Assembly (NCBI GenBank): GCA_031285565.1
Contig: JAITVY010000035.1
Coordinates: 62,001-126,000 of the forward strand
Reading direction: 5' to 3'
DNA length: 64,000 nt
Source of the DNA: Tannerella sp.
GTDB taxonomy: Bacteria; Bacteroidota; Bacteroidia; Bacteroidales; Tannerellaceae
In this document: positions 1 to 64,000 of the stretch, one piece after another
Position numbering within the stretch: position 1 is the stretch's first letter
How the letters are laid out: every line of letters starts with the position of its first letter
Notes under the pieces: generated by a model
What the model was told of the DNA's origin: nothing
Database searches by the model: none
What the model saw: the letters and a program-made list of their open reading frames with translations, nothing else
Translations under genes and position numbers: made by a program

Positions 1-35
1 TTAATATTTTCATTTTCAATTATCGTCTTTATTCT

Positions 36-99
36 TGCAGAAATTTCTGCATTTTTCTCACTTTTTTCTTGCATATTCAGAATATTCTGTATTTATTTG
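36..99 (+). promoter_or_regulatory. Promoter with twin palindromic operators
   Basis: Two perfect palindromes sit here: TGCAGAAATTTCTGCA at 36-51 and CAGAATATTCTG at 78-89. They share the core CAGAAWWTTCTG and their centres are exactly 40 bp apart, about four helical turns. A plausible promoter has TTG at 69-71 and TTTATTTG at 92-99, with 20 bp between. The second palindrome therefore lies between the -33 and -7 boxes, where a bound protein would block RNA polymerase. The regulator is probably the small protein encoded at 159, but that is inference. A gene to the left of the window could share the site. Confidence 0.55.
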
Positions 100-158
100 C
101 AATAGCTTTCAAATTGAAAGAGAGCCATAAAGATAATTAAAAATTTAATTTTTTAAAT

Positions 159-356
159 ATGAATGAGATAATTGTACCACATGGAGTAAAAGACAAGCTT
201 ATTAAGCAATTTAACACCAGCTATCCAACTGTAAGAGCAGCTTTAAGGGGTAAAAGCAAAAGTCTTTTATGCCTGCGTATCCGAAAGGCTGCCCTGGACA
301 ACGGAGGTGTAGAGGTGGCAACTATCGACAACAATAACAAATATGTAATATTATGA
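159..356 (+). CDS. Small putative HTH DNA-binding protein
   Basis: This 65-residue basic protein has a helix-turn-helix-like pattern: a helix around KDKLIKQF (residues 11-18), a turn NTSYP, then a helix TVRAALRGK (24-32) and a third basic helix near RIRKAALDNGG. Similar short proteins that open with a helix and a 'S-x-x-T-V-x-x-A-L' recognition segment occur in Bacteroidetes genomes next to mobile or regulatory genes. The function is not established. The ATG follows an AT-rich leader without a Shine-Dalgarno, as usual in this phylum. Two identical-core palindromes just upstream suggest an autoregulated repressor. It stands alone, with nearly 480 bp of non-coding DNA after it. Confidence 0.6.
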   Translation: MNEIIVPHGVKDKLIKQFNTSYPTVRAALRGKSKSLLCLRIRKAALDNGGVEVATIDNNNKYVIL

Positions 357-833
357 ATCATGCTACTTGTACATAATAACATAATATTTTACACGATTGT
401 TTGAATTATTGCTTTTCAATTAAAAAGTTGCGTTAGTTTTTTTTCTTTATAATCAGAAAACCGACAAACCTATATGGATGTCTATGTGTTTATTTATGTA
501 AATGCAGTATTTTAGTCTTGTAAGTCCGTACTTGACTGAACATGTGATATCGTAATATAAAAACATTGGAACATTTCGAGTAGTGAGAGCAGAGTTAAAC
601 TAATGACTAGTGGTAAGTGATTAGTGGTTAATGCACATCAGGAGTCAAGTAGTAGATTGAATTGTTTAATTGTAAACTTTGAATTTTGAACCTGAAACTT
701 TGAACTACTTAAATTCCAAGTCGCGAAAAACGGCTAGTGCAACCAATCAGTTTATCTGCTATTATGGCATGTCGGCTCTACTGGTTATGAATAAACTTTG
801 TCCCACGCAACTTTAATTAAATAAATTTCTGTA
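357..833. other. Intergenic region, no gene seen
   Basis: AT-rich spacer of 477 bp. It contains low-complexity filler such as repeated tagtgg/agtagt words near 604-655 and TTTGAA-type words near 670-712, as found in several other gaps of this window. I see no convincing ORF, tRNA or terminator. Confidence 0.6.
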
Positions 834-1256
834 ATGGGGCGACAGATTCATACACGGACACTTATGACAACACAAACATATAACAAGGAACTGTCTCTTT
901 CAAGATTAATAAGTTATGCAAGCTCAATATTAGGATTATCTTATCTTCAGGTAAAAAAGAGATATGATGATTATCCGATTTGCCTGATGTACTATATGGA
1001 GAAAAACACAAAAGAAGATCTCATAGAAGTAAGATTTGATCAGGAACAAGCGACTTTATCCTGTGTTTTCGATAAAGACTCAACATGCAAATCGTCTTAT
1101 CTATTTCTGGATAATACTGAGTCTTTGACTGAATATATTGAATATTTGAATTCAATTTATAAATACGATTATCTTGAGTGTCAATGGAGATTACCCGGTT
1201 GTTGGCTGACATTAAAAAGAACAGACGACGACGTATGTCTGTTTCTTTATTATTGA
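834..1256 (+). CDS. Hypothetical protein, about 130-140 residues
   Basis: I do not recognise this family. The protein is acidic to neutral, soluble, and rich in Tyr, Leu and Asp, with no signal peptide or membrane segment. A second in-frame ATG at 864 (MTTQTYNKEL) would trim ten basic residues and is an equally likely start; neither has a ribosome binding site. The size and the alternating hydrophobic pattern (CVFDKDS, EYLNSIYKYDYLECQWRL) suggest a small alpha/beta domain, but this is only an impression. It stands alone between a long non-coding gap and a strong bidirectional terminator. It could be an orphan gene or the remnant of a larger protein. Confidence 0.5.
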   Translation: MGRQIHTRTLMTTQTYNKELSLSRLISYASSILGLSYLQVKKRYDDYPICLMYYMEKNTKEDLIEVRFDQEQATLSCVFDKDSTCKSSYLFLDNTESLTEYIEYLNSIYKYDYLECQWRLPGCWLTLKRTDDDVCLFLYY

Positions 1257-1342
1257 CGATCTATCCCTGCAAATCTCATCCTTAAGTAGCCTGAAAGTTA
1301 AGTATAATTGACTACATATCGTATTTCATAAAGTATTATAGA

Positions 1343-1392
1343 ATAAAAGAACAGCTTTCTGAAAAGCATTATTCAGAAAGCTGTTCTTTTAT
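1343..1392. terminator. Bidirectional intrinsic terminator
   Basis: A perfect 20-bp stem pairs 1343-1362 with 1373-1392 around a 10-nt loop. The stem has AAAAG at one end and CTTTT at the other, so it provides a U-run in both directions. It lies between the converging genes ending at 1256 (+) and 1419 (-) and serves both. Confidence 0.9.
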
Positions 1393-1418
1393 GACCGGTA
1401 GTCTACTCCGGCTATTTA

Positions 1419-2285
1419 TTATTCTTCAATATCGACCAATTCAACTTCGAAAATCAAAGCAGAATAAGGAGGTATATTGCGTTGTTCCCTTGCCCCATAT
1501 GCTAGTTCTTGCGGAATATACAATTCCCATTTAGACCCTACCGGCATCAATGAAAGCGCTTCCGTCCATCCAGCGATTACCTGATTTGTGCGGAATGTGC
1601 TGGGAGTCTCTTTTGAACTATCAAATTCAGTACCATCAATCAATGTGCCCCGATAATTCACTTTTACCTTTGCTCCTTTATCCGGAACAGCACCACTTCC
1701 TTCTGTTATAACCTTATATTGCAAACCACTTTCTGTAGTATGGATTCCGTCTTTTGACTTGTTCTCATTCAGAAACTTTTCACCGGCAGCTTTATTATCG
1801 CCGTATTTCTCCAGTTTAAATTGTTCTTTTAGTTCTTCTGTTTTGGTATTTGCATATGTTTGCGCCCTCAATACAGCCATATCATCATTTCTTCTCACAC
1901 CATGGTAAAAACCGGCCAGCATAGCTTCCCGATTCACTGTTTGACTTGAATCGCCCATAAATATATCACCATTCAAATGAGGGACCCACTGGTTATTAAT
2001 CATATGTGCAATCCGCATACCCTCCAGATAGGCTACAGCATCAGGACCATAATCAGTTGAGCCTTTCTTAAATCCTTTTATAAAATCATCTAAATAAGCC
2101 GTATCAATCCCGGCCTGCATAGTCAAATAATTAATTATCCCATCTGTACGGGAAAAACCAAAGAAGTAGGATAATGAATCCACTTCAGTTTTCAAATCAG
2201 CTTTGGGACCACGTGAACATGAACCTAATCCTATCGCAGCCATAATAACCATTAAAATACCAACTTTTTTCATCATTCTATTCAT
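1419..2285 (-). CDS. FKBP-type peptidyl-prolyl isomerase lipoprotein
   Basis: This enzyme catalyses cis-trans isomerisation of prolyl bonds in envelope proteins. The N-terminus is a lipoprotein signal with lipobox LGSC (Cys23), so the mature protein is probably anchored in the outer or inner membrane facing the periplasm. Residues about 30-165 form the helical FKBP N-terminal (dimerisation) domain. Residues about 185-287 form the FKBP domain, with [25 protein letters not shown], and the aromatic/hydrophobic pocket residues ending in IFEVELVDI. The overall length of 288 fits FkpA/Mip-like proteins. It is transcribed alone, shares a terminator with its convergent neighbour, and starts at an ATG preceded by AT-rich DNA. 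A second Met at residue 4 or 5 is also possible. Confidence 0.9.
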
Positions 2286-2516
2286 TTAATGTTATAATAC
2301 TTCGATTTTATAAGTTGTTTTACACAACAACACTTAATTAATCCGGATTTAAAGACCATTTGCTGGTAGGTAGCTTATCCAGGTTAACTTTTACGGCGCA
2401 AAAATAATAATTTTTGATTTGATGATATGTGAAGATTATTTAAATCTTCTGCGCCCCATACAATTGTTTTAATAAAATAAAAACACGGATTATAAGTTCT
2501 TTCCATAAATGATTTG

Positions 2517-2524
2517 TATTTTTG
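2517..2524 (+). promoter_or_regulatory. -7 box of the tsaC operon promoter
   Basis: TATTTTTG matches the Bacteroidetes -7 consensus TAnnTTTG and would start transcription near 2528, about 60 nt before tsaC. No clear -33 TTG is visible. The rest of the 301-bp gap (2286-2586) is AT-rich and holds no other gene. Confidence 0.55.
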
Positions 2525-2586
2525 CATAAATGCGTGCGACGATATAATAATTATAGATCAGACAAGGATATTATTTTATTAGAATA

Positions 2587-3177
2587 ATGGAAAATAACGA
2601 AAACGACAAAACTATGCAGGAAGATATACGGGAAGCATGTATGGTTTTGCGTCAAGGCGGAATCATTTTATACCCTACCGATACGATTTGGGGAATAGGA
2701 TGTGACGCAACAAACGAAGAAGCCGTTAAACGTATATATGCATTAAAACAGCGTACCGACCATAAAGCGATGCTTGTTTTAATAGATAACCCTGCTAAAT
2801 TAAATTCATATGTATCAGAAGTTCCCGATATTGCATGGGACTTAATAGAGGTAACCGATAAACCGCTCACTATCATTTACTCAAACGCAAAAAATCTGGT
2901 ATTTAGCTTATTAGGAGAAGACGGAAGTGTAGGTATCCGTATCACACAAGAACGTTTTTCTCAAAAACTATGCGAACAATTCAGAAAACCGTTGGTTTCA
3001 ACTTCTGCCAATATCAGCGGATTACCGTCACCAGGTTCTTTTAATGAAATAGCTGAAGCAATAAAAAATGAAGTCGATTATATCGTTCGTTACCGTCAGA
3101 ATGAAACTATCCAATGCAAACCTTCCGGCATAATCAAAATTGGAGAAGGAGGCGTCGTCCAAGTAATTCGTGAATAG
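2587..3177 (+). CDS. tsaC: Threonylcarbamoyl-AMP synthase (Sua5/YciO/YrdC)
   Basis: It makes threonylcarbamoyl-AMP from threonine, bicarbonate and ATP, the first step of t6A37 modification in ANN-decoding tRNAs, in the cytoplasm. The 196 residues form one YrdC domain: the opening strand TDTIWGIGCD (31-40), the K-x-R type ligand-binding motif KQR (54-56), and the STSANISG loop (138-145). The length fits the short TsaC/YrdC class rather than the longer Sua5 class with an extra C-terminal domain. It heads a compact five-gene operon; its TAG stop abuts the next ATG without a spacer, which suggests coupled translation. Some YciO members have uncertain activity, so the precise call rests on family membership. 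Confidence 0.88.
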   Translation: MENNENDKTMQEDIREACMVLRQGGIILYPTDTIWGIGCDATNEEAVKRIYALKQRTDHKAMLVLIDNPAKLNSYVSEVPDIAWDLIEVTDKPLTIIYSNAKNLVFSLLGEDGSVGIRITQERFSQKLCEQFRKPLVSTSANISGLPSPGSFNEIAEAIKNEVDYIVRYRQNETIQCKPSGIIKIGEGGVVQVIRE

Positions 3178-4578
3178 ATGAATAAGCAGAAACAGAGATT
3201 AAAATATCTCATTGCTGATTTTACAACGGCCGCTATTGTTTGGTTACTACTTAGTATTTTAAGATATTATGAAGTCGCTCAATATGAAGGGTACGGTTCT
3301 GTTTATGATTTTTTACTAAACAGCCAGGTTATCAAAGTAGAAATCATCATTCCTTTTTTCTGGCTATTACTCTATTATTTCTCAGGATATTACAATCAGG
3401 TATTCGGCAAATCAAGAATCAACGAGTTATTTATAACATTAGCATCGGTCTCAATCGGTGTTGTTCTGATCTTTTTTATTGTAGTATTGAATGATTTACC
3501 GCAATCATTTGAGATTTATTATACGATCTTCTTTTCATATTACTTCCTGCAGTTTTTTATAACATATACCTCTCGCTATCTTATAACAAAGCATGCACTG
3601 CAGAAAATACAACGAAAAGAATGGGCTTCAAATGTATTAGTGATCGGAACCGGTTCGCAAGCTGCACGTGTACAGCATAATCTGGCAGATTTAGGATACC
3701 GGATTATCGGTTTTGTTCACATGAATGAACAGCAATACTCTGCTATTCCGGCTGACCGGATACTTGGCACAGTCGAAGACCTATCCGGGTTGATCAGGTT
3801 ACATAAAATAGACGAATTAATTGTAATACCCGAGCTAACGCAGTATGACGAGACTATACAAATATTATATTCATTATACCATTACAAATGCCCTGTTAAA
3901 ATCTGGGCAGAAAAAAGTCATCCGCTCTGGCGTGCTGAAGTAAAAACCATTCATGGCATTCCGTTAATAGAAGTAACAGCCAATAATTTTTCAGATGCTG
4001 CTAAAAATATTAAATTTGCCATGGATAAGATCATATCAATTTTAGTGCTTATCATTTTATCACCAATCTATGCTTATATTGCCATACGGGTTAAATCAGA
4101 TTCGAAAGGTCCGGTTTTTTATAAGCAGGAACGGGTAGGTTACATGGGACGTCCTTTTATGATTTATAAATTCCGTTCTATGTACATAGATGCCGACAAA
4201 CAAGGCCCTATGCTTACAAACATAGATGATATACGGGTTACTCCTTTCGGTAAATTTTTACGTAAGTATCGTTTGGATGAAATTCCCCAGTTCTGGAATG
4301 TACTTATAGGAGATATGTCGTTAGTAGGCCCAAGACCTGAACAACGTTATTATATTGACCAAATTGTCAAAAAGGCACCCTATTATTACTTACTGCATAA
4401 TGTCCGGCCGGGTATTACGTCATGGGGTATGGTAAAATATGGTTATGCTGATACGGTTGACAAAATGATAGAACGCCTTAATTATGACATTATGTATTAC
4501 GAAAATATGTCTTTAACGTTAGATCTTACCATTTTAATTTACACAGTAAAAATTGTATTCACAGGAAAAGGTATCTGA
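3178..4578 (+). CDS. Polyprenyl-phosphate sugar phosphotransferase
   Basis: A WcaJ/WbaP-type initiating enzyme, expected to transfer a sugar-1-phosphate from a nucleotide sugar to undecaprenyl phosphate and so start capsule or exopolysaccharide repeat synthesis at the inner membrane. Several hydrophobic segments fill residues 1-145. A Rossmann-like domain follows, starting VLVIGTGSQAARV near 150. A further membrane segment (IISILVLIILSPIYAYIA, about 283-300) leads into the catalytic domain, with KFRSM, the DEIPQFWNVL segment and GDMSLVGPRPE near the end. The length of 466 is normal. No other capsule gene is adjacent, so it may act as a stand-alone initiator. The sugar specificity cannot be read from the sequence. 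Confidence 0.9.
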   Translation: MNKQKQRLKYLIADFTTAAIVWLLLSILRYYEVAQYEGYGSVYDFLLNSQVIKVEIIIPFFWLLLYYFSGYYNQVFGKSRINELFITLASVSIGVVLIFFIVVLNDLPQSFEIYYTIFFSYYFLQFFITYTSRYLITKHALQKIQRKEWASNVLVIGTGSQAARVQHNLADLGYRIIGFVHMNEQQYSAIPADRILGTVEDLSGLIRLHKIDELIVIPELTQYDETIQILYSLYHYKCPVKIWAEKSHPLWRAEVKTIHGIPLIEVTANNFSDAAKNIKFAMDKIISILVLIILSPIYAYIAIRVKSDSKGPVFYKQERVGYMGRPFMIYKFRSMYIDADKQGPMLTNIDDIRVTPFGKFLRKYRLDEIPQFWNVLIGDMSLVGPRPEQRYYIDQIVKKAPYYYLLHNVRPGITSWGMVKYGYADTVDKMIERLNYDIMYYENMSLTLDLTILIYTVKIVFTGKGI

Positions 4579-4579
4579 A

Positions 4580-6364
4580 ATGGAAAATAATGGACTCTTT
4601 TACAAGTTTCTCCTATGGCGCGAAAAGCATATTAAAGAACGAAGCTTTATCCTGATTCTGAGTTTTATTGTCGGGATCGGTACAGCAGTAGCCGCTATTA
4701 CACTAAAAAATCTGATTCATCTCATACAAAGCCTTTTAACCGGCAACCTACGGGATGGAGCCAACTTTTGGTTGTTAATTTATCCGGTTATAGGGATTCT
4801 TTTGGCTGGTTTATTTGTACGTTATATCGTACGGGATGACATCAGTCATGGAGTAACAAAAATCCTTTACGCAATCTCGCAACGAAAAAGCCGGATCAAA
4901 CCCCATAACATGTGGTCTTCGCTTGTAGCCAGTTCAGTAACGATTGGGTTTGGCGGATCTGTAGGAGCGGAAGCTCCGATAGTGTTGACCGGCGCTGCTA
5001 TCGGGTCAAATCTCGGGCGGTTGTTCCGTATGGAACAAAAAACGTTGATGTTGTTAGTAGGTTGTGGAGCTGCAGGCGCTGTTGCCGGCATTTTCAAAGC
5101 TCCTATAGCCGGCCTGGTATTTGTGATCGAGGTCTTAATGCTTGATTTAACAATGACATCCGTGCTTCCCCTGCTTATTTCTTCTGTAACGGCAGCAACC
5201 TTGGCCTATATATTCAATGGTTCGGAAGCGATGTTCAAATTTACACAAACTGAAATTTTTGAAATAGAACGAATTCCATATGTTTTGTTATTGGGTGTTT
5301 TTTGCGGAATCGTATCGCTCTACTTTACCCGCGCAATGAACAAAATTGAAGGAGTGTTTCGCAAATTAAGCAATCCCTGGAAAAAATATATCCTGGGCAC
5401 CCTCATGTTAAGTATACTGATCTTCCTTTTCCCTCCCCTTTACGGTGAAGGATACGACACGATTGGGTCGTTGTTGAATGGAGAATTCTCTTCATTAATG
5501 GGAAATAGTATATTTATCGGCCTGGAAGATAATTATTGGGGGATTGTGATCTTTATGGGGCTTATCCTATTGACCAAAGTATTTGCGTCGAGTGCAACAA
5601 ACGGAGGAGGAGGTTGCGGAGGTATATTTGCACCAAGTCTTTTTCTTGGCTGTATTGCCGGTTTTATTTTTGCACATGTATCCAATTATTTCGAACTCAC
5701 TCGTTTTCTACCTGAAAAGAACTTCGCTTTATTAGGGATGGCAGGCGTTATGTCGGGGGTTATGCATGCACCTCTGACTGGTGTGTTCCTGATTGCCGAA
5801 TTAACCGGTGGGTACGATTTATTCTTACCCCTGATGCTCGTATCCATCAGTTCTTATGCACTGATCATTACGTTCGAGCCCCACAGTATCTATTCTATGC
5901 GTCTGGCTCAGAAAGGAGAACTGTTGACTCATCATAAAGATAAAGCCGTACTGACTCTCTTAAAAATCAATGAAGTTATCGAAACCGACTTTGTTCCTAT
6001 AACACCCGACATGACGTTAGGTGAGGTCGTTAAAAATGCTATTGCCGAAAGCACACGCAATTTCTTCCCTGTAGTTGATAAAGACAATAAATTGCTGGGG
6101 TTAGTTTTAGTCGATAACATCCGGAATATCATGTTCCGTCCCGAATTATACGATCGTTTCAAAGTGTCCAGGTTTATGGTCTCAGCACCGGCAAAAATTG
6201 TCACGGATATGCCTATGGAGAAGATCATGCAAATATTCGACGATACAAAAGCATGGAACCTCCCGGTAGTTGATCAGGAAGGGCATTATATTGGATTTGT
6301 TTCCAAGTCCAAAATCTTCAATTCTTATCGGGAAGTATTAGTTGATACGTTTTCAGGCGATTGA
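4580..6364 (+). CDS. ClC-type chloride channel/transporter with CBS pair
   Basis: A membrane anion channel or exchanger of the ClC family with a cytoplasmic CBS-domain pair. I chose the ATG at 4580, one base after the upstream stop; nine extra in-frame codons lie upstream inside the previous gene. Selectivity elements are visible: GSVGAEAP (residues 127-133, gating Glu131), KAPIAGLVFVIEV (173-185), a glycine-rich GGGGCGGIFAPSLFLG and a pore Tyr in SIYSMRLA. Residue 185, where exchangers such as E. coli ClC carry the proton-path Glu203, is Val, as in eukaryotic ClC channels. The GSGIP motif is replaced by ISHGVT. The CBS pair occupies about 455-590 and often senses adenine nucleotides. Confidence 0.9.
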   Translation: MENNGLFYKFLLWREKHIKERSFILILSFIVGIGTAVAAITLKNLIHLIQSLLTGNLRDGANFWLLIYPVIGILLAGLFVRYIVRDDISHGVTKILYAISQRKSRIKPHNMWSSLVASSVTIGFGGSVGAEAPIVLTGAAIGSNLGRLFRMEQKTLMLLVGCGAAGAVAGIFKAPIAGLVFVIEVLMLDLTMTSVLPLLISSVTAATLAYIFNGSEAMFKFTQTEIFEIERIPYVLLLGVFCGIVSLYFTRAMNKIEGVFRKLSNPWKKYILGTLMLSILIFLFPPLYGEGYDTIGSLLNGEFSSLMGNSIFIGLEDNYWGIVIFMGLILLTKVFASSATNGGGGCGGIFAPSLFLGCIAGFIFAHVSNYFELTRFLPEKNFALLGMAGVMSGVMHAPLTGVFLIAELTGGYDLFLPLMLVSISSYALIITFEPHSIYSMRLAQKGELLTHHKDKAVLTLLKINEVIETDFVPITPDMTLGEVVKNAIAESTRNFFPVVDKDNKLLGLVLVDNIRNIMFRPELYDRFKVSRFMVSAPAKIVTDMPMEKIMQIFDDTKAWNLPVVDQEGHYIGFVSKSKIFNSYREVLVDTFSGD

Positions 6365-6381
6365 AAAATAAATGATGAGTT

Positions 6382-7377
6382 ATGACAAAAAATGACTTGC
6401 GGATTGTATATATGGGGACCCCTGAATTTGCTGTGGAGGGTCTACGGGCTTTAGTGGAAAGAAACTATCAGGTAGTTGCTGTTGTCACGATGCCCGATAA
6501 ACCTGTAGGGAGACATGGAAGCGTATTACAGGCAAGTCCGGTAAAACAATATGCACAACAACATAATATACCCGTTTTACAACCGGAAAAGCTTAAAAAC
6601 GAAGTTTTCTTATCGGAATTACAATCTTTTAATGCAGATCTGCAAATTGTTGTAGCCTTCCGGATGCTACCTGAAGTTGTCTGGAATATGCCCCGGTTTG
6701 GCACGTTCAATCTTCACGCCTCATTATTACCACAATACCGTGGAGCGGCACCTATTAACTGGGCTATTATTAACGGCGAAAAAGAGACCGGTGCAACAAC
6801 TTTCTTTTTAACACATGAAATCGATACGGGAAAAATCATACGTCAGCAAAAATTACCCATTGCCGAAACAGATGATGCAGGAGTGGTACATGATGCATTA
6901 ATGGCGCTGGGCGCTAACCTGGTTATTGAAACGGTTGATTTACTCTTACAAAATAATGGTAACATAGATACAATTCCGCAGGAAACATTATATCAAAGCG
7001 AAACCGAGTTACTACCGGCGCCTAAAATATTCAAAGAGACATGCCATATTAACTGGTACCAGCCTATACGGAATATATATAATTTTATCCGGGGCTTATC
7101 ACCCTACCCTGCGGCCTGGACAGAGCTGATTATGTCGGATGGCAGCATTCAAACAATGAAGATTTATCAGTCAGAAATGATCTATGAGACGCATAATTTA
7201 GCTATAGGTTCTATTCGTTACGATTCAAAAGCAAATTTTGATATAGCTGCAGAAGATGGTTTTATCCGGATAATTTCCCTTCAAATGGCAGGCAAAAAAC
7301 GACTGTCTGCCAAAGAGTTTTTAAACGGACTTAAGCAATTTCCACCAATGTGCAAAACGAATAATGAAAATCAGTAG
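6382..7377 (+). CDS. fmt: Methionyl-tRNA formyltransferase
   Basis: It formylates the initiator Met-tRNA using 10-formyl-tetrahydrofolate. Residues 1-210 are the formyltransferase fold: VYMGTPEFAV at the N-terminus, the folate-binding SLLPQYRGAAPINWA segment with the catalytic Asn/His context (FNLHASLLP), and DTG in HEIDTGKII. Residues about 215-320 form the C-terminal OB-like tRNA-binding domain, with IRGLSPYPAAW and LSAKEFLNG. The length of 331 is slightly above the usual 310-325. It follows the ClC gene by 17 bp and is followed three bases later by the DUF456 gene, so it is probably cotranscribed with both. Confidence 0.95.
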   Translation: MTKNDLRIVYMGTPEFAVEGLRALVERNYQVVAVVTMPDKPVGRHGSVLQASPVKQYAQQHNIPVLQPEKLKNEVFLSELQSFNADLQIVVAFRMLPEVVWNMPRFGTFNLHASLLPQYRGAAPINWAIINGEKETGATTFFLTHEIDTGKIIRQQKLPIAETDDAGVVHDALMALGANLVIETVDLLLQNNGNIDTIPQETLYQSETELLPAPKIFKETCHINWYQPIRNIYNFIRGLSPYPAAWTELIMSDGSIQTMKIYQSEMIYETHNLAIGSIRYDSKANFDIAAEDGFIRIISLQMAGKKRLSAKEFLNGLKQFPPMCKTNNENQ

Positions 7378-7380
7378 TAA

Positions 7381-7860
7381 ATGGATATTATACTAATTAT
7401 ACTTGGAGCTATTTGCCTTATTCTTGGTTTAATAGGCAGTATACTACCGGCTTTACCAGGTCCTCCGCTTTCATACGCAGGGTTAATACTACTTCACTTC
7501 ACCGAAAAGGTTCAATTTACTACGACTCAATTAATCTGGTGGGGTGTATTAGCACTACTTACGATTATCTTTGACTACCTGATGCCTGTCTTGGGTGTAA
7601 AAAAGTGGAACGGAAGTAAATGGGGGAATTGGGGATGCATTATCGGAACGATTGCCGGTTGTTTTGTATTTCCGCCCTGGGGCATTCTTTTAGGCCCTTT
7701 TGTAGGAGCCGTTTTAGGCGAATTATTAATTAGTAAAAGAGAAACCAATGATGCAATCAAAGCCGGATTTGGCGCATTCATCGGCTTTTTGCTAGGCTCT
7801 GTATTTAAAGTTGCAGTATGCTGTTGGTTTATTTATTGTTTCATCGCTGCTTTTTTCTAA
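7381..7860 (+). CDS. DUF456 family membrane protein
   Basis: This 159-residue, very hydrophobic protein belongs to DUF456 (YqgC-like). It has four or five predicted membrane segments and Gly/Pro-rich motifs typical of the family: GSILPALPGPPLSYAG near residues 20-35 and FPPWGILLGPFVGAVLGEL near 100-118. Glycine-zipper stretches (AGFGAFIGFLLG) follow. The function is unknown. It starts three bases after the fmt stop (two consecutive stop codons, then ATG) and is the last gene of the operon. A long non-coding gap follows. Confidence 0.85.
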   Translation: MDIILIILGAICLILGLIGSILPALPGPPLSYAGLILLHFTEKVQFTTTQLIWWGVLALLTIIFDYLMPVLGVKKWNGSKWGNWGCIIGTIAGCFVFPPWGILLGPFVGAVLGELLISKRETNDAIKAGFGAFIGFLLGSVFKVAVCCWFIYCFIAAFF

Positions 7861-8213
7861 CTTTTTAAAGAAATTGTTTAAAACATCCGATTTCATTAAC
7901 CGCTTTATCCCAATGGCATAGCTTTGATAAATTTGACTATGCACGTTATTCATTGGAAAATGTCCAATAATTGTTCTTTTGTGTAAATTTCTTAAAAATG
8001 GAACGTTATTTTAGAACGATTCCAATGTTATTTCATTTATAATACTTATCTTTACGAATCGAAATTGCATAATTATATCCAAATATTTCATGCAGTAAGG
8101 GCTGAAGCCTAGCTGGTTTGGGTTATACCGGGTCACATGAAAGATATGATGAAACGGAACGAATTTGGTAAATGCAATTTATCCTTGCTTGAAAAAAGTA
8201 AAAACAATATATA
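7861..8213 (+). promoter_or_regulatory. recJ upstream region and 5' leader
   Basis: This gap of 353 bp holds no gene. A -7-like box TATCTTTA at 8047-8054 would start an mRNA near 8058 with a leader of about 155 nt. The leader contains a 48-nt segment (8095-8142) that matches, without gaps, 36 of 48 positions of a segment (61180-61227) in the leader of the TPR gene. The best-conserved part reads TTTGGRTTATRCCGRGTCAC. The role is unknown; a cis-regulatory RNA or a dispersed repeat are both possible. Confidence 0.5.
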
Positions 8214-9944
8214 ATGACCAACAAATGGAGTATTCGACCTCATACAGAAGAAGATCTACACCGTGCGAATATGCTGGCAGCCGAATTGGATATCAATCCA
8301 ATTATCGGGTTGTTGCTTGTTCAACGCGGAATTACCACAGTTGACGCTGCAAAAAAATTCTTCAGGCCGAGCCTTAATGATCTACATGATCCTTTTCTGA
8401 TGCCGGATATGCACAAGGCAGTGAAAAGGTTAAATAAAGCATTAGGTAATAAGGAAAAAATTTTAGTTTACGGAGATTACGATGTAGACGGTACGACAGC
8501 CGTATCGTTAGTTTATAAATTTTTGCGTCCATATTCATCGACGCTGGATTATTATATTCCGGACCGGTATGACGAAGGGTATGGGATTTCGTATAAAGGC
8601 ATTGACTATGCCAAAGAAAACGGGGTCAGCTTGATTATCGCTCTTGATTGCGGTATTAAAGCAATTGATAAAATTGACTATGCCAAAGAGAAAGGGATTG
8701 ATTTTATAATATGTGACCATCATATGCCTGACGACGAATTGCCGAAAGCTATAGCTGTACTGGATGCCAAACGTACGGATTCTACATATCCATATGAACA
8801 TTTATCCGGATGCGGCGTTGGTTTTAAATTCATGCAGGCTTTTGCTCAAAGTAATGATATCGCATTCTCCGAACTGGAGAATTTACTGGAGCTGACTGCT
8901 GTAAGCATTGCTTCCGATATTGTTCCTATTACAGGCGAGAACCGTATTTTGGCCTACTATGGACTAAAACAACTCAACAGCAATCCAAGTATCGGGTTCA
9001 AAGGTATTATTAACATATGCGGTTTAGCCGGCAAAGAAATAACCATCAGTGATATTGTATTCAAAATCGGCCCCAGGATCAATGCGTCCGGACGTATGAT
9101 GAATGGGAAAGAGGCTGTTGATTTACTGCTGGCAAAAGATATGCAAAGCGCCAGGGAAAAAAGCGAAAATATCAATCAATACAACGAAGACCGGCGCGAA
9201 TTAGACAAACGAATCACCGATGAAGCAAATGCTATTATTAATGAAATAAAAAACATTGAAGATCAAAAAGGAATCGTTGTCTATGATCCGACCTGGCATA
9301 AAGGAGTGATCGGAATTGTAGCTTCACGTCTGACTGAGAAATATTATCGTCCTTCGGTAGTATTAACAAAATCATCCGAGCTGATTACCGGATCTGCCCG
9401 CTCGATTATAGGTTTTGATATTTATAAAGCAATTGAAGCTTGTCGCGATTTATTGGAAAACTTCGGAGGTCATACATATGCTGCCGGACTTTCTTTACGG
9501 GAAGAAAACTTAGACGAATTCATCGAGTGTTTCATGAAATTAGCAGCCGAAGATATTGATCCGGAGCAAATGACTCCTCAAATTGATATAGATGCAGTCC
9601 TCGACCTGAAAGATATCAACAATAAATTCATGAATGAATTAAAAAAGATGAATCCTTTTGGTCCGAGTAATGAAAAGCCCGTATTTTGTACCTTACAGGC
9701 GCTTGATTATGGGACAAGTAAGAAAGTCGGGAAGGAACAGGAACACCTCAAACTCGAAATTATTGACCGGAAAGGTGGAGGCCCTATTCATGGCATTGCT
9801 TTCGGAATGCATCAGCATGCATCATATATTAAGGAAATGAATTCGTTTGACTTATGTTATACTATTGAAGAAAATACGTATAACGGTAATACGACATTGC
9901 AATTAATGGTGAAAGACATCCGGCCTTCCAGAACGGAAAACTAA
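8214..9944 (+). CDS. recJ: Single-stranded-DNA-specific exonuclease RecJ
   Basis: A 5'-3' exonuclease on single-stranded DNA used in recombination and repair. The DHH phosphoesterase motifs are all visible: DYDVDG (residues 88-93), ALDCG (143-147), DHH (168-170), and the SGCGVGFKF loop near 200. The DHHA1 region holds GSARS and GGHTYAAGLSL (near 400-425), and an OB-like C-terminal domain runs from about 450. The length of 576 is normal. It is followed 90 bp later by recQ in the same direction; RecJ and RecQ act together at stalled forks in other bacteria. The start ATGACCAAC is the first Met and fits the family's N-terminus. Confidence 0.96.
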   Translation: MTNKWSIRPHTEEDLHRANMLAAELDINPIIGLLLVQRGITTVDAAKKFFRPSLNDLHDPFLMPDMHKAVKRLNKALGNKEKILVYGDYDVDGTTAVSLVYKFLRPYSSTLDYYIPDRYDEGYGISYKGIDYAKENGVSLIIALDCGIKAIDKIDYAKEKGIDFIICDHHMPDDELPKAIAVLDAKRTDSTYPYEHLSGCGVGFKFMQAFAQSNDIAFSELENLLELTAVSIASDIVPITGENRILAYYGLKQLNSNPSIGFKGIINICGLAGKEITISDIVFKIGPRINASGRMMNGKEAVDLLLAKDMQSAREKSENINQYNEDRRELDKRITDEANAIINEIKNIEDQKGIVVYDPTWHKGVIGIVASRLTEKYYRPSVVLTKSSELITGSARSIIGFDIYKAIEACRDLLENFGGHTYAAGLSLREENLDEFIECFMKLAAEDIDPEQMTPQIDIDAVLDLKDINNKFMNELKKMNPFGPSNEKPVFCTLQALDYGTSKKVGKEQEHLKLEIIDRKGGGPIHGIAFGMHQHASYIKEMNSFDLCYTIEENTYNGNTTLQLMVKDIRPSRTEN

Positions 9945-10034
9945 TTACAACTGTCAACTATCCATTTTCCAATTATTTAAATGTGGTGTCTCACATCCGT
10001 TCGATATGACGTGAAGTGTAGAGGGTAAAAAAGT

Positions 10035-11951
10035 ATGGATTCGCATCTGTTAATCGAAACATTAGAAAAGTATTGGGGTTATTCATCCTTTCGTCCGCTG
10101 CAGGAAGATATCATCCAATCAATCTGTGCAGGCAAAGATACCCTTGGCCTGATGCCTACCGGGGGTGGAAAATCTATCACATTTCAGGTCCCCACCCTAT
10201 TAATGCCCGGATTATGCCTGGTTATCACACCTTTGATCTCATTAATGAAAGATCAGGTTGATAACCTGAAAGCAAGAGGAATTAAAGCGACCACTGTTTA
10301 TACGGGCATGACACGTGAAGAAATCAGTACCCAACTCGAAAACTGCATTTTCGGCAATTATAAGTTCTTGTATATCTCTCCGGAACGCCTTAATTCGGAA
10401 CTATTCCGTTCTAAGTTACGCGCAATGAATGTCAGCCTGCTTGTTGTGGACGAAAGTCATTGTATTTCGCAATGGGGCTATGATTTTCGCCCTTCTTACC
10501 TGCATATAGCCAGAGTCCGTGAAATGCTACCTGAAGTTCCCATACTGGCACTCACAGCAACCGCAACCCCCGAAGTGGTTAATGATATCCAGGAGAAACT
10601 ACTTTTTAGTAAGAAAAATGTATTCCAGAAAAGCTTTGCAAGACCAAACTTATCTTACATAGTGCGTTATACCGAAAACAAACAGCAATCGCTAATCCAT
10701 ATGTTGAATAAAGTTCCCGGTACTGCAATTGTATATGTCCGGAACCGGAAACAGACGCAAGAAATTGCCACAATCCTTCAACAGGCCGGCATCAAGGCAC
10801 ATTTTTTCCATGCAGGTGTAGCACGCGAACTAAAGACCGAACGGCAAAATCAATGGAAAGACGGTTCATGCAGGGTTATGGTTGCAACGAATGCTTTTGG
10901 TATGGGGATTGACAAACCGGATGTGCGGCTGGTTGTTCACATGGATATGCCGGGTTCGTTAGAAGAATACTTTCAGGAAGCGGGACGAGCCGGACGTGAC
11001 GAACAACGTGCATATGCCGTCATACTTTGCGCTTCTTCCGAAAATGCCAAACTAAAAAAACGTATTTCAGACGAGTTCCCGGGTAAAGAATTTATCATCG
11101 AGGTTTATGATACATTAGGAAGCTATCTTCAAATCGCTTCCGGATTTGGTCATTTTACGACACATAACTTTTCAATTGCAGATTTCTGCTCCAGACATAA
11201 GTTTTCGCTGACTCAGACCCATCACGCCTTGAAGTTACTGGAATTGGCCGGATACATCGAGTATATAGAAGATCCGGACAACGCATCGAGGATGATCTTT
11301 TTAGTCAACCGCGAGGATCTTTACCAGACATTCAGTCAGGATCACCTGACGGATGAGATTATCCAGATAATCCTCCGTTCATATACCGGCGTATTTGCCG
11401 ATTATGTGTTTATCGATGAATCACTAATCGCTTCGCGGGCGCAAACCACACAACAGGAAGTATACCAAAGATTGATCGCCTTATCCAAACAACGGATTAT
11501 CAGTTACGTCCCACGAAAAAATGTTCCGCAAATCACATATACACGTCCCAGGGAAGAGCCTAAGCATGTTGTTATTCCCAGCTTTGCGTATGAAGTAAGA
11601 AAAGAACGCAATCAAGTTCGCGTCAACAAAGTACTGGAATATATGAATGAAAAACACCGGTGCAGGACACGAATATTATTGCAGTATTTCGGTGAAAAGC
11701 AAGACAAAGAGTGCAAGACATGTGATATTTGCCTGGCTAAAACGCAATCCGGATTAAAACAGTGGGAGTTTTCTTCCGTACAAAATGCCTTAATAGAATT
11801 ATTAGCAGAGAAGCCTCAAAGCATACATTTATTAGCAGAATCACTCCCTTTGAGTCCGGAAAAAAACCTGCAGGTAATTCGTTTCTTACTTGACAATGAT
11901 AAGCAGTTTCAATTAAGTGACGAACAGATATCTTTTCATAAAATGAACTAG
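10035..11951 (+). CDS. recQ: ATP-dependent DNA helicase RecQ
   Basis: A 3'-5' superfamily 2 DNA helicase. The Walker A motif MPTGGGKS lies near residues 40-47, the DESH box at 139-142 with SHCISQWG, TATATP (motif III) near 180, and the motif VI block QEAGRAGRDE near 325. The zinc-binding region follows with a Cys near 545 and CKTCDIC near 563-569, and a winged-helix RQC precedes it. I cannot see a typical HRDC domain in the last 60 residues, so this is a short RecQ. It lies 90 bp after recJ; that gap has no clear promoter, so the two may form one unit. Confidence 0.94.
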   Translation: MDSHLLIETLEKYWGYSSFRPLQEDIIQSICAGKDTLGLMPTGGGKSITFQVPTLLMPGLCLVITPLISLMKDQVDNLKARGIKATTVYTGMTREEISTQLENCIFGNYKFLYISPERLNSELFRSKLRAMNVSLLVVDESHCISQWGYDFRPSYLHIARVREMLPEVPILALTATATPEVVNDIQEKLLFSKKNVFQKSFARPNLSYIVRYTENKQQSLIHMLNKVPGTAIVYVRNRKQTQEIATILQQAGIKAHFFHAGVARELKTERQNQWKDGSCRVMVATNAFGMGIDKPDVRLVVHMDMPGSLEEYFQEAGRAGRDEQRAYAVILCASSENAKLKKRISDEFPGKEFIIEVYDTLGSYLQIASGFGHFTTHNFSIADFCSRHKFSLTQTHHALKLLELAGYIEYIEDPDNASRMIFLVNREDLYQTFSQDHLTDEIIQIILRSYTGVFADYVFIDESLIASRAQTTQQEVYQRLIALSKQRIISYVPRKNVPQITYTRPREEPKHVVIPSFAYEVRKERNQVRVNKVLEYMNEKHRCRTRILLQYFGEKQDKECKTCDICLAKTQSGLKQWEFSSVQNALIELLAEKPQSIHLLAESLPLSPEKNLQVIRFLLDNDKQFQLSDEQISFHKMN

Positions 11952-11985
11952 GCCTGTTCTACTTTCCCTTTTACCTTGTCCCTTT

Positions 11986-13179
11986 CTACTGACGGGTTAC
12001 TTTCTCACAGCTGATAAGCACCTTTTCACCATCAGCAAGCGTGGTTGCAAACAAATATACATCTCCTCCTTCAGCAATACGGGTTCGTTTGCGAAGTTCG
12101 TTAACGGAAATAGGGAAATTCCTAACAGATAAATTCGCTTTAGGTATTTGCCGGGCAATCGTTTTACAAAGCTTCCCGTTAAACGGATATACTGTATGGA
12201 CACGAAAAATCCTCCCCGGAAAATCATATTGCAACTCTCCGGAAGTATACAAATGACTACTCACATGCAACTTCTCGACATGCTGCAACCGGGCAATCTG
12301 TTTGTAAGCCCCGGCTTTTAAAACAGAGGCATTCGGTTCATATAAATACACACCTACCTTGTCTGCAATCAGAGGTGAACACACTTCTTCTTCCGAATAA
12401 TAAAAACAGAATTGCTGTTCTTGTTTCTCTGCTGTATAATTGATACAATTAATCACCGGTTCTTTTACCATATCCTGCTTTAAAACAAACAGTAATTCTT
12501 TACATTCATTTTTTACAGAAACGACATGAACTTCTGATGTATGCGGTAATAATTTTAAAGTATGATGAATATCCAGCATAGGTGATAGTTTAGCTATTAC
12601 CTTCGGAGCTTTCTCCAGAAGCACAGGCATTAGTTCTAATAAATCCGGTTCGCAATCAGTCAGCTCAAATACCCGTGTATTCCTTGCCGACCGCCGGGCA
12701 GGATCAATATAGAAAACATCTGTATTCCCAGCCTTTTCCAGGTAATCCTCAGCGGTTTCGTTATATCCGTGAATATTGTTTGCTTGTAATAAACCAAAGT
12801 TATACATAGCCGCTTTAAATGTCTCCGTATTTCGTTCCACATACGAAACACGCTCTAATTTCTGTGAGAAAAAATAAGTATCGACACCAAGACCTCCCGT
12901 CAAATCACAAAGATGCTTTTCAGATGTCAAAAGCCGTTGTTTATAACCGGCTGTTTGTTCTGACGAACATTGTTCGCCTGTAATTTTTGAAGGAAATATC
13001 AGGTCTGCATTTGCATACCATGTAGGTAATTTTTCCCGGATATGCCGTCGTATGGAAATTTGCTCTACGGCAAACATCACATCCACTTCCGGATAACGAG
13101 CTGCTGAAAATAACAGACGATCTAAATCGTCATCCATATGTTCCTGTATAAAAATACACAATGTATCCGTCATCTGCAT
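11986..13179 (-). CDS. Class I SAM-dependent methyltransferase, THUMP-like
   Basis: A Rossmann-fold methyltransferase of a type common in Bacteroidetes. The SAM-binding motif DLTGGLGVDTYFFSQ lies near residues 92-106, and the post-I acidic residue is in VERN. The sequence DVFYIDPARRS near 153-163 takes the place of the usual catalytic NPPY-like motif. The C-terminal third (from about 300) resembles the THUMP-like domain that annotators attach to this family, which suggests an RNA substrate, but none is known. It converges on recQ with 34 bp between the stops. A second ATG two codons in is an alternative start. Confidence 0.75.
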   Translation of the reverse strand: MQMTDTLCIFIQEHMDDDLDRLLFSAARYPEVDVMFAVEQISIRRHIREKLPTWYANADLIFPSKITGEQCSSEQTAGYKQRLLTSEKHLCDLTGGLGVDTYFFSQKLERVSYVERNTETFKAAMYNFGLLQANNIHGYNETAEDYLEKAGNTDVFYIDPARRSARNTRVFELTDCEPDLLELMPVLLEKAPKVIAKLSPMLDIHHTLKLLPHTSEVHVVSVKNECKELLFVLKQDMVKEPVINCINYTAEKQEQQFCFYYSEEEVCSPLIADKVGVYLYEPNASVLKAGAYKQIARLQHVEKLHVSSHLYTSGELQYDFPGRIFRVHTVYPFNGKLCKTIARQIPKANLSVRNFPISVNELRKRTRIAEGGDVYLFATTLADGEKVLISCEKVTRQ

Positions 13180-13699
13180 GCTGCAAAATTACTAAATATA
13201 CAGGACGTTTCAGGCAGTTAAAATAGATATATAATTTATTCCTGTTGGGATTTATTCTATTTTCCGTTAATAAGCACCAGAACAAGTATACAAATAATTA
13301 ACATTAAAGTCCGCATTTCATTGATAAAAAACAACACACATCTATTCTTCGTATTGAAAGAATCCGGAACACCCTTTCTTTTATTTATACTCTTTCTTCT
13401 CAGAGGGTGTGTTGAAAATAGCACATCTTCTTCTCTTTATATATCTTTAATGCCTATCAGGAGTTAAAGAAGTTCTTGTTTTAAGTAGATAGTAGTTGGT
13501 AGCAAGTAGTTAGTAGAATTGATTGTTGATTTGTTTAATCGTTGATTCGTGTATTTGTTTAAACGCATTAACGTCTAAATATTTAACTTGAGACTTTGAA
13601 CTTTATAGACTACAAATTCGCATCTTTAATTATAGAGTAAAGTTTGCAACTGTCTGATATTATTTCTAATATTGCATAACGCATCCTAAATAAACAATC
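13180..13699. other. Intergenic region, no gene seen
   Basis: A 520-bp AT-rich spacer between divergent genes. It contains filler with repeated TAGTAG/TTGGTAG words around 13485-13520 and TTTGAACTT words near 13590-13605, similar to the 604-712 filler. A segment near 13450-13475 (atgcctatcaggagttaaag) resembles one near 17350-17370. I find no ORF, RNA gene or clear promoter box. Confidence 0.55.
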
Positions 13700-14092
13700 A
13701 TGGAAGAATTAACGCTGATAACCCCCACCTTTTTATTTTCGGCCGTCTCGCTGATATTACTGGCATATACAAACCGGTTCCTTTCGTATGCACAATTGGT
13801 ACGCACATTAAAAGATAAATACATGGAGGATCGCTCGACTATTACACATGCACAAATTGTAAACCTGAAAAAACGCCTTACGTTGACCCGTAATATGCAG
13901 ATTTTCGGAGCAGCGAGCTTACTGCTTTGCGTTGCAACCATGTTTTTAATTTACATAGGTTTGCAATTTATTTCAGTTATTATATTTGGGATAGCACTGA
14001 TTTTACTGATTATTTCGCTTGGTCTGTCGGTATGGGAAATGTTAGTTTCTACCAAATCATTGGAAATTTATTTAAGTGATATGGAAAAATAA
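13700..14092 (+). CDS. DUF2721 family membrane protein
   Basis: A 130-residue protein with the DUF2721 layout. An N-terminal membrane segment (LITPTFLFSAVSLILLAY, about 6-23) precedes a charged cytoplasmic stretch with LVRTLKDKYMEDRS and NLKKRLTLTRNMQ. Two more membrane segments lie at about 75-118, and the tail is acidic (EIYLSDMEK). The family is widespread and its function unknown. The gene is alone; the next gene converges on it with two bases between the stops. Confidence 0.85.
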   Translation: MEELTLITPTFLFSAVSLILLAYTNRFLSYAQLVRTLKDKYMEDRSTITHAQIVNLKKRLTLTRNMQIFGAASLLLCVATMFLIYIGLQFISVIIFGIALILLIISLGLSVWEMLVSTKSLEIYLSDMEK

Positions 14093-14094
14093 GA

Positions 14095-15606
14095 TTACAA
14101 ATCCCATCCTGTCGTAAATGTCACCCCTAAATTAAACGAGTTCTTTCCGAAATCATATTTCACTTTATTTGAATTTCCATAAGGTGTCAGATGATACTCT
14201 ACAAAAAGTCCTATCTTTTTGTAACTGATATTACATCCGGGAAAAACATCCAAAGCTGCGACCGCATATTTAGTACGATAAGAATCTGTTTCCCAGTCAT
14301 ATGAATCCTCATTTGCAATATTCGTAAACAACCAATTTGCACCAATCCCTACGTAACCGGAAAAAATCCACCCTCCTGTTTGATGCACAAGATAGCGCCC
14401 ACGCATATTAACTCCAAGGATTCCTGTAGATTTTGTATGTTCAGCAGAACCGTCAGAATAATAATAATCAAAACCACTTTTAACAGGGATTGCACCTTGA
14501 AAGCCCAGGTCCAGTCCAACCCGGTAAAAAAGTGGAATACTACAATAAAAACCTAAAGAAGGCGCAACAGAGTATACATTCCGTAAATTCCCGAAAGGCA
14601 AAATAGACCCTAATTGAAATTCAAATCGATAGGAATAAAAGTAATTATTTTCTCCATTATATTTATTTTTTGCGTCGAATGATGCGACTGAATAAAATGG
14701 ATATTCCATCTGTATTGGTTGTTCCACGCTACCAGACACGGAAGCTATTTGCATTACCGACTCCAATAATGGAGGCAAAGAAAGAACATCTTCCGAATTT
14801 TCATAGCAACTTAATATACAAGCTACAGACTGTCCTCGCAAGCTATAAACAAAATAATAAACGATCAAATAATCAGCATGCGTTTCATTCGATGAATCAT
14901 AGTATACAATTCTACGTGCTATCACTGTTTTTTTATCAAATAAAATTTCGATTTCTTCATCTTTTGCATAGTCTACATTACTCGCTTTATCAATAATTAT
15001 CTGATTCGATATATATTGATTCGCTCTCGATTCAGAAGAGAATTCTGACCAACTGACCTGGGCATCTTCATTTACAACTTTATGCGGCGCTATCCAGTCA
15101 GCTTCAACCAATAAATTAATTTTCTTACCAGCCAGTGTTATTTTAGATATAGCTTTCTCATGGCTTATACGACTTGTTAATTTCCCGTTCAGTAAAGCAG
15201 TAAGTATTTCTTTTTCAATTTCAATATCCCGGTCCAGAGATGTTTCCAGATAAAGAACGGTTATTGTTTTATCATCTTTCTGCAATAAAAAACATTTTTG
15301 ACTTATTTGTACCGGCAAATCAGGAGTGTCTATCAGGCCCTCAATAATCTTATTTTTCTTCCTGAGTGTAGGATCCGTATAAGTCCTCAAAATATGACCC
15401 AACCCGTAGAGATTTTTCACCAAACGTATTGTAGCCTCATCATCTACCGTTCCATTCACATCGTAAACAGAAATTGTATATCCGCTTACTTCTAAAAAGA
15501 TTTCTCCATTATCATTCTTTAATCCATGCATTTTGGATAATAAATCCTGGCTATATAAGATTGTACAGTTTATAAAAATAAAGCAAATACTTAACAGATA
15601 TTTCAT
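14095..15606 (-). CDS. Unknown envelope protein, beta-barrel-like end (copy 1)
   Basis: I do not recognise the family. The ATG at 15606 is chosen because the paralog at 15735 begins with the same MKYLLSICFIFINCTILYSQ signal peptide; an ATG three codons upstream is in frame. After the signal peptide comes a mostly soluble region of about 300 residues, with SQKCFLLQKDDKT and SWSEFSS conserved between the copies. The last 170 residues have alternating aromatic strands (YFYSYRFEFQLGSILPFGNLRN) and end in LGVTFTTGWDL, like a small outer-membrane barrel. It is probably exported to the outer membrane. It lies 128 bp downstream of its paralog in tandem. Confidence 0.65.
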   Translation of the reverse strand: MKYLLSICFIFINCTILYSQDLLSKMHGLKNDNGEIFLEVSGYTISVYDVNGTVDDEATIRLVKNLYGLGHILRTYTDPTLRKKNKIIEGLIDTPDLPVQISQKCFLLQKDDKTITVLYLETSLDRDIEIEKEILTALLNGKLTSRISHEKAISKITLAGKKINLLVEADWIAPHKVVNEDAQVSWSEFSSESRANQYISNQIIIDKASNVDYAKDEEIEILFDKKTVIARRIVYYDSSNETHADYLIVYYFVYSLRGQSVACILSCYENSEDVLSLPPLLESVMQIASVSGSVEQPIQMEYPFYSVASFDAKNKYNGENNYFYSYRFEFQLGSILPFGNLRNVYSVAPSLGFYCSIPLFYRVGLDLGFQGAIPVKSGFDYYYSDGSAEHTKSTGILGVNMRGRYLVHQTGGWIFSGYVGIGANWLFTNIANEDSYDWETDSYRTKYAVAALDVFPGCNISYKKIGLFVEYHLTPYGNSNKVKYDFGKNSFNLGVTFTTGWDL

Positions 15607-15734
15607 ACGGCTCAATACATTATTGTGTTAAAAACAAATATCGCAATTCCTATCCATTTTCCTTAATATACAGTAGTGTATTTTTTCATGACAACAAATA
15701 CAAAACATTCAATATACCACTAACAACTTTCAGG

Positions 15735-17186
15735 TTAATAAGGAATCGCAAATGAAATACCCAGGTTGATTGAACTATGTCCAATATTATGTTTCACTGC
15801 GCCTGAATTCCCATAAGGAGTAAAATGATATTCTATAAAACCTCCTATTTTCTTATACCGGATATTAAAACCACCAAACATATCAAAAGCAGCAACTTTA
15901 TAATAATCATAACTATCGTATTCTTCATTATAGCCCGATTCTATATCCGTAAAAAGCCAGTTAGCACCCATACCCAAATAATAAAAATAAACAACATTCC
16001 GACTCAATGCTCCCCGGTACCTCCCACGTAAATTAAAACCCAGAAAAGAAGTTGCCTCTGTCCCTTCCCCGTAATATTCAAAATTACTTTCTAAAGGGAA
16101 TCCGAGCTGCAAGCCCACATCAATTCCGAATTTTTGCCTGATAGGAAAACATACATACGCCCCTATAGTCGGAGCCACTGTAAAGACATTCCGCAAATTG
16201 CCAATCGGCATCCATGAACTAAACTGAAATTCAAACAAATAAGAATTATATTCTTCATTGGCTTCTTCATACACCCTTTCTTTGTCAGAAGACTCTGCAC
16301 TTGATATCAGTTTTGTGGAACTGGTAATGGTTAGTATAGTGTGTAAGAATGCCGGAATATGCAATTGATCTATATTATCTTTATAATGGCTTAATATACA
16401 GCCAACGTACCGGCCTCTTAATTGTACCATAACATAATATACAATCAAATAATCTGTATCTGTTAAATTAGAGGGATCATAAAATATAACCCTACGAGCG
16501 GTAACCGGTACACCATCAAAAAAAACGTCAACATATTCTTCTTTTATAAACTCAACGTTATCAGCCTTATCAATAGCCATTTGATTCTCTACATATTGAT
16601 TAGCTCGGGATTTGGAAGAAAATTCAGACCAGCTGATCTGGGATTCCCCATGTACAATTCTATTCGGAGCAAGCTTCTTAGCCTCATAGGCCAAATGAAT
16701 CTTTTTCCGGGCTAATATCATATAACGAGTAGATCTTTCATCCGAAACAGACTCTGCTAATCGCCCATCCAGACATAGATGTAAAATTTCTTTTTCCAAT
16801 ACAAAATCACGCTTCACAGAAGTTTCCAGATATAAAACGGTTACTGTCTTATCATCTTTCTGCAACAAAAAGCATTTTTGACTTATTTGTACCGGTAGAT
16901 CAGGAGTATCTATCAGACTCTCAACAATCTTATTTTTCATCCTGAGTGTAGAATCAGTATAAGTCCTCTGGAGATGCACCAATCCATATGACTTTTCAAC
17001 CATACGTATCATACCGGCATCTTCTACCGACCCTTTCATCTCATAAACAGAAATTGTATATCCGCTTACTTCGAAAAGCATTTCACCATTATCGTTCTTT
17101 ATCCCCTGTATTCCGGATAATAAATCCTGGCTATATAAAATCGTACAATTTATAAAAATAAAGCAAATACTTAGTAGATATTTCAT
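15735..17186 (-). CDS. Unknown envelope protein, beta-barrel-like end (copy 2)
   Basis: Tandem paralog of the gene at 14095: the same signal peptide (MKYLLSICFIFINC), the same QDLLS start of the mature part, shared SQKCFLLQKDDKTVTVLYLETS, and the same C-terminal plan with YSNSYLF-like strands and the ending NLGISFAIPY. It is 483 residues long and shorter in the region before the barrel. Signal peptide and C-terminus are the best kept parts, while the middle is diverged. This fits an old duplication with exposed parts under change. The function is unknown. The two copies may be cotranscribed. Confidence 0.65.
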   Translation of the reverse strand: MKYLLSICFIFINCTILYSQDLLSGIQGIKNDNGEMLFEVSGYTISVYEMKGSVEDAGMIRMVEKSYGLVHLQRTYTDSTLRMKNKIVESLIDTPDLPVQISQKCFLLQKDDKTVTVLYLETSVKRDFVLEKEILHLCLDGRLAESVSDERSTRYMILARKKIHLAYEAKKLAPNRIVHGESQISWSEFSSKSRANQYVENQMAIDKADNVEFIKEEYVDVFFDGVPVTARRVIFYDPSNLTDTDYLIVYYVMVQLRGRYVGCILSHYKDNIDQLHIPAFLHTILTITSSTKLISSAESSDKERVYEEANEEYNSYLFEFQFSSWMPIGNLRNVFTVAPTIGAYVCFPIRQKFGIDVGLQLGFPLESNFEYYGEGTEATSFLGFNLRGRYRGALSRNVVYFYYLGMGANWLFTDIESGYNEEYDSYDYYKVAAFDMFGGFNIRYKKIGGFIEYHFTPYGNSGAVKHNIGHSSINLGISFAIPY

Positions 17187-17505
17187 GACTCAGTGTTATT
17201 CTGTAAAAACAAATATCGCGATTTCTCTTTATACTTCACAAGAAAACAACAGAATATTTCCGTAATATGTTACAAAACAAAAAATACAGCAAACAAATTA
17301 AACTGTAATAGTTATGAATACACATAAAAAGCAGTTCCTTTTACTTAAATATGCCAATCAGGAATTAAAGGAATTATCATTCTAATCTGCCTTAAATATA
17401 AAAAATCAATCTGCATATAAATGAAACAAATAAGCGATAATCAGAATAATATAATAAATACCGTTTTTTATCGTATATTTGCAACTAAACTAATTTAGAA
17501 TAATA
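17187..17505 (+). promoter_or_regulatory. slyD-like promoter region
   Basis: A 319-bp AT-rich gap between divergent genes. TATATTTG at 17474-17481 is a good -7 box for the rightward gene, giving a start near 17485 and a leader of about 20 nt. No -33 TTG is obvious. Nothing else is identifiable. Confidence 0.55.
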
Positions 17506-18090
17506 ATGAAAATTTCAACAAATAAATTCGTTTCGGTTACATACGATTTGAATGTGGGTGAAGATGACGAACGCGAATTAATGGAGCGTGCAACAGCAGA
17601 ACAACCACTGCAATTTGTATTCGGACTGGGCATGATGCTACCGGCTTTCGAAGACCAGTTGAAGGGTTTGGCTGTAGGCGACAAGTTCCAGTTCACACTT
17701 AGTCCGGAAGATGCTTACGGCGAATTTCATGACGAAAACATCGTCGAATTACCGAAAAACATATTCGAAGTAGAAGGAAAATTCGATGAAGAATATATTA
17801 CGGAAGGAGCGACTGTACCGATGATGGATTCAAACGGTCAGCGTATGAATGGATCTGTACTGGAAGTAAAAGAAGATGTTGTCGTTATGGACTTCAATCA
17901 TCCGTTAGCCGGCGAAACATTACATTTCAGTGGCGAAGTGTTGGACGTACACGATGCTACTGCCGAAGAAATTGCTGCAATAACAGGCGGTGGTGGATGT
18001 GGTTGCGGATGCGACGACTGCGGCACAGACTGCGATTGCGGAGAAGACCATTCCCATAAAGAAGGTGGGTGTGGATGCGGGTGCAATTAA
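17506..18090 (+). CDS. slyD: SlyD-like FKBP peptidyl-prolyl isomerase
   Basis: A cytoplasmic prolyl isomerase and chaperone with a metal-binding tail. Residues 1-75 and about 125-150 form the FKBP core (LQFVFGLGMMLPAFEDQLKG, FTLSPEDAYGEFHDENI), split by the IF chaperone insert (EYITEGATVPMMDSNG, about 90-110). The last 30 residues are rich in Gly, Cys and His (CGCGCDDCG, DCDCGEDHSHKE, CGCGC), like the Ni/Zn-binding tail of E. coli SlyD but with more cysteines. In E. coli this tail supplies nickel for hydrogenase maturation; the role here is inference. aroC follows in the same direction after 39 bp. Confidence 0.9.
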   Translation: MKISTNKFVSVTYDLNVGEDDERELMERATAEQPLQFVFGLGMMLPAFEDQLKGLAVGDKFQFTLSPEDAYGEFHDENIVELPKNIFEVEGKFDEEYITEGATVPMMDSNGQRMNGSVLEVKEDVVVMDFNHPLAGETLHFSGEVLDVHDATAEEIAAITGGGGCGCGCDDCGTDCDCGEDHSHKEGGCGCGCN

Positions 18091-18129
18091 CTCACTACTA
18101 GAAAATAAAACTCACAAAACTTACATACG

Positions 18130-19206
18130 GTGAATAATACATTTGGTAATATTTATCGCCTGACTTCGTTTGGGGAATCGCATGGTGCGGGAGTCGGCGG
18201 AATAATCGATGGTTGCCCGGCCGACATTTTGCTGGACATGGACTTTATCCAGGGTGAACTGGACAGGCGAAGACCCGGTCAGTCGCGAATTACAACCCCC
18301 CGGAAAGAAGCAGATAAAGTAGAGTTTCTTTCGGGCATATACGAAGGCCGTACCACAGGAACACCCATCGGTTTCCTCATCCGGAACGAAAATCAGCGCT
18401 CCAATGATTATGATAATATTACAGAAGCATTCCGGCCATCACATGCCGACTATACATATCAAACCAAATACGGTATCCGCGATCCGCGGGGTGGCGGACG
18501 TACTTCAGCACGCGAAACAATTGCCCGTGTTGTTGCCGGAGCAATAGCCAAACAGATTCTTCTGCAGGAAAACATAATTATACAGGCATATACATCGCAA
18601 GTAGGAAATATCCGTCTGGAAGGTAACTATAAAGATTATGACCTGAATCTGGCGGAAACCAATCCAGTGCGATGCCCTGATCCGGCAAAGGCTGCAGAAA
18701 TGGAGACGCTTATCAAAGAAATGAAAGCCAAAGGAGATACCATTGGGGGAATAGTCACCTGCGTAGCACAGGGAGTACCTGTAGGTTTGGGAGAGCCTGT
18801 GTTCGGTAAACTTCATGCCGCATTGGGAGCTGCTATGTTAAGTATCAATGCTGTTAAAGGATTTGACTATGGTATCGGGTTTGATACCCCAACGTTAAAA
18901 GGTTCGGAACAGAACGATTCGTTTTATAACGACAATGGAAAAATAAATACTCGTACCAATTATTCCGGAGGTATTCAGGGAGGAATATCCAACGGACAGG
19001 ATATTTATTTCAGGGTAGCATTTAAAGCTGTTTCAACTATATTAATGGAACAAAACTCTGTAGATATAAACGGGCAGAACACAACCATAAAAGCGCGTGG
19101 TCGTCACGATTCGTGCGTGCTACCGCGTGCCGTACCTATTGTTGAAGCAATGACTGCCATAACTTTACTCGACTACTACCTGCTTGCAAAAGCAACGATC
19201 AGATAA
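18130..19206 (+). CDS. aroC: Chorismate synthase
   Basis: It converts 5-enolpyruvylshikimate-3-phosphate to chorismate with reduced FMN, the last common step of aromatic biosynthesis. Family signatures are present: LTSFGESHG (residues 8-16), the phosphate/FMN-binding GQSRITTPR near 50, [10 protein letters not shown] near 100, [11 protein letters not shown] near 120 and [17 protein letters not shown] near 320. The length of 358 is normal. The start is GTG at 18130; it gives the conserved N-terminus [11 protein letters not shown], and no ATG fits better. A strong terminator follows the stop. Confidence 0.97.
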
Positions 19207-19240
19207 AAATAAAGCCTGCTTTCGCAGGCTTTATTTTTAT
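19203..19240. terminator. Bidirectional intrinsic terminator
   Basis: A 17-bp perfect stem (19203-19219 with 19224-19240) closes a TTTC loop. The GC core GCCTGC/GCAGGC is flanked by A-runs and T-runs on both sides. It lies between the converging aroC and S41 protease genes and overlaps the aroC stop codon. Confidence 0.93.
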
Positions 19241-19244
19241 CTCT

Positions 19245-20687
19245 CTATTTGTTCAACTTAGGCAAAGGCCGGGTATCAATCATTTTTCCATCTAATGCTT
19301 TTTTCATTGTGCTTATAGACCTTTCCGGCTGAAATTTTCGGGAGGACTTAGCAGAACGCGTTCCCACAACGGGTTCCCCGGTAATCCGGCTAATAGCTTC
19401 GGCCAACAACGGATCGCGTTCATCGCCAAACGGATATAAATTCACATAATCTTCTTCAACCAAAACATCGGGTTCCAAGCCACCGGTAAATGATGTTATG
19501 CCATTCTTATTTGCAAAACGATACACCATCAAATAAAGCCCCCAATTATCAATTTCTTCTACTGCAACCCATTCTTCGGTGCTTTCATCCCATACTTCCG
19601 GCGAAAGCAATACACCACCACAATATTTACCATGTGTCGTATTTCCTATCCGTATTACATCCATGTAGGGATCTAAACCGATAATGGTAGATTCGGAAGC
19701 AGAAGCAGTATATTCGGAGGTTAACACAAAAAGACGACTCAAATCCATATTAACAGCCAAGGTATCTGTAAAATACTCATTAGTCTCAATCTTATTTTTC
19801 TTGAAATAACTCATATAAGCATCATTCCATTCCTGCGAAATAAAAATATCCTTTCCTTTCACGACCGATGCCGGCGCCAAAATACTACTTAATATACGCG
19901 CAGTCTGAGCATATCCACCACTATTGTAACGCAAATCCAATACCACATCCGTTACTCCTTGTAGTTTAAATTCTGAAAAAACCTCCTGCAATCGTATTTC
20001 CGACTCTATCATATAATCCGTATAACACAAATAGCCGATTTTATTCGCTCCTTTTTCTATAACTTTGTAAGTGTTAACCGGATCCTCATACATAGTTTCA
20101 GCAAACATATATACCATAGTCGAATCCATTACAAGATTTCCATCATCATAGCTCGCTGTACCCAATAAAAGAGATGGTGCGGTGTATAACTCTCCATAAT
20201 TGTCTTCTGTAATATATCCGAAATCTTTAGTTACGATACAAGTTCCCCTTTTAAGTCCGGCTTTCTCTGCCGGAGAATCCGGATATACATATAGTATAAT
20301 TCCATAGAGAGCATCAAGATTTGAAATCCGTCCAAATATTAACTGATAGCCAAACGTAGTCGAAACTCCTTCAAATTCACCCGCCAGTTCAGTCATATCG
20401 TCGGTTAACATCGACCATTTGTCCTCCGTATATTTTAATTTATCAAAAAACTCAAACGGTTCAATCTCTTCCTCCGGATGAACCGAGCTCCAAGCTATAG
20501 TTGATGTCCATAGATAAGCATCCTGTACATAAGCAGCAATAAATTCGTCCACCAATCTTGTTTCCGAAACAGGTTCTTCCGGTAGCCAGTCTACAATTAA
20601 GTCATTTTCTTTATCATCCGAACAAGCCGTACAAAACAGCAGTAGGATACTACTAAAAAAAACAAACCATTTCAATTCTTTCTTCAT
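19245..20687 (-). CDS. S41 family peptidase lipoprotein
   Basis: A C-terminal-processing-type serine protease, predicted to be lipid-anchored. I start at the ATG at 20687 because it gives a clean lipoprotein signal (MKKELKWFVFF...LLFCTAC, Cys22); 13 extra codons are open upstream. A PDZ-like region lies near residues 95-170 (YPDSPAEKAGLKRG). The protease core follows with VVDVVLDLRYNSGGY-like strands near 240-260 and the catalytic Ser in TASASEST near 330; the Lys is about four residues later in the fold by family analogy but not certain here. The C-terminal end is basic. Such proteins are common in Bacteroidetes, and substrates are unknown. Confidence 0.88.
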   Translation of the reverse strand: MKKELKWFVFFSSILLLFCTACSDDKENDLIVDWLPEEPVSETRLVDEFIAAYVQDAYLWTSTIAWSSVHPEEEIEPFEFFDKLKYTEDKWSMLTDDMTELAGEFEGVSTTFGYQLIFGRISNLDALYGIILYVYPDSPAEKAGLKRGTCIVTKDFGYITEDNYGELYTAPSLLLGTASYDDGNLVMDSTMVYMFAETMYEDPVNTYKVIEKGANKIGYLCYTDYMIESEIRLQEVFSEFKLQGVTDVVLDLRYNSGGYAQTARILSSILAPASVVKGKDIFISQEWNDAYMSYFKKNKIETNEYFTDTLAVNMDLSRLFVLTSEYTASASESTIIGLDPYMDVIRIGNTTHGKYCGGVLLSPEVWDESTEEWVAVEEIDNWGLYLMVYRFANKNGITSFTGGLEPDVLVEEDYVNLYPFGDERDPLLAEAISRITGEPVVGTRSAKSSRKFQPERSISTMKKALDGKMIDTRPLPKLNK

Positions 20688-20853
20688 ATGATCGATTATT
20701 CTAAATTCAAAACAATTATAATTCAAGTCCTTTTAATTATCCCAGATTCTCCTCCTAAGGCAAATCCTTGCACAAACTACTTATTAATACGATTTTTCCA
20801 GTTGATCGAAATGACGATTGGTATCTCACTTTCAATTTTCAAATAAAATTACC

Positions 20854-21327
20854 TTATTCATGATGATAGGGTTCGTTTCGTAAAATCGTCATAGCCCGGT
20901 AGAGCTGCTCCACAAAAACGGATCGGATCATTTGATGGGAAAAAGTCATCTTACTCAATGACAACCGTTCCTGAATTGCTTTATATACAGTCTCACTATA
21001 TCCATACGGGCCACCTATTACAAAAATCAATCGCTTTTGAACCGTATGCATCTTTTTCTCAATATAGGAAGCAAACTGCATTGATGTAAATTCTTTTCCT
21101 TTTTCGTCGAGTAATACAGCATGATCCCCGGATTGCAAATATTTTAAAACGAGTTCTCCTTCTTTTTCTTTTTGCTTTGTCTCCGACAGGTTCTTTACAT
21201 TCTTTATATCCGGAATCACTTCCATCTGAAAAGGAATATAATGCGACAAACGTTCCTGATAATCATTCAGGGCCTCTTTCCAATAGCCGACATCAGTTTT
21301 TCCGACTACCAATAACACTATTTTCAT
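20854..21327 (-). CDS. rlmH: 23S rRNA pseudouridine-1915 N3-methyltransferase
   Basis: A SPOUT-class methyltransferase that methylates pseudouridine 1915 in helix 69 of 23S rRNA. The knot motif FVIGGPYGYS and the C-terminal SKMTFSHQMIRSVFVEQLYRA and RNEPYHH are diagnostic of RlmH (YbeA). The length is 157 from the ATG at 21327; the only upstream codon option is a TTG two codons earlier, so the ATG is preferred. It is a single gene, divergent from the DUF4783 gene. Confidence 0.95.
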   Translation of the reverse strand: MKIVLLVVGKTDVGYWKEALNDYQERLSHYIPFQMEVIPDIKNVKNLSETKQKEKEGELVLKYLQSGDHAVLLDEKGKEFTSMQFASYIEKKMHTVQKRLIFVIGGPYGYSETVYKAIQERLSLSKMTFSHQMIRSVFVEQLYRAMTILRNEPYHHE

Positions 21328-21511
21328 TTTCAACGCTCGTTAAGAAATCAATCATGCAATGGCAAAAATATAATATATTTCTCAACCAATTGATATATAA
21401 ACAGAAAATTCGCAACAGATGAAATCAAACATTCCATTCCAAAATAGCTCAAAACAAGACAGGTAATAAAATTTAAACAGTATCTAAGTATCCTATTAAA
21501 AATAAAAACCA

Positions 21512-21519
21512 TACCTTTG
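21512..21519 (+). promoter_or_regulatory. -7 box for the DUF4783 gene
   Basis: TACCTTTG fits the TAnnTTTG consensus and would start transcription near 21523. This sets the translation start: an upstream in-frame TTG at 21517 lies before the transcript begins, so the ATG at 21553 is used. Confidence 0.65.
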
Positions 21520-21552
21520 TATATACTTAATTCAAAAAAGGAGGAAAACGCG

Positions 21553-21924
21553 ATGAAAAAATTAGTCTTTATGCTCGCATTGATACTCTCTGCTTTGAGC
21601 ATACAAGCTGCCGATATCAACGGAATATCCAATGCATTTAAAAATGGTAATGCATCTTCGATAGCGGCAAATATGGATGCGGAAGTCGATATTGCTGTTC
21701 CGGGTACAAATAAAAAAGGTAGTGGTTCTGATGCCGTTGCTGCATTAAATCAATTTTTTCAGACGAACAAACCATCAGGATTTACCGTAGCGCATCATGC
21801 CGATAAGAATGAGTCCGGTTTTATTGTTGGGAAACTACCAACCAGTACAAAAGAATTTCGTGTAAATATTACCTACACTGTGAAAGATAACAAAATACTC
21901 ATTCAGTCTATTCGTATTGAGTAA
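21553..21924 (+). CDS. DUF4783 family periplasmic protein
   Basis: A 123-residue exported protein with a typical signal peptide (MKKLVFMLALILSALSIQA, cleavage after AQA-like IQA). The mature part resembles the SnoaL/NTF2-like DUF4783 fold: ISNAFKNGNASSIAANM, then strands ending in VKDNKILIQSIRIE. The family is common in Bacteroidetes; its function is unknown. The purine-rich AAGGAGGAAA a few bases before the ATG resembles a Shine-Dalgarno, unusual for this genome. A short GC hairpin (CCCC-TGAA-GGGG, 21933-21944) follows the stop. Confidence 0.85.
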   Translation: MKKLVFMLALILSALSIQAADINGISNAFKNGNASSIAANMDAEVDIAVPGTNKKGSGSDAVAALNQFFQTNKPSGFTVAHHADKNESGFIVGKLPTSTKEFRVNITYTVKDNKILIQSIRIE

Positions 21925-22041
21925 CCCCCAAACCCCTGAAGGGGCTCTTAGGAAAAAGTTGAAAGTAAAAAAGTAAAAGTAATGTTTGTATAGCATTACC
22001 TCTTTAAAGAATAGGGGTAATTCTACTAACTATTTTTAGAA

Positions 22042-22896
22042 ATGAAAACAAACGAAGAATTAATTGATGAACTAATTTCACTCGCCTTTGCCGAAGATGT
22101 CGGCGATGGCGACCATACTACATTATGCTGCATCCCCCCGACAGCGATGGGGAAAAGTCGACTGATTATCAAAGAAGACGGCGTATTAGCCGGAGTGGAG
22201 ATGGCTAAACAGATTTTCCATCATTTCGACCCGGCAATGAAAATTGACATTTATATCCAGGATGGGACTGAAGTAAAAAAAGGAGATATTGCATTTACAG
22301 TTGAAGGAAAAGTACAATCATTACTTCAAACCGAGCGTTTGGTTCTCAACGTGATGCAACGAATGAGTGGTATTGCAACTACTACACGTCGGTATGCAAA
22401 GGCATTGGAAGGCACTAAAACCCGTGTACTCGATACGCGGAAAACGACTCCCGGCATGCGGCTTCTCGAAAAAGAAGCTGTAAAGATTGGTGGTGGTGTA
22501 AATCATCGCATCGGATTGTTTGACATGATTCTGCTGAAAGACAATCATGTGGATTTTGCCGGGGGAATAGAACAGGCCATTACACGTGCAAAAAACTACC
22601 TGAAAGAAAAAGGAAAAGACCTGAAAATAGAAATTGAAGTACGTAACTTCGACGAACTCGATGAAGCACTTCACATTGGAGGTATTGATCGGATTATGCT
22701 GGATAACTTCAATATCGAAAACACAAAAGAAGCCGTCAAACGTATCAACGGACGTTACGAAACCGAATCATCCGGAGGTATAACTTTCGATACATTACGG
22801 GATTATGCAGAATGTGGCGTTGATTATATTTCGGTTGGTGCACTCACACACTCGGTAAAAAGCCTTGATATGAGTTTGAAAGCCGTCAATCATTAA
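22042..22896 (+). CDS. nadC: Nicotinate-nucleotide pyrophosphorylase
   Basis: Quinolinate phosphoribosyltransferase: it converts quinolinate and PRPP to nicotinate mononucleotide in de novo NAD synthesis. Visible signatures are EDVGDGDHTT (N-terminal), LNVMQRMSGIAT and TRVLDTRKTTPGMR (PRPP-binding, near 100-140), KDNHVDF, and SSGGIT...DYISVGALTHS at the end. The length of 284 is normal. nadA and nadB are not adjacent. The preceding 117 bp contains a short GC hairpin and no clear promoter box. Confidence 0.96.
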   Translation: MKTNEELIDELISLAFAEDVGDGDHTTLCCIPPTAMGKSRLIIKEDGVLAGVEMAKQIFHHFDPAMKIDIYIQDGTEVKKGDIAFTVEGKVQSLLQTERLVLNVMQRMSGIATTTRRYAKALEGTKTRVLDTRKTTPGMRLLEKEAVKIGGGVNHRIGLFDMILLKDNHVDFAGGIEQAITRAKNYLKEKGKDLKIEIEVRNFDELDEALHIGGIDRIMLDNFNIENTKEAVKRINGRYETESSGGITFDTLRDYAECGVDYISVGALTHSVKSLDMSLKAVNH

Positions 22897-22999
22897 TAAA
22901 AAATAAACAAGATTTATAGATAGATCAGAATTATTGATTTTAATTATACAGGATCTCATCTGTTTTTTTCTTTCTTTTGTAAGAAAATTGAAACAACGG

Positions 23000-25503
23000 A
23001 TGAGATTCTTTCTTTTGATAGTAATAAGTTGTATTATTCCCTTCCCTATCCTGGCACAAACGCTTAAAGGAAAATCATCAACGAGAAGGGAGAAGCCATT
23101 CCTTATGCAACAATTTATGTTGAAGAAATTGCATTGGGAATCGTAAGTGACGATCATGGAGAATTTCAAACCACTTTAGAAAAAGGTCAATATACATTTG
23201 TAGTATCATCGCTGGGACATGAAAAGAAAAAAATTCCGGTGACAATCTCAGAGAAAGAGACTACACTGGAAATAGTACTACAGGAAAAGATTTACCAGTT
23301 AAATGAAGTTACGGTAAAAGCCGGTGGAGAAGATCCGGCTTACCCGATCATGAGAAAAGCCATTGTTATGGCTCCTTTTTATTTGAACCAGGTAAGATCA
23401 TATCAGGCAAATATATACTTAAAAGGGACTCTCAAAGTGGATAAGATTCCGGCGCTCATCAGAAGACGAATTAAAGACCCCAGATTAAAAGATGCTGTTA
23501 ATAAATTATTTCTGATCGAATCGCAAAACAAAGTAACATTTACAGCACCTGATAAATATGATCAGGAAGTTGTAGCTTTATCCACTACCATCCCCCTTGA
23601 ACTGGATAATGATATTGCAATGGGAGTCATAAACAGCAATATTTATTCTCCGAATATCATGGCGATAGTTTCCCCTTTAGCTCCAAATGCTTTCTCACAT
23701 TATCAATACAAATTAGAGGGGATGAGTATGGAAGGTGAACACCTGGTAAACAAGATCAAGGTGATTCCTAAAAAGAACAACGCCCAGCTCGTCAGAGGAT
23801 ATATCTACATCGTTGAAAATTACTGGAATGTGCAGCAGGCTAATTTATCAGTCAGCCAGTCAGGCGTAACAGTACAATTCAATGTCGCCTATCATGAAGT
23901 ACGCCCGGGAGCATTTCTGCCGACCTCTTATGATATGAAAATGAATATGGATGTAATGGGAGTAAAAGGAGAAGCCAAATATTACTCCTCCGTACAATAC
24001 AACCGGGTAGATATTAATAGTCAATATACCATTCCTCCATCCAAAACAATTGACGAGCAGGTTACAAAAGAAAGTAAACAACTTGTCAAAGTTCAAAAGA
24101 AATTAAGAAATAAAGACTTAGAAGTAAAATCAAGGGATTCGGTATTCAGGATTACCCATGATACACTATCCTTACTCCGGGATTCGGTTTATTGGCTCGA
24201 AGTAAGACAACTGCCTTTGCGACCTGAAGAGATAATCAGTTATCAAATAAAAGACAGCCTGAAGTTAGTGGCAGACTCGATAAAACAGGCGGATTCCCTG
24301 CAGAACCGGACGTTCTCTACCTGGGTAAAAAATCTAGTACTCGGAGAGAAAATCAAACTACATGATAAATACACCATCGGCTATGGTGGCATTCTCAGAG
24401 CATGCCCGGAATATAATTTTGTTGACGGATTCTGGCTCGGACAAAAGTTCCATTTCGGGATTGACTTTTCAAAAAAACGGTCGCTGACAATTATTCCTTC
24501 GGTTCATTACCTGACAGCACGCAAAGAAATCAGTTGGCAGGTAGAAAATAGCTTCAAATATGATCCGCTAAGACATGGGAACCTGACTATCACTGCAGGT
24601 AATATGACTGCCGATTATGCCGGTACAAACGGAACCGGACGCTTTAATAACGCCTTATCATCCCTGTTATTTGCTGATAATACGGCTAAATTCTATCAGG
24701 CTAAGTTTGTTAACGCATCCCATCAGATTGATCTGGCTCATGCACTTCGGTTTACCGTAAATGTAAATTACGAAAAACGGAATACGCTCGATAACAATAC
24801 ATCATACAGCTTCTTCGGTGGCCGGCCAGAACCTAATAATCCGAATGAATTATTTCCCCCTATGCTAACACATACTTCATTCCGTACAGGGGTACAATTA
24901 CAATATACGCCGCGTTATCATTATCGCATTTGGAGGGGAGAAAAAATATATCTTTATTCAAACTACCCAACCTTCATGTTAAGTTACGAGAAAGGGATTC
25001 CCTTTAATAACGAGGACGCATCCTATGATAAATTAGAAGCAAGTATAAAGCAATCTATCCGATTGAATACTTTCAACCGAATACACTATACAATTGATGC
25101 AGGTATTTTCCCGTCTTCAAAAACAGTTTATCTGCCAGACTATAAGCATTTCGGTATAAATGAACCTTTTATAGCAGGAGGTTCATTGACAAATCGCTTT
25201 AATTTATTAAGTAATTATCAATATGTAACCAACGACAAATGGCTTCATGGCGACATAGAGCTCTCATCCGATTATTTATTACTAAAGAATATCCGGTTTA
25301 TGCAGGATTATCTGTTTGACGAATCACTACATCTGCGAAGCCTCTGGATTCCGGGACGGAATTATACGGAATTTGGATATTCAATTGGTTTTGGAGATAT
25401 AGCCCGTGTAGGCGTATTTGTCGGATTAGATAATGGAGCATATGATAAAATTGGATGTACAATCAGCCTACCAATCATCCAGGCATTGCTACGCAGGGAA
25501 TGA
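23000..25503 (+). pseudogene. DUF5686/carboxypeptidase-regulatory-like protein, frameshifted
   Basis: The N-terminal piece starts at ATG 23000 with a signal peptide (MRFFLLIVISCIIPFPILAQ) and then leaves frame. The rest continues in another frame from about 23075 to 25503. Adding one A to the AAAA at 23071-23074 restores a CarboxypepD_reg-like start (KGKIINEKGEAIPYATIYVEE) joined to GIVSDDHGEFQT, so one base is missing. The intact product would be about 834 residues: a beta-sandwich N-terminal domain, then a long DUF5686 region (LNEVTVKAGGEDPAYPIMRKA) and a C-terminal strand-rich part ending in SLPIIQALLRRE, presumably outer-membrane. It may be a real mutation or a sequencing error; the rest of the frame is open for 780 codons, which suggests it is recent. 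Confidence 0.8.
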
Positions 25504-25593
25504 AAAGTGAGATGCAAACCCATGCCTATGCGCGATAATGTCCCACAACTAAACAGTACAGGCCATTAAATAAGTGAAAACCAGTATAAAGAA

Positions 25594-26259
25594 TTACTTA
25601 TCTAACTCCTCTATCTGCCAATCAATAGCTCCGCGTCCGTTTTTTTTAAGAAAATCATTGGTTTGCGAAAAAGGTTTGGTTCCGAAAAATCCTCCCCCGG
25701 CTAAAGGTGATGGATGGGGCGCTTTCAATAAAAGATGTTGCGGATTGGTAACTCCTTTGGCTGCATCTATTGCATGGTTACCCCAAAGTATAAAAACCAA
25801 AGGCTTATCATAATTATTCAATATATCGAGAGCACGTTGCGTAAACTTAGCCCAGCCAAACTTTTTATGGCTACCGGCTTTTCCTTCCGTAACCGTCCAA
25901 CTGGTATTCATCATCAGTACTCCCTGTTTTGCCCACGAAGCCAGATAACCATGCTTAGGAGCATCGATACCTAAGTCTGATTTAAGCTCTTTGTAAATAT
26001 TCTTTAGGCTTGGAGGCGTTTTTATACCCGGTTTAACGGAAAAACTCAAACCATGCGCCTGCCCTGCCCCATGATAAGGATCCTGGCCAATAATCACAGC
26101 TTTTATATTTTCATAAGGACATAGGTCAAAACACGAGAACATCTCATCACGGGGTGGATATACCGTCCCGTTATCATAAGCCTCATCAACCTTTTCCATC
26201 AATTTTACAAAGTAATCTTCTTTCCTCTCCTGTTCTAAAAACTCTTTCCAGCTATTCAT
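25594..26259 (-). CDS. ung: Uracil-DNA glycosylase, family 1
   Basis: It removes uracil from DNA in base excision repair. All UNG motifs are present: the water-activating loop GQDPYHGAGQAHGLSFSV (catalytic Asp in GQDPYH, about 60-65), MNTSWTV-type strand, VFILWGNHA, and the DNA-intercalation loop HPSPLAGGGFFG (about 187-198). The length of 221 is normal. The gene is alone and converges with the DUF5686 gene on the left (about 90 bp between the ends). Confidence 0.97.
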   Translation of the reverse strand: MNSWKEFLEQERKEDYFVKLMEKVDEAYDNGTVYPPRDEMFSCFDLCPYENIKAVIIGQDPYHGAGQAHGLSFSVKPGIKTPPSLKNIYKELKSDLGIDAPKHGYLASWAKQGVLMMNTSWTVTEGKAGSHKKFGWAKFTQRALDILNNYDKPLVFILWGNHAIDAAKGVTNPQHLLLKAPHPSPLAGGGFFGTKPFSQTNDFLKKNGRGAIDWQIEELDK

Positions 26260-26307
26260 GATCTATTTTTTCCCAAAAATACTAATAAAAAATGATTCTC
26301 CGTTTGC

Positions 26308-28645
26308 TTACTCCCTCTTAATACTTTCTACCGGATTGGCATTGGCGGCCATATAGCTCTGCCAAAATACCGTAGCGAAAGAAATGAGAAGGCAGCCCAA
26401 ACCGGCGGCAATAAAGAAACTCGGATTCAGGTGTATGCGATAGGAGTAATCCGACAGCCATTCCCGCATCAAATACCAAGCGATCGGGGCAGCAATCACA
26501 AAGGCGATAAACACATAATTGAGGAAAGTAAAAATCAAGCGTTTCAATATCTGTATGTTGTTCGAACCAAAAACTTTTCGTACCCCGATTTCACGCGAAC
26601 GCTGCTGGATAAAGTAGGTCGACATGGCCAATAATCCCAGTAAAGAAAGCAAAACAGCGATAAAAGAAAATATTCCGACGATCTGAGATGTTCTTTTCTG
26701 CGAGGCAAAGGATTCTGCTACCTGTTGGTCAATAAAATTCCCTTTAAATTCAACACCCACTATCCGCTCGTACGTTTCCTTTACTGCTTTATATGCGTCA
26801 TAAGGATCACCCTGTACCTGTACCAGAATATTCCACGGATATAAATCTGCCGTTTTTTTTTATCTGTATAAGAACCGGCCTTTTCCCATGTAAAATATTA
26901 TTCAACTGGAAGTCTTTAAAAACTCCGGCTATCGGCACATCAGGCTCATAATATGAAAAAGTATGCGCATCCAAAGGCAGATTTTCTTCTTTCAGAGCGT
27001 ATTCGCTCAGGTAAAAGGCCTTGTCGGACGATACATGGTTCTCACGTATGATTTCAATACCCATCATCTCCATAAATGCAGAATCTACAGTCAACGTCTG
27101 AAAACCAATAGAACGCCCCTCAAATTCAATCGTATTATTATTTCCTCCGTTAAACGGAGTTCCTGCGGGAGTAGAGACCAAAGAAACCTGACTCAACTGA
27201 CGGAACTCATTAGCTAATGTCATAATCCGTTCTTTACTTTGAAGTTCCATTACGGATAGTTCAATAATATTTTTTGTATTATACCCCAAAGGAGCCTTGA
27301 TCAGATGATTTATCTGTGTAATCATCACAAAAGCCGCCGCTATAAGGGCAATGGTAATGCCATTCTGAAAAGTAATGAAAAACCGGCTGAATACCATTTT
27401 TGTTTTCTTCCGGAATCCTCCTTTCACAACATCAACCGCCTTGGTTTTAGAAATAAGAACAGCTGGCAGAAAACCAGTTATAAACCCGATTAAAATGATA
27501 GCAACAACAACTAATAATATATTTACAGGTGTTAACATTCCATATAAATCGATCGATGTATCCAATATCCTTTCGGCATAAGGACGAGCAGCAAATGCCA
27601 GAAGTGTTCCAATCAAAAAAGAAATAAATGTAAGTACCGTAGACTCTCCAATCATGCGGCTGAACAATTCCCACCAGGAAGAGCCCAGCAGACTGCGGGT
27701 TGCCATCTCTTTCGCACGAAATCCGGTCTGGGCAACGGTCAAATTGATATAATTGATGACCGCAAAAATCAATATAAGCAGCCCAACCGTAAGAAGAATA
27801 AGTACCAGTTTTTTATCGCCTTTATTATACATATATCCGTCCTGATGGGCATAATAAGCTTCGGTTATCGGAATGAATTGAACAGTCTCCACTACTTCTC
27901 TCTCATAAAACCAATACAGCCCCTTGAAATAATCGCGCATATCTTCCGCCTTAGAAGCAAGCGAACTTCCTTCCCGCTCTTTCAGGAAAAGATTGGTAGA
28001 TAAAGCATTATTAAACGTATTCCCATCCATATCCGAACGAAAATTACGCAGATTATCTGTACGAACAAGAATATCATTATATTTGATGACGGAGTTTCGG
28101 ATATCTTTCATTACCCCGTTAACGACAAATGACAACGTATCATTCATAACCAACGTTTTTCCAATGGGGCTCTCACGGCCAAACACTTTTCGGCCATACG
28201 ATTCCGAAATTACCACATCGCTCTTATTTGACATCACATAATCCTCATTACCAACGACTAAAGGAAATGAGAAAAAGCTAAAGAAATTACCGTTTACAAA
28301 TGAAACACTGGTATTCCATTTCTTGTTTTCAATTACGACAGGCACCTCATCCGATCCGGCAAATAGAATGCATCCGGTTACATAACAATAATCTTCAATC
28401 TCCGGATAACGTTCTTTTACTCGTTCGCCGATTCCATACGCAGACATATTCATTTCTTCATTACCCAACATATAAATACGTTCCGCATCCCGGTGAAAAC
28501 GGTCGGTCGTCAGTTCCTGCCGGGCATAAACAATAATCAGGATAACAAACATCAACGAAATCGAAAGTCCGAAAACCTCAATCGCCGTATACGCCTTATG
28601 GTGCCTGAGAAAACGTAGAAAAGAATTAAATTTAAATATATTCAT
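26308..28645 (-). pseudogene. FtsX/MacB-type ABC permease, frameshifted at A9
   Basis: A full-length Bacteroidetes ABC transporter permease of about 785 residues is split into two frames. The first part (28645 to 26807) has an N-terminal membrane helix, a periplasmic MacB-like domain and the first FtsX block (LTVGLLILIFAVINYINL). The second part (readable from about 26760 down to 26308) has the last FtsX block (RTSQIVGIFSFIAVLLSLLGLLA, REIGVRKVFGSN) and ends in NPVESIKRE. The break is in a run of nine T (26853-26861; A9 in the coding strand); eight would restore the frame. It may be a mutation, phase variation or an assembly error. No ATPase gene is adjacent. Confidence 0.85.
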
Positions 28646-28677
28646 AATTTATCGTTGTTTCGTTTTCCATTAAACAG

Positions 28678-28691
28678 GCAAACTTCATGCC
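28678..28691 (-). promoter_or_regulatory. Sigma-54 (-24/-12) promoter
   Basis: On the minus strand the sequence TGGCATGAAGTTTGC matches the sigma-54 consensus TGGCAC-N5-TTGC, with GG (28691-28690) and GC (28679-28678) separated by the required ten bases. Transcription would start near 28667, about 20 nt before the permease ATG. Sigma-54 promoters need an AAA+ activator bound upstream, which fits the large palindrome at 28745-28788. Confidence 0.65.
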
Positions 28692-28744
28692 ATACAATAT
28701 ATACAACTATACATCAACATCATACATGCATCATTCATAAAAAA

Positions 28745-28788
28745 CAATGTCAAAAAAATGGACAATATTGTCCATTTTTTTGACATTG
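28745..28788. promoter_or_regulatory. 44-bp perfect palindrome, probable activator site
   Basis: Two 22-bp arms meet with no loop at 28766/28767: the left arm starts CAATGTCAAAAAAATGG and the right arm is its exact reverse complement. The half-sites read TGTC-A7-TGGACA. It is centred about 100 bp upstream of the predicted sigma-54 transcription start, the usual place for an NtrC-type activator dimer. It is also just downstream of the GH92 stop, so it could in addition form an RNA hairpin at the end of that transcript, but the lack of a loop and of GC bases argues for a protein site. Confidence 0.65.
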
Positions 28789-28831
28789 ATAGAGCAATCA
28801 GGCAAAAGCAGTCTGATATTGATTATGTTGC

Positions 28832-31075
28832 TTAGAAATTATAAATTATAGTGCCTGCATTGACAAGCTCATCATGAGAGATAATAAATTTCTTTATATC
28901 TTTACCATCTATCATAACCGACTTTAACCTATATTCATCGGCGTTCGCACGATTTGTTTCAATCACGAGTTTATCCTTTTTATAAAATTTAGGATCAAGA
29001 TGTATGGTTACCTTATCAAATACAGGTGCCGTAACGGTATATTCAGGCTTTCCCGGGCAATGCGGATAAAATCCTATCATATTCATCAGCGCCCATGTCG
29101 ACATAGTTCCGGTATCGTCATTGCCCGGTATTCCTCCTGTTTCATTGGTAAAGTGTTTTGCCAATATATCACGAACGATCTTCTGGGTTCTCCATTCCTC
29201 ACCTTTCACTTGCGAAAACAAATGCGGATAAATGATATCCGGCTCATTGGAAACATCAAAATAACCATTATCGAATACGGATTGCAGTTTTTCAACAAAC
29301 TTTTTATTGCCGCCCATTAGTTTGATCAGTCCTGACACATCGTGCGGAACGGCAAATGTATAATTCCAGGCATTACCCTCGTGGAAACCCGGATTAGGCT
29401 CGAAATTAGCACCCAGGACCGGATCGAAAGGAGTCAGGAATGAACCGTCAGGCAGGATGGGACGGAAAGTACCATATTCTTTAGAATAGTAATGCTTATA
29501 TCCTAATGAACGCTCGTAAAACTTCTTTGCATTGTCTTTTTTACCCAATGCTTCGGCAAAGCGCCCTAAATTCCAGTCGGCAACATAATATTCCAAAGCA
29601 TGCGATACGGAATTATCGAACTCTCCTCTCAACGGTACATAACCGAACTTCATATAATCATCGTTATCAGGACGTAGTTTATTCTGAGGCCCCGGAGTAG
29701 TCGCAGACTTAATGAATGCCTCATAAGCGGTTTCAACATCAAAATCCCGTAATCCTTTCAACCATGCGTCTACGATTACCGGAATAGCCGGGTCACCCTC
29801 CATTGTATACGTCTCACGGCGATACAGTTCCCATTTCGGCATCCATCCATGTTCTTTATATATGTCAATCATAGAGCGCATCATATTCAACTGCCTGTCA
29901 GGATATAATAATGTCATTAACTGATGAACATTCCGATAGGTATCCCAAAGAGAGAAAACAGTATAGCGATTTTCTTTTGTAATACCGGTTTTAGCACTTT
30001 CCATCATCGGATATTCTCCATTCACATCCTGTAAGATATTTGGGTGTACTAACGTGTGATATAAAGCGGTATAGAAAACAGTTTTCTGTTCTTCCGTACC
30101 ACCTTCCACCTCGATCTTTGACAGGTCGCTATTCCACATTTCACGCGCTTTGGTATGTACTGCATCAAAGTCAAAACCAGGTTGTTCGGCATTTAAGTTT
30201 GCGCGGGCATTGTCGATGCTTACAAACGACACTCCTACCTGTACCTCAACCTGTTCATTTTGTGTTGTATTAAAGGTAAACCAGGCACCAACATCGTCAC
30301 CTGCGATTTCTTTTTCATATTCTGTATAAATCTTATACTTTCCGGCATCCTTATTCCACTCGTTTTCCCACTCATAACCCGGTCGTTGGAATTTCCAGTA
30401 TCCTGATTGTTCCGGTGTTTTATTTATACGGATTACAAAATAAATAGGGAATACTGCCTGATTTGCCGTATAACAGAAAGTACCCAGCAGCTTCATTCCT
30501 TCCATTTCGCGGTCGTTTACTTTCCGTAAATAAGCCCCGGTTTCGTTAGTCAGTCCTTCGCCCAGATTTAAAAGCACATTACTTTGTCCGGCAGGGAATG
30601 TAAAACGGGCCGTACCTACCCGTAACGAAGCGGATATTTCTGCTTTTACATTGTATTTATCAAGCATTACCGAATAATATCCGGGAGATGCTTTTTCGTC
30701 TTTATAGGTTGTTCCGTATTCTTTATAATCGACATTCAGTTCGCCTGTTGTCGGCATCAACAGCAAACTTCCCATATCAGGACAGCCTACACCGCTAAGG
30801 TTAACATGCGCAAACCCTGTAAGAAAGCTATTGGTATTAACATACGGAGTTGACCACCAGCCTTCATCTTTATTACGCCGGTTCATCTCAGAACCCATCA
30901 CATTAAAAGGGGTTACCGACATAAAACCTTGCGGGCACATAGCTCCCGGGTTGGTAGTACCGAAATTCGTGGTACCTATAAACGGATTCACATAATCCAC
31001 CGGCTTTTTTTGAGCGAATAAACTTGTTGTAAATAATAAGACTAAAACTAATAATGTACTTTTATGAGAATTCAT
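28832..31075 (-). CDS. GH92 family alpha-mannosidase
   Basis: A secreted glycoside hydrolase of family 92, calcium-dependent exo-alpha-mannosidases that trim N-glycans and mannans. A signal peptide (STLLVLVLLFTTSLFAQ) ends near residue 22. The N-terminal beta-sandwich begins DYVNPFIGTTNFG, a signature of the family. The (alpha/alpha)6 domain contains YTVFSLWDTYRNVHQL, EGNAWNYTFAVPHD and GNDDTGTMSTWALMNMIGFYPHCPG, which hold the conserved acidic residues. The length of 747 is typical. No SusCD pair is adjacent, so it seems to be outside a classical polysaccharide utilisation locus. The linkage specificity (1,2, 1,3 or other) cannot be judged from the sequence. Confidence 0.95.
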   Translation of the reverse strand: MNSHKSTLLVLVLLFTTSLFAQKKPVDYVNPFIGTTNFGTTNPGAMCPQGFMSVTPFNVMGSEMNRRNKDEGWWSTPYVNTNSFLTGFAHVNLSGVGCPDMGSLLLMPTTGELNVDYKEYGTTYKDEKASPGYYSVMLDKYNVKAEISASLRVGTARFTFPAGQSNVLLNLGEGLTNETGAYLRKVNDREMEGMKLLGTFCYTANQAVFPIYFVIRINKTPEQSGYWKFQRPGYEWENEWNKDAGKYKIYTEYEKEIAGDDVGAWFTFNTTQNEQVEVQVGVSFVSIDNARANLNAEQPGFDFDAVHTKAREMWNSDLSKIEVEGGTEEQKTVFYTALYHTLVHPNILQDVNGEYPMMESAKTGITKENRYTVFSLWDTYRNVHQLMTLLYPDRQLNMMRSMIDIYKEHGWMPKWELYRRETYTMEGDPAIPVIVDAWLKGLRDFDVETAYEAFIKSATTPGPQNKLRPDNDDYMKFGYVPLRGEFDNSVSHALEYYVADWNLGRFAEALGKKDNAKKFYERSLGYKHYYSKEYGTFRPILPDGSFLTPFDPVLGANFEPNPGFHEGNAWNYTFAVPHDVSGLIKLMGGNKKFVEKLQSVFDNGYFDVSNEPDIIYPHLFSQVKGEEWRTQKIVRDILAKHFTNETGGIPGNDDTGTMSTWALMNMIGFYPHCPGKPEYTVTAPVFDKVTIHLDPKFYKKDKLVIETNRANADEYRLKSVMIDGKDIKKFIISHDELVNAGTIIYNF

Positions 31076-31117
31076 ATATCAATGATTAATAGATTTCGTG
31101 ACTAATTTTATTATCTG

Positions 31118-31125
31118 CAAATATA
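31118..31125 (-). promoter_or_regulatory. -7 box for the GH92 gene
   Basis: The minus strand reads TATATTTG, a perfect TAnnTTTG box, about 45 bp upstream of the GH92 ATG. The predicted start is near 31114. No good -33 box is seen. Confidence 0.5.
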
Positions 31126-31418
31126 TTCATTTTCGACAACTTATACTTTATCCGTCCGGAATGTAAAAAAGCAATTATTAAAAAAAGTTCATTCTGCTTG
31201 ATTTAGCATAATCTAAATCAGACGTATATCTGCTCATTACTTAACGGGAGTGTTCTTTTGAGACAAGAAGCGTAAACAGATACCTCCCTCAAAAACCAAT
31301 CAAATAAAGATCGACTATTATAGAGAAAAAATAAAAATATTTCCGTCGCGCAAAAAGATTGCACACCGCCTCTTTTACTTTGCATCATCAAACAAAGAGA
31401 TCATTGAAATACTCAAAT

Positions 31419-31642
31419 AAAAACAAGTGCCGTAGAAAAGGGTTACTTCGCATTGTAACTGCCCGGGTCGCGGGTTCGAGTCCCGTCACTTCCTCCCAAA
31501 GCAAAATTATTGAATAAATTGAATTTATCTTTTTATGATTCATTTTCAACTTTCAATTCTCAATTTTCAATTAAATTAGGGAGTGTAGCTCAGTAGGTAG
31601 AGCAGGATATAGTCTCTTTTTGCCTGTCGCCTTGTTTTTTTT
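31419..31642 (+). ncRNA. Y-RNA-like ncRNA candidate with permuted tRNA mimic (unit 1)
   Basis: The ends pair: A-run plus CAAG (31419-31427) with CTTG plus T8 (31631-31642), so the 3' end looks like an intrinsic terminator. Inside, AAAAGGG-[TT]-ACT (31436-31447) pairs with AGTCTCTTTT (31611-31620) around a 2-nt bulge. Then come tRNA parts in permuted order: a T-arm GCGGG-TTCGAGT-CCCGT (31470-31486), the 3' acceptor strand CACTTCC (31487-31493), an 85-nt linker, the 5' acceptor strand GGGAGTG (31579-31585, seven pairs including one G-U), and a D-arm GCTC-AGTAGGTA-GAGC (31588-31603). TGCCC (31460-31464) and GGATA (31605-31609) form a weak anticodon-like stem. Bacterial Y RNAs of the YrlA type combine a closing helix with such a tRNA mimic; assignment to that class is inference. 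Confidence 0.6.
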
Positions 31643-31650
31643 AATCCTAT

Positions 31651-31788
31651 AAGCAGAATGTCGTAGAAAAGAGATACTTCGACTCCAACTCAGGGGAGGA
31701 ATAGCGAAGCCGTAAAACCGGCAAGGCTATCCGGTTCGACTCCGGCAATGTCAAGCCCCGTTTCTTTTTTCGCCTGTTACTTCTGCTT
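31651..31788 (+). ncRNA. Second Y-RNA-like ncRNA candidate (unit 2)
   Basis: It shares 20 of 23 bases with unit 1 around TGYCGTAGAAAAGRGWTACT and the closing helix. AAGCAGAA (31651-31658) pairs perfectly with TTCTGCTT (31781-31788), with the same bulged C on the 3' strand as unit 1. AAAAGAG-[AT]-AC (31667-31677) pairs with GTTTCTTTT (31760-31768). GGGG (31693-31696) pairs with CCCC (31756-31759). Inside lie a hairpin ATAGC...GCCG-TAAAAC-CGGC...GCTAT (31701-31730) and a T-arm-like hairpin CCGG-TTCGACT-CCGG (31731-31745). It has no D-arm within the helix. Base pairs differ from unit 1 in a compensating way, which supports a conserved RNA structure. Confidence 0.55.
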
Positions 31789-31799
31789 CTCTATATAAC

Positions 31800-31826
31800 G
31801 CCCTTGTAGCTTAAAAGGACAAAGCT
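31800..31826 (+). other. Orphan tRNA 5'-half-like sequence
   Basis: GCCCTTG-TA-GCTT-AAAAGGACA-AAGC-T reads as the acceptor 5' strand, positions 8-9, and a 4-bp D-arm with the GG of the D-loop, but no anticodon arm or 3' half follows. Its acceptor strand could pair at five of seven positions with CAATGTC (31746-31752) behind the T-arm of unit 2, again in permuted order. It may be part of a larger unit 2, a third decayed copy, or a tRNA fragment. Confidence 0.45.
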
Positions 31827-31904
31827 GCGGAAAAAGGTTTTAACTAAACATTTCATATAATCAGATTGTTTTTAATTGAAATTAATGCAAAATCCAGGAT
31901 CAAT

Positions 31905-32855
31905 ATGAAAAAAGATTTCTTCTTTGTTTTTATGCTGATGTTTGTACTCTTATTGAGTAATCAGGGAATTAGTTATGCACAGATGAAAGGAGATCATTTG
32001 TTGGGAGATTATGGTTTGGCTGCAGGAACTCAGGCTCCTCCTTCTATTTTAGTTGCAGTGCCCATATATGGTTACAATGCATCAAATTTCAGGAATAGCG
32101 ATGGAGATAAAAAAGACGCACCGCATCTTGGGGCTTATCTTGTGGGAGTCGGAGGAACTGTCGTAACCAATTTCAAGATCCTGAATGCCAATTATGGAGC
32201 AGGATTGTTATTTTGTTTTGCCAGTAATAAAATTGACGGGACATACATCCAAGCCGATAATTCTATAGCCTTTAGCGATACATATGTCCAGCCCATTCAA
32301 TTAGGCTGGCATTGGAAAAGGGCGGATCTAACAGTTGGTTACGCCTTATATATGCCAACAGGAAAATATGAATATAAAGGTGACGATAATAGCGGATTGG
32401 GGATGTGGACAAATGAATTTTCAGTAGGAGGAACGTGGTATATGGACAAGAAACGATCTTTTAATTTATCGACCATGGCATATTATGAGATTCATAGCAA
32501 GAAAAAAGATACAGACATACGTGTTGGAAATATTTTAACCCTTGAAGGCGGATTAGCGAAAACTTTTGAGATTCCGATCTCCAAATCACAGGTTCCAATG
32601 GCAATCAATGTAGGGCCTGTTTATTATGCACAGTTCAAAATAACAAATGACGATATACCTGTTGGGGAGCTTGATTTTACCGGAGATAAAGACCATATAT
32701 ATGGTTTGGGAGTGGAAGCTAATATTATGTATCCTAAGACTTTCACGACCCTATCCGCCAGATGGTTGGGCGAAATGGGTGCAAAAAACAGGTTTCAGGG
32801 AAATACTTTTATGATTACGATCGCACAACCGATAAAGTTCTTCACCAAAAAGTAA
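31905..32855 (+). CDS. SphA/MetA-pathway-type outer membrane protein
   Basis: A predicted outer-membrane beta-barrel of 316 residues, similar to the 'phenol degradation meta pathway' (SphA, Phenol_MetA_deg) family, which is named from linked genes and probably acts in uptake of hydrophobic compounds. I start at the ATG 31905, preceded by CCAGGA, which gives a clear signal peptide (FFFVFMLMFVLLLSNQGISYAQ). The mature protein has alternating strands such as LGWHWKRADLTVGYALYMPTGKYEYKG and NEFSVGGTWYMD, and ends in FMITIAQPIKFFTKK. It is a single gene after the ncRNA region. No degradation genes are nearby, so the role here is not known. Confidence 0.8.
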   Translation: MKKDFFFVFMLMFVLLLSNQGISYAQMKGDHLLGDYGLAAGTQAPPSILVAVPIYGYNASNFRNSDGDKKDAPHLGAYLVGVGGTVVTNFKILNANYGAGLLFCFASNKIDGTYIQADNSIAFSDTYVQPIQLGWHWKRADLTVGYALYMPTGKYEYKGDDNSGLGMWTNEFSVGGTWYMDKKRSFNLSTMAYYEIHSKKKDTDIRVGNILTLEGGLAKTFEIPISKSQVPMAINVGPVYYAQFKITNDDIPVGELDFTGDKDHIYGLGVEANIMYPKTFTTLSARWLGEMGAKNRFQGNTFMITIAQPIKFFTKK

Positions 32856-32993
32856 CTTGATACTTCCGGATCAAAGTAAATAATTACTCTGTTTTAAGAG
32901 AAAACAGTCAAAACAAGAAATAAAAGAACAGGGTCGGGTGCTTTTCGAATGCAAAAGCATTAGTAAAACCTGATGGATGTAGCATTCAATTTA

Positions 32994-33569
32994 TTAAGAC
33001 CCTTTCTTCACCTGACCATCCTTCAAATAATAAATCGCATCTCCTTCAGGACAGACGGCAACACCCTGGTCATCAAAATCTAACCGGTGACCATATTCAC
33101 TTACCCAACCGGTCTGATGTGCCGGATTTCCAACAACCAAAGCATAGGGATCTACATCTTTTGTCACAACGGCCCCCGCCCCAATCATGGCGTACGCCCC
33201 GATACGATTACCACAAACAATCGTAGCATTGGCCCCAATTGAAGCGCCTCGTTCTACAAATGTTTCCTTAAACTGATTTCTTCGCGAAATAGCACTACGG
33301 GGGGTAATCACATTAGTAAACACACAACTGGGACCCAAGAATACATCATCTTCACAGATCACACCCGTATAAACAGATACGTTATTTTGTATTTTTACCC
33401 GGTTACCGATAACAACACCGGGAGAGATAACAACATTCTGCCCAATCGAGCAAGACTGTCCGATCGTACATCCTCCCATAATATGCGAGAAATGCCAGAT
33501 CTTTGTTCCGTCACCAATTGTACATCCATCATCAATAACTGCCGACTCATGCGCTTGAAAAGTATCCAT
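32994..33569 (-). CDS. Hexapeptide-repeat N-acetyltransferase (WbpD/WlbB-like)
   Basis: A left-handed beta-helix acyltransferase. Hexapeptide repeats (CTIGDG, CTIGQSCSIGQN, VVIGNRVKIQN, DDVFLGPSC, ASIGANATIV, AMIGAGAVVTKDV) run from residue 10 to 155. The segments KIWHFSHIM, NVSVYTGV, and NPAHQTGWVSEYG closely resemble WbpD, which acetylates UDP-2-acetamido-3-amino-glucuronate in O-antigen synthesis. The length of 191 fits. The partner genes (WbpA/B/E) are not in this window, so the exact substrate is inference. It is a single gene on the minus strand; a short filler separates it from the RsmI-like gene. Confidence 0.85.
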   Translation of the reverse strand: MDTFQAHESAVIDDGCTIGDGTKIWHFSHIMGGCTIGQSCSIGQNVVISPGVVIGNRVKIQNNVSVYTGVICEDDVFLGPSCVFTNVITPRSAISRRNQFKETFVERGASIGANATIVCGNRIGAYAMIGAGAVVTKDVDPYALVVGNPAHQTGWVSEYGHRLDFDDQGVAVCPEGDAIYYLKDGQVKKGS

Positions 33570-33661
33570 AATCGTTTATTTTTGCTCTTCTATTTTCCCT
33601 ACTTAACTACAAAGTTGCGAAGCAACTGATAACTACTTGACTACTTTGACTACTGATTGCA

Positions 33662-34366
33662 TTATTTATAAATCAGAAAGATTGTCGGTTTCTTATTTAA
33701 ATCCGGCATCTTGTTTTTCCATTCTTTAACAGGAAGCGTACGAATAAATTCGTCCTCACATGTAATATTGGAAGCAATGCACAATTTCGTCGTCGGCCGG
33801 CATATGCGTATCAACTCCTCCAGCAGTTTCTGATTCCGGTAAGGAGTCTCGATAAAAAGCTGTGTTTGCCCCTCCGTATAAATCCGCGACTCAAGTGCTT
33901 TAATACGTTCAATACGTGCCGGTGCATCAATCGGCAGGTAACCATGAAAAGCAAAACTTTGCCCGTTAAATCCCGAAGCCATCAATGCCATTAAGATAGA
34001 AGATGGACCAACCAGTGGCACTACATGATATTTTTTCTGCTGTGCAATCGCTACGATATCAGCACCGGGATCGGCTATCGCCGGACATCCGGCTTCCGAC
34101 AGCAGTCCCACCGATTCCCCATGAGCCAAAGGCGTCAGATATCCGGCAATCTGTTCCGGTGAAGTATGCTTATTCAATTCATAAAACGTCAGTTCATCAA
34201 TCTCAATCGAAGGTTCGGTCTTTTTCAGAAACCGACGTGCCGAACGAATATTCTCTACAATAAAATGTTTTATTTGCAAAATAACTTCGCGATTATATGA
34301 CGGCAACACCCTATGGTGATCCGTTTCGCCTAATGTCACTGGAATCAGAAAAAGAGCCGGATGCAT
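33662..34366 (-). CDS. SAM-dependent methyltransferase, tetrapyrrole-methylase/RsmI-like
   Basis: A TP-methylase-fold protein of 234 residues. Motifs are ALFLIPVTLGE (N-terminal strand), ESVGLLSEAGCPAIADPGADIV (SAM-binding, near 85-105) and the VVPLVGPSSILMALMASGFNGQSFAFHGYLP block near 118-148. These resemble RsmI, which 2'-O-methylates C1402 of 16S rRNA. Bacteroidetes often carry a second RsmI-like paralog with a shifted N-terminus (here starting after the usual LYVVGTPIGN motif is replaced by LIPVTLGE), and this looks like that form. The substrate is therefore uncertain. Confidence 0.8.
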   Translation of the reverse strand: MHPALFLIPVTLGETDHHRVLPSYNREVILQIKHFIVENIRSARRFLKKTEPSIEIDELTFYELNKHTSPEQIAGYLTPLAHGESVGLLSEAGCPAIADPGADIVAIAQQKKYHVVPLVGPSSILMALMASGFNGQSFAFHGYLPIDAPARIERIKALESRIYTEGQTQLFIETPYRNQKLLEELIRICRPTTKLCIASNITCEDEFIRTLPVKEWKNKMPDLNKKPTIFLIYK

Positions 34367-34483
34367 AAATTTAATTACGTTCTTTTTCTACAAAGATAGT
34401 GCAAGTCGAGAGCAATACAAAACGAACTTGTTTGTTTTTATTGCCGAGGCGCAGCCTATTTTCGCTTTGTGAAACAAATATAT

Positions 34484-34491
34484 TACTTTTG
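34484..34491 (+). promoter_or_regulatory. -7 box for the rRNA methyltransferase gene
   Basis: TACTTTTG is a perfect TAnnTTTG box with the start near 34495. It decides the translation start: the in-frame GTG at 34469 lies upstream of the transcript, leaving ATG at 34511. Confidence 0.6.
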
Positions 34492-34510
34492 TCGTAAACA
34501 AACCGTAAAT

Positions 34511-35923
34511 ATGGATTTCCCGAACGAATTTATCGTACGAACCAAACTGTTACTGGGAGAAAACTTCCCGGCTCTGGAAGATGCTTTGCAGAAAGAAGCG
34601 CCTGTCAGTATCCGGTTGAATTCAAACAAACTATCAGCAACACCCTCCTATGAAAAAGTAAGTTGGTGTAATACGGGATATTACCTGCAGGAACGTCCGT
34701 CATTCACTTTTGATCCGTTATTTCATGCAGGATGCTATTACGTTCAGGAAGCATCATCGATGTTTCTGGAACAAGCTATCAAACAATATATACCCAATCC
34801 GGCAATCTGCCTGGATTTATGTGCAGCGCCAGGAGGTAAATCAACACACTTAGCCAGTATATTACCTACAGGCAGCTTACTGGTAAGCAATGAAGTAATT
34901 CGTAGCCGGTCAGTCATCTTAGCAGAAAATACAGCCAAATGGGGAATGCCGGATACAATCGTAACCAGCAATGACCCGAAAGAAATCGGGAAGCTTACCC
35001 ACTTATTTGATGTAATCGTTGCCGATCTGCCATGCTCCGGAGAAGGAATGTTCCGGAAAGATCCGGAAAGCCGTAACGAATGGAGCATTGCTAACGTACA
35101 GCTATGTGCTACCCGTCAACGGCGTATTATACACGATATATGGAATGCACTTAAGCCTGGAGGACTACTGATCTACAGCACCTGTACTTTCAACAGGGAG
35201 GAAAATGAAGAAAACATTCAATATCTGGCAAATACACTCAATGCCGAAGCATTACCAATTTCTGTCGGAAATGAGAGTCTGATTTATCATGCAATACAGT
35301 CTGATCTTCCGGCATACCGCTTTCTGCCACATTTGACAAAAGGTGAAGGATTCTTTATTGCGATATTACGCAAACCGGAAAGCGAAAAACAACAGATCTC
35401 TTCAAAAAACAAAAAGAAACAAAAGCAAGCACCACTACCTGTTCCGGCAACGGTAAAAGATTGGATTACCGGGTATGATCGCTATCAGTTTTTTACGTCT
35501 TCGAACGGAAGCTTGCAAGCCATACCTGTAGATCATTTTGATACATACCAATTTATAACAGAAACATTACATGTGATCTCAGCAGGAATCCCGGTCGGGG
35601 AAGTCAAAGGGAAAGACCTGGTTCCCACACCGGCATTGGCATTTAATTTAGCATTCAACCAAATGTCATTTACAAGAGTTGATCTGCAATGGGAAGAAGC
35701 GATTCGCTTTTTACAAAAAGAAGCACTTACACTTCCTGCTGATATACCCAAAGGATTTACACTGATTACCTTCCGGAATCAGCCACTGGGCTTTGTAAAA
35801 AACATTGGTAATCGTGCCAACAATCTATATCCGCAGGAATGGCGTATTCGAAGCAAGCATTTGCCGGAGACTATGCCTAATATTCTACAATCGAACAACG
35901 CCCTAGTTTATAATACATTATAG
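34511..35923 (+). CDS. rRNA cytosine-C5-methyltransferase (RsmF/RsmB-like)
   Basis: A NOL1/NOP2/Sun (NSUN) class m5C methyltransferase. The catalytic pair of cysteines is visible in VADLPCSGEGMFRKDP (motif IV) and YSTCTFNREENEE (motif VI); the SAM-binding DLCAAPGGKSTHLA lies near 105-118. C-terminal to the Rossmann domain (from about 320) are an extension with ADIPKGFTLITFRNQPLGFVKN and a PUA-like end, as in RsmF (YebU). The start at 34511 gives MDFPNEFIVRTKLLLG, fitting the family. The length is 470. The substrate is probably 16S rRNA, by family. Confidence 0.9.
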   Translation: MDFPNEFIVRTKLLLGENFPALEDALQKEAPVSIRLNSNKLSATPSYEKVSWCNTGYYLQERPSFTFDPLFHAGCYYVQEASSMFLEQAIKQYIPNPAICLDLCAAPGGKSTHLASILPTGSLLVSNEVIRSRSVILAENTAKWGMPDTIVTSNDPKEIGKLTHLFDVIVADLPCSGEGMFRKDPESRNEWSIANVQLCATRQRRIIHDIWNALKPGGLLIYSTCTFNREENEENIQYLANTLNAEALPISVGNESLIYHAIQSDLPAYRFLPHLTKGEGFFIAILRKPESEKQQISSKNKKKQKQAPLPVPATVKDWITGYDRYQFFTSSNGSLQAIPVDHFDTYQFITETLHVISAGIPVGEVKGKDLVPTPALAFNLAFNQMSFTRVDLQWEEAIRFLQKEALTLPADIPKGFTLITFRNQPLGFVKNIGNRANNLYPQEWRIRSKHLPETMPNILQSNNALVYNTL

Positions 35924-36085
35924 CATTGCATATTACCCACCATTCAACCCCTTGCATGAGACATCTCATAATTACAATATTCTCAGCACTGATGTGATTG
36001 GGCTATGGCCGATTTTCTCTTCAATCGGAATGACGATTGTCTTCCCCTTTCTTCTTTTTCCTTTCTCCTTTTGACTTATTCTTCT

Positions 36086-38149
36086 TCAGGAGCCAGGGGC
36101 AAAGTTAAGGGCAAGTCTGTTTTTAACGCGAATATTTTCATAAATAGCCTCTTGCGCCCGTACCGGCTTTTCTGCATTCCTTTTAAAGACATTCTGTAGA
36201 TGTTCATCAATAAAACATGCTTTTATATTATCCCGAAGCTGTATACCGAGTACATCAATAATCTCTTGCTTGATTTTATCGTCTAATATAGGAAAAGCAG
36301 TCTCTATACGCCGGTTCAAATTCCGGTTCATCCAGTCCGCCGAAGTCATGTACAAGTCTTCAGCCCCGTCATTGTAAAAATACCAGATACGCGAATGTTC
36401 CAAAAATACATCTACGATACGCGTTATACGAATATTCCGGCTATATGGCTGATTGGGAACCAGGCAACAAATACCACGTACAATTAAATCGATCTCTACT
36501 CCATTTTCCGAAGCATTATACAATTCATCAATCATCCGTTTATCATGAAGACCGTTCATTTTTAAAATGATTCGTCCTTTACGGCCGGCTTTCACATGAT
36601 CTGTTTCATGCCGGATCATCCGGATCAGTTCAGGCACCATATTAAACTGAGCAACTAACAAATGGTTGAAGTCCGGAGCCTGTTCTTTCTGCTCCAGTAC
36701 ATCAAAAACACGGTTTATATCCGTAATAATATCTTTATTACAAGTCAGAAGAGCCATATCTGAATAGATTTTAGCTGTCTTTTCATTAAAATTCCCTGTA
36801 CTCAAATAGGCAAAATCTTCTTTTTCCGGATGATTGCGAAGGATAACAGCAACCTTGGCATGTACCTTTAAACCCGGCAGGCTATAAATAATTTTAATAC
36901 CGGATTGTTCCATCTTCTCTGCTGTACTTAAATTATTTTTCTCATCAAAACGGGCTTTCAGCTCAACAAAAACAGTTACTTTTTTCCCATTCTGTGCAGC
37001 GCTGATCAATGTATTTATCACTGCCGAATTTTCCGCTACCCGGTATTGTGTTATCTTTATCTCATCGACTTCCGGATCAAAAGCAGCTTCCATTAAAAAC
37101 CGGATCAGATAATCGAACGACTGATATGGAAACTGCAACAATACATCCCGTTTTTCCACTGCCTTAAACATCGCCCCCACTTCATCCAGATACGGTACAC
37201 GCATCGGAGGAGGAACCACCTGCATAAGTGAAGTTCCAAACGGATTAGGCAACTTGCTTAAATCCTGCAGGTTCATATACCGCCCGCCTACCACAAGGTC
37301 ATCCATTTGAATACCAAAGGCTTCACAAACAAAAGCCAGGAAATCATCCGGCATATCCCGATCATACATAAACCGGCTTAAAGCCCCGATTTTTCGTTTC
37401 TCTACCTTCTTCCGGATCGATTGAAGCATATCTTTCGAATCTTCTTCATCCAGGTAAATATCAGCATCACGTGAGATTTTAATGCTATAACAACCATCAA
37501 TGATATATCCTGGGAAAACATTACTCAGATTAGCGCGGATCACATCATCAATAAACATATAATAATATACGCCTTCATGCGATGGTAAAGGAATAAAACG
37601 AGGCACTTTAGAATGCGGGATTTTTATTAATACATAATAAGGCTCATCTGTCATTTTCTTATACATACGAACCACCAGATAAAGTCGCTGGTCACGAATA
37701 AATGTACGGATACCGGCCTGAATCGTCACCGGAGATAGAAAAGGAAACACTTCCTCATTAAAATAACTCTGTATAAATTCTTCATGGAATGGCTTTGGCT
37801 GATGAGACTGATATAAGTAAACATGTTGCCGGCGCAACTCCGCCAAAATACCATCATTAAATACCTGATAGAATATTTTCTGCTGACGGTTCACTTCTTT
37901 AGTAATCGCTTCAAGAACCTCTTCGGCTTTCTCGGAACTTTCTTCCGTAAAAGTCTTTTTCAGGATAGCTCCCCGGTGTTCGGCAACCCGGATTTCATAA
38001 AACTCTTCCAGATTGGAAGCATAAATCGAAAGAAACCGAATCCGCTCATAAACAGGAAGTAACTCATCCGCCGCCTCCAACAATACACGATAATTAAAGG
38101 ATAACCAACTTATATCGCGCTTAAAATATGTATACTTATCTTTTTCCAT
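36086..38149 (-). CDS. ppk1: Polyphosphate kinase 1
   Basis: It makes polyphosphate reversibly from ATP. The N-terminal domain opens with FKRDISWLSFNYRVLLEA; the two catalytic phospholipase-D-like domains carry LKVHAKVAVILRN (autophosphorylated His in KVHAK, about 430), YLSTGNFNEKTAKIYSD, and LKMNGLHDKRMIDELYNAS. The second His lies in VFLEHSRIWYF. The length of 687 is normal for PPK1. It is a single gene, divergent from the phosphodiesterase at 38251. The gene stands next to no exopolyphosphatase. Confidence 0.95.
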   Translation of the reverse strand: MEKDKYTYFKRDISWLSFNYRVLLEAADELLPVYERIRFLSIYASNLEEFYEIRVAEHRGAILKKTFTEESSEKAEEVLEAITKEVNRQQKIFYQVFNDGILAELRRQHVYLYQSHQPKPFHEEFIQSYFNEEVFPFLSPVTIQAGIRTFIRDQRLYLVVRMYKKMTDEPYYVLIKIPHSKVPRFIPLPSHEGVYYYMFIDDVIRANLSNVFPGYIIDGCYSIKISRDADIYLDEEDSKDMLQSIRKKVEKRKIGALSRFMYDRDMPDDFLAFVCEAFGIQMDDLVVGGRYMNLQDLSKLPNPFGTSLMQVVPPPMRVPYLDEVGAMFKAVEKRDVLLQFPYQSFDYLIRFLMEAAFDPEVDEIKITQYRVAENSAVINTLISAAQNGKKVTVFVELKARFDEKNNLSTAEKMEQSGIKIIYSLPGLKVHAKVAVILRNHPEKEDFAYLSTGNFNEKTAKIYSDMALLTCNKDIITDINRVFDVLEQKEQAPDFNHLLVAQFNMVPELIRMIRHETDHVKAGRKGRIILKMNGLHDKRMIDELYNASENGVEIDLIVRGICCLVPNQPYSRNIRITRIVDVFLEHSRIWYFYNDGAEDLYMTSADWMNRNLNRRIETAFPILDDKIKQEIIDVLGIQLRDNIKACFIDEHLQNVFKRNAEKPVRAQEAIYENIRVKNRLALNFAPGS

Positions 38150-38223
38150 AAAATCTTCCCTATAATCCGGAAATCACATTAATTTTTATTCGGGTATCGA
38201 AACGATTTTTTTGTAAATATAGA

Positions 38224-38231
38224 TACTTTTG
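38224..38231 (+). promoter_or_regulatory. -7 box for the phosphodiesterase gene
   Basis: TACTTTTG is a perfect -7 box; the start would be near 38235. The ATG at 38233 is thus too close, and translation most likely begins at ATG 38251 or 38254. Confidence 0.65.
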
Positions 38232-38250
38232 CATGATAAAAGAAACAATC

Positions 38251-38745
38251 ATGATGCAAATTGGTCTTCTCTCAGATACACACGGATGGTGGGATGAAAA
38301 GTATGCAGCATATTTTCATACATGTGATGAAATATGGCATGCCGGTGACATCGGTTCGGTTGCTGTTGCAAACAAACTGGCTGCAATCAGACCGCTGCGC
38401 GCAGTCTATGGAAATATTGACGGACAGGATATACGAATTACCTATCCTAAAATAGCACATTTTACAGTTGAAGACGTTAATGTAATGATGACACATATCG
38501 GAGGATATCCGGGGCGCTATGAACCGGCTATCCGGGCTGAATTATACGACACCAAACCACAGCTTTTTATTGCAGGTCATTCACATATACTGAAAGTAAT
38601 GTTCGACAAACGATTGAATTGTTTACATATTAATCCTGGTGCTGCCGGCAAAAGCGGGTTTCATCAAACACGAACGCTTATTCGTTTCATTATTGACAGA
38701 ACCGAGATTAAAGACCTGGAAGTTATCGAGCTGGGGGATCGTTAG
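38251..38745 (+). CDS. YfcE/MJ0936-type phosphodiesterase
   Basis: A small metal-dependent phosphoesterase of the calcineurin superfamily, related to YfcE and Vps29. The metal ligands are visible: LSDTHG (residues 6-11 from ATG), HAGDIGSV (Asp in GDI), GNID (near 55), HIGGYPGRY, AGHSHI (about 115) and HINPGAAGKS. The length of 164 is normal. YfcE hydrolyses phosphodiesters in vitro; the cellular substrate is not known. The start at 38251 is chosen from the promoter position and because the family starts MxIGLLSDTHG. Its last 23 bp overlap, on the other strand, the end of the next gene. Confidence 0.9.
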   Translation: MMQIGLLSDTHGWWDEKYAAYFHTCDEIWHAGDIGSVAVANKLAAIRPLRAVYGNIDGQDIRITYPKIAHFTVEDVNVMMTHIGGYPGRYEPAIRAELYDTKPQLFIAGHSHILKVMFDKRLNCLHINPGAAGKSGFHQTRTLIRFIIDRTEIKDLEVIELGDR

Positions 38746-39907
38746 TAACTACAGGTTCTTTTTCTTCATCATGATTCTGACCGGAAAATCCATCTGCCAG
38801 TAAAACGGTATTTTGTAAATAAGGATATTCTTTTTCAAAATATTCACTGAATACACCCTTGTTTAAGTTTTCTTCTATTTGTTTTTGTGTCCAGAGTTTT
38901 CCATCCGGCTTCTTAATATATTCCATAAACTGTTCTTCCGTACGAACAGATATAACATAAAGAGACACAAAACTACTGACTCTGTCATTTTCAAAAGGGT
39001 AGCGGATCAACAGACGAGGTTTTATCTGACTGGTTGAAATAGAATAACCTACAACCTTATTTACGGTTTCTTCTATCGATTGTTTAAATAATACATATCC
39101 ATAAAACGGATAGTCCAACGCCGATGGGGAAACAGGCTCATTCGGCTTACGTTTTAACAGGTAAAACATGCCATTATAAACTACAGCAATACGGACAACA
39201 GGATGGCAATATTTGGATTGGGAATTTAAACTTGTCGAAAATGGGATACGTCCAATTACTTTGCCTTTCTTATCCATTATCGGCAACCATTTCTCTTTCT
39301 TTAAGTTTCTACTTATTAAAAACATACGTACCTGCTCAAAAAGGATAATAAAAATACCTATCAGTAATGGGGCATCCGTGTAAATCAGGCGTTCCATCGA
39401 CAGGCTTTTATTTTCTTCCGGAAGAATCATATAAAAAATAAGGACAAACATATGCAAAGTATATATGTTTTGCGTTATTTGAGCAATAAAATGATATTCC
39501 GTTAATGCAGCCTGGATACGTTTACGCTTTATTCCTGTATACTTTGTTTTACGGAACCAGAAAAAAAACTGCCGTCTAAACATATTAAAAATAGCCAGGA
39601 CAGCAACAAAAAGCCATTCTGAAATCAATGGAGAATAAACAATCAACATCGGCTGTAATTCCGTAATTAAGAATATCGAATATAAAGCCAGTGTAATAGT
39701 TGTTGGCAACAACATAAACTGATAAACCCGTCCTTTAAACAAGCCGGCAAAAATAATGAAACTTAGTATACAAAAAACAATTGATATTTGATAAGATACA
39801 ATATAAGTATAGAAGTTGTTAAGAAACATGAGAAGCAATAAAGGCAAAAGCCCCGCTCCCTGACTATTTAAGCCGTAATGGTTTACATCTGTAATTTTTT
39901 GACTCAT
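38723..39907 (-). CDS. Membrane protein with degenerate NUDIX-like domain
   Basis: Residues 1-200 contain about seven hydrophobic segments (GLLPLLLLMFLNNFYTYIV, VFCILSFIIFAGLF, LYSIFLITEL and so on, with the last at 175-192). Residues 200-394 form a soluble domain. Its start (HPVVRIAVVYNGMFYLLKRKP) looks like a NUDIX beta strand pair, and YVLFKQSIEETV occupies the place of the NUDIX box, but the RE-x2-EE metal ligands are missing, so it is probably not a hydrolase of the classical kind. It may bind nucleotides or act in a scaffold; this is inference. Bacteroidales encode related proteins annotated as hypothetical or NUDIX. Its 3' end overlaps the phosphodiesterase gene by 23 bp on the opposite strand. 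Confidence 0.6.
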   Translation of the reverse strand: MSQKITDVNHYGLNSQGAGLLPLLLLMFLNNFYTYIVSYQISIVFCILSFIIFAGLFKGRVYQFMLLPTTITLALYSIFLITELQPMLIVYSPLISEWLFVAVLAIFNMFRRQFFFWFRKTKYTGIKRKRIQAALTEYHFIAQITQNIYTLHMFVLIFYMILPEENKSLSMERLIYTDAPLLIGIFIILFEQVRMFLISRNLKKEKWLPIMDKKGKVIGRIPFSTSLNSQSKYCHPVVRIAVVYNGMFYLLKRKPNEPVSPSALDYPFYGYVLFKQSIEETVNKVVGYSISTSQIKPRLLIRYPFENDRVSSFVSLYVISVRTEEQFMEYIKKPDGKLWTQKQIEENLNKGVFSEYFEKEYPYLQNTVLLADGFSGQNHDEEKEPVVTNDPPAR

Positions 39908-39996
39908 CTCTACCCTCTCTTATATAAAAACAATTTCATCCGAAAAATTATAATCTTCAAAAAGCAAAACGAATACTTTTCAGTAAGAAAGAATAT

Positions 39997-40101
39997 CTAA
40001 GCATAGATATCAGTTACAAATATCCCTAGCAACAAAAACAAAAATTTTGCTGCCTGATTACTCAAACCATAATGGTTTGCATCTCCAATTTTTTGACTCA
40101 T
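39997..40101 (-). pseudogene. 34-codon remnant of a duplicate of the 38723 gene
   Basis: The minus strand encodes MSQKIGDANHYGLSNQA and 17 more residues, then a stop. It matches the first 25 codons of the downstream neighbour (MSQKITDVNHYGLNSQGAG) and the similarity continues upstream into the untranslated region (ACAATTT...TTATATA). So the start of a paralog was duplicated and the rest lost, or a local duplication copied only the promoter and the first codons. No -7 box could be confirmed. Confidence 0.75.
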
Positions 40102-40145
40102 CGTTACCCTTTCTTATATAGAAACAATTTTTGTTCAGAATTGTT

Positions 40146-41000
40146 TTATTTTTTCAGACATTTTTCTGCATAAAATGAAGAACGCACCAATGGAGCGCTC
40201 TCAACATGTATAAATCCTTTAGTCAAAGCTTGTGTTCGATAACATTCAAATTGCTCCGGAGTAATGTATTCAGACACCGGAATATTTTTTCGTGAAGGTT
40301 GTAAATATTGCCCGATTGTTAGCATGGTTACACCTGCATTTAAAGCATCATCCATCAACTCTGCGACTTCATCAACAGTCTCACCCAAACCTACCATTAT
40401 TCCGGTCTTTGCAGGGATATTTCGTTCGGCAATACGAGCTAAAACACACAGGCTTGTTTCATAACGAGCTGCACTACGGATATCCGGAGTCAATCGGCGT
40501 ACGGTCTCCAGATTATGTGATATCACATCGGGGGCCGCATCAATTACCTGATCCAACAATCCCATGCGACCCTGAAAATCAGGGATCAGGGTCTCTATTG
40601 TTATTTCCGGGTTAATTTCTTTTATTTTAAGAATTGTATTCACCCAATGCTGTGCACCCAAGTCCGGTAAGTCATCACGATCTACCGAAGTAATAACAGC
40701 ATGATTCAGCTTCATTAACCGAATGCTTTCGGCAAGCCGGTCAGGTTCTGACAGATCGACAGGCAGAGGTCTACCGGTCAGAGTATTACAAAAGCGGCAC
40801 GAACGTGTACATATTTCACCTCCAATCATAAATGTCGCAGTCCCCCTACTCCAACATTCATTCTGATTCGGACATTTACCACTTTCGCAAATCGTATGCA
40901 GACAATGAGATTCTACAATATGTTTGGTATTGCGAAATTGCGTACTTCCCCTGAACTGCACTTTCAGCCAGTCAGGCTTCCGGACATACTTCTCTGCCAT
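40146..41000 (-). CDS. lipA: Lipoyl synthase
   Basis: A radical SAM enzyme that inserts two sulfur atoms into octanoyl chains on lipoyl domains. It carries the auxiliary cluster motif CESGKCPNQNECW (Cys at about 35, 40 and 46) and the radical SAM motif CTRSCRFC (about 61-68), followed by DLSEPDRLA. The C-terminal RSSYAEK-like end (VRSSFYAEKC) contains the conserved Arg-Ser. The length of 284 is normal. It lies downstream of the DPP-IV gene in the same direction (81 bp gap), probably cotranscribed. Confidence 0.96.
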   Translation of the reverse strand: MAEKYVRKPDWLKVQFRGSTQFRNTKHIVESHCLHTICESGKCPNQNECWSRGTATFMIGGEICTRSCRFCNTLTGRPLPVDLSEPDRLAESIRLMKLNHAVITSVDRDDLPDLGAQHWVNTILKIKEINPEITIETLIPDFQGRMGLLDQVIDAAPDVISHNLETVRRLTPDIRSAARYETSLCVLARIAERNIPAKTGIMVGLGETVDEVAELMDDALNAGVTMLTIGQYLQPSRKNIPVSEYITPEQFECYRTQALTKGFIHVESAPLVRSSFYAEKCLKK

Positions 41001-41081
41001 ATAAGAGTTTAAAATTTTAAATTAAAAAGCCAAAGGAGTCATACGGTATTATGTTTCTTTTCCCTATCACCCTTTCCCTAT

Positions 41082-43253
41082 TTATAGATTATCCAGTAAG
41101 AAATTTGTCATTTTCGTATATAAATGTAAACGTGTGTTTCCTCCTGAGATACCATGATCGCGGTCACGATATATATGCATATCGAACTGTTTCCCAGCCT
41201 GCACCAAAGCTTCGGCATAATCCAGGGTCTGTTTGAAATGTACATTATCGTCAGCCGTCCCGTGAACCAATAAAAGCTTTCCCTGCAAATCACCTGCCAG
41301 GCGGATAGGAGATGTGGCATTATACCCATTGGCATTTTCTTTTGGCGTACGCATAAAACGTTCCGTATAAACCGTATCGTAGTATTTCCAGTCAGTAGGA
41401 GGCGCCACAGCTATCCCTGCCCTGAAAGTGCCGTTTCCGGTACTCATAGCCATCAATGTATTATAACCTCCAAAACTCCATCCCCATATCGCTATACGTT
41501 TGCCGTCAATATAAGGATACTTCGCCAATGCCTGCGCCGCTTCAACCTGGTCTTTCGACTCCAGTTCACCCATACGCAAATAGGTACATTTCCGGAATTC
41601 CTCACCACGCGCGCCTGTACCGCGTCCGTCTACACATACGCATATAAACCCGGCATTTGCCAGATATTGCTCCCAGTCAAAACTATATTGATCTAAAACG
41701 GATTGCGAATTCGGGCCACTATACTGGGACATTAAAACCGGATATTTCCGGGACTCATCAAAATTAGCCGGTTTCACAATCCACGCGTTCAATTCATAAC
41801 CCGACGCCGTTTGTAAACGTATAAATTCTTTCGGGCGAAAAGCATGCTGGCCTAAATATTCTTTCAGAGCCGCATTATTCTGTAATACCCGAAGCTCTTT
41901 ACCCGTTTTGGTTTCATTTACCGTAATCGAAACCGGTGTGCCTGCATTCGAATAACGATTGATATAATAGGCATAATTCGAACTGAAAGAAGCGCTATTC
42001 GTCCCCTCCTGTACGGAAAGACGTGTTTTTACTCCTTTTCCGTCCACTTTATATACCGACCTGCGTAGCGGACTTTCTTCAGCCGATTCATAATAGACTG
42101 TATTTGTGGCTTCATCGCAGCCTATCAAACCGGTCACATCCCAGTTTCCACGTGTCACCTGCCGTTGTTCCACCCCGGTCGACGTATATTGGTAAATATG
42201 CGCATAACCTTCTTTTTCGCTTACATACAGGAAACCGTCTTTCGTGAACTGAATACCGTTCAACCATTCAGAGTCAACATACCTTTTATTCTCATCTTTC
42301 AATATTAAACGGAAGACGCCACTCTTCGGATTAGCATAGTACATACTGAAAATATTTTGCTGGCGATTCAACGTCATCACGGCTAATTGGTCGGGACTAG
42401 AAGTAAATATAATACGGGGAATATAAGCATCCGCATCAATCGGAGCCTTCAGGAGTTTTATATCCTTTGTTTCTACGCTATAGGAATAAAGCGTAATCGT
42501 CGAATTTTTCTCTCCGGCTTTCGGATATTTATAATCATAATATTCCGGGTAAACACCATCACCATAAATCTGCATCGAATACTCCGGGACATCCGATTCA
42601 TCAAAACGAACATAAGCCAGATATTCATTGTCAGGCGACCAGGCCATTAAATTTGTGACAGAAAATTCTTCTTCATACACCCAATCCGTCGCACCATTGA
42701 TAATCTTATTGAATTCCCCGTCTTTGGTAACCTGCACTTCCGTATCATAATCAAACTTCTTCAACCAGATGTTATTATCTTTCACAAAAGCGCACATACG
42801 CCCGTCAGGCGAAAACGTCGGGATCATAATTTTATCATTCGACTCCGTCAATGGTTTCACCATATTCCGGCGCACATCATACTCATATACTTCAGCTTTA
42901 TACGAATGACGATAAATACGTTCCGTTTCACGCCATACTAAAATACGATGCCCGGTAGAATTAATCTCATATCCTTCAAACGAATCAAATGTACATTCGC
43001 GGGCGCGTTTTACATTAAACAGCGTATCAACAGGCTGGCCTGTCCTGTATGCATATTTAATAACCATCGTACGCTCCTTATTCATCATCGTATAATGCTC
43101 GCCGTCAGGTAGCGAACGAAGCTCTCCAATAGCCGTTACCTGACGGAACCTTCCATCGGTTATATCTTTTAAATCAATACGTTTACTGCCGTTCTGCGCA
43201 TAAACGCCTGCAACTACCAACAATGATAGCAAAAAGCTGAATCCTTTTTTCAT
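41082..43253 (-). CDS. Dipeptidyl-peptidase IV family serine peptidase
   Basis: An exported S9B-type peptidase that removes Xaa-Pro dipeptides from peptides, used in amino acid acquisition by Bacteroidales. A signal peptide (FLLSLLVVAGVYAQ) opens the protein. The beta-propeller (about 40-470) contains the substrate-anchoring Glu pair in DWVYEEEF. The catalytic triad is visible: Ser in GWSFGGYN (about 600), Asp in HGTADDNVH (about 675) and His in RDRDHGIS (about 707). The length of 723 fits DPP-IV. The alternative is prolyl tripeptidyl peptidase, which has a similar fold, but DWVYEEEF favours DPP-IV. Confidence 0.92.
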   Translation of the reverse strand: MKKGFSFLLSLLVVAGVYAQNGSKRIDLKDITDGRFRQVTAIGELRSLPDGEHYTMMNKERTMVIKYAYRTGQPVDTLFNVKRARECTFDSFEGYEINSTGHRILVWRETERIYRHSYKAEVYEYDVRRNMVKPLTESNDKIMIPTFSPDGRMCAFVKDNNIWLKKFDYDTEVQVTKDGEFNKIINGATDWVYEEEFSVTNLMAWSPDNEYLAYVRFDESDVPEYSMQIYGDGVYPEYYDYKYPKAGEKNSTITLYSYSVETKDIKLLKAPIDADAYIPRIIFTSSPDQLAVMTLNRQQNIFSMYYANPKSGVFRLILKDENKRYVDSEWLNGIQFTKDGFLYVSEKEGYAHIYQYTSTGVEQRQVTRGNWDVTGLIGCDEATNTVYYESAEESPLRRSVYKVDGKGVKTRLSVQEGTNSASFSSNYAYYINRYSNAGTPVSITVNETKTGKELRVLQNNAALKEYLGQHAFRPKEFIRLQTASGYELNAWIVKPANFDESRKYPVLMSQYSGPNSQSVLDQYSFDWEQYLANAGFICVCVDGRGTGARGEEFRKCTYLRMGELESKDQVEAAQALAKYPYIDGKRIAIWGWSFGGYNTLMAMSTGNGTFRAGIAVAPPTDWKYYDTVYTERFMRTPKENANGYNATSPIRLAGDLQGKLLLVHGTADDNVHFKQTLDYAEALVQAGKQFDMHIYRDRDHGISGGNTRLHLYTKMTNFLLDNL

Positions 43254-43289
43254 TGCATATGTATATTTATCGGTTTCTTACAATATATG

Positions 43290-43320
43290 CAAAGATAAAA
43301 AATACTTTTAATTACATTTG
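43290..43320. promoter_or_regulatory. Divergent promoters of DPP-IV and radical SAM genes
   Basis: Minus strand: TATCTTTG (43297 to 43290), start near 43286 for the DPP-IV gene. Plus strand: TACTTTTA (43303-43310) and TACATTTG (43313-43320) are candidate -7 boxes for the gene at 43325; the second would give a nearly leaderless mRNA. The two promoters lie back to back in the 71-bp gap between the ATGs. Confidence 0.55.
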
Positions 43321-43324
43321 TTAC

Positions 43325-44245
43325 ATGACAAATATAAAACCCTATTATGACTTCGGGGATTTTCTGAAAAAGCACTTTCCCTTTAAAGTCCGGAAAATAT
43401 CGGTAAACGGAGGATTTACATGTCCTAACCGGGATGGTACAACCGGTTATGGAGGATGCACATACTGCAATAATCAGACCTTCCATCCGGACTATTGCCA
43501 ACCAGCGGAGAGCATCTCGCAACAACTGGAAAAAGGGATTCGCTTTTTTGCCCACAAATACCCTTCGATGAAATACCTGGCCTACTTTCAGGCATATACC
43601 AATACATATGCATCTATATCCATCCTCAAAGAAAAATACGAAGAAGCATTAGCCTGGCCGGGAGTAGTTGGCCTGATTATCGGGACACGCCCGGATTGTA
43701 TGCCTGATAGTCTGCTTGATTATCTTGCAGACAAAGCGCGTACATCGTTTATCCTGATTGAATACGGCATCGAAAGCACATCAGATACAACACTCCTACG
43801 CATTAACCGGGGGCATACATTCAAAACTGCAGCAGATACAATCCAACGGACTGCACAAAGGGGACTTCTTAATGGCGTACACTTAATCTTAGGCCTACCA
43901 GGCGAAGATCGTGAACAAATCATACAACACGCCGGGATAATTTCCGATCTACCCGTAAACACGCTTAAATTGCACCAGCTGCAAATCATCAGGCATACAG
44001 CCATGGCGGAAGAATTTGCCCAACGGCCGGAACAATTCCGTTTATATACACCTAACGAATATGTTACACTAGTCATTGACTTCGTAGAGCATTTGCGCCC
44101 CGATATTGCCATTGACCGGTTTATTTCGCAATCTCCTAAAGAATTGCTCATTGCTCCGGATTGGGGCTTAAAAAACTTTGAGTTTACAGCGCTTATAAAT
44201 AAACAGTTTAAAACAGGTAATACTAAACAGGGTCGAAGATTTTAA
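43325..44245 (+). CDS. TIGR01212-type radical SAM protein (YhcC-like)
   Basis: A radical SAM protein of the YhcC family, 306 residues. The start at 43325 (MTNIKPYYDFGDFLKKHFPFK) matches the family; 24 codons upstream are open but lie across the promoter. The cluster motif is CPNRDGTTGYGGCTYC (residues about 28-43): C-x11-C-x2-C, as in this family rather than the classical CxxxCxxC. Other conserved blocks are GTRPDCMPD, EYGIESTSD, HLILGLPGE and LPVNTLKLHQL. The role is uncertain; relatives are linked to tRNA or heme metabolism in some genomes, but that does not apply from context here. Confidence 0.85.
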   Translation: MTNIKPYYDFGDFLKKHFPFKVRKISVNGGFTCPNRDGTTGYGGCTYCNNQTFHPDYCQPAESISQQLEKGIRFFAHKYPSMKYLAYFQAYTNTYASISILKEKYEEALAWPGVVGLIIGTRPDCMPDSLLDYLADKARTSFILIEYGIESTSDTTLLRINRGHTFKTAADTIQRTAQRGLLNGVHLILGLPGEDREQIIQHAGIISDLPVNTLKLHQLQIIRHTAMAEEFAQRPEQFRLYTPNEYVTLVIDFVEHLRPDIAIDRFISQSPKELLIAPDWGLKNFEFTALINKQFKTGNTKQGRRF

Positions 44246-44265
44246 CAACCATTTTTGGCGCAATA

Positions 44266-44346
44266 GTTGCACCACTATTGTAGCAAAGGTTGCACCACCA
44301 TTGTAGCAGGGGTTGCGACACTGTTGTAGCAAAGGTTGCGACAACA
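44266..44346. repeat. 23-bp tandem repeat, about 3.5 copies
   Basis: Units start GTTGCACCACTATTGTAGCA at 44266, then again at 44289 (..CCATTGTAGCAGGG), 44312 (GTTGCGACACTGTTGTAGC) and a partial copy at 44335. Each is 23 bp, so the period is not a codon multiple. It lies between the radical SAM gene and the DUF6383 terminator, with no ORF crossing it usefully. Its function is unknown; copy number may vary between strains. Confidence 0.85.
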
Positions 44347-44395
44347 ACACATGGTGCTATTTTTCTTTAAAGGTTTAACCGGGTTAAATAAAAAA

Positions 44396-44426
44396 GAGAG
44401 TGCCCCTTTAAAAAAGAGGCACTCTC
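44396..44426 (-). terminator. Intrinsic terminator of the DUF6383 gene
   Basis: GAGAGTGCC (44396-44404) pairs with GGCACTCTC (44418-44426), with three more pairs inside. On the minus strand the stem is followed by TTTTTTATTT. It ends the transcript of the gene finishing at 44467; A-rich DNA on the other side also allows use from the left. Confidence 0.85.
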
Positions 44427-44466
44427 AAAAAAAACTTAATATTGAATCAAATGATTATTACCAATA

Positions 44467-47400
44467 TTATTTAACAAGTGTCTTAACAGTATCTTCACCA
44501 TCGATAGAAACGATCACAACACCTTTCGATACAGTAATTGTTTCATTGTCAGAAGTCAATACTGTCTGAGCGATTGTCTGGCCCAGAATATTGTTGATAA
44601 CAACAGTCTTACCTGCAGCATTCAGGACAGTTACAGCGCCTGCACCGCCAACAACTGTTACATTGCTTGTTTCTACATCATCAATGCCGGTCGGTTTTTC
44701 GTCTGCACCTGCTTTACGAACATTCATCAAAAGCGCCTGTTCCATACCGAAAACTTCGTCGGAAGGAGTAACAGTCATCGGGCCGTTATCTTCTTTCAGC
44801 CAACCGCCTTCACAAGGAGCAATCATCGGACCGGTAGCTGTATCACGTGCTGTCGTTTCAGATTCGATATAGAAGTCATTAGCGTTTCTTTCAGCTAAAC
44901 GGAAAGAGAACACACAGTCTTTATGCAAGTTATTTCCAAGATAAATCGCATGCATACCATTATCAGCATTGAGTGCATACGCTTTTAATTTATCCAGATC
45001 GAACATCTTGTTACCATTCTTCAATTGACCGTATACATCAGCTTTCGTTAAATCCGCATCGCCAAGTATGTACAGATAATCTTCCGCATGGATAGCCCGT
45101 GTGAATACCAAACGCACCCAACCTGTCTGTTTCCAGATATAGTCGTAGTTCGTACCGCCTTTTGTATAGGCCGAGTCGTATGCATTAATCAGGTAATGAG
45201 CTTCAACATAGCCTTTCAAAGGAATAGTAGGTTCGCCATATTGATCACAGCCCATTGCGGCTTCTACAGGCTGAGGTCTTACAGCCAGCATATACTGCGG
45301 TTTAATATAACCGGTACCACGGTTTACATAAGCTGTATCCACATAAATAGTCGTACTTGAATGAGATTCCAGATTTGGGTACTCATTTTTATTAACGATA
45401 CCCAGGAAATTCTTCTTTCCATGGTCCGCCCAATATTGCGGTTGGATATACCCTGTGTTTTCGAATAACAACTGGGTAGGATGCGCCTGCGAATGGAAAT
45501 GAACGTAATCGGGATTGTCGTTAGTTTCACCTTCCAATACGGTATTGAAACGACGATAAATCGGATCGTTGTCTTTTTCCATGCTGAACGTAGATACTAC
45601 ATTATTAACATCGGCGCGTAAAGTCATCTTCAGTTTAGATGTTCCCGGTTCAAATTTAGCAACAAACAAACCGGGATTAAAACGTTCGCTACCATTAATA
45701 CCCACCTGTCCCATTACAGTTCTCGTAAGCTGAACTCCGTATTCATCGTTCAAATATCCAGCTAAAGCAATCGAATCCGAAAAGTATGTAGTACTATTCG
45801 TAAGTGTATCAATACGCTGCACCATAGCAAAGTAAGGCGCCTGACCGTCAACTTTATAAACATCGCGCAGGTAGAATACCGGTTTGCCCAGGAAGTTCTT
45901 ATAGTGACCTTTCTTCGTTATGCTATAAAATTTATTTTCATCCGGAGACATGCAGAATTCATTTATACAGGTATACTTAAACGGATCCTTGTAAGTCAAG
46001 CGGTACGGCTGACGTTTCAATGTTACCAAATCAGCGATTTGTGTTGTAGATGTAACTTTAAAACCATATTCATCAAGTTGGCCGTATTCGTCCGAGATCG
46101 TATCCAGGCTGAAATACAACTTTTGGTACCTATCCTGATAATTTACATATACCAGCGTATCCGTATTCGGATAGTTTCTATAATCACCGTCCCAACCCAA
46201 GAACATATCAGCTACTCCACTTCTATACTGGAAAGCGTATTGATTGACAACAGACGTATCCGGATCAATCCAGGTATATCCTAACAACGGATTGTTCTTA
46301 AACTCTTTACCAACCTTGATAAATGCATAGCCATCTCCGCTACCGTCTTTATTTTCCCAGTCGGTTGCCGCAGCTTTCACTTTAAAGTTATCGTCATTCC
46401 AGGTAAAATGTCCTGACCTCAAACGGAGAGGACGCACATCATTGTACAATTGAACATTATCAAATTCCAACCATCCAAATTCACGGTTCGTAATCTTCAC
46501 CGGCGAAATCTGACTGTTTGTATAGCGTTGTTCAACAACCCAGTGGAATGCAGGCACATATCTCGGATCCACATTTTCATCCAGATACTCCCATTTTGCA
46601 GAATCTGTAGCCGAATACAACGGCACAGTCAGGTATTGTCCGGCAGTATTACGGATCAGGTAAACATCTGGAGCAACCGTTACTTTATCGGTACCACCGG
46701 CACACTGATTATATATACCGAAATTAATATGCGTATTGATCGTGTTGTTTGTCTTCGTAGCTGTTGAATTCAGCGTCAAACGACGGGCGCTTGTCAAATC
46801 CTGCAAAGAAACATACAATCTCTGATGAGGAGTGTACGGTCCGTAGAAATGATCAGTACGGTCGCCGTATTTCAAACGGGCGGTTACCAGATTTAAAGAA
46901 TCCAGAGTAGAAGGAGAACCCCAAAAAACGCCATTCGGATTTTGCAAAGCAGCCGTATCGGCATAGTATGTAAATACGGACAATGTTACGGAATCAGTAA
47001 AGTTATTCGCATTATATTTTATCTGCGCGTCCGAACCCGGCAATGGCAAATAAGTAGCCTGGTAAGGATTGATATAAATACTGTCGCCCGAAGGATAATA
47101 TACCATACGGAATGCATACTGACCATAGTATATTGAATCAGTTGATCCTATATCATCACCCAATCCTATTTGCAGGAACTGATTTCCTCCGATATTTCCC
47201 TCAAAATACTTGCGCAATACCTGCAAGCGCTTACTACCACTTGTGAATTTCATATAACCCAGTGAGTCAAGCAATGCACCGGAGTAACGCACAGTATCAT
47301 AATTGTCTGCATTAGGTGTCAACAGATCTGGTATATTCAGGGTACCAATCCATGGATGCCATGAACCTGAAACCAATACACGTGTACCGCTATCCGCCAA

Positions 47401-48333
47401 GTTAAGATAGTCAGCCGTCAAATCCCCCATTGTAAAAGGATTATCGTAACCGGAAGTTACATCTTCGACAAACTTCAACCGTCCGGCACGCGAAGCAGGT
47501 TGAATACCGAAATACGTATTATAATCGTTCTTATCAACAATAAACGGAGCGGCATGCATCAGCCGGAAATAAATAACACCGTCTACCAACCCGTCTTGTA
47601 CATCTGTAGCATCAGCGATCCTTACAAATACGGAATCTCCAGTCCCAACCATACCACTTGAAGGTTTCATACATAATACAGCTACGGTATCAGGCGTAAT
47701 ATACGAAATCAACGGACGCGATTCCAGTATGGTTGCATACGTTCCCGAAAATTCCCATCCGGATACGCCACCGGGCATCCTGTTCACGAAAGTATGAGAT
47801 GCTCTATCCTCAGTAAAGCCCAAAAGATTTTTCGGCTCATTTTCATATCCGTAAGTATCGACTTCTAGCATTTCGCCATGCAGTTTGTTGGTAAAGTCGA
47901 ACAGAATATTTTTTCCCTGTGCAAATTTCTCAACATTCACACACCATAAACCGGCTGCGCTCTCTTCCGCCTTTGGAGAAGTAGCACCTTGAGTAAAATA
48001 GTTGCCAAAACTCGTCCTTGCATTATTGATCGAATCGACAAACAGCATTATGCTATCGCCCCCATTTTTACCCATATAAAGGATATGAGCGGAATCTTGG
48101 TCGGCATATTTAATATAAGTAGTAGTAGTACCATTATAATCTACAACCGAATCAACCCTCAGATGATAATATCCCGGGTTCATACCCTCCTTAAGCGTTC
48201 GTACGGAATCACCCAGACTTAAGCGGCTCTTATCCCATAAACCATGCTGCCCTTGCGCCTTAACTGAGAAGACCGCAGCGAGCATCAGGAAAGCTCCCGC
48301 TAATAGCGTGAAAATTTTCTTGTTCATAATCAT
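44467..48333 (-). CDS. Large DUF6383 surface protein (copy 1)
   Basis: A 1288-residue exported protein with a signal peptide (MNKKIFTLLAGAFLMLAAVFSVKAQ; Met3 is the likely start). The long middle has no motif I recognise, is rich in Asp, Tyr and Thr, and contains segments shared with the neighbour (DTAYVNRGTG.IKPQYML, LHKDCVFSFRLAE, MIAPCEGGW). The last 75 residues are the DUF6383 domain (VTVVGGAGAVTVLNAAGKTV, NILGQTIAQTVLTSD), a beta-strand module like the C-terminal sorting domains of type IX secretion. Parabacteroides have many such proteins, and some genus members carry S-layer glycoproteins; a cell-surface role is likely. No -33/-7 promoter is clear just upstream. Confidence 0.75.
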   Translation of the reverse strand: MIMNKKIFTLLAGAFLMLAAVFSVKAQGQHGLWDKSRLSLGDSVRTLKEGMNPGYYHLRVDSVVDYNGTTTTYIKYADQDSAHILYMGKNGGDSIMLFVDSINNARTSFGNYFTQGATSPKAEESAAGLWCVNVEKFAQGKNILFDFTNKLHGEMLEVDTYGYENEPKNLLGFTEDRASHTFVNRMPGGVSGWEFSGTYATILESRPLISYITPDTVAVLCMKPSSGMVGTGDSVFVRIADATDVQDGLVDGVIYFRLMHAAPFIVDKNDYNTYFGIQPASRAGRLKFVEDVTSGYDNPFTMGDLTADYLNLADSGTRVLVSGSWHPWIGTLNIPDLLTPNADNYDTVRYSGALLDSLGYMKFTSGSKRLQVLRKYFEGNIGGNQFLQIGLGDDIGSTDSIYYGQYAFRMVYYPSGDSIYINPYQATYLPLPGSDAQIKYNANNFTDSVTLSVFTYYADTAALQNPNGVFWGSPSTLDSLNLVTARLKYGDRTDHFYGPYTPHQRLYVSLQDLTSARRLTLNSTATKTNNTINTHINFGIYNQCAGGTDKVTVAPDVYLIRNTAGQYLTVPLYSATDSAKWEYLDENVDPRYVPAFHWVVEQRYTNSQISPVKITNREFGWLEFDNVQLYNDVRPLRLRSGHFTWNDDNFKVKAAATDWENKDGSGDGYAFIKVGKEFKNNPLLGYTWIDPDTSVVNQYAFQYRSGVADMFLGWDGDYRNYPNTDTLVYVNYQDRYQKLYFSLDTISDEYGQLDEYGFKVTSTTQIADLVTLKRQPYRLTYKDPFKYTCINEFCMSPDENKFYSITKKGHYKNFLGKPVFYLRDVYKVDGQAPYFAMVQRIDTLTNSTTYFSDSIALAGYLNDEYGVQLTRTVMGQVGINGSERFNPGLFVAKFEPGTSKLKMTLRADVNNVVSTFSMEKDNDPIYRRFNTVLEGETNDNPDYVHFHSQAHPTQLLFENTGYIQPQYWADHGKKNFLGIVNKNEYPNLESHSSTTIYVDTAYVNRGTGYIKPQYMLAVRPQPVEAAMGCDQYGEPTIPLKGYVEAHYLINAYDSAYTKGGTNYDYIWKQTGWVRLVFTRAIHAEDYLYILGDADLTKADVYGQLKNGNKMFDLDKLKAYALNADNGMHAIYLGNNLHKDCVFSFRLAERNANDFYIESETTARDTATGPMIAPCEGGWLKEDNGPMTVTPSDEVFGMEQALLMNVRKAGADEKPTGIDDVETSNVTVVGGAGAVTVLNAAGKTVVINNILGQTIAQTVLTSDNETITVSKGVVIVSIDGEDTVKTLVK

Positions 48334-48442
48334 TTATTTAATTTAATATTAATATTTCAATGTATTTAAAAGTAAAAGCGGAACGCAATGCGCGTCTTGG
48401 TAAACGGATATGCATCCGCTTTCACTTCTGGGTTTATAACAT
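48334..48442 (-). promoter_or_regulatory. Hairpins in the gap between the DUF6383 genes
   Basis: AAAGCGGA (48375-48382) can pair with TCCGCTTT (48415-48422), and the inner part CGGAT-ATGC-ATCCG (48405-48418) forms a tight hairpin that uses the same TCCG and so excludes the first. On the minus strand the outer stem is followed by TTTTACTTTT, so it may act as a leaky terminator between the two large genes. Confidence 0.4.
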
Positions 48443-51400
48443 TTATTTCACAACTGTTTTAACTGCGTTATGACCTTCGATAGCCACTACCACCACACCC
48501 TTCGGAGCCTGGATCGTAACATTATCCGATGTCAACACTTCCTGAGCGATTGTCTGGCCCAACACGTTGGATACAATAGCTTTCTTGCCTGCAGCATTCA
48601 GGATGGACACATTTCCGCTACCTGAAACAACCGTAACATTATCGGCAGCGATTTCATCAATAGCTGTCGGATCCTCATTTACAGATGCACATTTTACTTC
48701 CCATACTTCAGCTTCATTGATAGCATCCTTGAAAGAACCGCGGCTTATTACCGGAACAAAGTTCTGGCGTTTCACCCAACCTCCCTGAACAGGAGCGATC
48801 ATACGGCCTTTTGTCCAATCGCGGTTAGTGGTTTCGTTTTCCATCAGGAAGCGCTTGCTGGCTCCTTCGATCTTGTTGCCGAGTTTATCTCTTTGCGGTT
48901 CTACAAAACGCATGGAGAACACTTCATCCTTATGGAAATTATTGCCCAAGTCCACAATTTTAATATTCGGGAACAGAACTACACGTGCAAAGTTCAGGTA
49001 TTGTTTACCATCCTTATCTTTTGAATACAAAGCTGTAATCGGCGTACCGTTCAGGATATACAGTGAGTCGCCGACATGAATCGCTTCCGTAAATGCCAGA
49101 CGTTCCCAACCTTCCCACAAATAGTACTTATTCAATACAACTCCCTTAGGCACACCGCCTACACGTGCGGAATCCGTTTCGTTTCTCAGGTAACGTCCGT
49201 ATACATACGGTCTGAAATCGATGGAATCGCCGCATTCGTTACATCCGATACCACCCTGTTCGATCTGCGGATTCACTACCAGCATATATTGAGGCTTGAT
49301 ATGTCCCGTTCCGCGGTTTACATAAGCCGTATCTACATAGATTGCATAGTTATGATCTTTGTGCCACTGGCCATTGGAAACATCGCAGTCTGCATCGCTT
49401 TCAATTCCCATGAAACGAATACCGGAACCCGGCACCGAATTCGGACCGTGTGAATCTTCATATACAAAATCATGCACGTTATTATAACGGTAGAATTTCA
49501 ATGTACGCGGCTCATCGCCTTCTTCACCACGTCCGCATTCTTCCAGACCCGTATTAAACCTTCTGTACAACTCATCCTGCATCTGGCCCAGCGAGAACGT
49601 AGAAACCGTTCCTGCCAATGTTTTAACCGCGGCTTTGATATAATTATTAAGGTCGTCAACATACGCTGTTACAACACCAAACGACTTGTTCGTGATACCG
49701 CCGTGACTGTCATCGAAAGATTTCAGCGTATCGGTAATCGCCATGCCCATTACCTTTGTCAGGTATTCGAAATTAGACTTATCAATACGGTCTATCAATG
49801 TATAATACTCCGTTGCATTCTTTTCGTACGTAAAACGCATATAGAATTTCGCTTTATTCAACTTGCGCGCATTTGCTTCGGCTTCGTCCGTATATACATA
49901 CCGTTGGTTATCTTCCAACACCAGATAATTATCATTCCAGTCGAATTTATAATAATCGTTGATCATGAAATGATAGTAATATCTTTCCAGCGGAGCGATA
50001 TCTTTTGTCCGTTCATATTTCTGATATGCACCGTCGTGGCCCACACCATATTTTTCACGTCCATCAGCGCGTAATGAATCAGGCAAAGTCAGTTCAAAGA
50101 ATGTCCGGTCTTTCGCAATATACAGTGTAGTATCCTTATTATCTTTATTAGTAGCTTCCGTTACACCGAAATACCAGTCGTTGCTGGCTTTATGCAAGAA
50201 GTTGAACGAATAACCGTAATAATTCAATGTATCCGGCAATATAGCCTTATAACCCAGGAACGGACCGGTACGGTATAATTTTTCCATCAGATCCTGCGGC
50301 ATGTATTCCATCCACGCTTCTACCTGATGACTTGTACTTCCCGTCAACTTGGTTCCGTGAAGTTTCACCAATTCATCTTTTTTGGCTGCGGCGCGGGAAT
50401 CATCCCTTACCACCTGATATCCGTCTACCGAAACTTCCGCAGTACCGTCTACAATGTATGTAGCATTCGGATTCAGCGAATCAGACAGGAATGTCCATGT
50501 AGCATAGAATTTATGAGGCGATTTATACACCTGAACATATTCCAGGCGGATGAAATCAAATTCACGGTTCACCAGGTAAACTCGCGATGTATTCGATTCG
50601 TCCTTTTCTTTTACTTTCGTTATAAACCACTGATAAGACGGGGTTTTCAACACTTTTTCAATCGTATCGCTTGCGCCGCCGTAGCTGTCAACATTCATAT
50701 TGATCCATTGCGGCGTAAAGTCGCCGGCCACCAAAGGAACACCCAGGTAACGGCCTCTTGAGTCGCGAACAGTATACAAGTCGGGTTCGAGTGTCGTACG
50801 GTCCGTGTCAACCACCTGGCAATCGCGGATACCGAAACTAACGCGAGTATTTGCCGGTTCGTCGGCTACCGTTATCACGGTTTTTTTCAACTTCCCATCC
50901 AAATCCTGCATACGAACAATCAAATATCTCCAGATATCCCAGTTATATAAATTGTCATGTCCTTGATCATACCTTCCATTATCGGATTGAGAACCATGTA
51001 CCGGATGATCTTTAATAGAATGTACATTAATAACTAGGCTATCTTCCGTAGGATAATATACCAGACGGAACTTGTCCGTATTATCGGCATTACCTTTAGC
51101 AGCAGCATCATCCTTTATAACCGGATAAATACTGCCCAGCTCGTTATAATAATCCTGGGAAACATACAAATAATTAGTCTTTTCATTGTGCAGGTACAGG
51201 TAATGATCCGCTTTACCATTTTTATTATCCGCGTCTGTCGCTTTCAGCGGTTGTGCAAATACGTTCACCTGGTCGGCGCTTACGTTTCTGTCCCATGCCA
51301 GCGTTACATAGCCTTCTTTACTTGTTTCATACAATTTAGTATTAAAATCTCTCGCCGTTAACACACGCGGAGCGGCGTTAACCAGTGTAAAGAATGCCAA

Positions 51401-52150
51401 ATTATTTTCATAGAAAGGAGCTCCCGGATTAAAGTCATTTTTATGGGCTTTAACCAGCATTAAGCTGCCGTCTTTATCACCGGCACTTGTCGGTACCGCC
51501 AGCGTCAAATAAAAATCGGGTTCGCTGGCAATTTCAATACGTAAAAACTGATCCGTTTCCAACGGAGAAGTATTATACGTACGTGAGAACCACCAGTTCG
51601 TCAAATCACCGGAAGAATAAACCTGATGCTGTGCATACTTTCCGCCCAAGCCGGAAGTACCGTAAATCGTCTGTTTAAGTACAGAGCCGAATTTTGCAAT
51701 GGGAGATAGCGATTTTGCTAAATGTGCGGAATCGGGAAAAGTACCCTTATCATCCGACACGGCGAAATCCATACTCCACTGTTTATTGGTAAACGTGTAC
51801 GTCGGAACCTGGCCCAGGTTTTCCTGCTGTACATTCACGCACCACATCGCTTCACGCAGATTCTCATACATCTTAATAATAGTAGCCGAATCCGTAAGGT
51901 ATACATAACCGGTAGAATCCATCGCAAGGATATTCTTGTTATCACCAACACTAGATGCCGTCCTGTCTGTCGGGTTGCTGTGCCCCCTGTAAGTTAACAT
52001 CAGGTGATAAGCCCCCTTGCCTACTCCTTGAGGCAAATACTTGACTGTATCGCCGGTAAAGTAAGCACCTTGCGCATTCGTCGAAAATACTGCCATGAAC
52101 AGCATCAGCGAGCCTGCCAACAAAGTAAAAATCTTTTTGTTCATAATCAA
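48443..52150 (-). CDS. Large DUF6383 surface protein (copy 2)
   Basis: A 1235-residue paralog of the next gene: the same signal peptide (MNKKIFTLLAGSLMLFMAVFSTNAQ), the shared DTAYVNRGTGHIKPQYMLVV block, the F-H-K-D-E-V-F-S motif near residue 1100, the MIAPVQGGW segment and the C-terminal DUF6383 domain (VSILNAAGKKAIVSNVLGQTI). The middle is widely diverged. The gene is the first of the pair and has a strong promoter at 52251-52280 with a leader of about 97 nt, a sign of high expression, as expected for a major surface protein. Function: probable cell-surface (S-layer-like or adhesin) protein, by inference. Confidence 0.75.
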   Translation of the reverse strand: MIMNKKIFTLLAGSLMLFMAVFSTNAQGAYFTGDTVKYLPQGVGKGAYHLMLTYRGHSNPTDRTASSVGDNKNILAMDSTGYVYLTDSATIIKMYENLREAMWCVNVQQENLGQVPTYTFTNKQWSMDFAVSDDKGTFPDSAHLAKSLSPIAKFGSVLKQTIYGTSGLGGKYAQHQVYSSGDLTNWWFSRTYNTSPLETDQFLRIEIASEPDFYLTLAVPTSAGDKDGSLMLVKAHKNDFNPGAPFYENNLAFFTLVNAAPRVLTARDFNTKLYETSKEGYVTLAWDRNVSADQVNVFAQPLKATDADNKNGKADHYLYLHNEKTNYLYVSQDYYNELGSIYPVIKDDAAAKGNADNTDKFRLVYYPTEDSLVINVHSIKDHPVHGSQSDNGRYDQGHDNLYNWDIWRYLIVRMQDLDGKLKKTVITVADEPANTRVSFGIRDCQVVDTDRTTLEPDLYTVRDSRGRYLGVPLVAGDFTPQWINMNVDSYGGASDTIEKVLKTPSYQWFITKVKEKDESNTSRVYLVNREFDFIRLEYVQVYKSPHKFYATWTFLSDSLNPNATYIVDGTAEVSVDGYQVVRDDSRAAAKKDELVKLHGTKLTGSTSHQVEAWMEYMPQDLMEKLYRTGPFLGYKAILPDTLNYYGYSFNFLHKASNDWYFGVTEATNKDNKDTTLYIAKDRTFFELTLPDSLRADGREKYGVGHDGAYQKYERTKDIAPLERYYYHFMINDYYKFDWNDNYLVLEDNQRYVYTDEAEANARKLNKAKFYMRFTYEKNATEYYTLIDRIDKSNFEYLTKVMGMAITDTLKSFDDSHGGITNKSFGVVTAYVDDLNNYIKAAVKTLAGTVSTFSLGQMQDELYRRFNTGLEECGRGEEGDEPRTLKFYRYNNVHDFVYEDSHGPNSVPGSGIRFMGIESDADCDVSNGQWHKDHNYAIYVDTAYVNRGTGHIKPQYMLVVNPQIEQGGIGCNECGDSIDFRPYVYGRYLRNETDSARVGGVPKGVVLNKYYLWEGWERLAFTEAIHVGDSLYILNGTPITALYSKDKDGKQYLNFARVVLFPNIKIVDLGNNFHKDEVFSMRFVEPQRDKLGNKIEGASKRFLMENETTNRDWTKGRMIAPVQGGWVKRQNFVPVISRGSFKDAINEAEVWEVKCASVNEDPTAIDEIAADNVTVVSGSGNVSILNAAGKKAIVSNVLGQTIAQEVLTSDNVTIQAPKGVVVVAIEGHNAVKTVVK

Positions 52151-52532
52151 ATAATTTAATATTAATACTATAAGTAAATTAATTATATTTTTCCCTCAAA
52201 ATCCATACCCGTACGAACACACTACCGCATAGGTACACTTTTCATTGCAACAAAAATACATATTTGTTTTATTTCTGCAATCATAAAATTCTTTTTTTTT
52301 TCATTCTACTCATATTTCTTACCAAAAGAGACGCTTCCATATACAAAACTCCGCTTTCAGATAACAAAACCACCCGCCCCATTTGTTGAACGGACCGGAC
52401 TTTTCCAACTGTTATATATTTTGATTTTCATTAAAGTGATTATTCGATTCCTTTCGAGGTTGTGTGATCCACCCGTTAACTTTACCTGTTTATAATGTAC
52501 ACATACAATAACAAATATATCTCATAAAAAAG
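52151..52532. other. Gap upstream of the DUF6383 pair
   Basis: A 382-bp AT-rich region. Apart from the promoter and leader for the DUF6383 genes it contains no ORF; long A/T runs occur near 52290-52310. The tRNA-Thr gene borders it on the right and points into it. Confidence 0.55.
52251..52280 (-). promoter_or_regulatory. Canonical promoter of the DUF6383 pair
   Basis: On the minus strand TTG (52280-52278) and TATTTTTG (52258-52251) are separated by 19 bp, the best Bacteroidetes promoter in the window. The start would be near 52247, giving a leader of about 97 nt before the ATG. Confidence 0.75.
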
Positions 52533-52605
52533 AGCCGAAACCCGGACTCGAACCGGGGACCTATTCATTACGAATGAATTGCTCTACCAACTGAGCTATT
52601 TCGGC
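52533..52605 (-). tRNA. tRNA-Thr (CGT)
   Basis: The minus strand folds as a full 73-nt cloverleaf: acceptor GCCGAAA/TTTCGGC, D-arm GCTC-AGTTGGTA-GAGC, anticodon arm ATTCA-TTCGTAA-TGAAT with anticodon CGT, variable loop AGGTC, T-arm CCCGG-TTCGAGT-CCGGG, discriminator T. The CCA end is not encoded. It is a single tRNA gene that decodes ACG. Confidence 0.97.
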
Positions 52606-52701
52606 ATAATCCATCTAAATCTCCAACCTCCCTGAATCCCCCAAAAGGGGGGGGCTTTCGGTGGGGCATGTATTCTTTATTTCCGGCGCAAAGATAATAA
52701 C

Positions 52702-53166
52702 TTATTTCACATCAGAAAGCAGTTTCTTTAAAAAAACGTCCAATTCTTCATCCAAATCTTTCATAAGCAGGTCATCATCCGATGACGGATCATCATCCAC
52801 CATTGTATAAACATCTGCCAGACCCTTAAACTCCTCATCCGCTAACCGGATAGAGAAAGGCCGTATAAACAAAGGATGGTTAAAAACGCCTTCAGCAACC
52901 AGCATTTCAATTACAGACCTGAGTATGGAAAGCGCTTTTGAAATAAAATTATGGTCTTTCCGGCCGGCTCCGATCCAGTCGAAAATGACTTTCTTATGTA
53001 ATAAACGTTCACGTTCATCGTAAAGCAGTACTTCGCCTGCCTCCGCATCTAACTGGACATATAAATTACTGATCGCAGAAGACGGATCTTCACGCACCAG
53101 TTTATCTATCGAAACCTGAAAAAGCGATCTTAATACAGATTTTATTTTAGGATTTTCTTTAGTCAT
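52702..53166 (-). CDS. Conserved hypothetical protein, 154 residues
   Basis: I do not recognise a named domain. It is soluble and acidic at the C-terminus (DDDPSSDDDLLMKDLDEELDVFLKKLL), with a two-part layout: an alpha/beta part with ISNLYVQLDAEAGEVLLYDERERLL (residues about 30-55) and a helical part with KALSILRSVIEMLVAEGVF (70-88). It carries no signal peptide. Similar sequences are common in Bacteroidales, without known function. It is a single gene between the tRNA and the DUF6340 gene. Confidence 0.7.
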   Translation of the reverse strand: MTKENPKIKSVLRSLFQVSIDKLVREDPSSAISNLYVQLDAEAGEVLLYDERERLLHKKVIFDWIGAGRKDHNFISKALSILRSVIEMLVAEGVFNHPLFIRPFSIRLADEEFKGLADVYTMVDDDPSSDDDLLMKDLDEELDVFLKKLLSDVK

Positions 53167-53370
53167 GCCGTTTTTTTACATTAACCGTTCAAAGATAATA
53201 GTTTTTTCAATGATTCATTCTTTTCTTCTGAAAATATATCGTAATGTTTGTTATCCACCTCCATAAATTCAACAGACCGGATCAATGGAGAAGTTTCTCT
53301 CTTTTACGCCAACTTTGTGAAACAATTCGTGAAACAATATACAAAAAAGCATTAATTACCGACTGCATAA

Positions 53371-54423
53371 CTATTCATCTATCTGATTATGCAGTCTTTT
53401 ATCAGCCAGTATACGATGTTTCAGCACATCAATATATAGTTTTTGCAATGTAAAATTACGGTCACTCTCTTTCAGCTTACCTTGCAGTAAGCGATATGAT
53501 TCGGTAGCCCAATACAGCGCCTTTGCAAAATCGCCGGTCAGTTCTTTGCTTAAAGCCATATTCGATGCCAAACGGGATTTTGATTGCCATGAAGATTCCG
53601 GCGTCTTATCGTAAACAGCTTTCCACTTGTCATATGCCTGCTCCCACCTGTCTAATGTAGCAGATGCAGCAGCCTCTTTCCATTGTGCATTGGAAGACAC
53701 ATAATACCATCTCACATCATTGCTCCAATAAGGTACAAAATTCACCGATGATTTTTCTGCGACCGCTTTCGCTGTTTCCCGCAACATGATTTCCGGATAA
53801 ACCAGAACCGATGCAACATCAAGAATGTCGTATCCCAACTGTGGAGATATTGTATCCGATATCAAAATAGATGTAAGGGGCGTATTTCGTTCCGGCAAAT
53901 AAGCACGGATAACGCCCGTAACATCTATTTCCATCCAACCTTCAAAATCGAACTCAGACGACTTCCAGGCCGATTCCCTGATCCGAAACATCAGCTGATC
54001 CAACGATACAATAGCATCCACATCATGTTCTTCACACAAGAGAGAAACATCATTTGTCGAAAGCATACGATCCGTAAAAAAATATTTATCTTTACGATAC
54101 CCTTCTTCCAGCAACCTGACATCTTCAAAATACGGAGAAGCGGCTATTTCCAGACCCAGTGTACGGCAGAAATCAAAAAACGCGCTATCAGCCGATATAT
54201 GAACGGAATCACGCTTGCTCTGCATCGTGGATTCAAAAGGCACTTCCGGCTGCGGAACCGCATTATTAACAATCAGTACACTTTTTACCTCGCGGGGAAA
54301 AGTGATACCCGACGGATTATAAGTTTCGATACCCATATACCGGACCGGACTGCATGCTGCGAACGACAGCAGTAATAAAACAATTATGTTTAATTTAAGA
54401 TTCAAAATTAATACATTCTTCAT
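53371..54423 (-). CDS. DUF6340 family lipoprotein
   Basis: A 350-residue lipoprotein. I choose the ATG at 54423 (MKNVLILNLKLNIIVLLLLSFAACSP), which gives a clean lipobox FAAC; eight more codons are open upstream. The mature part starts VRYMGIETYNPSGITFP, as in DUF6340, and continues with a Rossmann-like stretch (VKSVLIVNNAVPQP) and a C-terminal helical TPR-like region (ALYWATESYRLLQGKLKESDRNF). The family occurs in Bacteroidales; its function is unknown. The ATG of the family and the lipobox decide the start. Confidence 0.8.
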   Translation of the reverse strand: MKNVLILNLKLNIIVLLLLSFAACSPVRYMGIETYNPSGITFPREVKSVLIVNNAVPQPEVPFESTMQSKRDSVHISADSAFFDFCRTLGLEIAASPYFEDVRLLEEGYRKDKYFFTDRMLSTNDVSLLCEEHDVDAIVSLDQLMFRIRESAWKSSEFDFEGWMEIDVTGVIRAYLPERNTPLTSILISDTISPQLGYDILDVASVLVYPEIMLRETAKAVAEKSSVNFVPYWSNDVRWYYVSSNAQWKEAAASATLDRWEQAYDKWKAVYDKTPESSWQSKSRLASNMALSKELTGDFAKALYWATESYRLLQGKLKESDRNFTLQKLYIDVLKHRILADKRLHNQIDE

Positions 54424-54517
54424 ATTCCTTAAATTATCAATTGCCAATTAATTTCCCCTTCTTTTTTTCCAAAGTTTCGCCCCGAAAATCTCCTGACTGC
54501 AAAGATTTAGAGGATAT

Positions 54518-55384
54518 TTAATAATCCGAAATCGCTTTAAAATAACCGATCGATTCTGCTATACCCAGAAACGGATCTTTCATATCTTTTTCGTATTCAA
54601 GACTACACATTCCGGTATAATTAACTTCCCGCAATGCTTTAATAAAAGCAGGAAAATCAATTTTACCACGGCCGATCTCTATTCCTACACCGGCTTTGGA
54701 AGAATCTGTAACATCTTTTATGTGTATATCGAACACACGCGTGTGATATTTCTTTAAATCAGCTACCGGATCACATCCGTTACGCAGATCATGACCGATA
54801 TCAAGACACATACCAATGCGCGGATCCAGATTTTTTGTGTTTTCCCATACATCAGTGGCATCCGGATACACTGCAATATCAGGACCATGCAAATGGATCG
54901 CATAATGAAAATCATATTCTTTGACTTTCTTATCCACATAAGGCAGTAATTCATAATTCGGCACACCGACAATAAGCTTCACTCCGACTTTTTTTGCATA
55001 AGCGAAACCACGGTCTACTTCTTCTTCGGTCTTCATATAAATCGGTCCTACCGCATAACCGGTTACCTTATGTGAAGCACATTTTTCATGAAACGCTTTG
55101 ATTTGCTCATCTGTACTATCTAACGGCAAATGAAAATCTTTGATACATAAATAATGAACATCTAACCGTTCCAATGTTTTTAAGGTTGTATCCAGGTCAA
55201 AATTAACAAAGGTATATCCTGCCATTCCCAAATGAAACGGGTTTACAGCCTTCGGAGCTTTTGGTTTTACCGGATCATTTATTCCCATAACCCCCGGAAT
55301 ACGGGCATTCCCAATCAACGGAGCAGCACCTAAAGCAATTGCTCCGGCTAAACTCTTCTTAAAAAAATTTCGTCTGTTTTGCAT
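54518..55384 (-). CDS. Tat-exported sugar phosphate isomerase/epimerase-like protein
   Basis: A TIM-barrel protein of the AP endonuclease 2/xylose isomerase-like superfamily (IolE/UlaE-like). The N-terminus is a twin-arginine signal (NRRNFFKKSLAGAIALGAAPLIG), so it is folded in the cytoplasm and exported. Metal ligands are likely in LHGPD, GMCLDIGHD, VFDIHIKD, and CSLEYEKD. The length of 288 is normal. The substrate is unknown; such exported members in Bacteroidetes often sit with glycan-processing genes, but here it stands alone between DUF6340 and valS. Confidence 0.8.
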   Translation of the reverse strand: MQNRRNFFKKSLAGAIALGAAPLIGNARIPGVMGINDPVKPKAPKAVNPFHLGMAGYTFVNFDLDTTLKTLERLDVHYLCIKDFHLPLDSTDEQIKAFHEKCASHKVTGYAVGPIYMKTEEEVDRGFAYAKKVGVKLIVGVPNYELLPYVDKKVKEYDFHYAIHLHGPDIAVYPDATDVWENTKNLDPRIGMCLDIGHDLRNGCDPVADLKKYHTRVFDIHIKDVTDSSKAGVGIEIGRGKIDFPAFIKALREVNYTGMCSLEYEKDMKDPFLGIAESIGYFKAISDY

Positions 55385-55503
55385 GATAGGTTAATTAAGT
55401 ATGAATTATAAATTATGAAGTATGAGTTAGTAAACAACGTATGTCGCCTTTCAGCAATTTTCCATTTTGACTATGCACGACATAACGGTTTGTCTTACCA
55501 TTT

Positions 55504-58143
55504 TCAACTTTCCATTTTCAACTGAACAAGACTTTCTTGCAATGTTTTGATTTTGCTTTCGGTATCTGCCTGTTTCTTACGTTCGTTTTCTACGATCTCC
55601 GGTTTGGCATTCGACACAAATTTTTCATTGCTCAGCTTCTTCATTACAGACTGAAGAAAACCTTCCAGATAACGAATCTCATCTTCTGTTTTTTTGATCT
55701 CTTCGGCTATATTTATATTGTTCCCTAATGGAATTGCATATTCCGTAGTACGGATCAGGCATGAAACCGCTCCAGGCGACTTCTCACTGACGGATTGTAT
55801 TGCAGACAAATTCCCCATTTTAATAATTGCGTCATTAAAACGTTCATCATGTTCGCCAAGTACCTGAAGTTCGAGTAGTTCCTTATTCGGAATATTTTTT
55901 TGTAAACGAACCGTACGAATGTTACTGATGATTTCTTTGCAAATATCAAATGCAACCAAATAGGCTTCCGCATCTTCTTTTTCCGACAGAGCCATTGCCT
56001 GAGGCATAGACGCCAGCATAATAGACTCTCCATCTTCACGTGGGGCCAATGCCTGCCATAATTCTTCCGTGATAAACGGCATAAACGGATGAAGCAAACG
56101 AAGCAACGCATCAAAAAATCCGATCGTAGCCTGATAAGTTTGCCGGTCCATCGGTTGCTCGTAGCCGGGCTTCACCAGCTCGAGGTACCACGATGAAAAT
56201 TCATCCCAGAAAAGCTTATAGGCTTCCATTAATGCTTCCGAAATACGATACTTACTGAAAGAATCATTGATTACCTCTATGGTTTTACTTAATTGTGCAT
56301 CAAACCAACGGATTGCAATCGCAGAAGACTCCGGTTGCGCTATATCTTCCACTTTCCAGCCCTTCACCAACCGGAAAGCATTCCATATTTTATTATTAAA
56401 ATTACGCCCCTGTTCGCATAGCGCTTCATCAAACGGCAAATCATTACCGGCGGGAGACGACAACAACATCCCCATCCGGACGCCATCTGCACCATATTTC
56501 TCCATCAATTCGATTGGGTCGGGTGAATTACCTAAAGATTTGGACATTTTGCGTCCCAATTTGTCACGGACAATACCAGTGAAATATACATTATAAAAAC
56601 AAGGTTGCTGACGATATTCGAAACCCGACATAATCATACGGGCCACCCAGAAGAAAATAATTTCAGGAGCAGTAACCAGGTCATTGGTCGGATAATAATA
56701 TTTTATATCGTCATTATCAGGATGGTTTATTCCATCGAATACCGATATCGGCCATAACCATGACGAGAACCATGTATCCAGACAATCTTCATCCTGGCGT
56801 AAATCCGACAATGTAAGTGCAGGATTACCTGACTTCTCACGTGCCATTTGCAGCGCCATCTCATCAGTTTCAGCTACAACATATCCGCCTTCGGGCAAAT
56901 AATATGCAGGAATACGATGCCCCCACCATAACTGGCGGGAAATACACCAATCCTTAATATTTTCCATCCAGTGGCGGTATGTATTTTTAAACTTCGTAGG
57001 ATAGAATTTAATGGTGTCATCCATTACTGCATCCAATGCGGGCTTAGCCAGTTCTTCCATCCGCAGGAACCATTGCATGGAAAGCTTCGGTTCGATTGGA
57101 ACATGGGTACGTTCGGAAAATCCTACCTTATTCGTATAATCCTCTTCTTTTTCAAGCAATCCGGCTGCGGCCAGATCTTTCACGATCTGTTTACGGACAT
57201 CGAAACGATCCATTCCAATATAGATTTCACCGGCTTCACTGATCGTTCCGTCATCATTGAAGATATCAATACTCGGCAAATTATATTTTTCACCCAGCAT
57301 GTAGTCATTCACATCATGCGCAGGCGTTACTTTCAAACAACCGGTTCCGAATTCAATATCCACATAATCGTCCTCTATCACAGGAACTGCACGGTTTACC
57401 AATGGTACAATAACTTTTTTACCGCGCAAATGTTCATTTTTAGGATCGTTCGGATTGATACACATAGCCGTATCACCCATAATCGTCTCCGGACGTGTAG
57501 TTGCTACAATAGCATACCCGTCTTCGCCTTCGATTTTATATTTCAGATAATATAATTTGCCCTGTTGTTCCTGGTATATCACTTCTTCATCCGAAAGAGC
57601 CGTCAAGGCCTTCGGATCCCAGTTCACCATACGTACACCCCGGTATATTTTGCCTTTATTATATAAGTCTGTAAATACATTGATCACACTCTGCGAACGT
57701 TTTTCATCCATTGTAAAACACGTACGATCCCAGTCGCACGAAGCGCCCAGCTTTTTCAGTTGCTCAAGAATGATCCCCCCATGTTTATGCGTCCAGTCCC
57801 AGGCATGTTTCAAAAATTCTTCACGTGTAAGATCTGTCTTCTGAATACCTTCATCGGCCAGTTTAGCTACCACTTTGGCTTCCGTAGCAATCGAAGCATG
57901 ATCCGTACCCGGTACCCAACATGCATTCTTACCCATCATACGTGCCCGCCGGACCAGAATATCCTGTATCGTATTGTTAAGCATATGCCCCATATGCAAT
58001 ACACCCGTCACATTCGGCGGCGGTATAACGATCGTATAAGGCTCGCGGTTGTCCGGTACTGATTTAAAAAAACCATTCGTTAACCAATATTGGTACCATT
58101 TATCTTCTACCTGAGAAGGATCATACTTACTTGCAATTTCCAT
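55504..58143 (-). CDS. valS: Valine-tRNA ligase
   Basis: Class I aminoacyl-tRNA synthetase for valine. The HIGH motif is HMGH in [14 protein letters not shown] (residues about 43-56), the editing domain (CP1) contains [12 protein letters not shown], the KMSKS motif is [14 protein letters not shown] (about 530-543), and the C-terminal coiled coil (about 810-879, [17 protein letters not shown]) ends the protein. The length of 879 fits Bacteroidetes ValS. It is a single gene, divergent from topA. Confidence 0.98.
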
Positions 58144-58353
58144 TTATATAAAAATTCAAAAAATTACAGAATCACAGAATTTACACAATCAACAAAAAAA
58201 CGAACATATTCCTCTTAACTTCCCTCTAGAATCCACCTGCGGACATGCTGGTTTTTCTCATTTATAAGGAGTCAAAGATAATTCCCTTTAGAAGTACGAG
58301 GTTAATTTTTCTTTGCAAAAATAACAAATTAAATTGAGAATGAAGTTTTTTTA

Positions 58354-58361
58354 TATCTTTG
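58354..58361 (+). promoter_or_regulatory. -7 box of topA
   Basis: TATCTTTG is a perfect TAnnTTTG box, with TTG at 58334-58336 (17-bp spacing). The start would be near 58365, 27 nt before the topA ATG. Confidence 0.65.
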
Positions 58362-58391
58362 CACTCGATTTTTAATTAAGGTAAATAGCAT

Positions 58392-60731
58392 ATGCAAAAG
58401 AATCTGGTTATCGTTGAGTCTCCGGCAAAAGCGAAAACAATTGAAAAGTTTTTAGGAAAAGATTATCATGTGATGTCCAGCTATGGGCATATACGGGACC
58501 TGAAAGCCAAAGAGTTCAGTATTGATATTGAGAATAATTACACGCCTGATTATGTGATTCCGGCTGATAAAAAGAAATTAGTCTCAGAACTCAAAAAGGC
58601 CGCAAAAGACGCAGAACTCGTATTACTCGCATCCGATGAGGACCGTGAGGGAGAAGCGATTGCCTGGCATTTATCAGAAGCGCTTAATCTGGAAAAAAAG
58701 AACAGCAAACGGATTGTATTTCACGAGATTACCAAAAATGCAATCACACAAGCTATTGAAAATCCGCGGGACATCAATATCGATCTGGTAAATGCACAAC
58801 AAGCCCGGAGAGTACTTGACCGTATGGTAGGTTTTGAAGTATCACCTATCCTTTGGCGAAAAGTAAAACCGGCTTTATCTGCCGGACGCGTACAGTCTGT
58901 AGCCGTTCGCCTGATCGTAGAACGTGAGCGCGAAATACAACGGTTTACCTCCGAAGCATCTTTCCGTGTAATTGCCGACTTTCTTTTATCAGACGGAAAA
59001 ACCCATTTGAAGGCTGAGTTGAACCGGCGTTTAAAAGACGAAAAAGAAGTCAACACATTTCTGGAATCCTGCCGTTCAGCCACTTTTGCTATTGATGATA
59101 TCACAACGAAGCCGGGAAAAAAATCACCTGCACCTCCGTTTACAACTTCCACCTTACAACAGGAAGCTGCACGTAAACTGGGATTCTCTGTCTCACAAAC
59201 GATGATGGTGGCGCAACGCCTCTATGAATCCGGACATATTACGTATATGCGTACCGACTCCGTTAATCTGAGCGATTTGGCTTTAGGTACATCCAAAGAA
59301 GCAATTATCAGTTCTTTCGGTGAAAAATATTATAAGTTCCGTAAGTTTCAGACCAAAAGTAAAGGTGCACAGGAAGCGCATGAGGCCATCCGACCTACTT
59401 ACATGAGCAATCCTGAAATCAGCGGAAGCGCACAGGAAAAAAAATTATACGATTTAATATATAAACGCACTATTGCATGCCAGATGGCAGATGCCGAACT
59501 GGAACGAACTACGATTTCTATCGGTATCGGGGCACTAAAAGAGAAATTTGTGGCAGTAGGCGAAGTCATTAAATTCGACGGGTTTCTTCATGTATATATG
59601 GAAAGCACGGACGAAGACACTGAGAAAGAACAGGAAAACGGACTTCTGCCACCGGTTCAGTTAAACGAAAAGCTGGGCATGCAGGAGATTGTTGCGACTG
59701 AACGATTCACGCAACGTCCGCCACGATACACAGAAGCCAGTTTGGTACGACGGCTCGAAGAACTAGGTATCGGCCGGCCATCTACATACGCACCTACGAT
59801 CCAGACGATCCAGAACCGTGAATATGTGATTCGTGGAGATAAACCCGGAGAAGAACGGACCTATCAGATCGTGACTCTGAAAAACGGGAAAATTATGCCC
59901 GATAAACAGACAGAAACTGCAGGAGCAGACCGCAATAAATTAATCCCGACAGATATCGGAATAGTAGTAAACGACTTTTTAACTGAATACTTTCCTGATA
60001 TACTGGACTATAATTTCACGGCGAATGTCGAAAAAGAATTTGATGCCATTGCAGAAGGGAAACTGGTATGGACAAATGCACTGGATAAATTCTATAAATT
60101 CTTCCATCCTATTGTAGAAGCTACCTCTGCTATAAAAACCGAACGAAAAGTAGGAGAACGCTCATTAGGCACAGATCCTAAAACAGGCGAACCTGTTTTT
60201 GTAAAGATTGGCCGTTATGGTCCGATCGTCCAAATCGGTGAAGCACATGCAGATGACAAAACTGCTCCTAAACCCCGTTTTGCTTCTTTAATGAAAGGGC
60301 AATCCATTGAAACAATTACCCTGGAAGAAGCAATGAAATTATTCGATCTACCACGTACAGTAGGAACTTTCGAAGGAGAAGAAATGGTAGCAGCAGTCGG
60401 ACGCTTCGGACCGTTTATCCGGCATAGCGGTAAATTTATTTCCATTCCGAAAACGTTGAATCCCCTCTCTATCACTCAGGAAGAGGCAATCCAGCTGATT
60501 GAAGAAAAACGGGATAAAGAATCAAAACGTCATATCAAAGCATTTGCCGAAGAACCCGGGCTGGAGATCCTCAATGGCAGATACGGACCTTACATTGCTT
60601 TCAACGGTTCGAACTTCCGGATTCCAAAAGGAACAGAAGCAGAAAAACTCACGCTGGAAGAATGCAGGAAAATAATTGCTGATGCAGATAAAAAACCGGC
60701 AAAAAAACGCGGAACTACAAAAAAGAAATAA
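58392..60731 (+). CDS. topA: DNA topoisomerase I
   Basis: Type IA topoisomerase that relaxes negative supercoils. The Toprim domain (residues 1-140) has the acidic triad in VIVESPAKAKTIEKFL and ASDEDREGEAIAWHL. The catalytic Tyr lies in HITYMRTDSVNLS (about 289-301), and RPTYMSNP, ARRLEELGIGRPSTYA follow. The C-terminus (from about 595) has Topo C-terminal repeats (GRYGPIVQIGE, GRFGPFIRHSGKF, GRYGPYIAFNGSN) instead of four-Cys zinc fingers, as usual in Bacteroidetes, and ends in a basic Lys-rich tail. The length of 779 is normal. Confidence 0.97.
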   Translation: MQKNLVIVESPAKAKTIEKFLGKDYHVMSSYGHIRDLKAKEFSIDIENNYTPDYVIPADKKKLVSELKKAAKDAELVLLASDEDREGEAIAWHLSEALNLEKKNSKRIVFHEITKNAITQAIENPRDINIDLVNAQQARRVLDRMVGFEVSPILWRKVKPALSAGRVQSVAVRLIVEREREIQRFTSEASFRVIADFLLSDGKTHLKAELNRRLKDEKEVNTFLESCRSATFAIDDITTKPGKKSPAPPFTTSTLQQEAARKLGFSVSQTMMVAQRLYESGHITYMRTDSVNLSDLALGTSKEAIISSFGEKYYKFRKFQTKSKGAQEAHEAIRPTYMSNPEISGSAQEKKLYDLIYKRTIACQMADAELERTTISIGIGALKEKFVAVGEVIKFDGFLHVYMESTDEDTEKEQENGLLPPVQLNEKLGMQEIVATERFTQRPPRYTEASLVRRLEELGIGRPSTYAPTIQTIQNREYVIRGDKPGEERTYQIVTLKNGKIMPDKQTETAGADRNKLIPTDIGIVVNDFLTEYFPDILDYNFTANVEKEFDAIAEGKLVWTNALDKFYKFFHPIVEATSAIKTERKVGERSLGTDPKTGEPVFVKIGRYGPIVQIGEAHADDKTAPKPRFASLMKGQSIETITLEEAMKLFDLPRTVGTFEGEEMVAAVGRFGPFIRHSGKFISIPKTLNPLSITQEEAIQLIEEKRDKESKRHIKAFAEEPGLEILNGRYGPYIAFNGSNFRIPKGTEAEKLTLEECRKIIADADKKPAKKRGTTKKK

Positions 60732-60736
60732 TCAAT

Positions 60737-60769
60737 AAAAAGAGCTGTCACTATGCAACAGCTCTTTTT
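60737..60769. terminator. Intrinsic terminator after topA
   Basis: AAAAAGAGCTGT (60737-60748) pairs with ACAGCTCTTTTT (60758-60769) around a 9-nt loop, directly after the topA stop codon (TAA at 60729-60731). A T-run closes it on the plus strand. Confidence 0.93.
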
Positions 60770-61264
60770 CATTCTGTATACCAGCATTTTACACCATCAC
60801 ATCAATAAAGGATAAATATTCATTTCAGCGACCCTTAAATAACTGACAATCCCGTGTTTAGCAAGACCAAAGTCGAGGCAAAGTCGAAACAAATTCAAGG
60901 TTAATACTACACTCGTCGACTTTAAGCCGTGTATACATTAAATTCATCTCGTAAATATTAATAGAAGAAAAGTATTACTTTCACCTTCCATACATTCCTC
61001 CTTTTTACTTCCATATAGTTTAAGATTCCCTGGTCATTACAAATTAATAACAGAATTTGCTTCCTTTTTAATTAAAGGATATCTATATTTGCAAAAAAAT
61101 TTCATATGATAGAAGTCTGTTTTTCAAGACTTATAATAAAGCAATAGATTGATTCGTTATAATTGAACGTTTTTAAGTAGCAAGGGCAAAAGACAAACTT
61201 GTTTGGATTATGCCGAGTCACGTAAAACGACTAATGTAATTGAAAGATTAATAACATACGTATT
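60770..61264 (+). promoter_or_regulatory. TPR-gene promoter and long 5' leader
   Basis: The gap after topA is AT-rich. TATATTTG at 61084-61091 is a perfect -7 box, so transcription probably starts near 61095 and the leader is about 170 nt. The leader holds a hairpin AAGTCT...AGACTT near 61113-61132 and a 48-nt segment (61180-61227) that matches the recJ leader (8095-8142) at 36 of 48 positions. No ORF is evident. Near 60860-60935 the words AAGTCGAGG and CTCGTCGACTTT occur, without a clear structure. Confidence 0.5.
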
Positions 61265-64000
61265 ATGAATAAAATTCTTATTTTGTTGTGTCTGGTTTTA
61301 GGTTATCAATCAGTCAACGCACAACGTTCGTATCAATTTGAATCTCCCGACCGTCTATACCTGGAAGGGAAAGCATTCTTTGAATTACGTGATTTTCCGG
61401 CTTGTATGGATAAGCTCGAAATATATAAAGGAAAATCAACCAATAAAGACCTGATCCAGGAAGCAGATTATATGCTGGCATTTATTGCATTTGAGCAGGG
61501 ACGTGAAAATGCAACCGAAATACTTGAACATTTTGTAGATACGTATCCGGACACACGCCACCGTAATGAAATATGCTTTTTGTTAGGTTCGGCACATTTT
61601 GCAAAACAAGATTACAACATGGCGCTATATTGGTTGAGCGAATCCAACATCGACCTGCTAGGCACCGAACAACAAGAAGCTTACGCATTCCGTTCAGCAT
61701 ATGCATTACTACAAACCGGGGATTTAAATGCATCCCGTGCTTATTTCCTCCGGATTCAGCAGGCCGGATCAACCTATCGCGAAGCAGCATCCTATTATGT
61801 CGCTTATATTGATTATGCTTCCGGAGACTATGACAGTGCATATAAGGAATTTGACAGACTGAAAAACAGCCCCTTATACAAAGAACAATCGCTTTACTAC
61901 ATCACTCAAATCCTCTTTATTCAGGAGCGGTACGATAAGGTGATTACAAACGGAGAGGAGTTACTCCGGATCTATCCGAACAGCGACAATAACCTGGAGG
62001 TACATCGTTTGCTGGGAAATGCCTATTATCAACAAGGCGACCAGACAAAAGCGCTTTCCATGTTAAGTAAATACGTTGATGCTACAGACAGTCCGTTACG
62101 CGGCGATTTGTACATATTAGGTATATGCTATTTTAATAAAAAAGACTATCAAAACGCAATCCGTTGCTTCTCGGAAACAGTAAAAGAAACAGATGCATTG
62201 ACTCAAAATGCATACTTATATCTCGGACAAAGCTATCTGAGTCTGAATGATAAGAATAATGCACGTATGGCGTTCGAAATGGCTGCAACATCGACATATG
62301 ATCTAAAAGTGCAGGAAGTAGCCATGTATAACTACGCATTGCTGATTCACGAGACATCGTTTTCCGGATTCGGTGAATCGGTTACAATTTTCGAAGATTT
62401 TCTGAATCGCTTTCCGGATTCGGAATATGCCGATAAGGTAGGCGACTATCTTGTTGAAGTATATCTGACCACCAAAAATTATGATGCTGCGCTCGCTTCT
62501 ATTGAGAAAATCAGACAACCTAGCTCCAAAATCATTGAAGCCAAACAAAACGTATTGTTTCAATTGGGTACTCAATCATTTACCAATCAGGATATAGATA
62601 AAGCTATTGCTTATTTTAACAATGCAATCACATTAGGGAATTATTACGACAGAAACGTATATAGCGATGCATATTTCTGGAGAGGCGAATCGTATTATCG
62701 GCAGAACAACTTCAGCCAGGCTATTTCGGATTATCAGTCATACCTGAACAATACACAGGATCGTTCGTCGGAAATGTACTCTTTAGCCTATTACAATGTA
62801 GGATATTGTCACTTCAAACAACATAACTATAATTCGGCATTAACTGCATTCCGTCAGTATACAAGCCTTGAAAGAGACAATACGGCAATCTCGTTAGCCG
62901 ATGCATACAATCGTATCGGAGATTGCCAGTTTTATAACCGTGAGTTTGCTGCTGCCGAACAAAGTTATAGCAAAGCAGCATCGTTACAACCATCTTTCGG
63001 TGATTATGCACTCTATCAAAAAGGATATGTACTTGGACTTCAGAAAAATTACCAGGGCAAAATACGTATATTAGACCAGTTGATCCAGGAATATCCGGAG
63101 TCGCAATACATAGCTGATGCCCTCTACGAAAAAGGACGTGCGTATGTATTACTGGAAACATATAATATGGCAGAAAATGCATTTACACAATTAATGCAAA
63201 AATACCCACAAAACAATCTGGCACGCAAAGCCGGCATCCAGTTAGGTTTGCTTTATTTCAACAGTAACCAATCGGAAAAAGCAGTTGCAGCCTATAAGAA
63301 AGTGATCAACGACTATCCCGGAAGTGAAGAAGCTAAAATTGCCGTACAAGATTTACGCTCCGTATATATTGATTTGAATGATGTAGCATCGTATGCCGCT
63401 TATGTAAATTCATTAGGAGGCAATGTGCATATTGAAATCAACGAACAGGATTCATTAACTTATCTGGCTGCAGAACGTTTATTCTTACGTGGAGATAATA
63501 ATGGAGCGCAACAAAGTTTGAAAAACTACCTCAGTTCTTTCCCGCAAGGAGCATTCCATTCAAATGCAAATTATTACCTGGCCAGTATCGCTTTTTCACA
63601 AAAAAACTATACTGAAGCTAAACAACGATATACAAGTGTTATCAATAGTGGCGATACGAAATTCATGGAAGACTCCTGGGCGCGTAAAGCTGAAATCGAA
63701 TATGTAGAAAAAGATTTTACTGAAGCGGTAAAAAGTTTCATACAACTGGAAAAAATTGCCGGATTAAAAGAAAACCGGGAAGCTGCAAAACTAGGAATTA
63801 TGCGGGCTGCTCAACATACCGGCCAACAATCGGAAGCATTGCGGGCAGCTGACGAATTGCTTAAAGACAGTAAACTTTCTCCCGAAATTGAAACTGAGGC
63901 TCGCTTTTTACGTGCAAAAACCTATATTGCCCTGAATGACAAGGCTAAAGCAGAGACTGATTTACAGACATTAAGCAAAGATGTACGTACTGTATATGGT
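61265..64000 (+). CDS. Large TPR-repeat protein, truncated at window end
   Basis: An open frame from ATG 61265 (MNKILILLCLVLGYQSVNAQ, a signal peptide) runs 912 codons to the window edge without a stop. It consists almost entirely of tetratricopeptide repeats, with repeated ALxxF/Y, G-x-A-Y and AIxxF motifs, such as LGNAYYQQGDQTKALSM, GICYFNKKDYQNAIRCF and YALYQKGYVLGLQ. Such exported TPR proteins of about 1000 residues are common in Bacteroidetes; they act as scaffolds for envelope complexes, and no enzyme domain is seen. Its function is unknown. The long leader shares an element with recJ. Confidence 0.85.
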   Translation, partial: MNKILILLCLVLGYQSVNAQRSYQFESPDRLYLEGKAFFELRDFPACMDKLEIYKGKSTNKDLIQEADYMLAFIAFEQGRENATEILEHFVDTYPDTRHRNEICFLLGSAHFAKQDYNMALYWLSESNIDLLGTEQQEAYAFRSAYALLQTGDLNASRAYFLRIQQAGSTYREAASYYVAYIDYASGDYDSAYKEFDRLKNSPLYKEQSLYYITQILFIQERYDKVITNGEELLRIYPNSDNNLEVHRLLGNAYYQQGDQTKALSMLSKYVDATDSPLRGDLYILGICYFNKKDYQNAIRCFSETVKETDALTQNAYLYLGQSYLSLNDKNNARMAFEMAATSTYDLKVQEVAMYNYALLIHETSFSGFGESVTIFEDFLNRFPDSEYADKVGDYLVEVYLTTKNYDAALASIEKIRQPSSKIIEAKQNVLFQLGTQSFTNQDIDKAIAYFNNAITLGNYYDRNVYSDAYFWRGESYYRQNNFSQAISDYQSYLNNTQDRSSEMYSLAYYNVGYCHFKQHNYNSALTAFRQYTSLERDNTAISLADAYNRIGDCQFYNREFAAAEQSYSKAASLQPSFGDYALYQKGYVLGLQKNYQGKIRILDQLIQEYPESQYIADALYEKGRAYVLLETYNMAENAFTQLMQKYPQNNLARKAGIQLGLLYFNSNQSEKAVAAYKKVINDYPGSEEAKIAVQDLRSVYIDLNDVASYAAYVNSLGGNVHIEINEQDSLTYLAAERLFLRGDNNGAQQSLKNYLSSFPQGAFHSNANYYLASIAFSQKNYTEAKQRYTSVINSGDTKFMEDSWARKAEIEYVEKDFTEAVKSFIQLEKIAGLKENREAAKLGIMRAAQHTGQQSEALRAADELLKDSKLSPEIETEARFLRAKTYIALNDKAKAETDLQTLSKDVRTVYG

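Follow-up and report, generated by a model that had tools for sequence, protein, structure and literature searches.

Chen (2014) reportedly found Y RNAs in the vicinity of Ro60 in more than 250 bacteria and phages, each species having at least one that is tRNA-like, so that the presence of more than one Y RNA at a locus is not new. The roles of bacterial Y RNAs have been studied in few species. The basal stem of YrlA is described as binding Rsr and its tRNA-like end as binding PNPase, with modification of the RNA by DusA and TruB; YrlA, Rsr and PNPase form the complex RYPER (PMC8394870). The Salmonella operon rsr-yrlBA-rtcBA is under RtcR and is described as activated by a cleaved-RNA signal (PMC7790460, PMC9879122). 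In Bacteroides thetaiotaomicron, which belongs to the same phylum as the organism considered here, Ro60 particles are stated to contain bacterial Y RNAs (PMC11277228, citing Greiling 2018). In humans Ro60 is an autoantigen, and its bacterial counterpart has been discussed as possibly triggering lupus (PMC11277228).

The window is the whole 64-kb stretch of DNA that was analysed (contig C50, positions 62001-126000) in a genome of 5.0 Mb and 83% completeness. It contains two adjacent units, u1 and u2, which very probably constitute a tandem Y RNA pair docking on a distant Ro60, presenting its modules and sharing an operator with Ro60, RlaP and RtcB. This assignment is made by comparison, that is, from structure, homology, the Ro60 gene in the genome and a shared promoter pattern. 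The arrangement resembles the Salmonella operon in bringing a Ro60 relative under common control with two Y RNAs and RtcB (PMC9879122, PMC7790460), and differs from it in that several sites carry one operator pattern, that RlaP is added and that the candidate regulator is a WYL protein. It resembles the Deinococcus RYPER in the proposed role of Y RNA, which is to tether a nuclease to the Ro60 ring (PMC8394870, PMC7790460), but the Bacteroidota arrays described below carry several different modules.

u1 (31421-31637, plus strand) is a class I unit, a Y RNA of the YrlA type with a permuted tRNA mimic as judged by Rfam alignment, covariation and the covariance model R1. Its ends are closed by helix A (31421-31427 with 31631-31637), which is likely the Ro60-end stem, and helix B (31435-31442 with 31614-31621), which is flanked by conserved GYCGUA and UACUUCG in the class I alignment of 44 units. 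The 3' strand of helix A runs into a T8 tract and overlaps part of it (31631-31642 together; T8 is 31635-31642). Enclosed by these helices are a tRNA-like T-arm with the loop sequence UUCGA (31470-31486; stem 31470-31474/31482-31486; 99.5% of its alignment cells are paired), the 3' acceptor strand (31487-31493), and the 5' acceptor strand (31579-31585) with U8-A9 and the D-arm (31586-31603; 31579-31603 in all). The T-arm and D-arm are both regular, there is no anticodon arm, and the order of the module (T, acceptor, D arms) is permuted. All seven acceptor positions pair, with one G-U, across an A/T-rich apical insert of 85 nt (31494-31578), and the acceptor loops of the remaining 43 rows of the alignment are all shorter. 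A preliminary description of this DNA had placed the tRNA parts and the T8 tract in the same way, and these placements stand. Its single closing helix of the ends (AAAAGGG/CTCTTTT) corresponds to helix B; helix A had been missed, and the ends form two helices around a conserved internal loop.

Among the open reading frames of at least 80 codons listed for 25000-38000, none overlaps u1. Neither ARAGORN nor Rfam at its cut-off calls a tRNA at u1, and the sole call in the window is a tRNA-Thr elsewhere. Folding of the single sequences is mildly unusual (for u1, z is -2.2 and 7 of 200 shuffles are equally good; for u2, z is -2.1), and it is the comparison of relatives that decides whether u1 is real.

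A DNA search of the genome with u1 and u2 returns 41 matches: u1 and u2 themselves, unit b (one of the units behind Ro60, see below) and 39 short repeat matches. The short repeat, which resembles TTCAATTCTCAATTTTCAATT, is dispersed, occurring at 31538-31577 of the window and at 39 other places; the acceptor inserts of u1 and of unit b each hold one copy.

The comparison was made with a class I alignment of u1 and 43 units hand-picked out of 76; this structure and that of class II were drawn by hand from the two alignments. Both sides change in 28 of the 33 class I pairs (helix A 7/7, helix B 8/8, acceptor stem 7/7, T-stem 4/5). Pairing extends to 95.7% of 1412 cells, as against 70.9% in shuffled alignments and 37-52% with slid partners. 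The covariation score is 0.666 against 0.202 shuffled, with none of 500 shuffles as high. Covariation is found in five of the six helices; the D-stem is nearly invariant.

Rfam YrlA (RF02553) aligns to u1 over its full length (114 positions) at 31.1 bits, with an E value of 1.5e-4 in 1 kb; its cut-off is 69 bits. R1 was built from class I units with u1 in the training set and u2 excluded. Over the window it assigns 115.1 bits to u1 (a training member) and 44.7 bits to the untrained u2 (E 5.8e-10). Two units behind the Ro60 gene of the same genome, also untrained, score 81.1 bits (unit a) and 115.1 bits (unit b). When R1 is applied to 198 genomes of the order, 174 contain some match at E 0.001 or less, while TROVE, the Ro60 domain, is found in three. 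Among the R1 matches listed, with 16 candidates scored per genome, those of at least 57.9 bits occur only in these three TROVE genomes; the best match elsewhere in the 198 genomes has 54.7 bits. In 68 TROVE loci of viral contigs (L218-L285; untrained), 40 matches exceed 57.9 bits, in 32 loci, some of these matches being near-duplicates. Some viral TROVE loci (for example L229) sit among many tRNA genes.

The Rfam cut-off for YrlA is narrow, since it is reached in none of 12 viral TROVE loci tested, which were picked from the 68 for R1 scores of 90-119 bits. The Rfam YrlA consensus matches 20 Rhizobium records among plasmids. In the one record inspected, the RNA lies behind a TROVE gene with rtcR upstream; it scores 98.4 bits with Rfam YrlA, above the cut-off, and 64.9 bits over the full length of R1 (E 4e-16), a value not far above the R1 background in that tandem tRNA genes reach 54.7. 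A second RNA beside it scores 60.3 bits. The same consensus finds no match in E. coli genomes at E 1e-5, and matches five Gordonia records among phages at E 6e-4. In one Gordonia phage R1 gives 54.9 bits, within the range of tandem tRNAs, about 1 kb behind the gene of a Ro-like protein.

u1 is judged, by this comparison of sequences, to be a Y RNA of the YrlA kind even though the Rfam cut-off excludes it, because a model made from class I units finds the Rfam-scored Rhizobium YrlA beside TROVE. The preliminary description is borne out on this point by the full-length YrlA alignment, the covariation and the Rhizobium match. With YrlA (RF02553) u1 shares a closing stem of the ends with an internal loop, a permuted module lacking the anticodon arm, and TROVE in the genome. 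It differs in its score (31.1 bits against a cut-off of 69), in the 85-nt insert at the acceptor end, in an additional segment that separates UACUUCG from the T-arm, and in its location, which is not beside Ro60. The suggestion of a previously undescribed class was too strong for u1. Rfam supplies no family of their own for class II units (of which u2 is one) or for the 23S-like units described below in the stretches scanned (for the 23S-like units, one locus), giving there weak matches to YrlA, tmRNA and unrelated families.

u2 (31652-31787, plus strand) is a class II Y RNA by alignment of its class, covariation and its R1 match. It has the same closing stem as u1, enclosing a module of a GGGG/CCCC stem, a long hairpin, a T-arm and a possible pseudoknot. 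The class II alignment comprises 31 units (of 35 listed, u2 being first). Both sides change in 25 of 36 pairs, 93.0% of cells are paired, and the covariation score is 0.484 against 0.208 shuffled (equalled in 0 of 500 shuffles). A helix that joins the bases 3' of UACUUCG to the strand 3' of the T-arm crosses the GGGG/CCCC stem; 59.8% of its cells are paired and both sides change in four of four pairs. Aligned sequences thus make a pseudoknot likely in class II units; in u2 it would pair 31681-31684 with 31749-31752. A stray D-arm-like stretch, TTGTAGCTTAAAAGGACAAAGC, lies behind u2 at 31799-31830, where R1 calls no third unit.

No TROVE match is found in the 64-kb window, in agreement with the preliminary description, which also proposed a search for TROVE elsewhere in the genome. 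That search locates it on the window's own contig: C50:236088-236816 matches TROVE about 142 kb downstream of u1. The protein has 504 residues with TROVE and Ro60 vWA domains and is similar in sequence to the solved TROVE proteins 9l5y and 9kop. Three units with the 5' motif of u1 (a, b and c) stand behind this Ro60 gene, where YrlA is usually found (beside rsr/ro60); u1 itself does not occupy that location. Another unit, at C50:245695 (locus L050), precedes two RlaP genes and RtcB, which lie 8-12 kb beyond Ro60. Motif-bearing units in the genome thus number six, of which two are in the window, three stand behind Ro60 and one precedes RlaP/RtcB. The weakest (C50:237949) is unscored by the unit finder and is assigned by motif and T-loop. 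Unit b has an insert at the acceptor site of u1, longer than that of u1; the idea that its CCA-like sequence is a real tRNA 3' end was dropped.

The order of u1 and u2, class I followed by class II, recurs in several Ro60 arrays (for example L057, L059, L066 and L068), and no class II unit is seen behind the Ro60 gene of the own genome. The u1-u2 pair therefore looks like part of an array that has been moved or copied away with an operator of its own. In another genome, G093, two class I units stand among unrelated genes on a contig other than that of TROVE.

Tandem tRNA genes also match R1. Outside the TROVE genomes 27 loci with R1 scores of 48-55 bits were checked; 24 span two neighbouring tRNAs and three lie at a single called tRNA, and at nine of the 27 the best match covers the whole model. 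Two same-kind tRNAs in tandem naturally supply the elements in the order seen here (T-arm, pairing acceptor strands, D-arm). The tRNA part therefore proves little when taken alone, and pairing of the seven acceptor positions is by itself not rare, arising also at such junctions. The notion that u1 is left over from tandem tRNA genes, with the 3' half of the first and the 5' half of the second, also draws on the agreement of its T half with the tRNA-Asp of the genome at 24 of 27 positions. In a comparison with 31 distinct tRNAs of the genome (30 loci of 40 matches), which looked for an origin from a single own tRNA, tRNA-Asp is nearest to the T half and tRNA-Gly to the D half (21 of 28). Against the tandem-tRNA notion stand the absence of a tRNA call and of anticodon arms at u1, covariation at all 15 pairs of helices A and B, both of which u2 repeats, the R1 scores of 115 bits for u1 (trained) and for its untrained sister b, and the position of units behind Ro60. 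The case for u1 is carried by the outer stems, the scores and the location of units beside Ro60. Helices A and B refute the tandem-tRNA account of present-day u1, which retains next to no probability. Junctions of tandem same-kind tRNA genes (L183-L209) do resemble a permuted tRNA and are a possible source of permuted mimics. A permuted tmRNA, or a permuted but genuine tRNA gene, is hardly more than conceivable: Rfam tmRNA_permuted (RF04321) aligns the T-arm and acceptor of u1 at 21.3 bits, but its cut-off is 47 and the match covers only positions 36-95 of 213; the anticodon arm is lacking, and in the aligned homologues a loop joins the acceptor strands, so that there would be no free CCA end unless it were cut.

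Two further explanations accept the RNA and concern its standing. That u1 is an orphan Y RNA with a partner other than Ro60, as the preliminary description considered, is now quite improbable: although u1 lies about 142 kb from Ro60, and G093 likewise has two units off the TROVE contig, the genome has a Ro60 gene followed by three related units, u1 and that gene are both preceded by the promoter pattern, and units are recognized only together with TROVE in 61 genomes (motif search with two mismatches). Because of the 85-nt insert the acceptor stem of u1 is open at its end, which could spoil the mimic or signal decay of the u1 copy. The pair might be a decaying duplicate, copied out of the Ro60 array, with u1 disabled by its insert, which contains the dispersed repeat. 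Unit b, beside Ro60, has a longer insert in the same place. Nevertheless, pairing persists in the helices of u1, the promoter pattern has been retained, and u2 is an intact unit whose class is not seen after the Ro60 gene of this genome, all of which makes decay an unlikely account, and a tandem Y RNA pair serving the distant Ro60 remains the preferred reading.

The distribution of units was followed in two ways. A 23-base motif, with up to two mismatches, was sought in the own genome and 60 relatives. Motif matches occur in 10 of these 61 genomes and TROVE matches in six; the six are the same in which motif matches precede a T-arm or a matching 3' arm. By eye, the motif matches in G013, G017, G036, G059 and on contig C141 of G016 look like chance, having neither T-arm nor 3' arm, and in L048, the one of these stretches given to the unit finder, no unit is reported. 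Six Ro60 proteins from five genomes were also aligned, and the alignment served as query against named bacterial genomes, and the best 80 of 385 relatives were taken.

The unit finder combines the 5' motif with a complementary 3' arm on the plus strand and allows modules of up to 260 nt. In 89 sequences it returns 382 units at scores of at least 15, and 42 when these sequences are reversed; this noise is not subtracted, which makes unit counts per locus somewhat too high. The 382 include double counts (L060, L063, L081 and L103 appear to be records of G034, G016, G024 and G011), which are kept in the counts and excluded from the alignments; L216 (G229) appears identical to L065, a training member of R1. 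The best 80 of 385 Ro60 loci contain 369 units, of which 327 lie within 3 kb downstream of Ro60 and on its strand (236 at 0-1 kb and 91 at 1-3 kb); for five the Ro60 frame is unplaced. At least one unit is found in 78 of these 80 loci and at least two in 75 (median four, maximum ten). Of the two loci without units, L130 breaks off some 200 bases after Ro60, and L064 yields nothing with either the finder or R1. In the same 80 loci, RtcB is found by tblastn in 33 and RlaP in 11-12, within at most 8 kb; the own-locus neighbours Band7, PARG and NADAR are found in none. G034 has two tandem Ro60 genes (L044:5030-6874 and 7203-8717), the first encoding 110 more residues than the second.

Upstream of u1, at 31349-31382 on the plus strand, comparison and a pattern match identify a putative operator-promoter of the Y RNA pair, consisting of CGCAAAAAGATTGCAC and a TACTTTG box. 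DNA resembling TRCGCAAAAANNNTGCGYA, followed after about 10 bases by TANCTTTG, lies upstream of u1, Ro60, the L050 Y RNA and RtcB. The pattern CGCAAAAANNNNGCRYN{9,16}WNCTTTG has four occurrences in the own assembly (before u1, Ro60, the L050 Y RNA/RlaP and RtcB) and five in the 60 relatives; the reversed pattern does not occur in the 61 genomes. It was written after six of the nine matches had been seen (all four sites of the own genome and the two at Ro60 in G034), leaving three as independent: the Hen1 gene of G034, the RtcB gene of G020 and an aminotransferase gene of G013, the last probably by chance. The TROVE genomes G011, G016, G024 and G028 have no match, so even within the genus the pattern is not universal. 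The gene in G034 that has this pattern in common with Ro60 and RtcB encodes a Hen1-type RNA methyltransferase (L138:1501-2905). Hen1 is not found in the own genome with one query.

A WYL-domain protein gene adjoins the operator in G034 and G020. The own genome has an ortholog of 77% identity on the window's contig (C50:213411-214442), a 346-codon open frame with no operator pattern before it; the two stop codons reported by the search are placed before the start of this frame. A close WYL protein (65-100% identity) is found only in the three genomes with operator sites at RNA-repair genes, and G014 and G053 have distant ones (37% and 41%). WYL proteins are described as predicted regulators of defence genes (PMC4012209). 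The WYL-domain protein may bind the shared operator and is a candidate for its regulator.

Across the Ro60 arrays the closing stem is combined with diverse modules. Simple patterns separate the D-arms into a generic TAGCTCA type (84 units in 60 sequences), Gln-like (14 units), Glu-like (5), Leu/Ser/Cys-like (3) and another type (2); 19 sequences have at least two types. These type names are partly assumed; in comparison with the own tRNAs, the Gln-like and Cys-like names fit best. Seven units contain a 23S rRNA-like stretch: L097:11608-11829, L120:11299-11516, L133:11549-11766, L088:12455, L105:10355, L085:11010 and L056:14559. Five are in Chryseobacterium loci, one in a Prevotella MAG and one in a MAG named Limnohabitans. 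One of them shares 34 identical bases with the 23S rRNA of one E. coli strain (E 8e-7). The matches of all seven fall inside 1908-1954, numbered from the 3' end of the gene, a stretch that we take to be the surroundings of helices 69-71; the L056 match is weak (E 0.008), at the level of chance matches of other units. A conserved module of about 76 nt, TTAGACCTCAAAATCTAAGAAAAGTGCAAT and similar, is also seen in Chryseobacterium arrays (L083:11599, L088:12310, L093:12339, L097:11195, L102:12034, L108:11645 and L133:11142). Judged from sequence, then, Ro60 genes of Bacteroidota mostly precede several units, tRNA-like with varied D-arms, or with the u2 module, or 23S-like.

How the pair might act can be outlined, with transcription, Ro60 binding, partner, regulator and function being what we infer. 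u1 and u2 would probably be transcribed from one promoter. Their common closing stem (helix A, internal loop, helix B and UACUUCG) would bind the Ro60 ring encoded about 142 kb away, and the module at the opposite end would be the face shown by the particle: a permuted tRNA for u1, and for u2 a module with a T-arm and a likely pseudoknot. If YrlA is a guide, proteins that handle tRNA may recognize the tRNA-like face, which may also tether a partner such as PNPase to Ro60, and the particle may steer decay or repair of damaged structured RNA. The operator common to Ro60, RlaP and RtcB, perhaps read by the WYL protein, would turn the parts on together.

u1 and u2 can thus be thought of as Y RNAs of a known kind with new features: the detached pair, the exchangeable modules and the shared operator. 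In the portions of the open-licence literature on Ro60/RtcB systems that were covered, no report was found of several module types, a 23S-like module, a detached pair or a WYL operator. A wider and tentative idea, which we consider possible but rather doubtful, is that such arrays form a panel, in which Y RNAs with one docking stem and exchangeable RNA imitations are switched together with repair genes by a WYL regulator and presented as bait or adaptor. If this were true, the imitations would comprise generic, Gln-, Glu- and Cys/Leu-like permuted tRNAs, 23S 1908-1954 and a pseudoknotted T-arm module, and the panel would offer every class of translation RNA to the proteins acting on that class, be they toxins, modification enzymes, nucleases or ligases. 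Co-switching would then be with RtcB, RlaP and, in one relative, Hen1, and the window pair would be a detached part of the panel. An operator joining Ro60, RtcB, RlaP and the detached pair, taken with arrays that imitate several RNAs, leads to predictions on what Ro60 particles may handle, and when.
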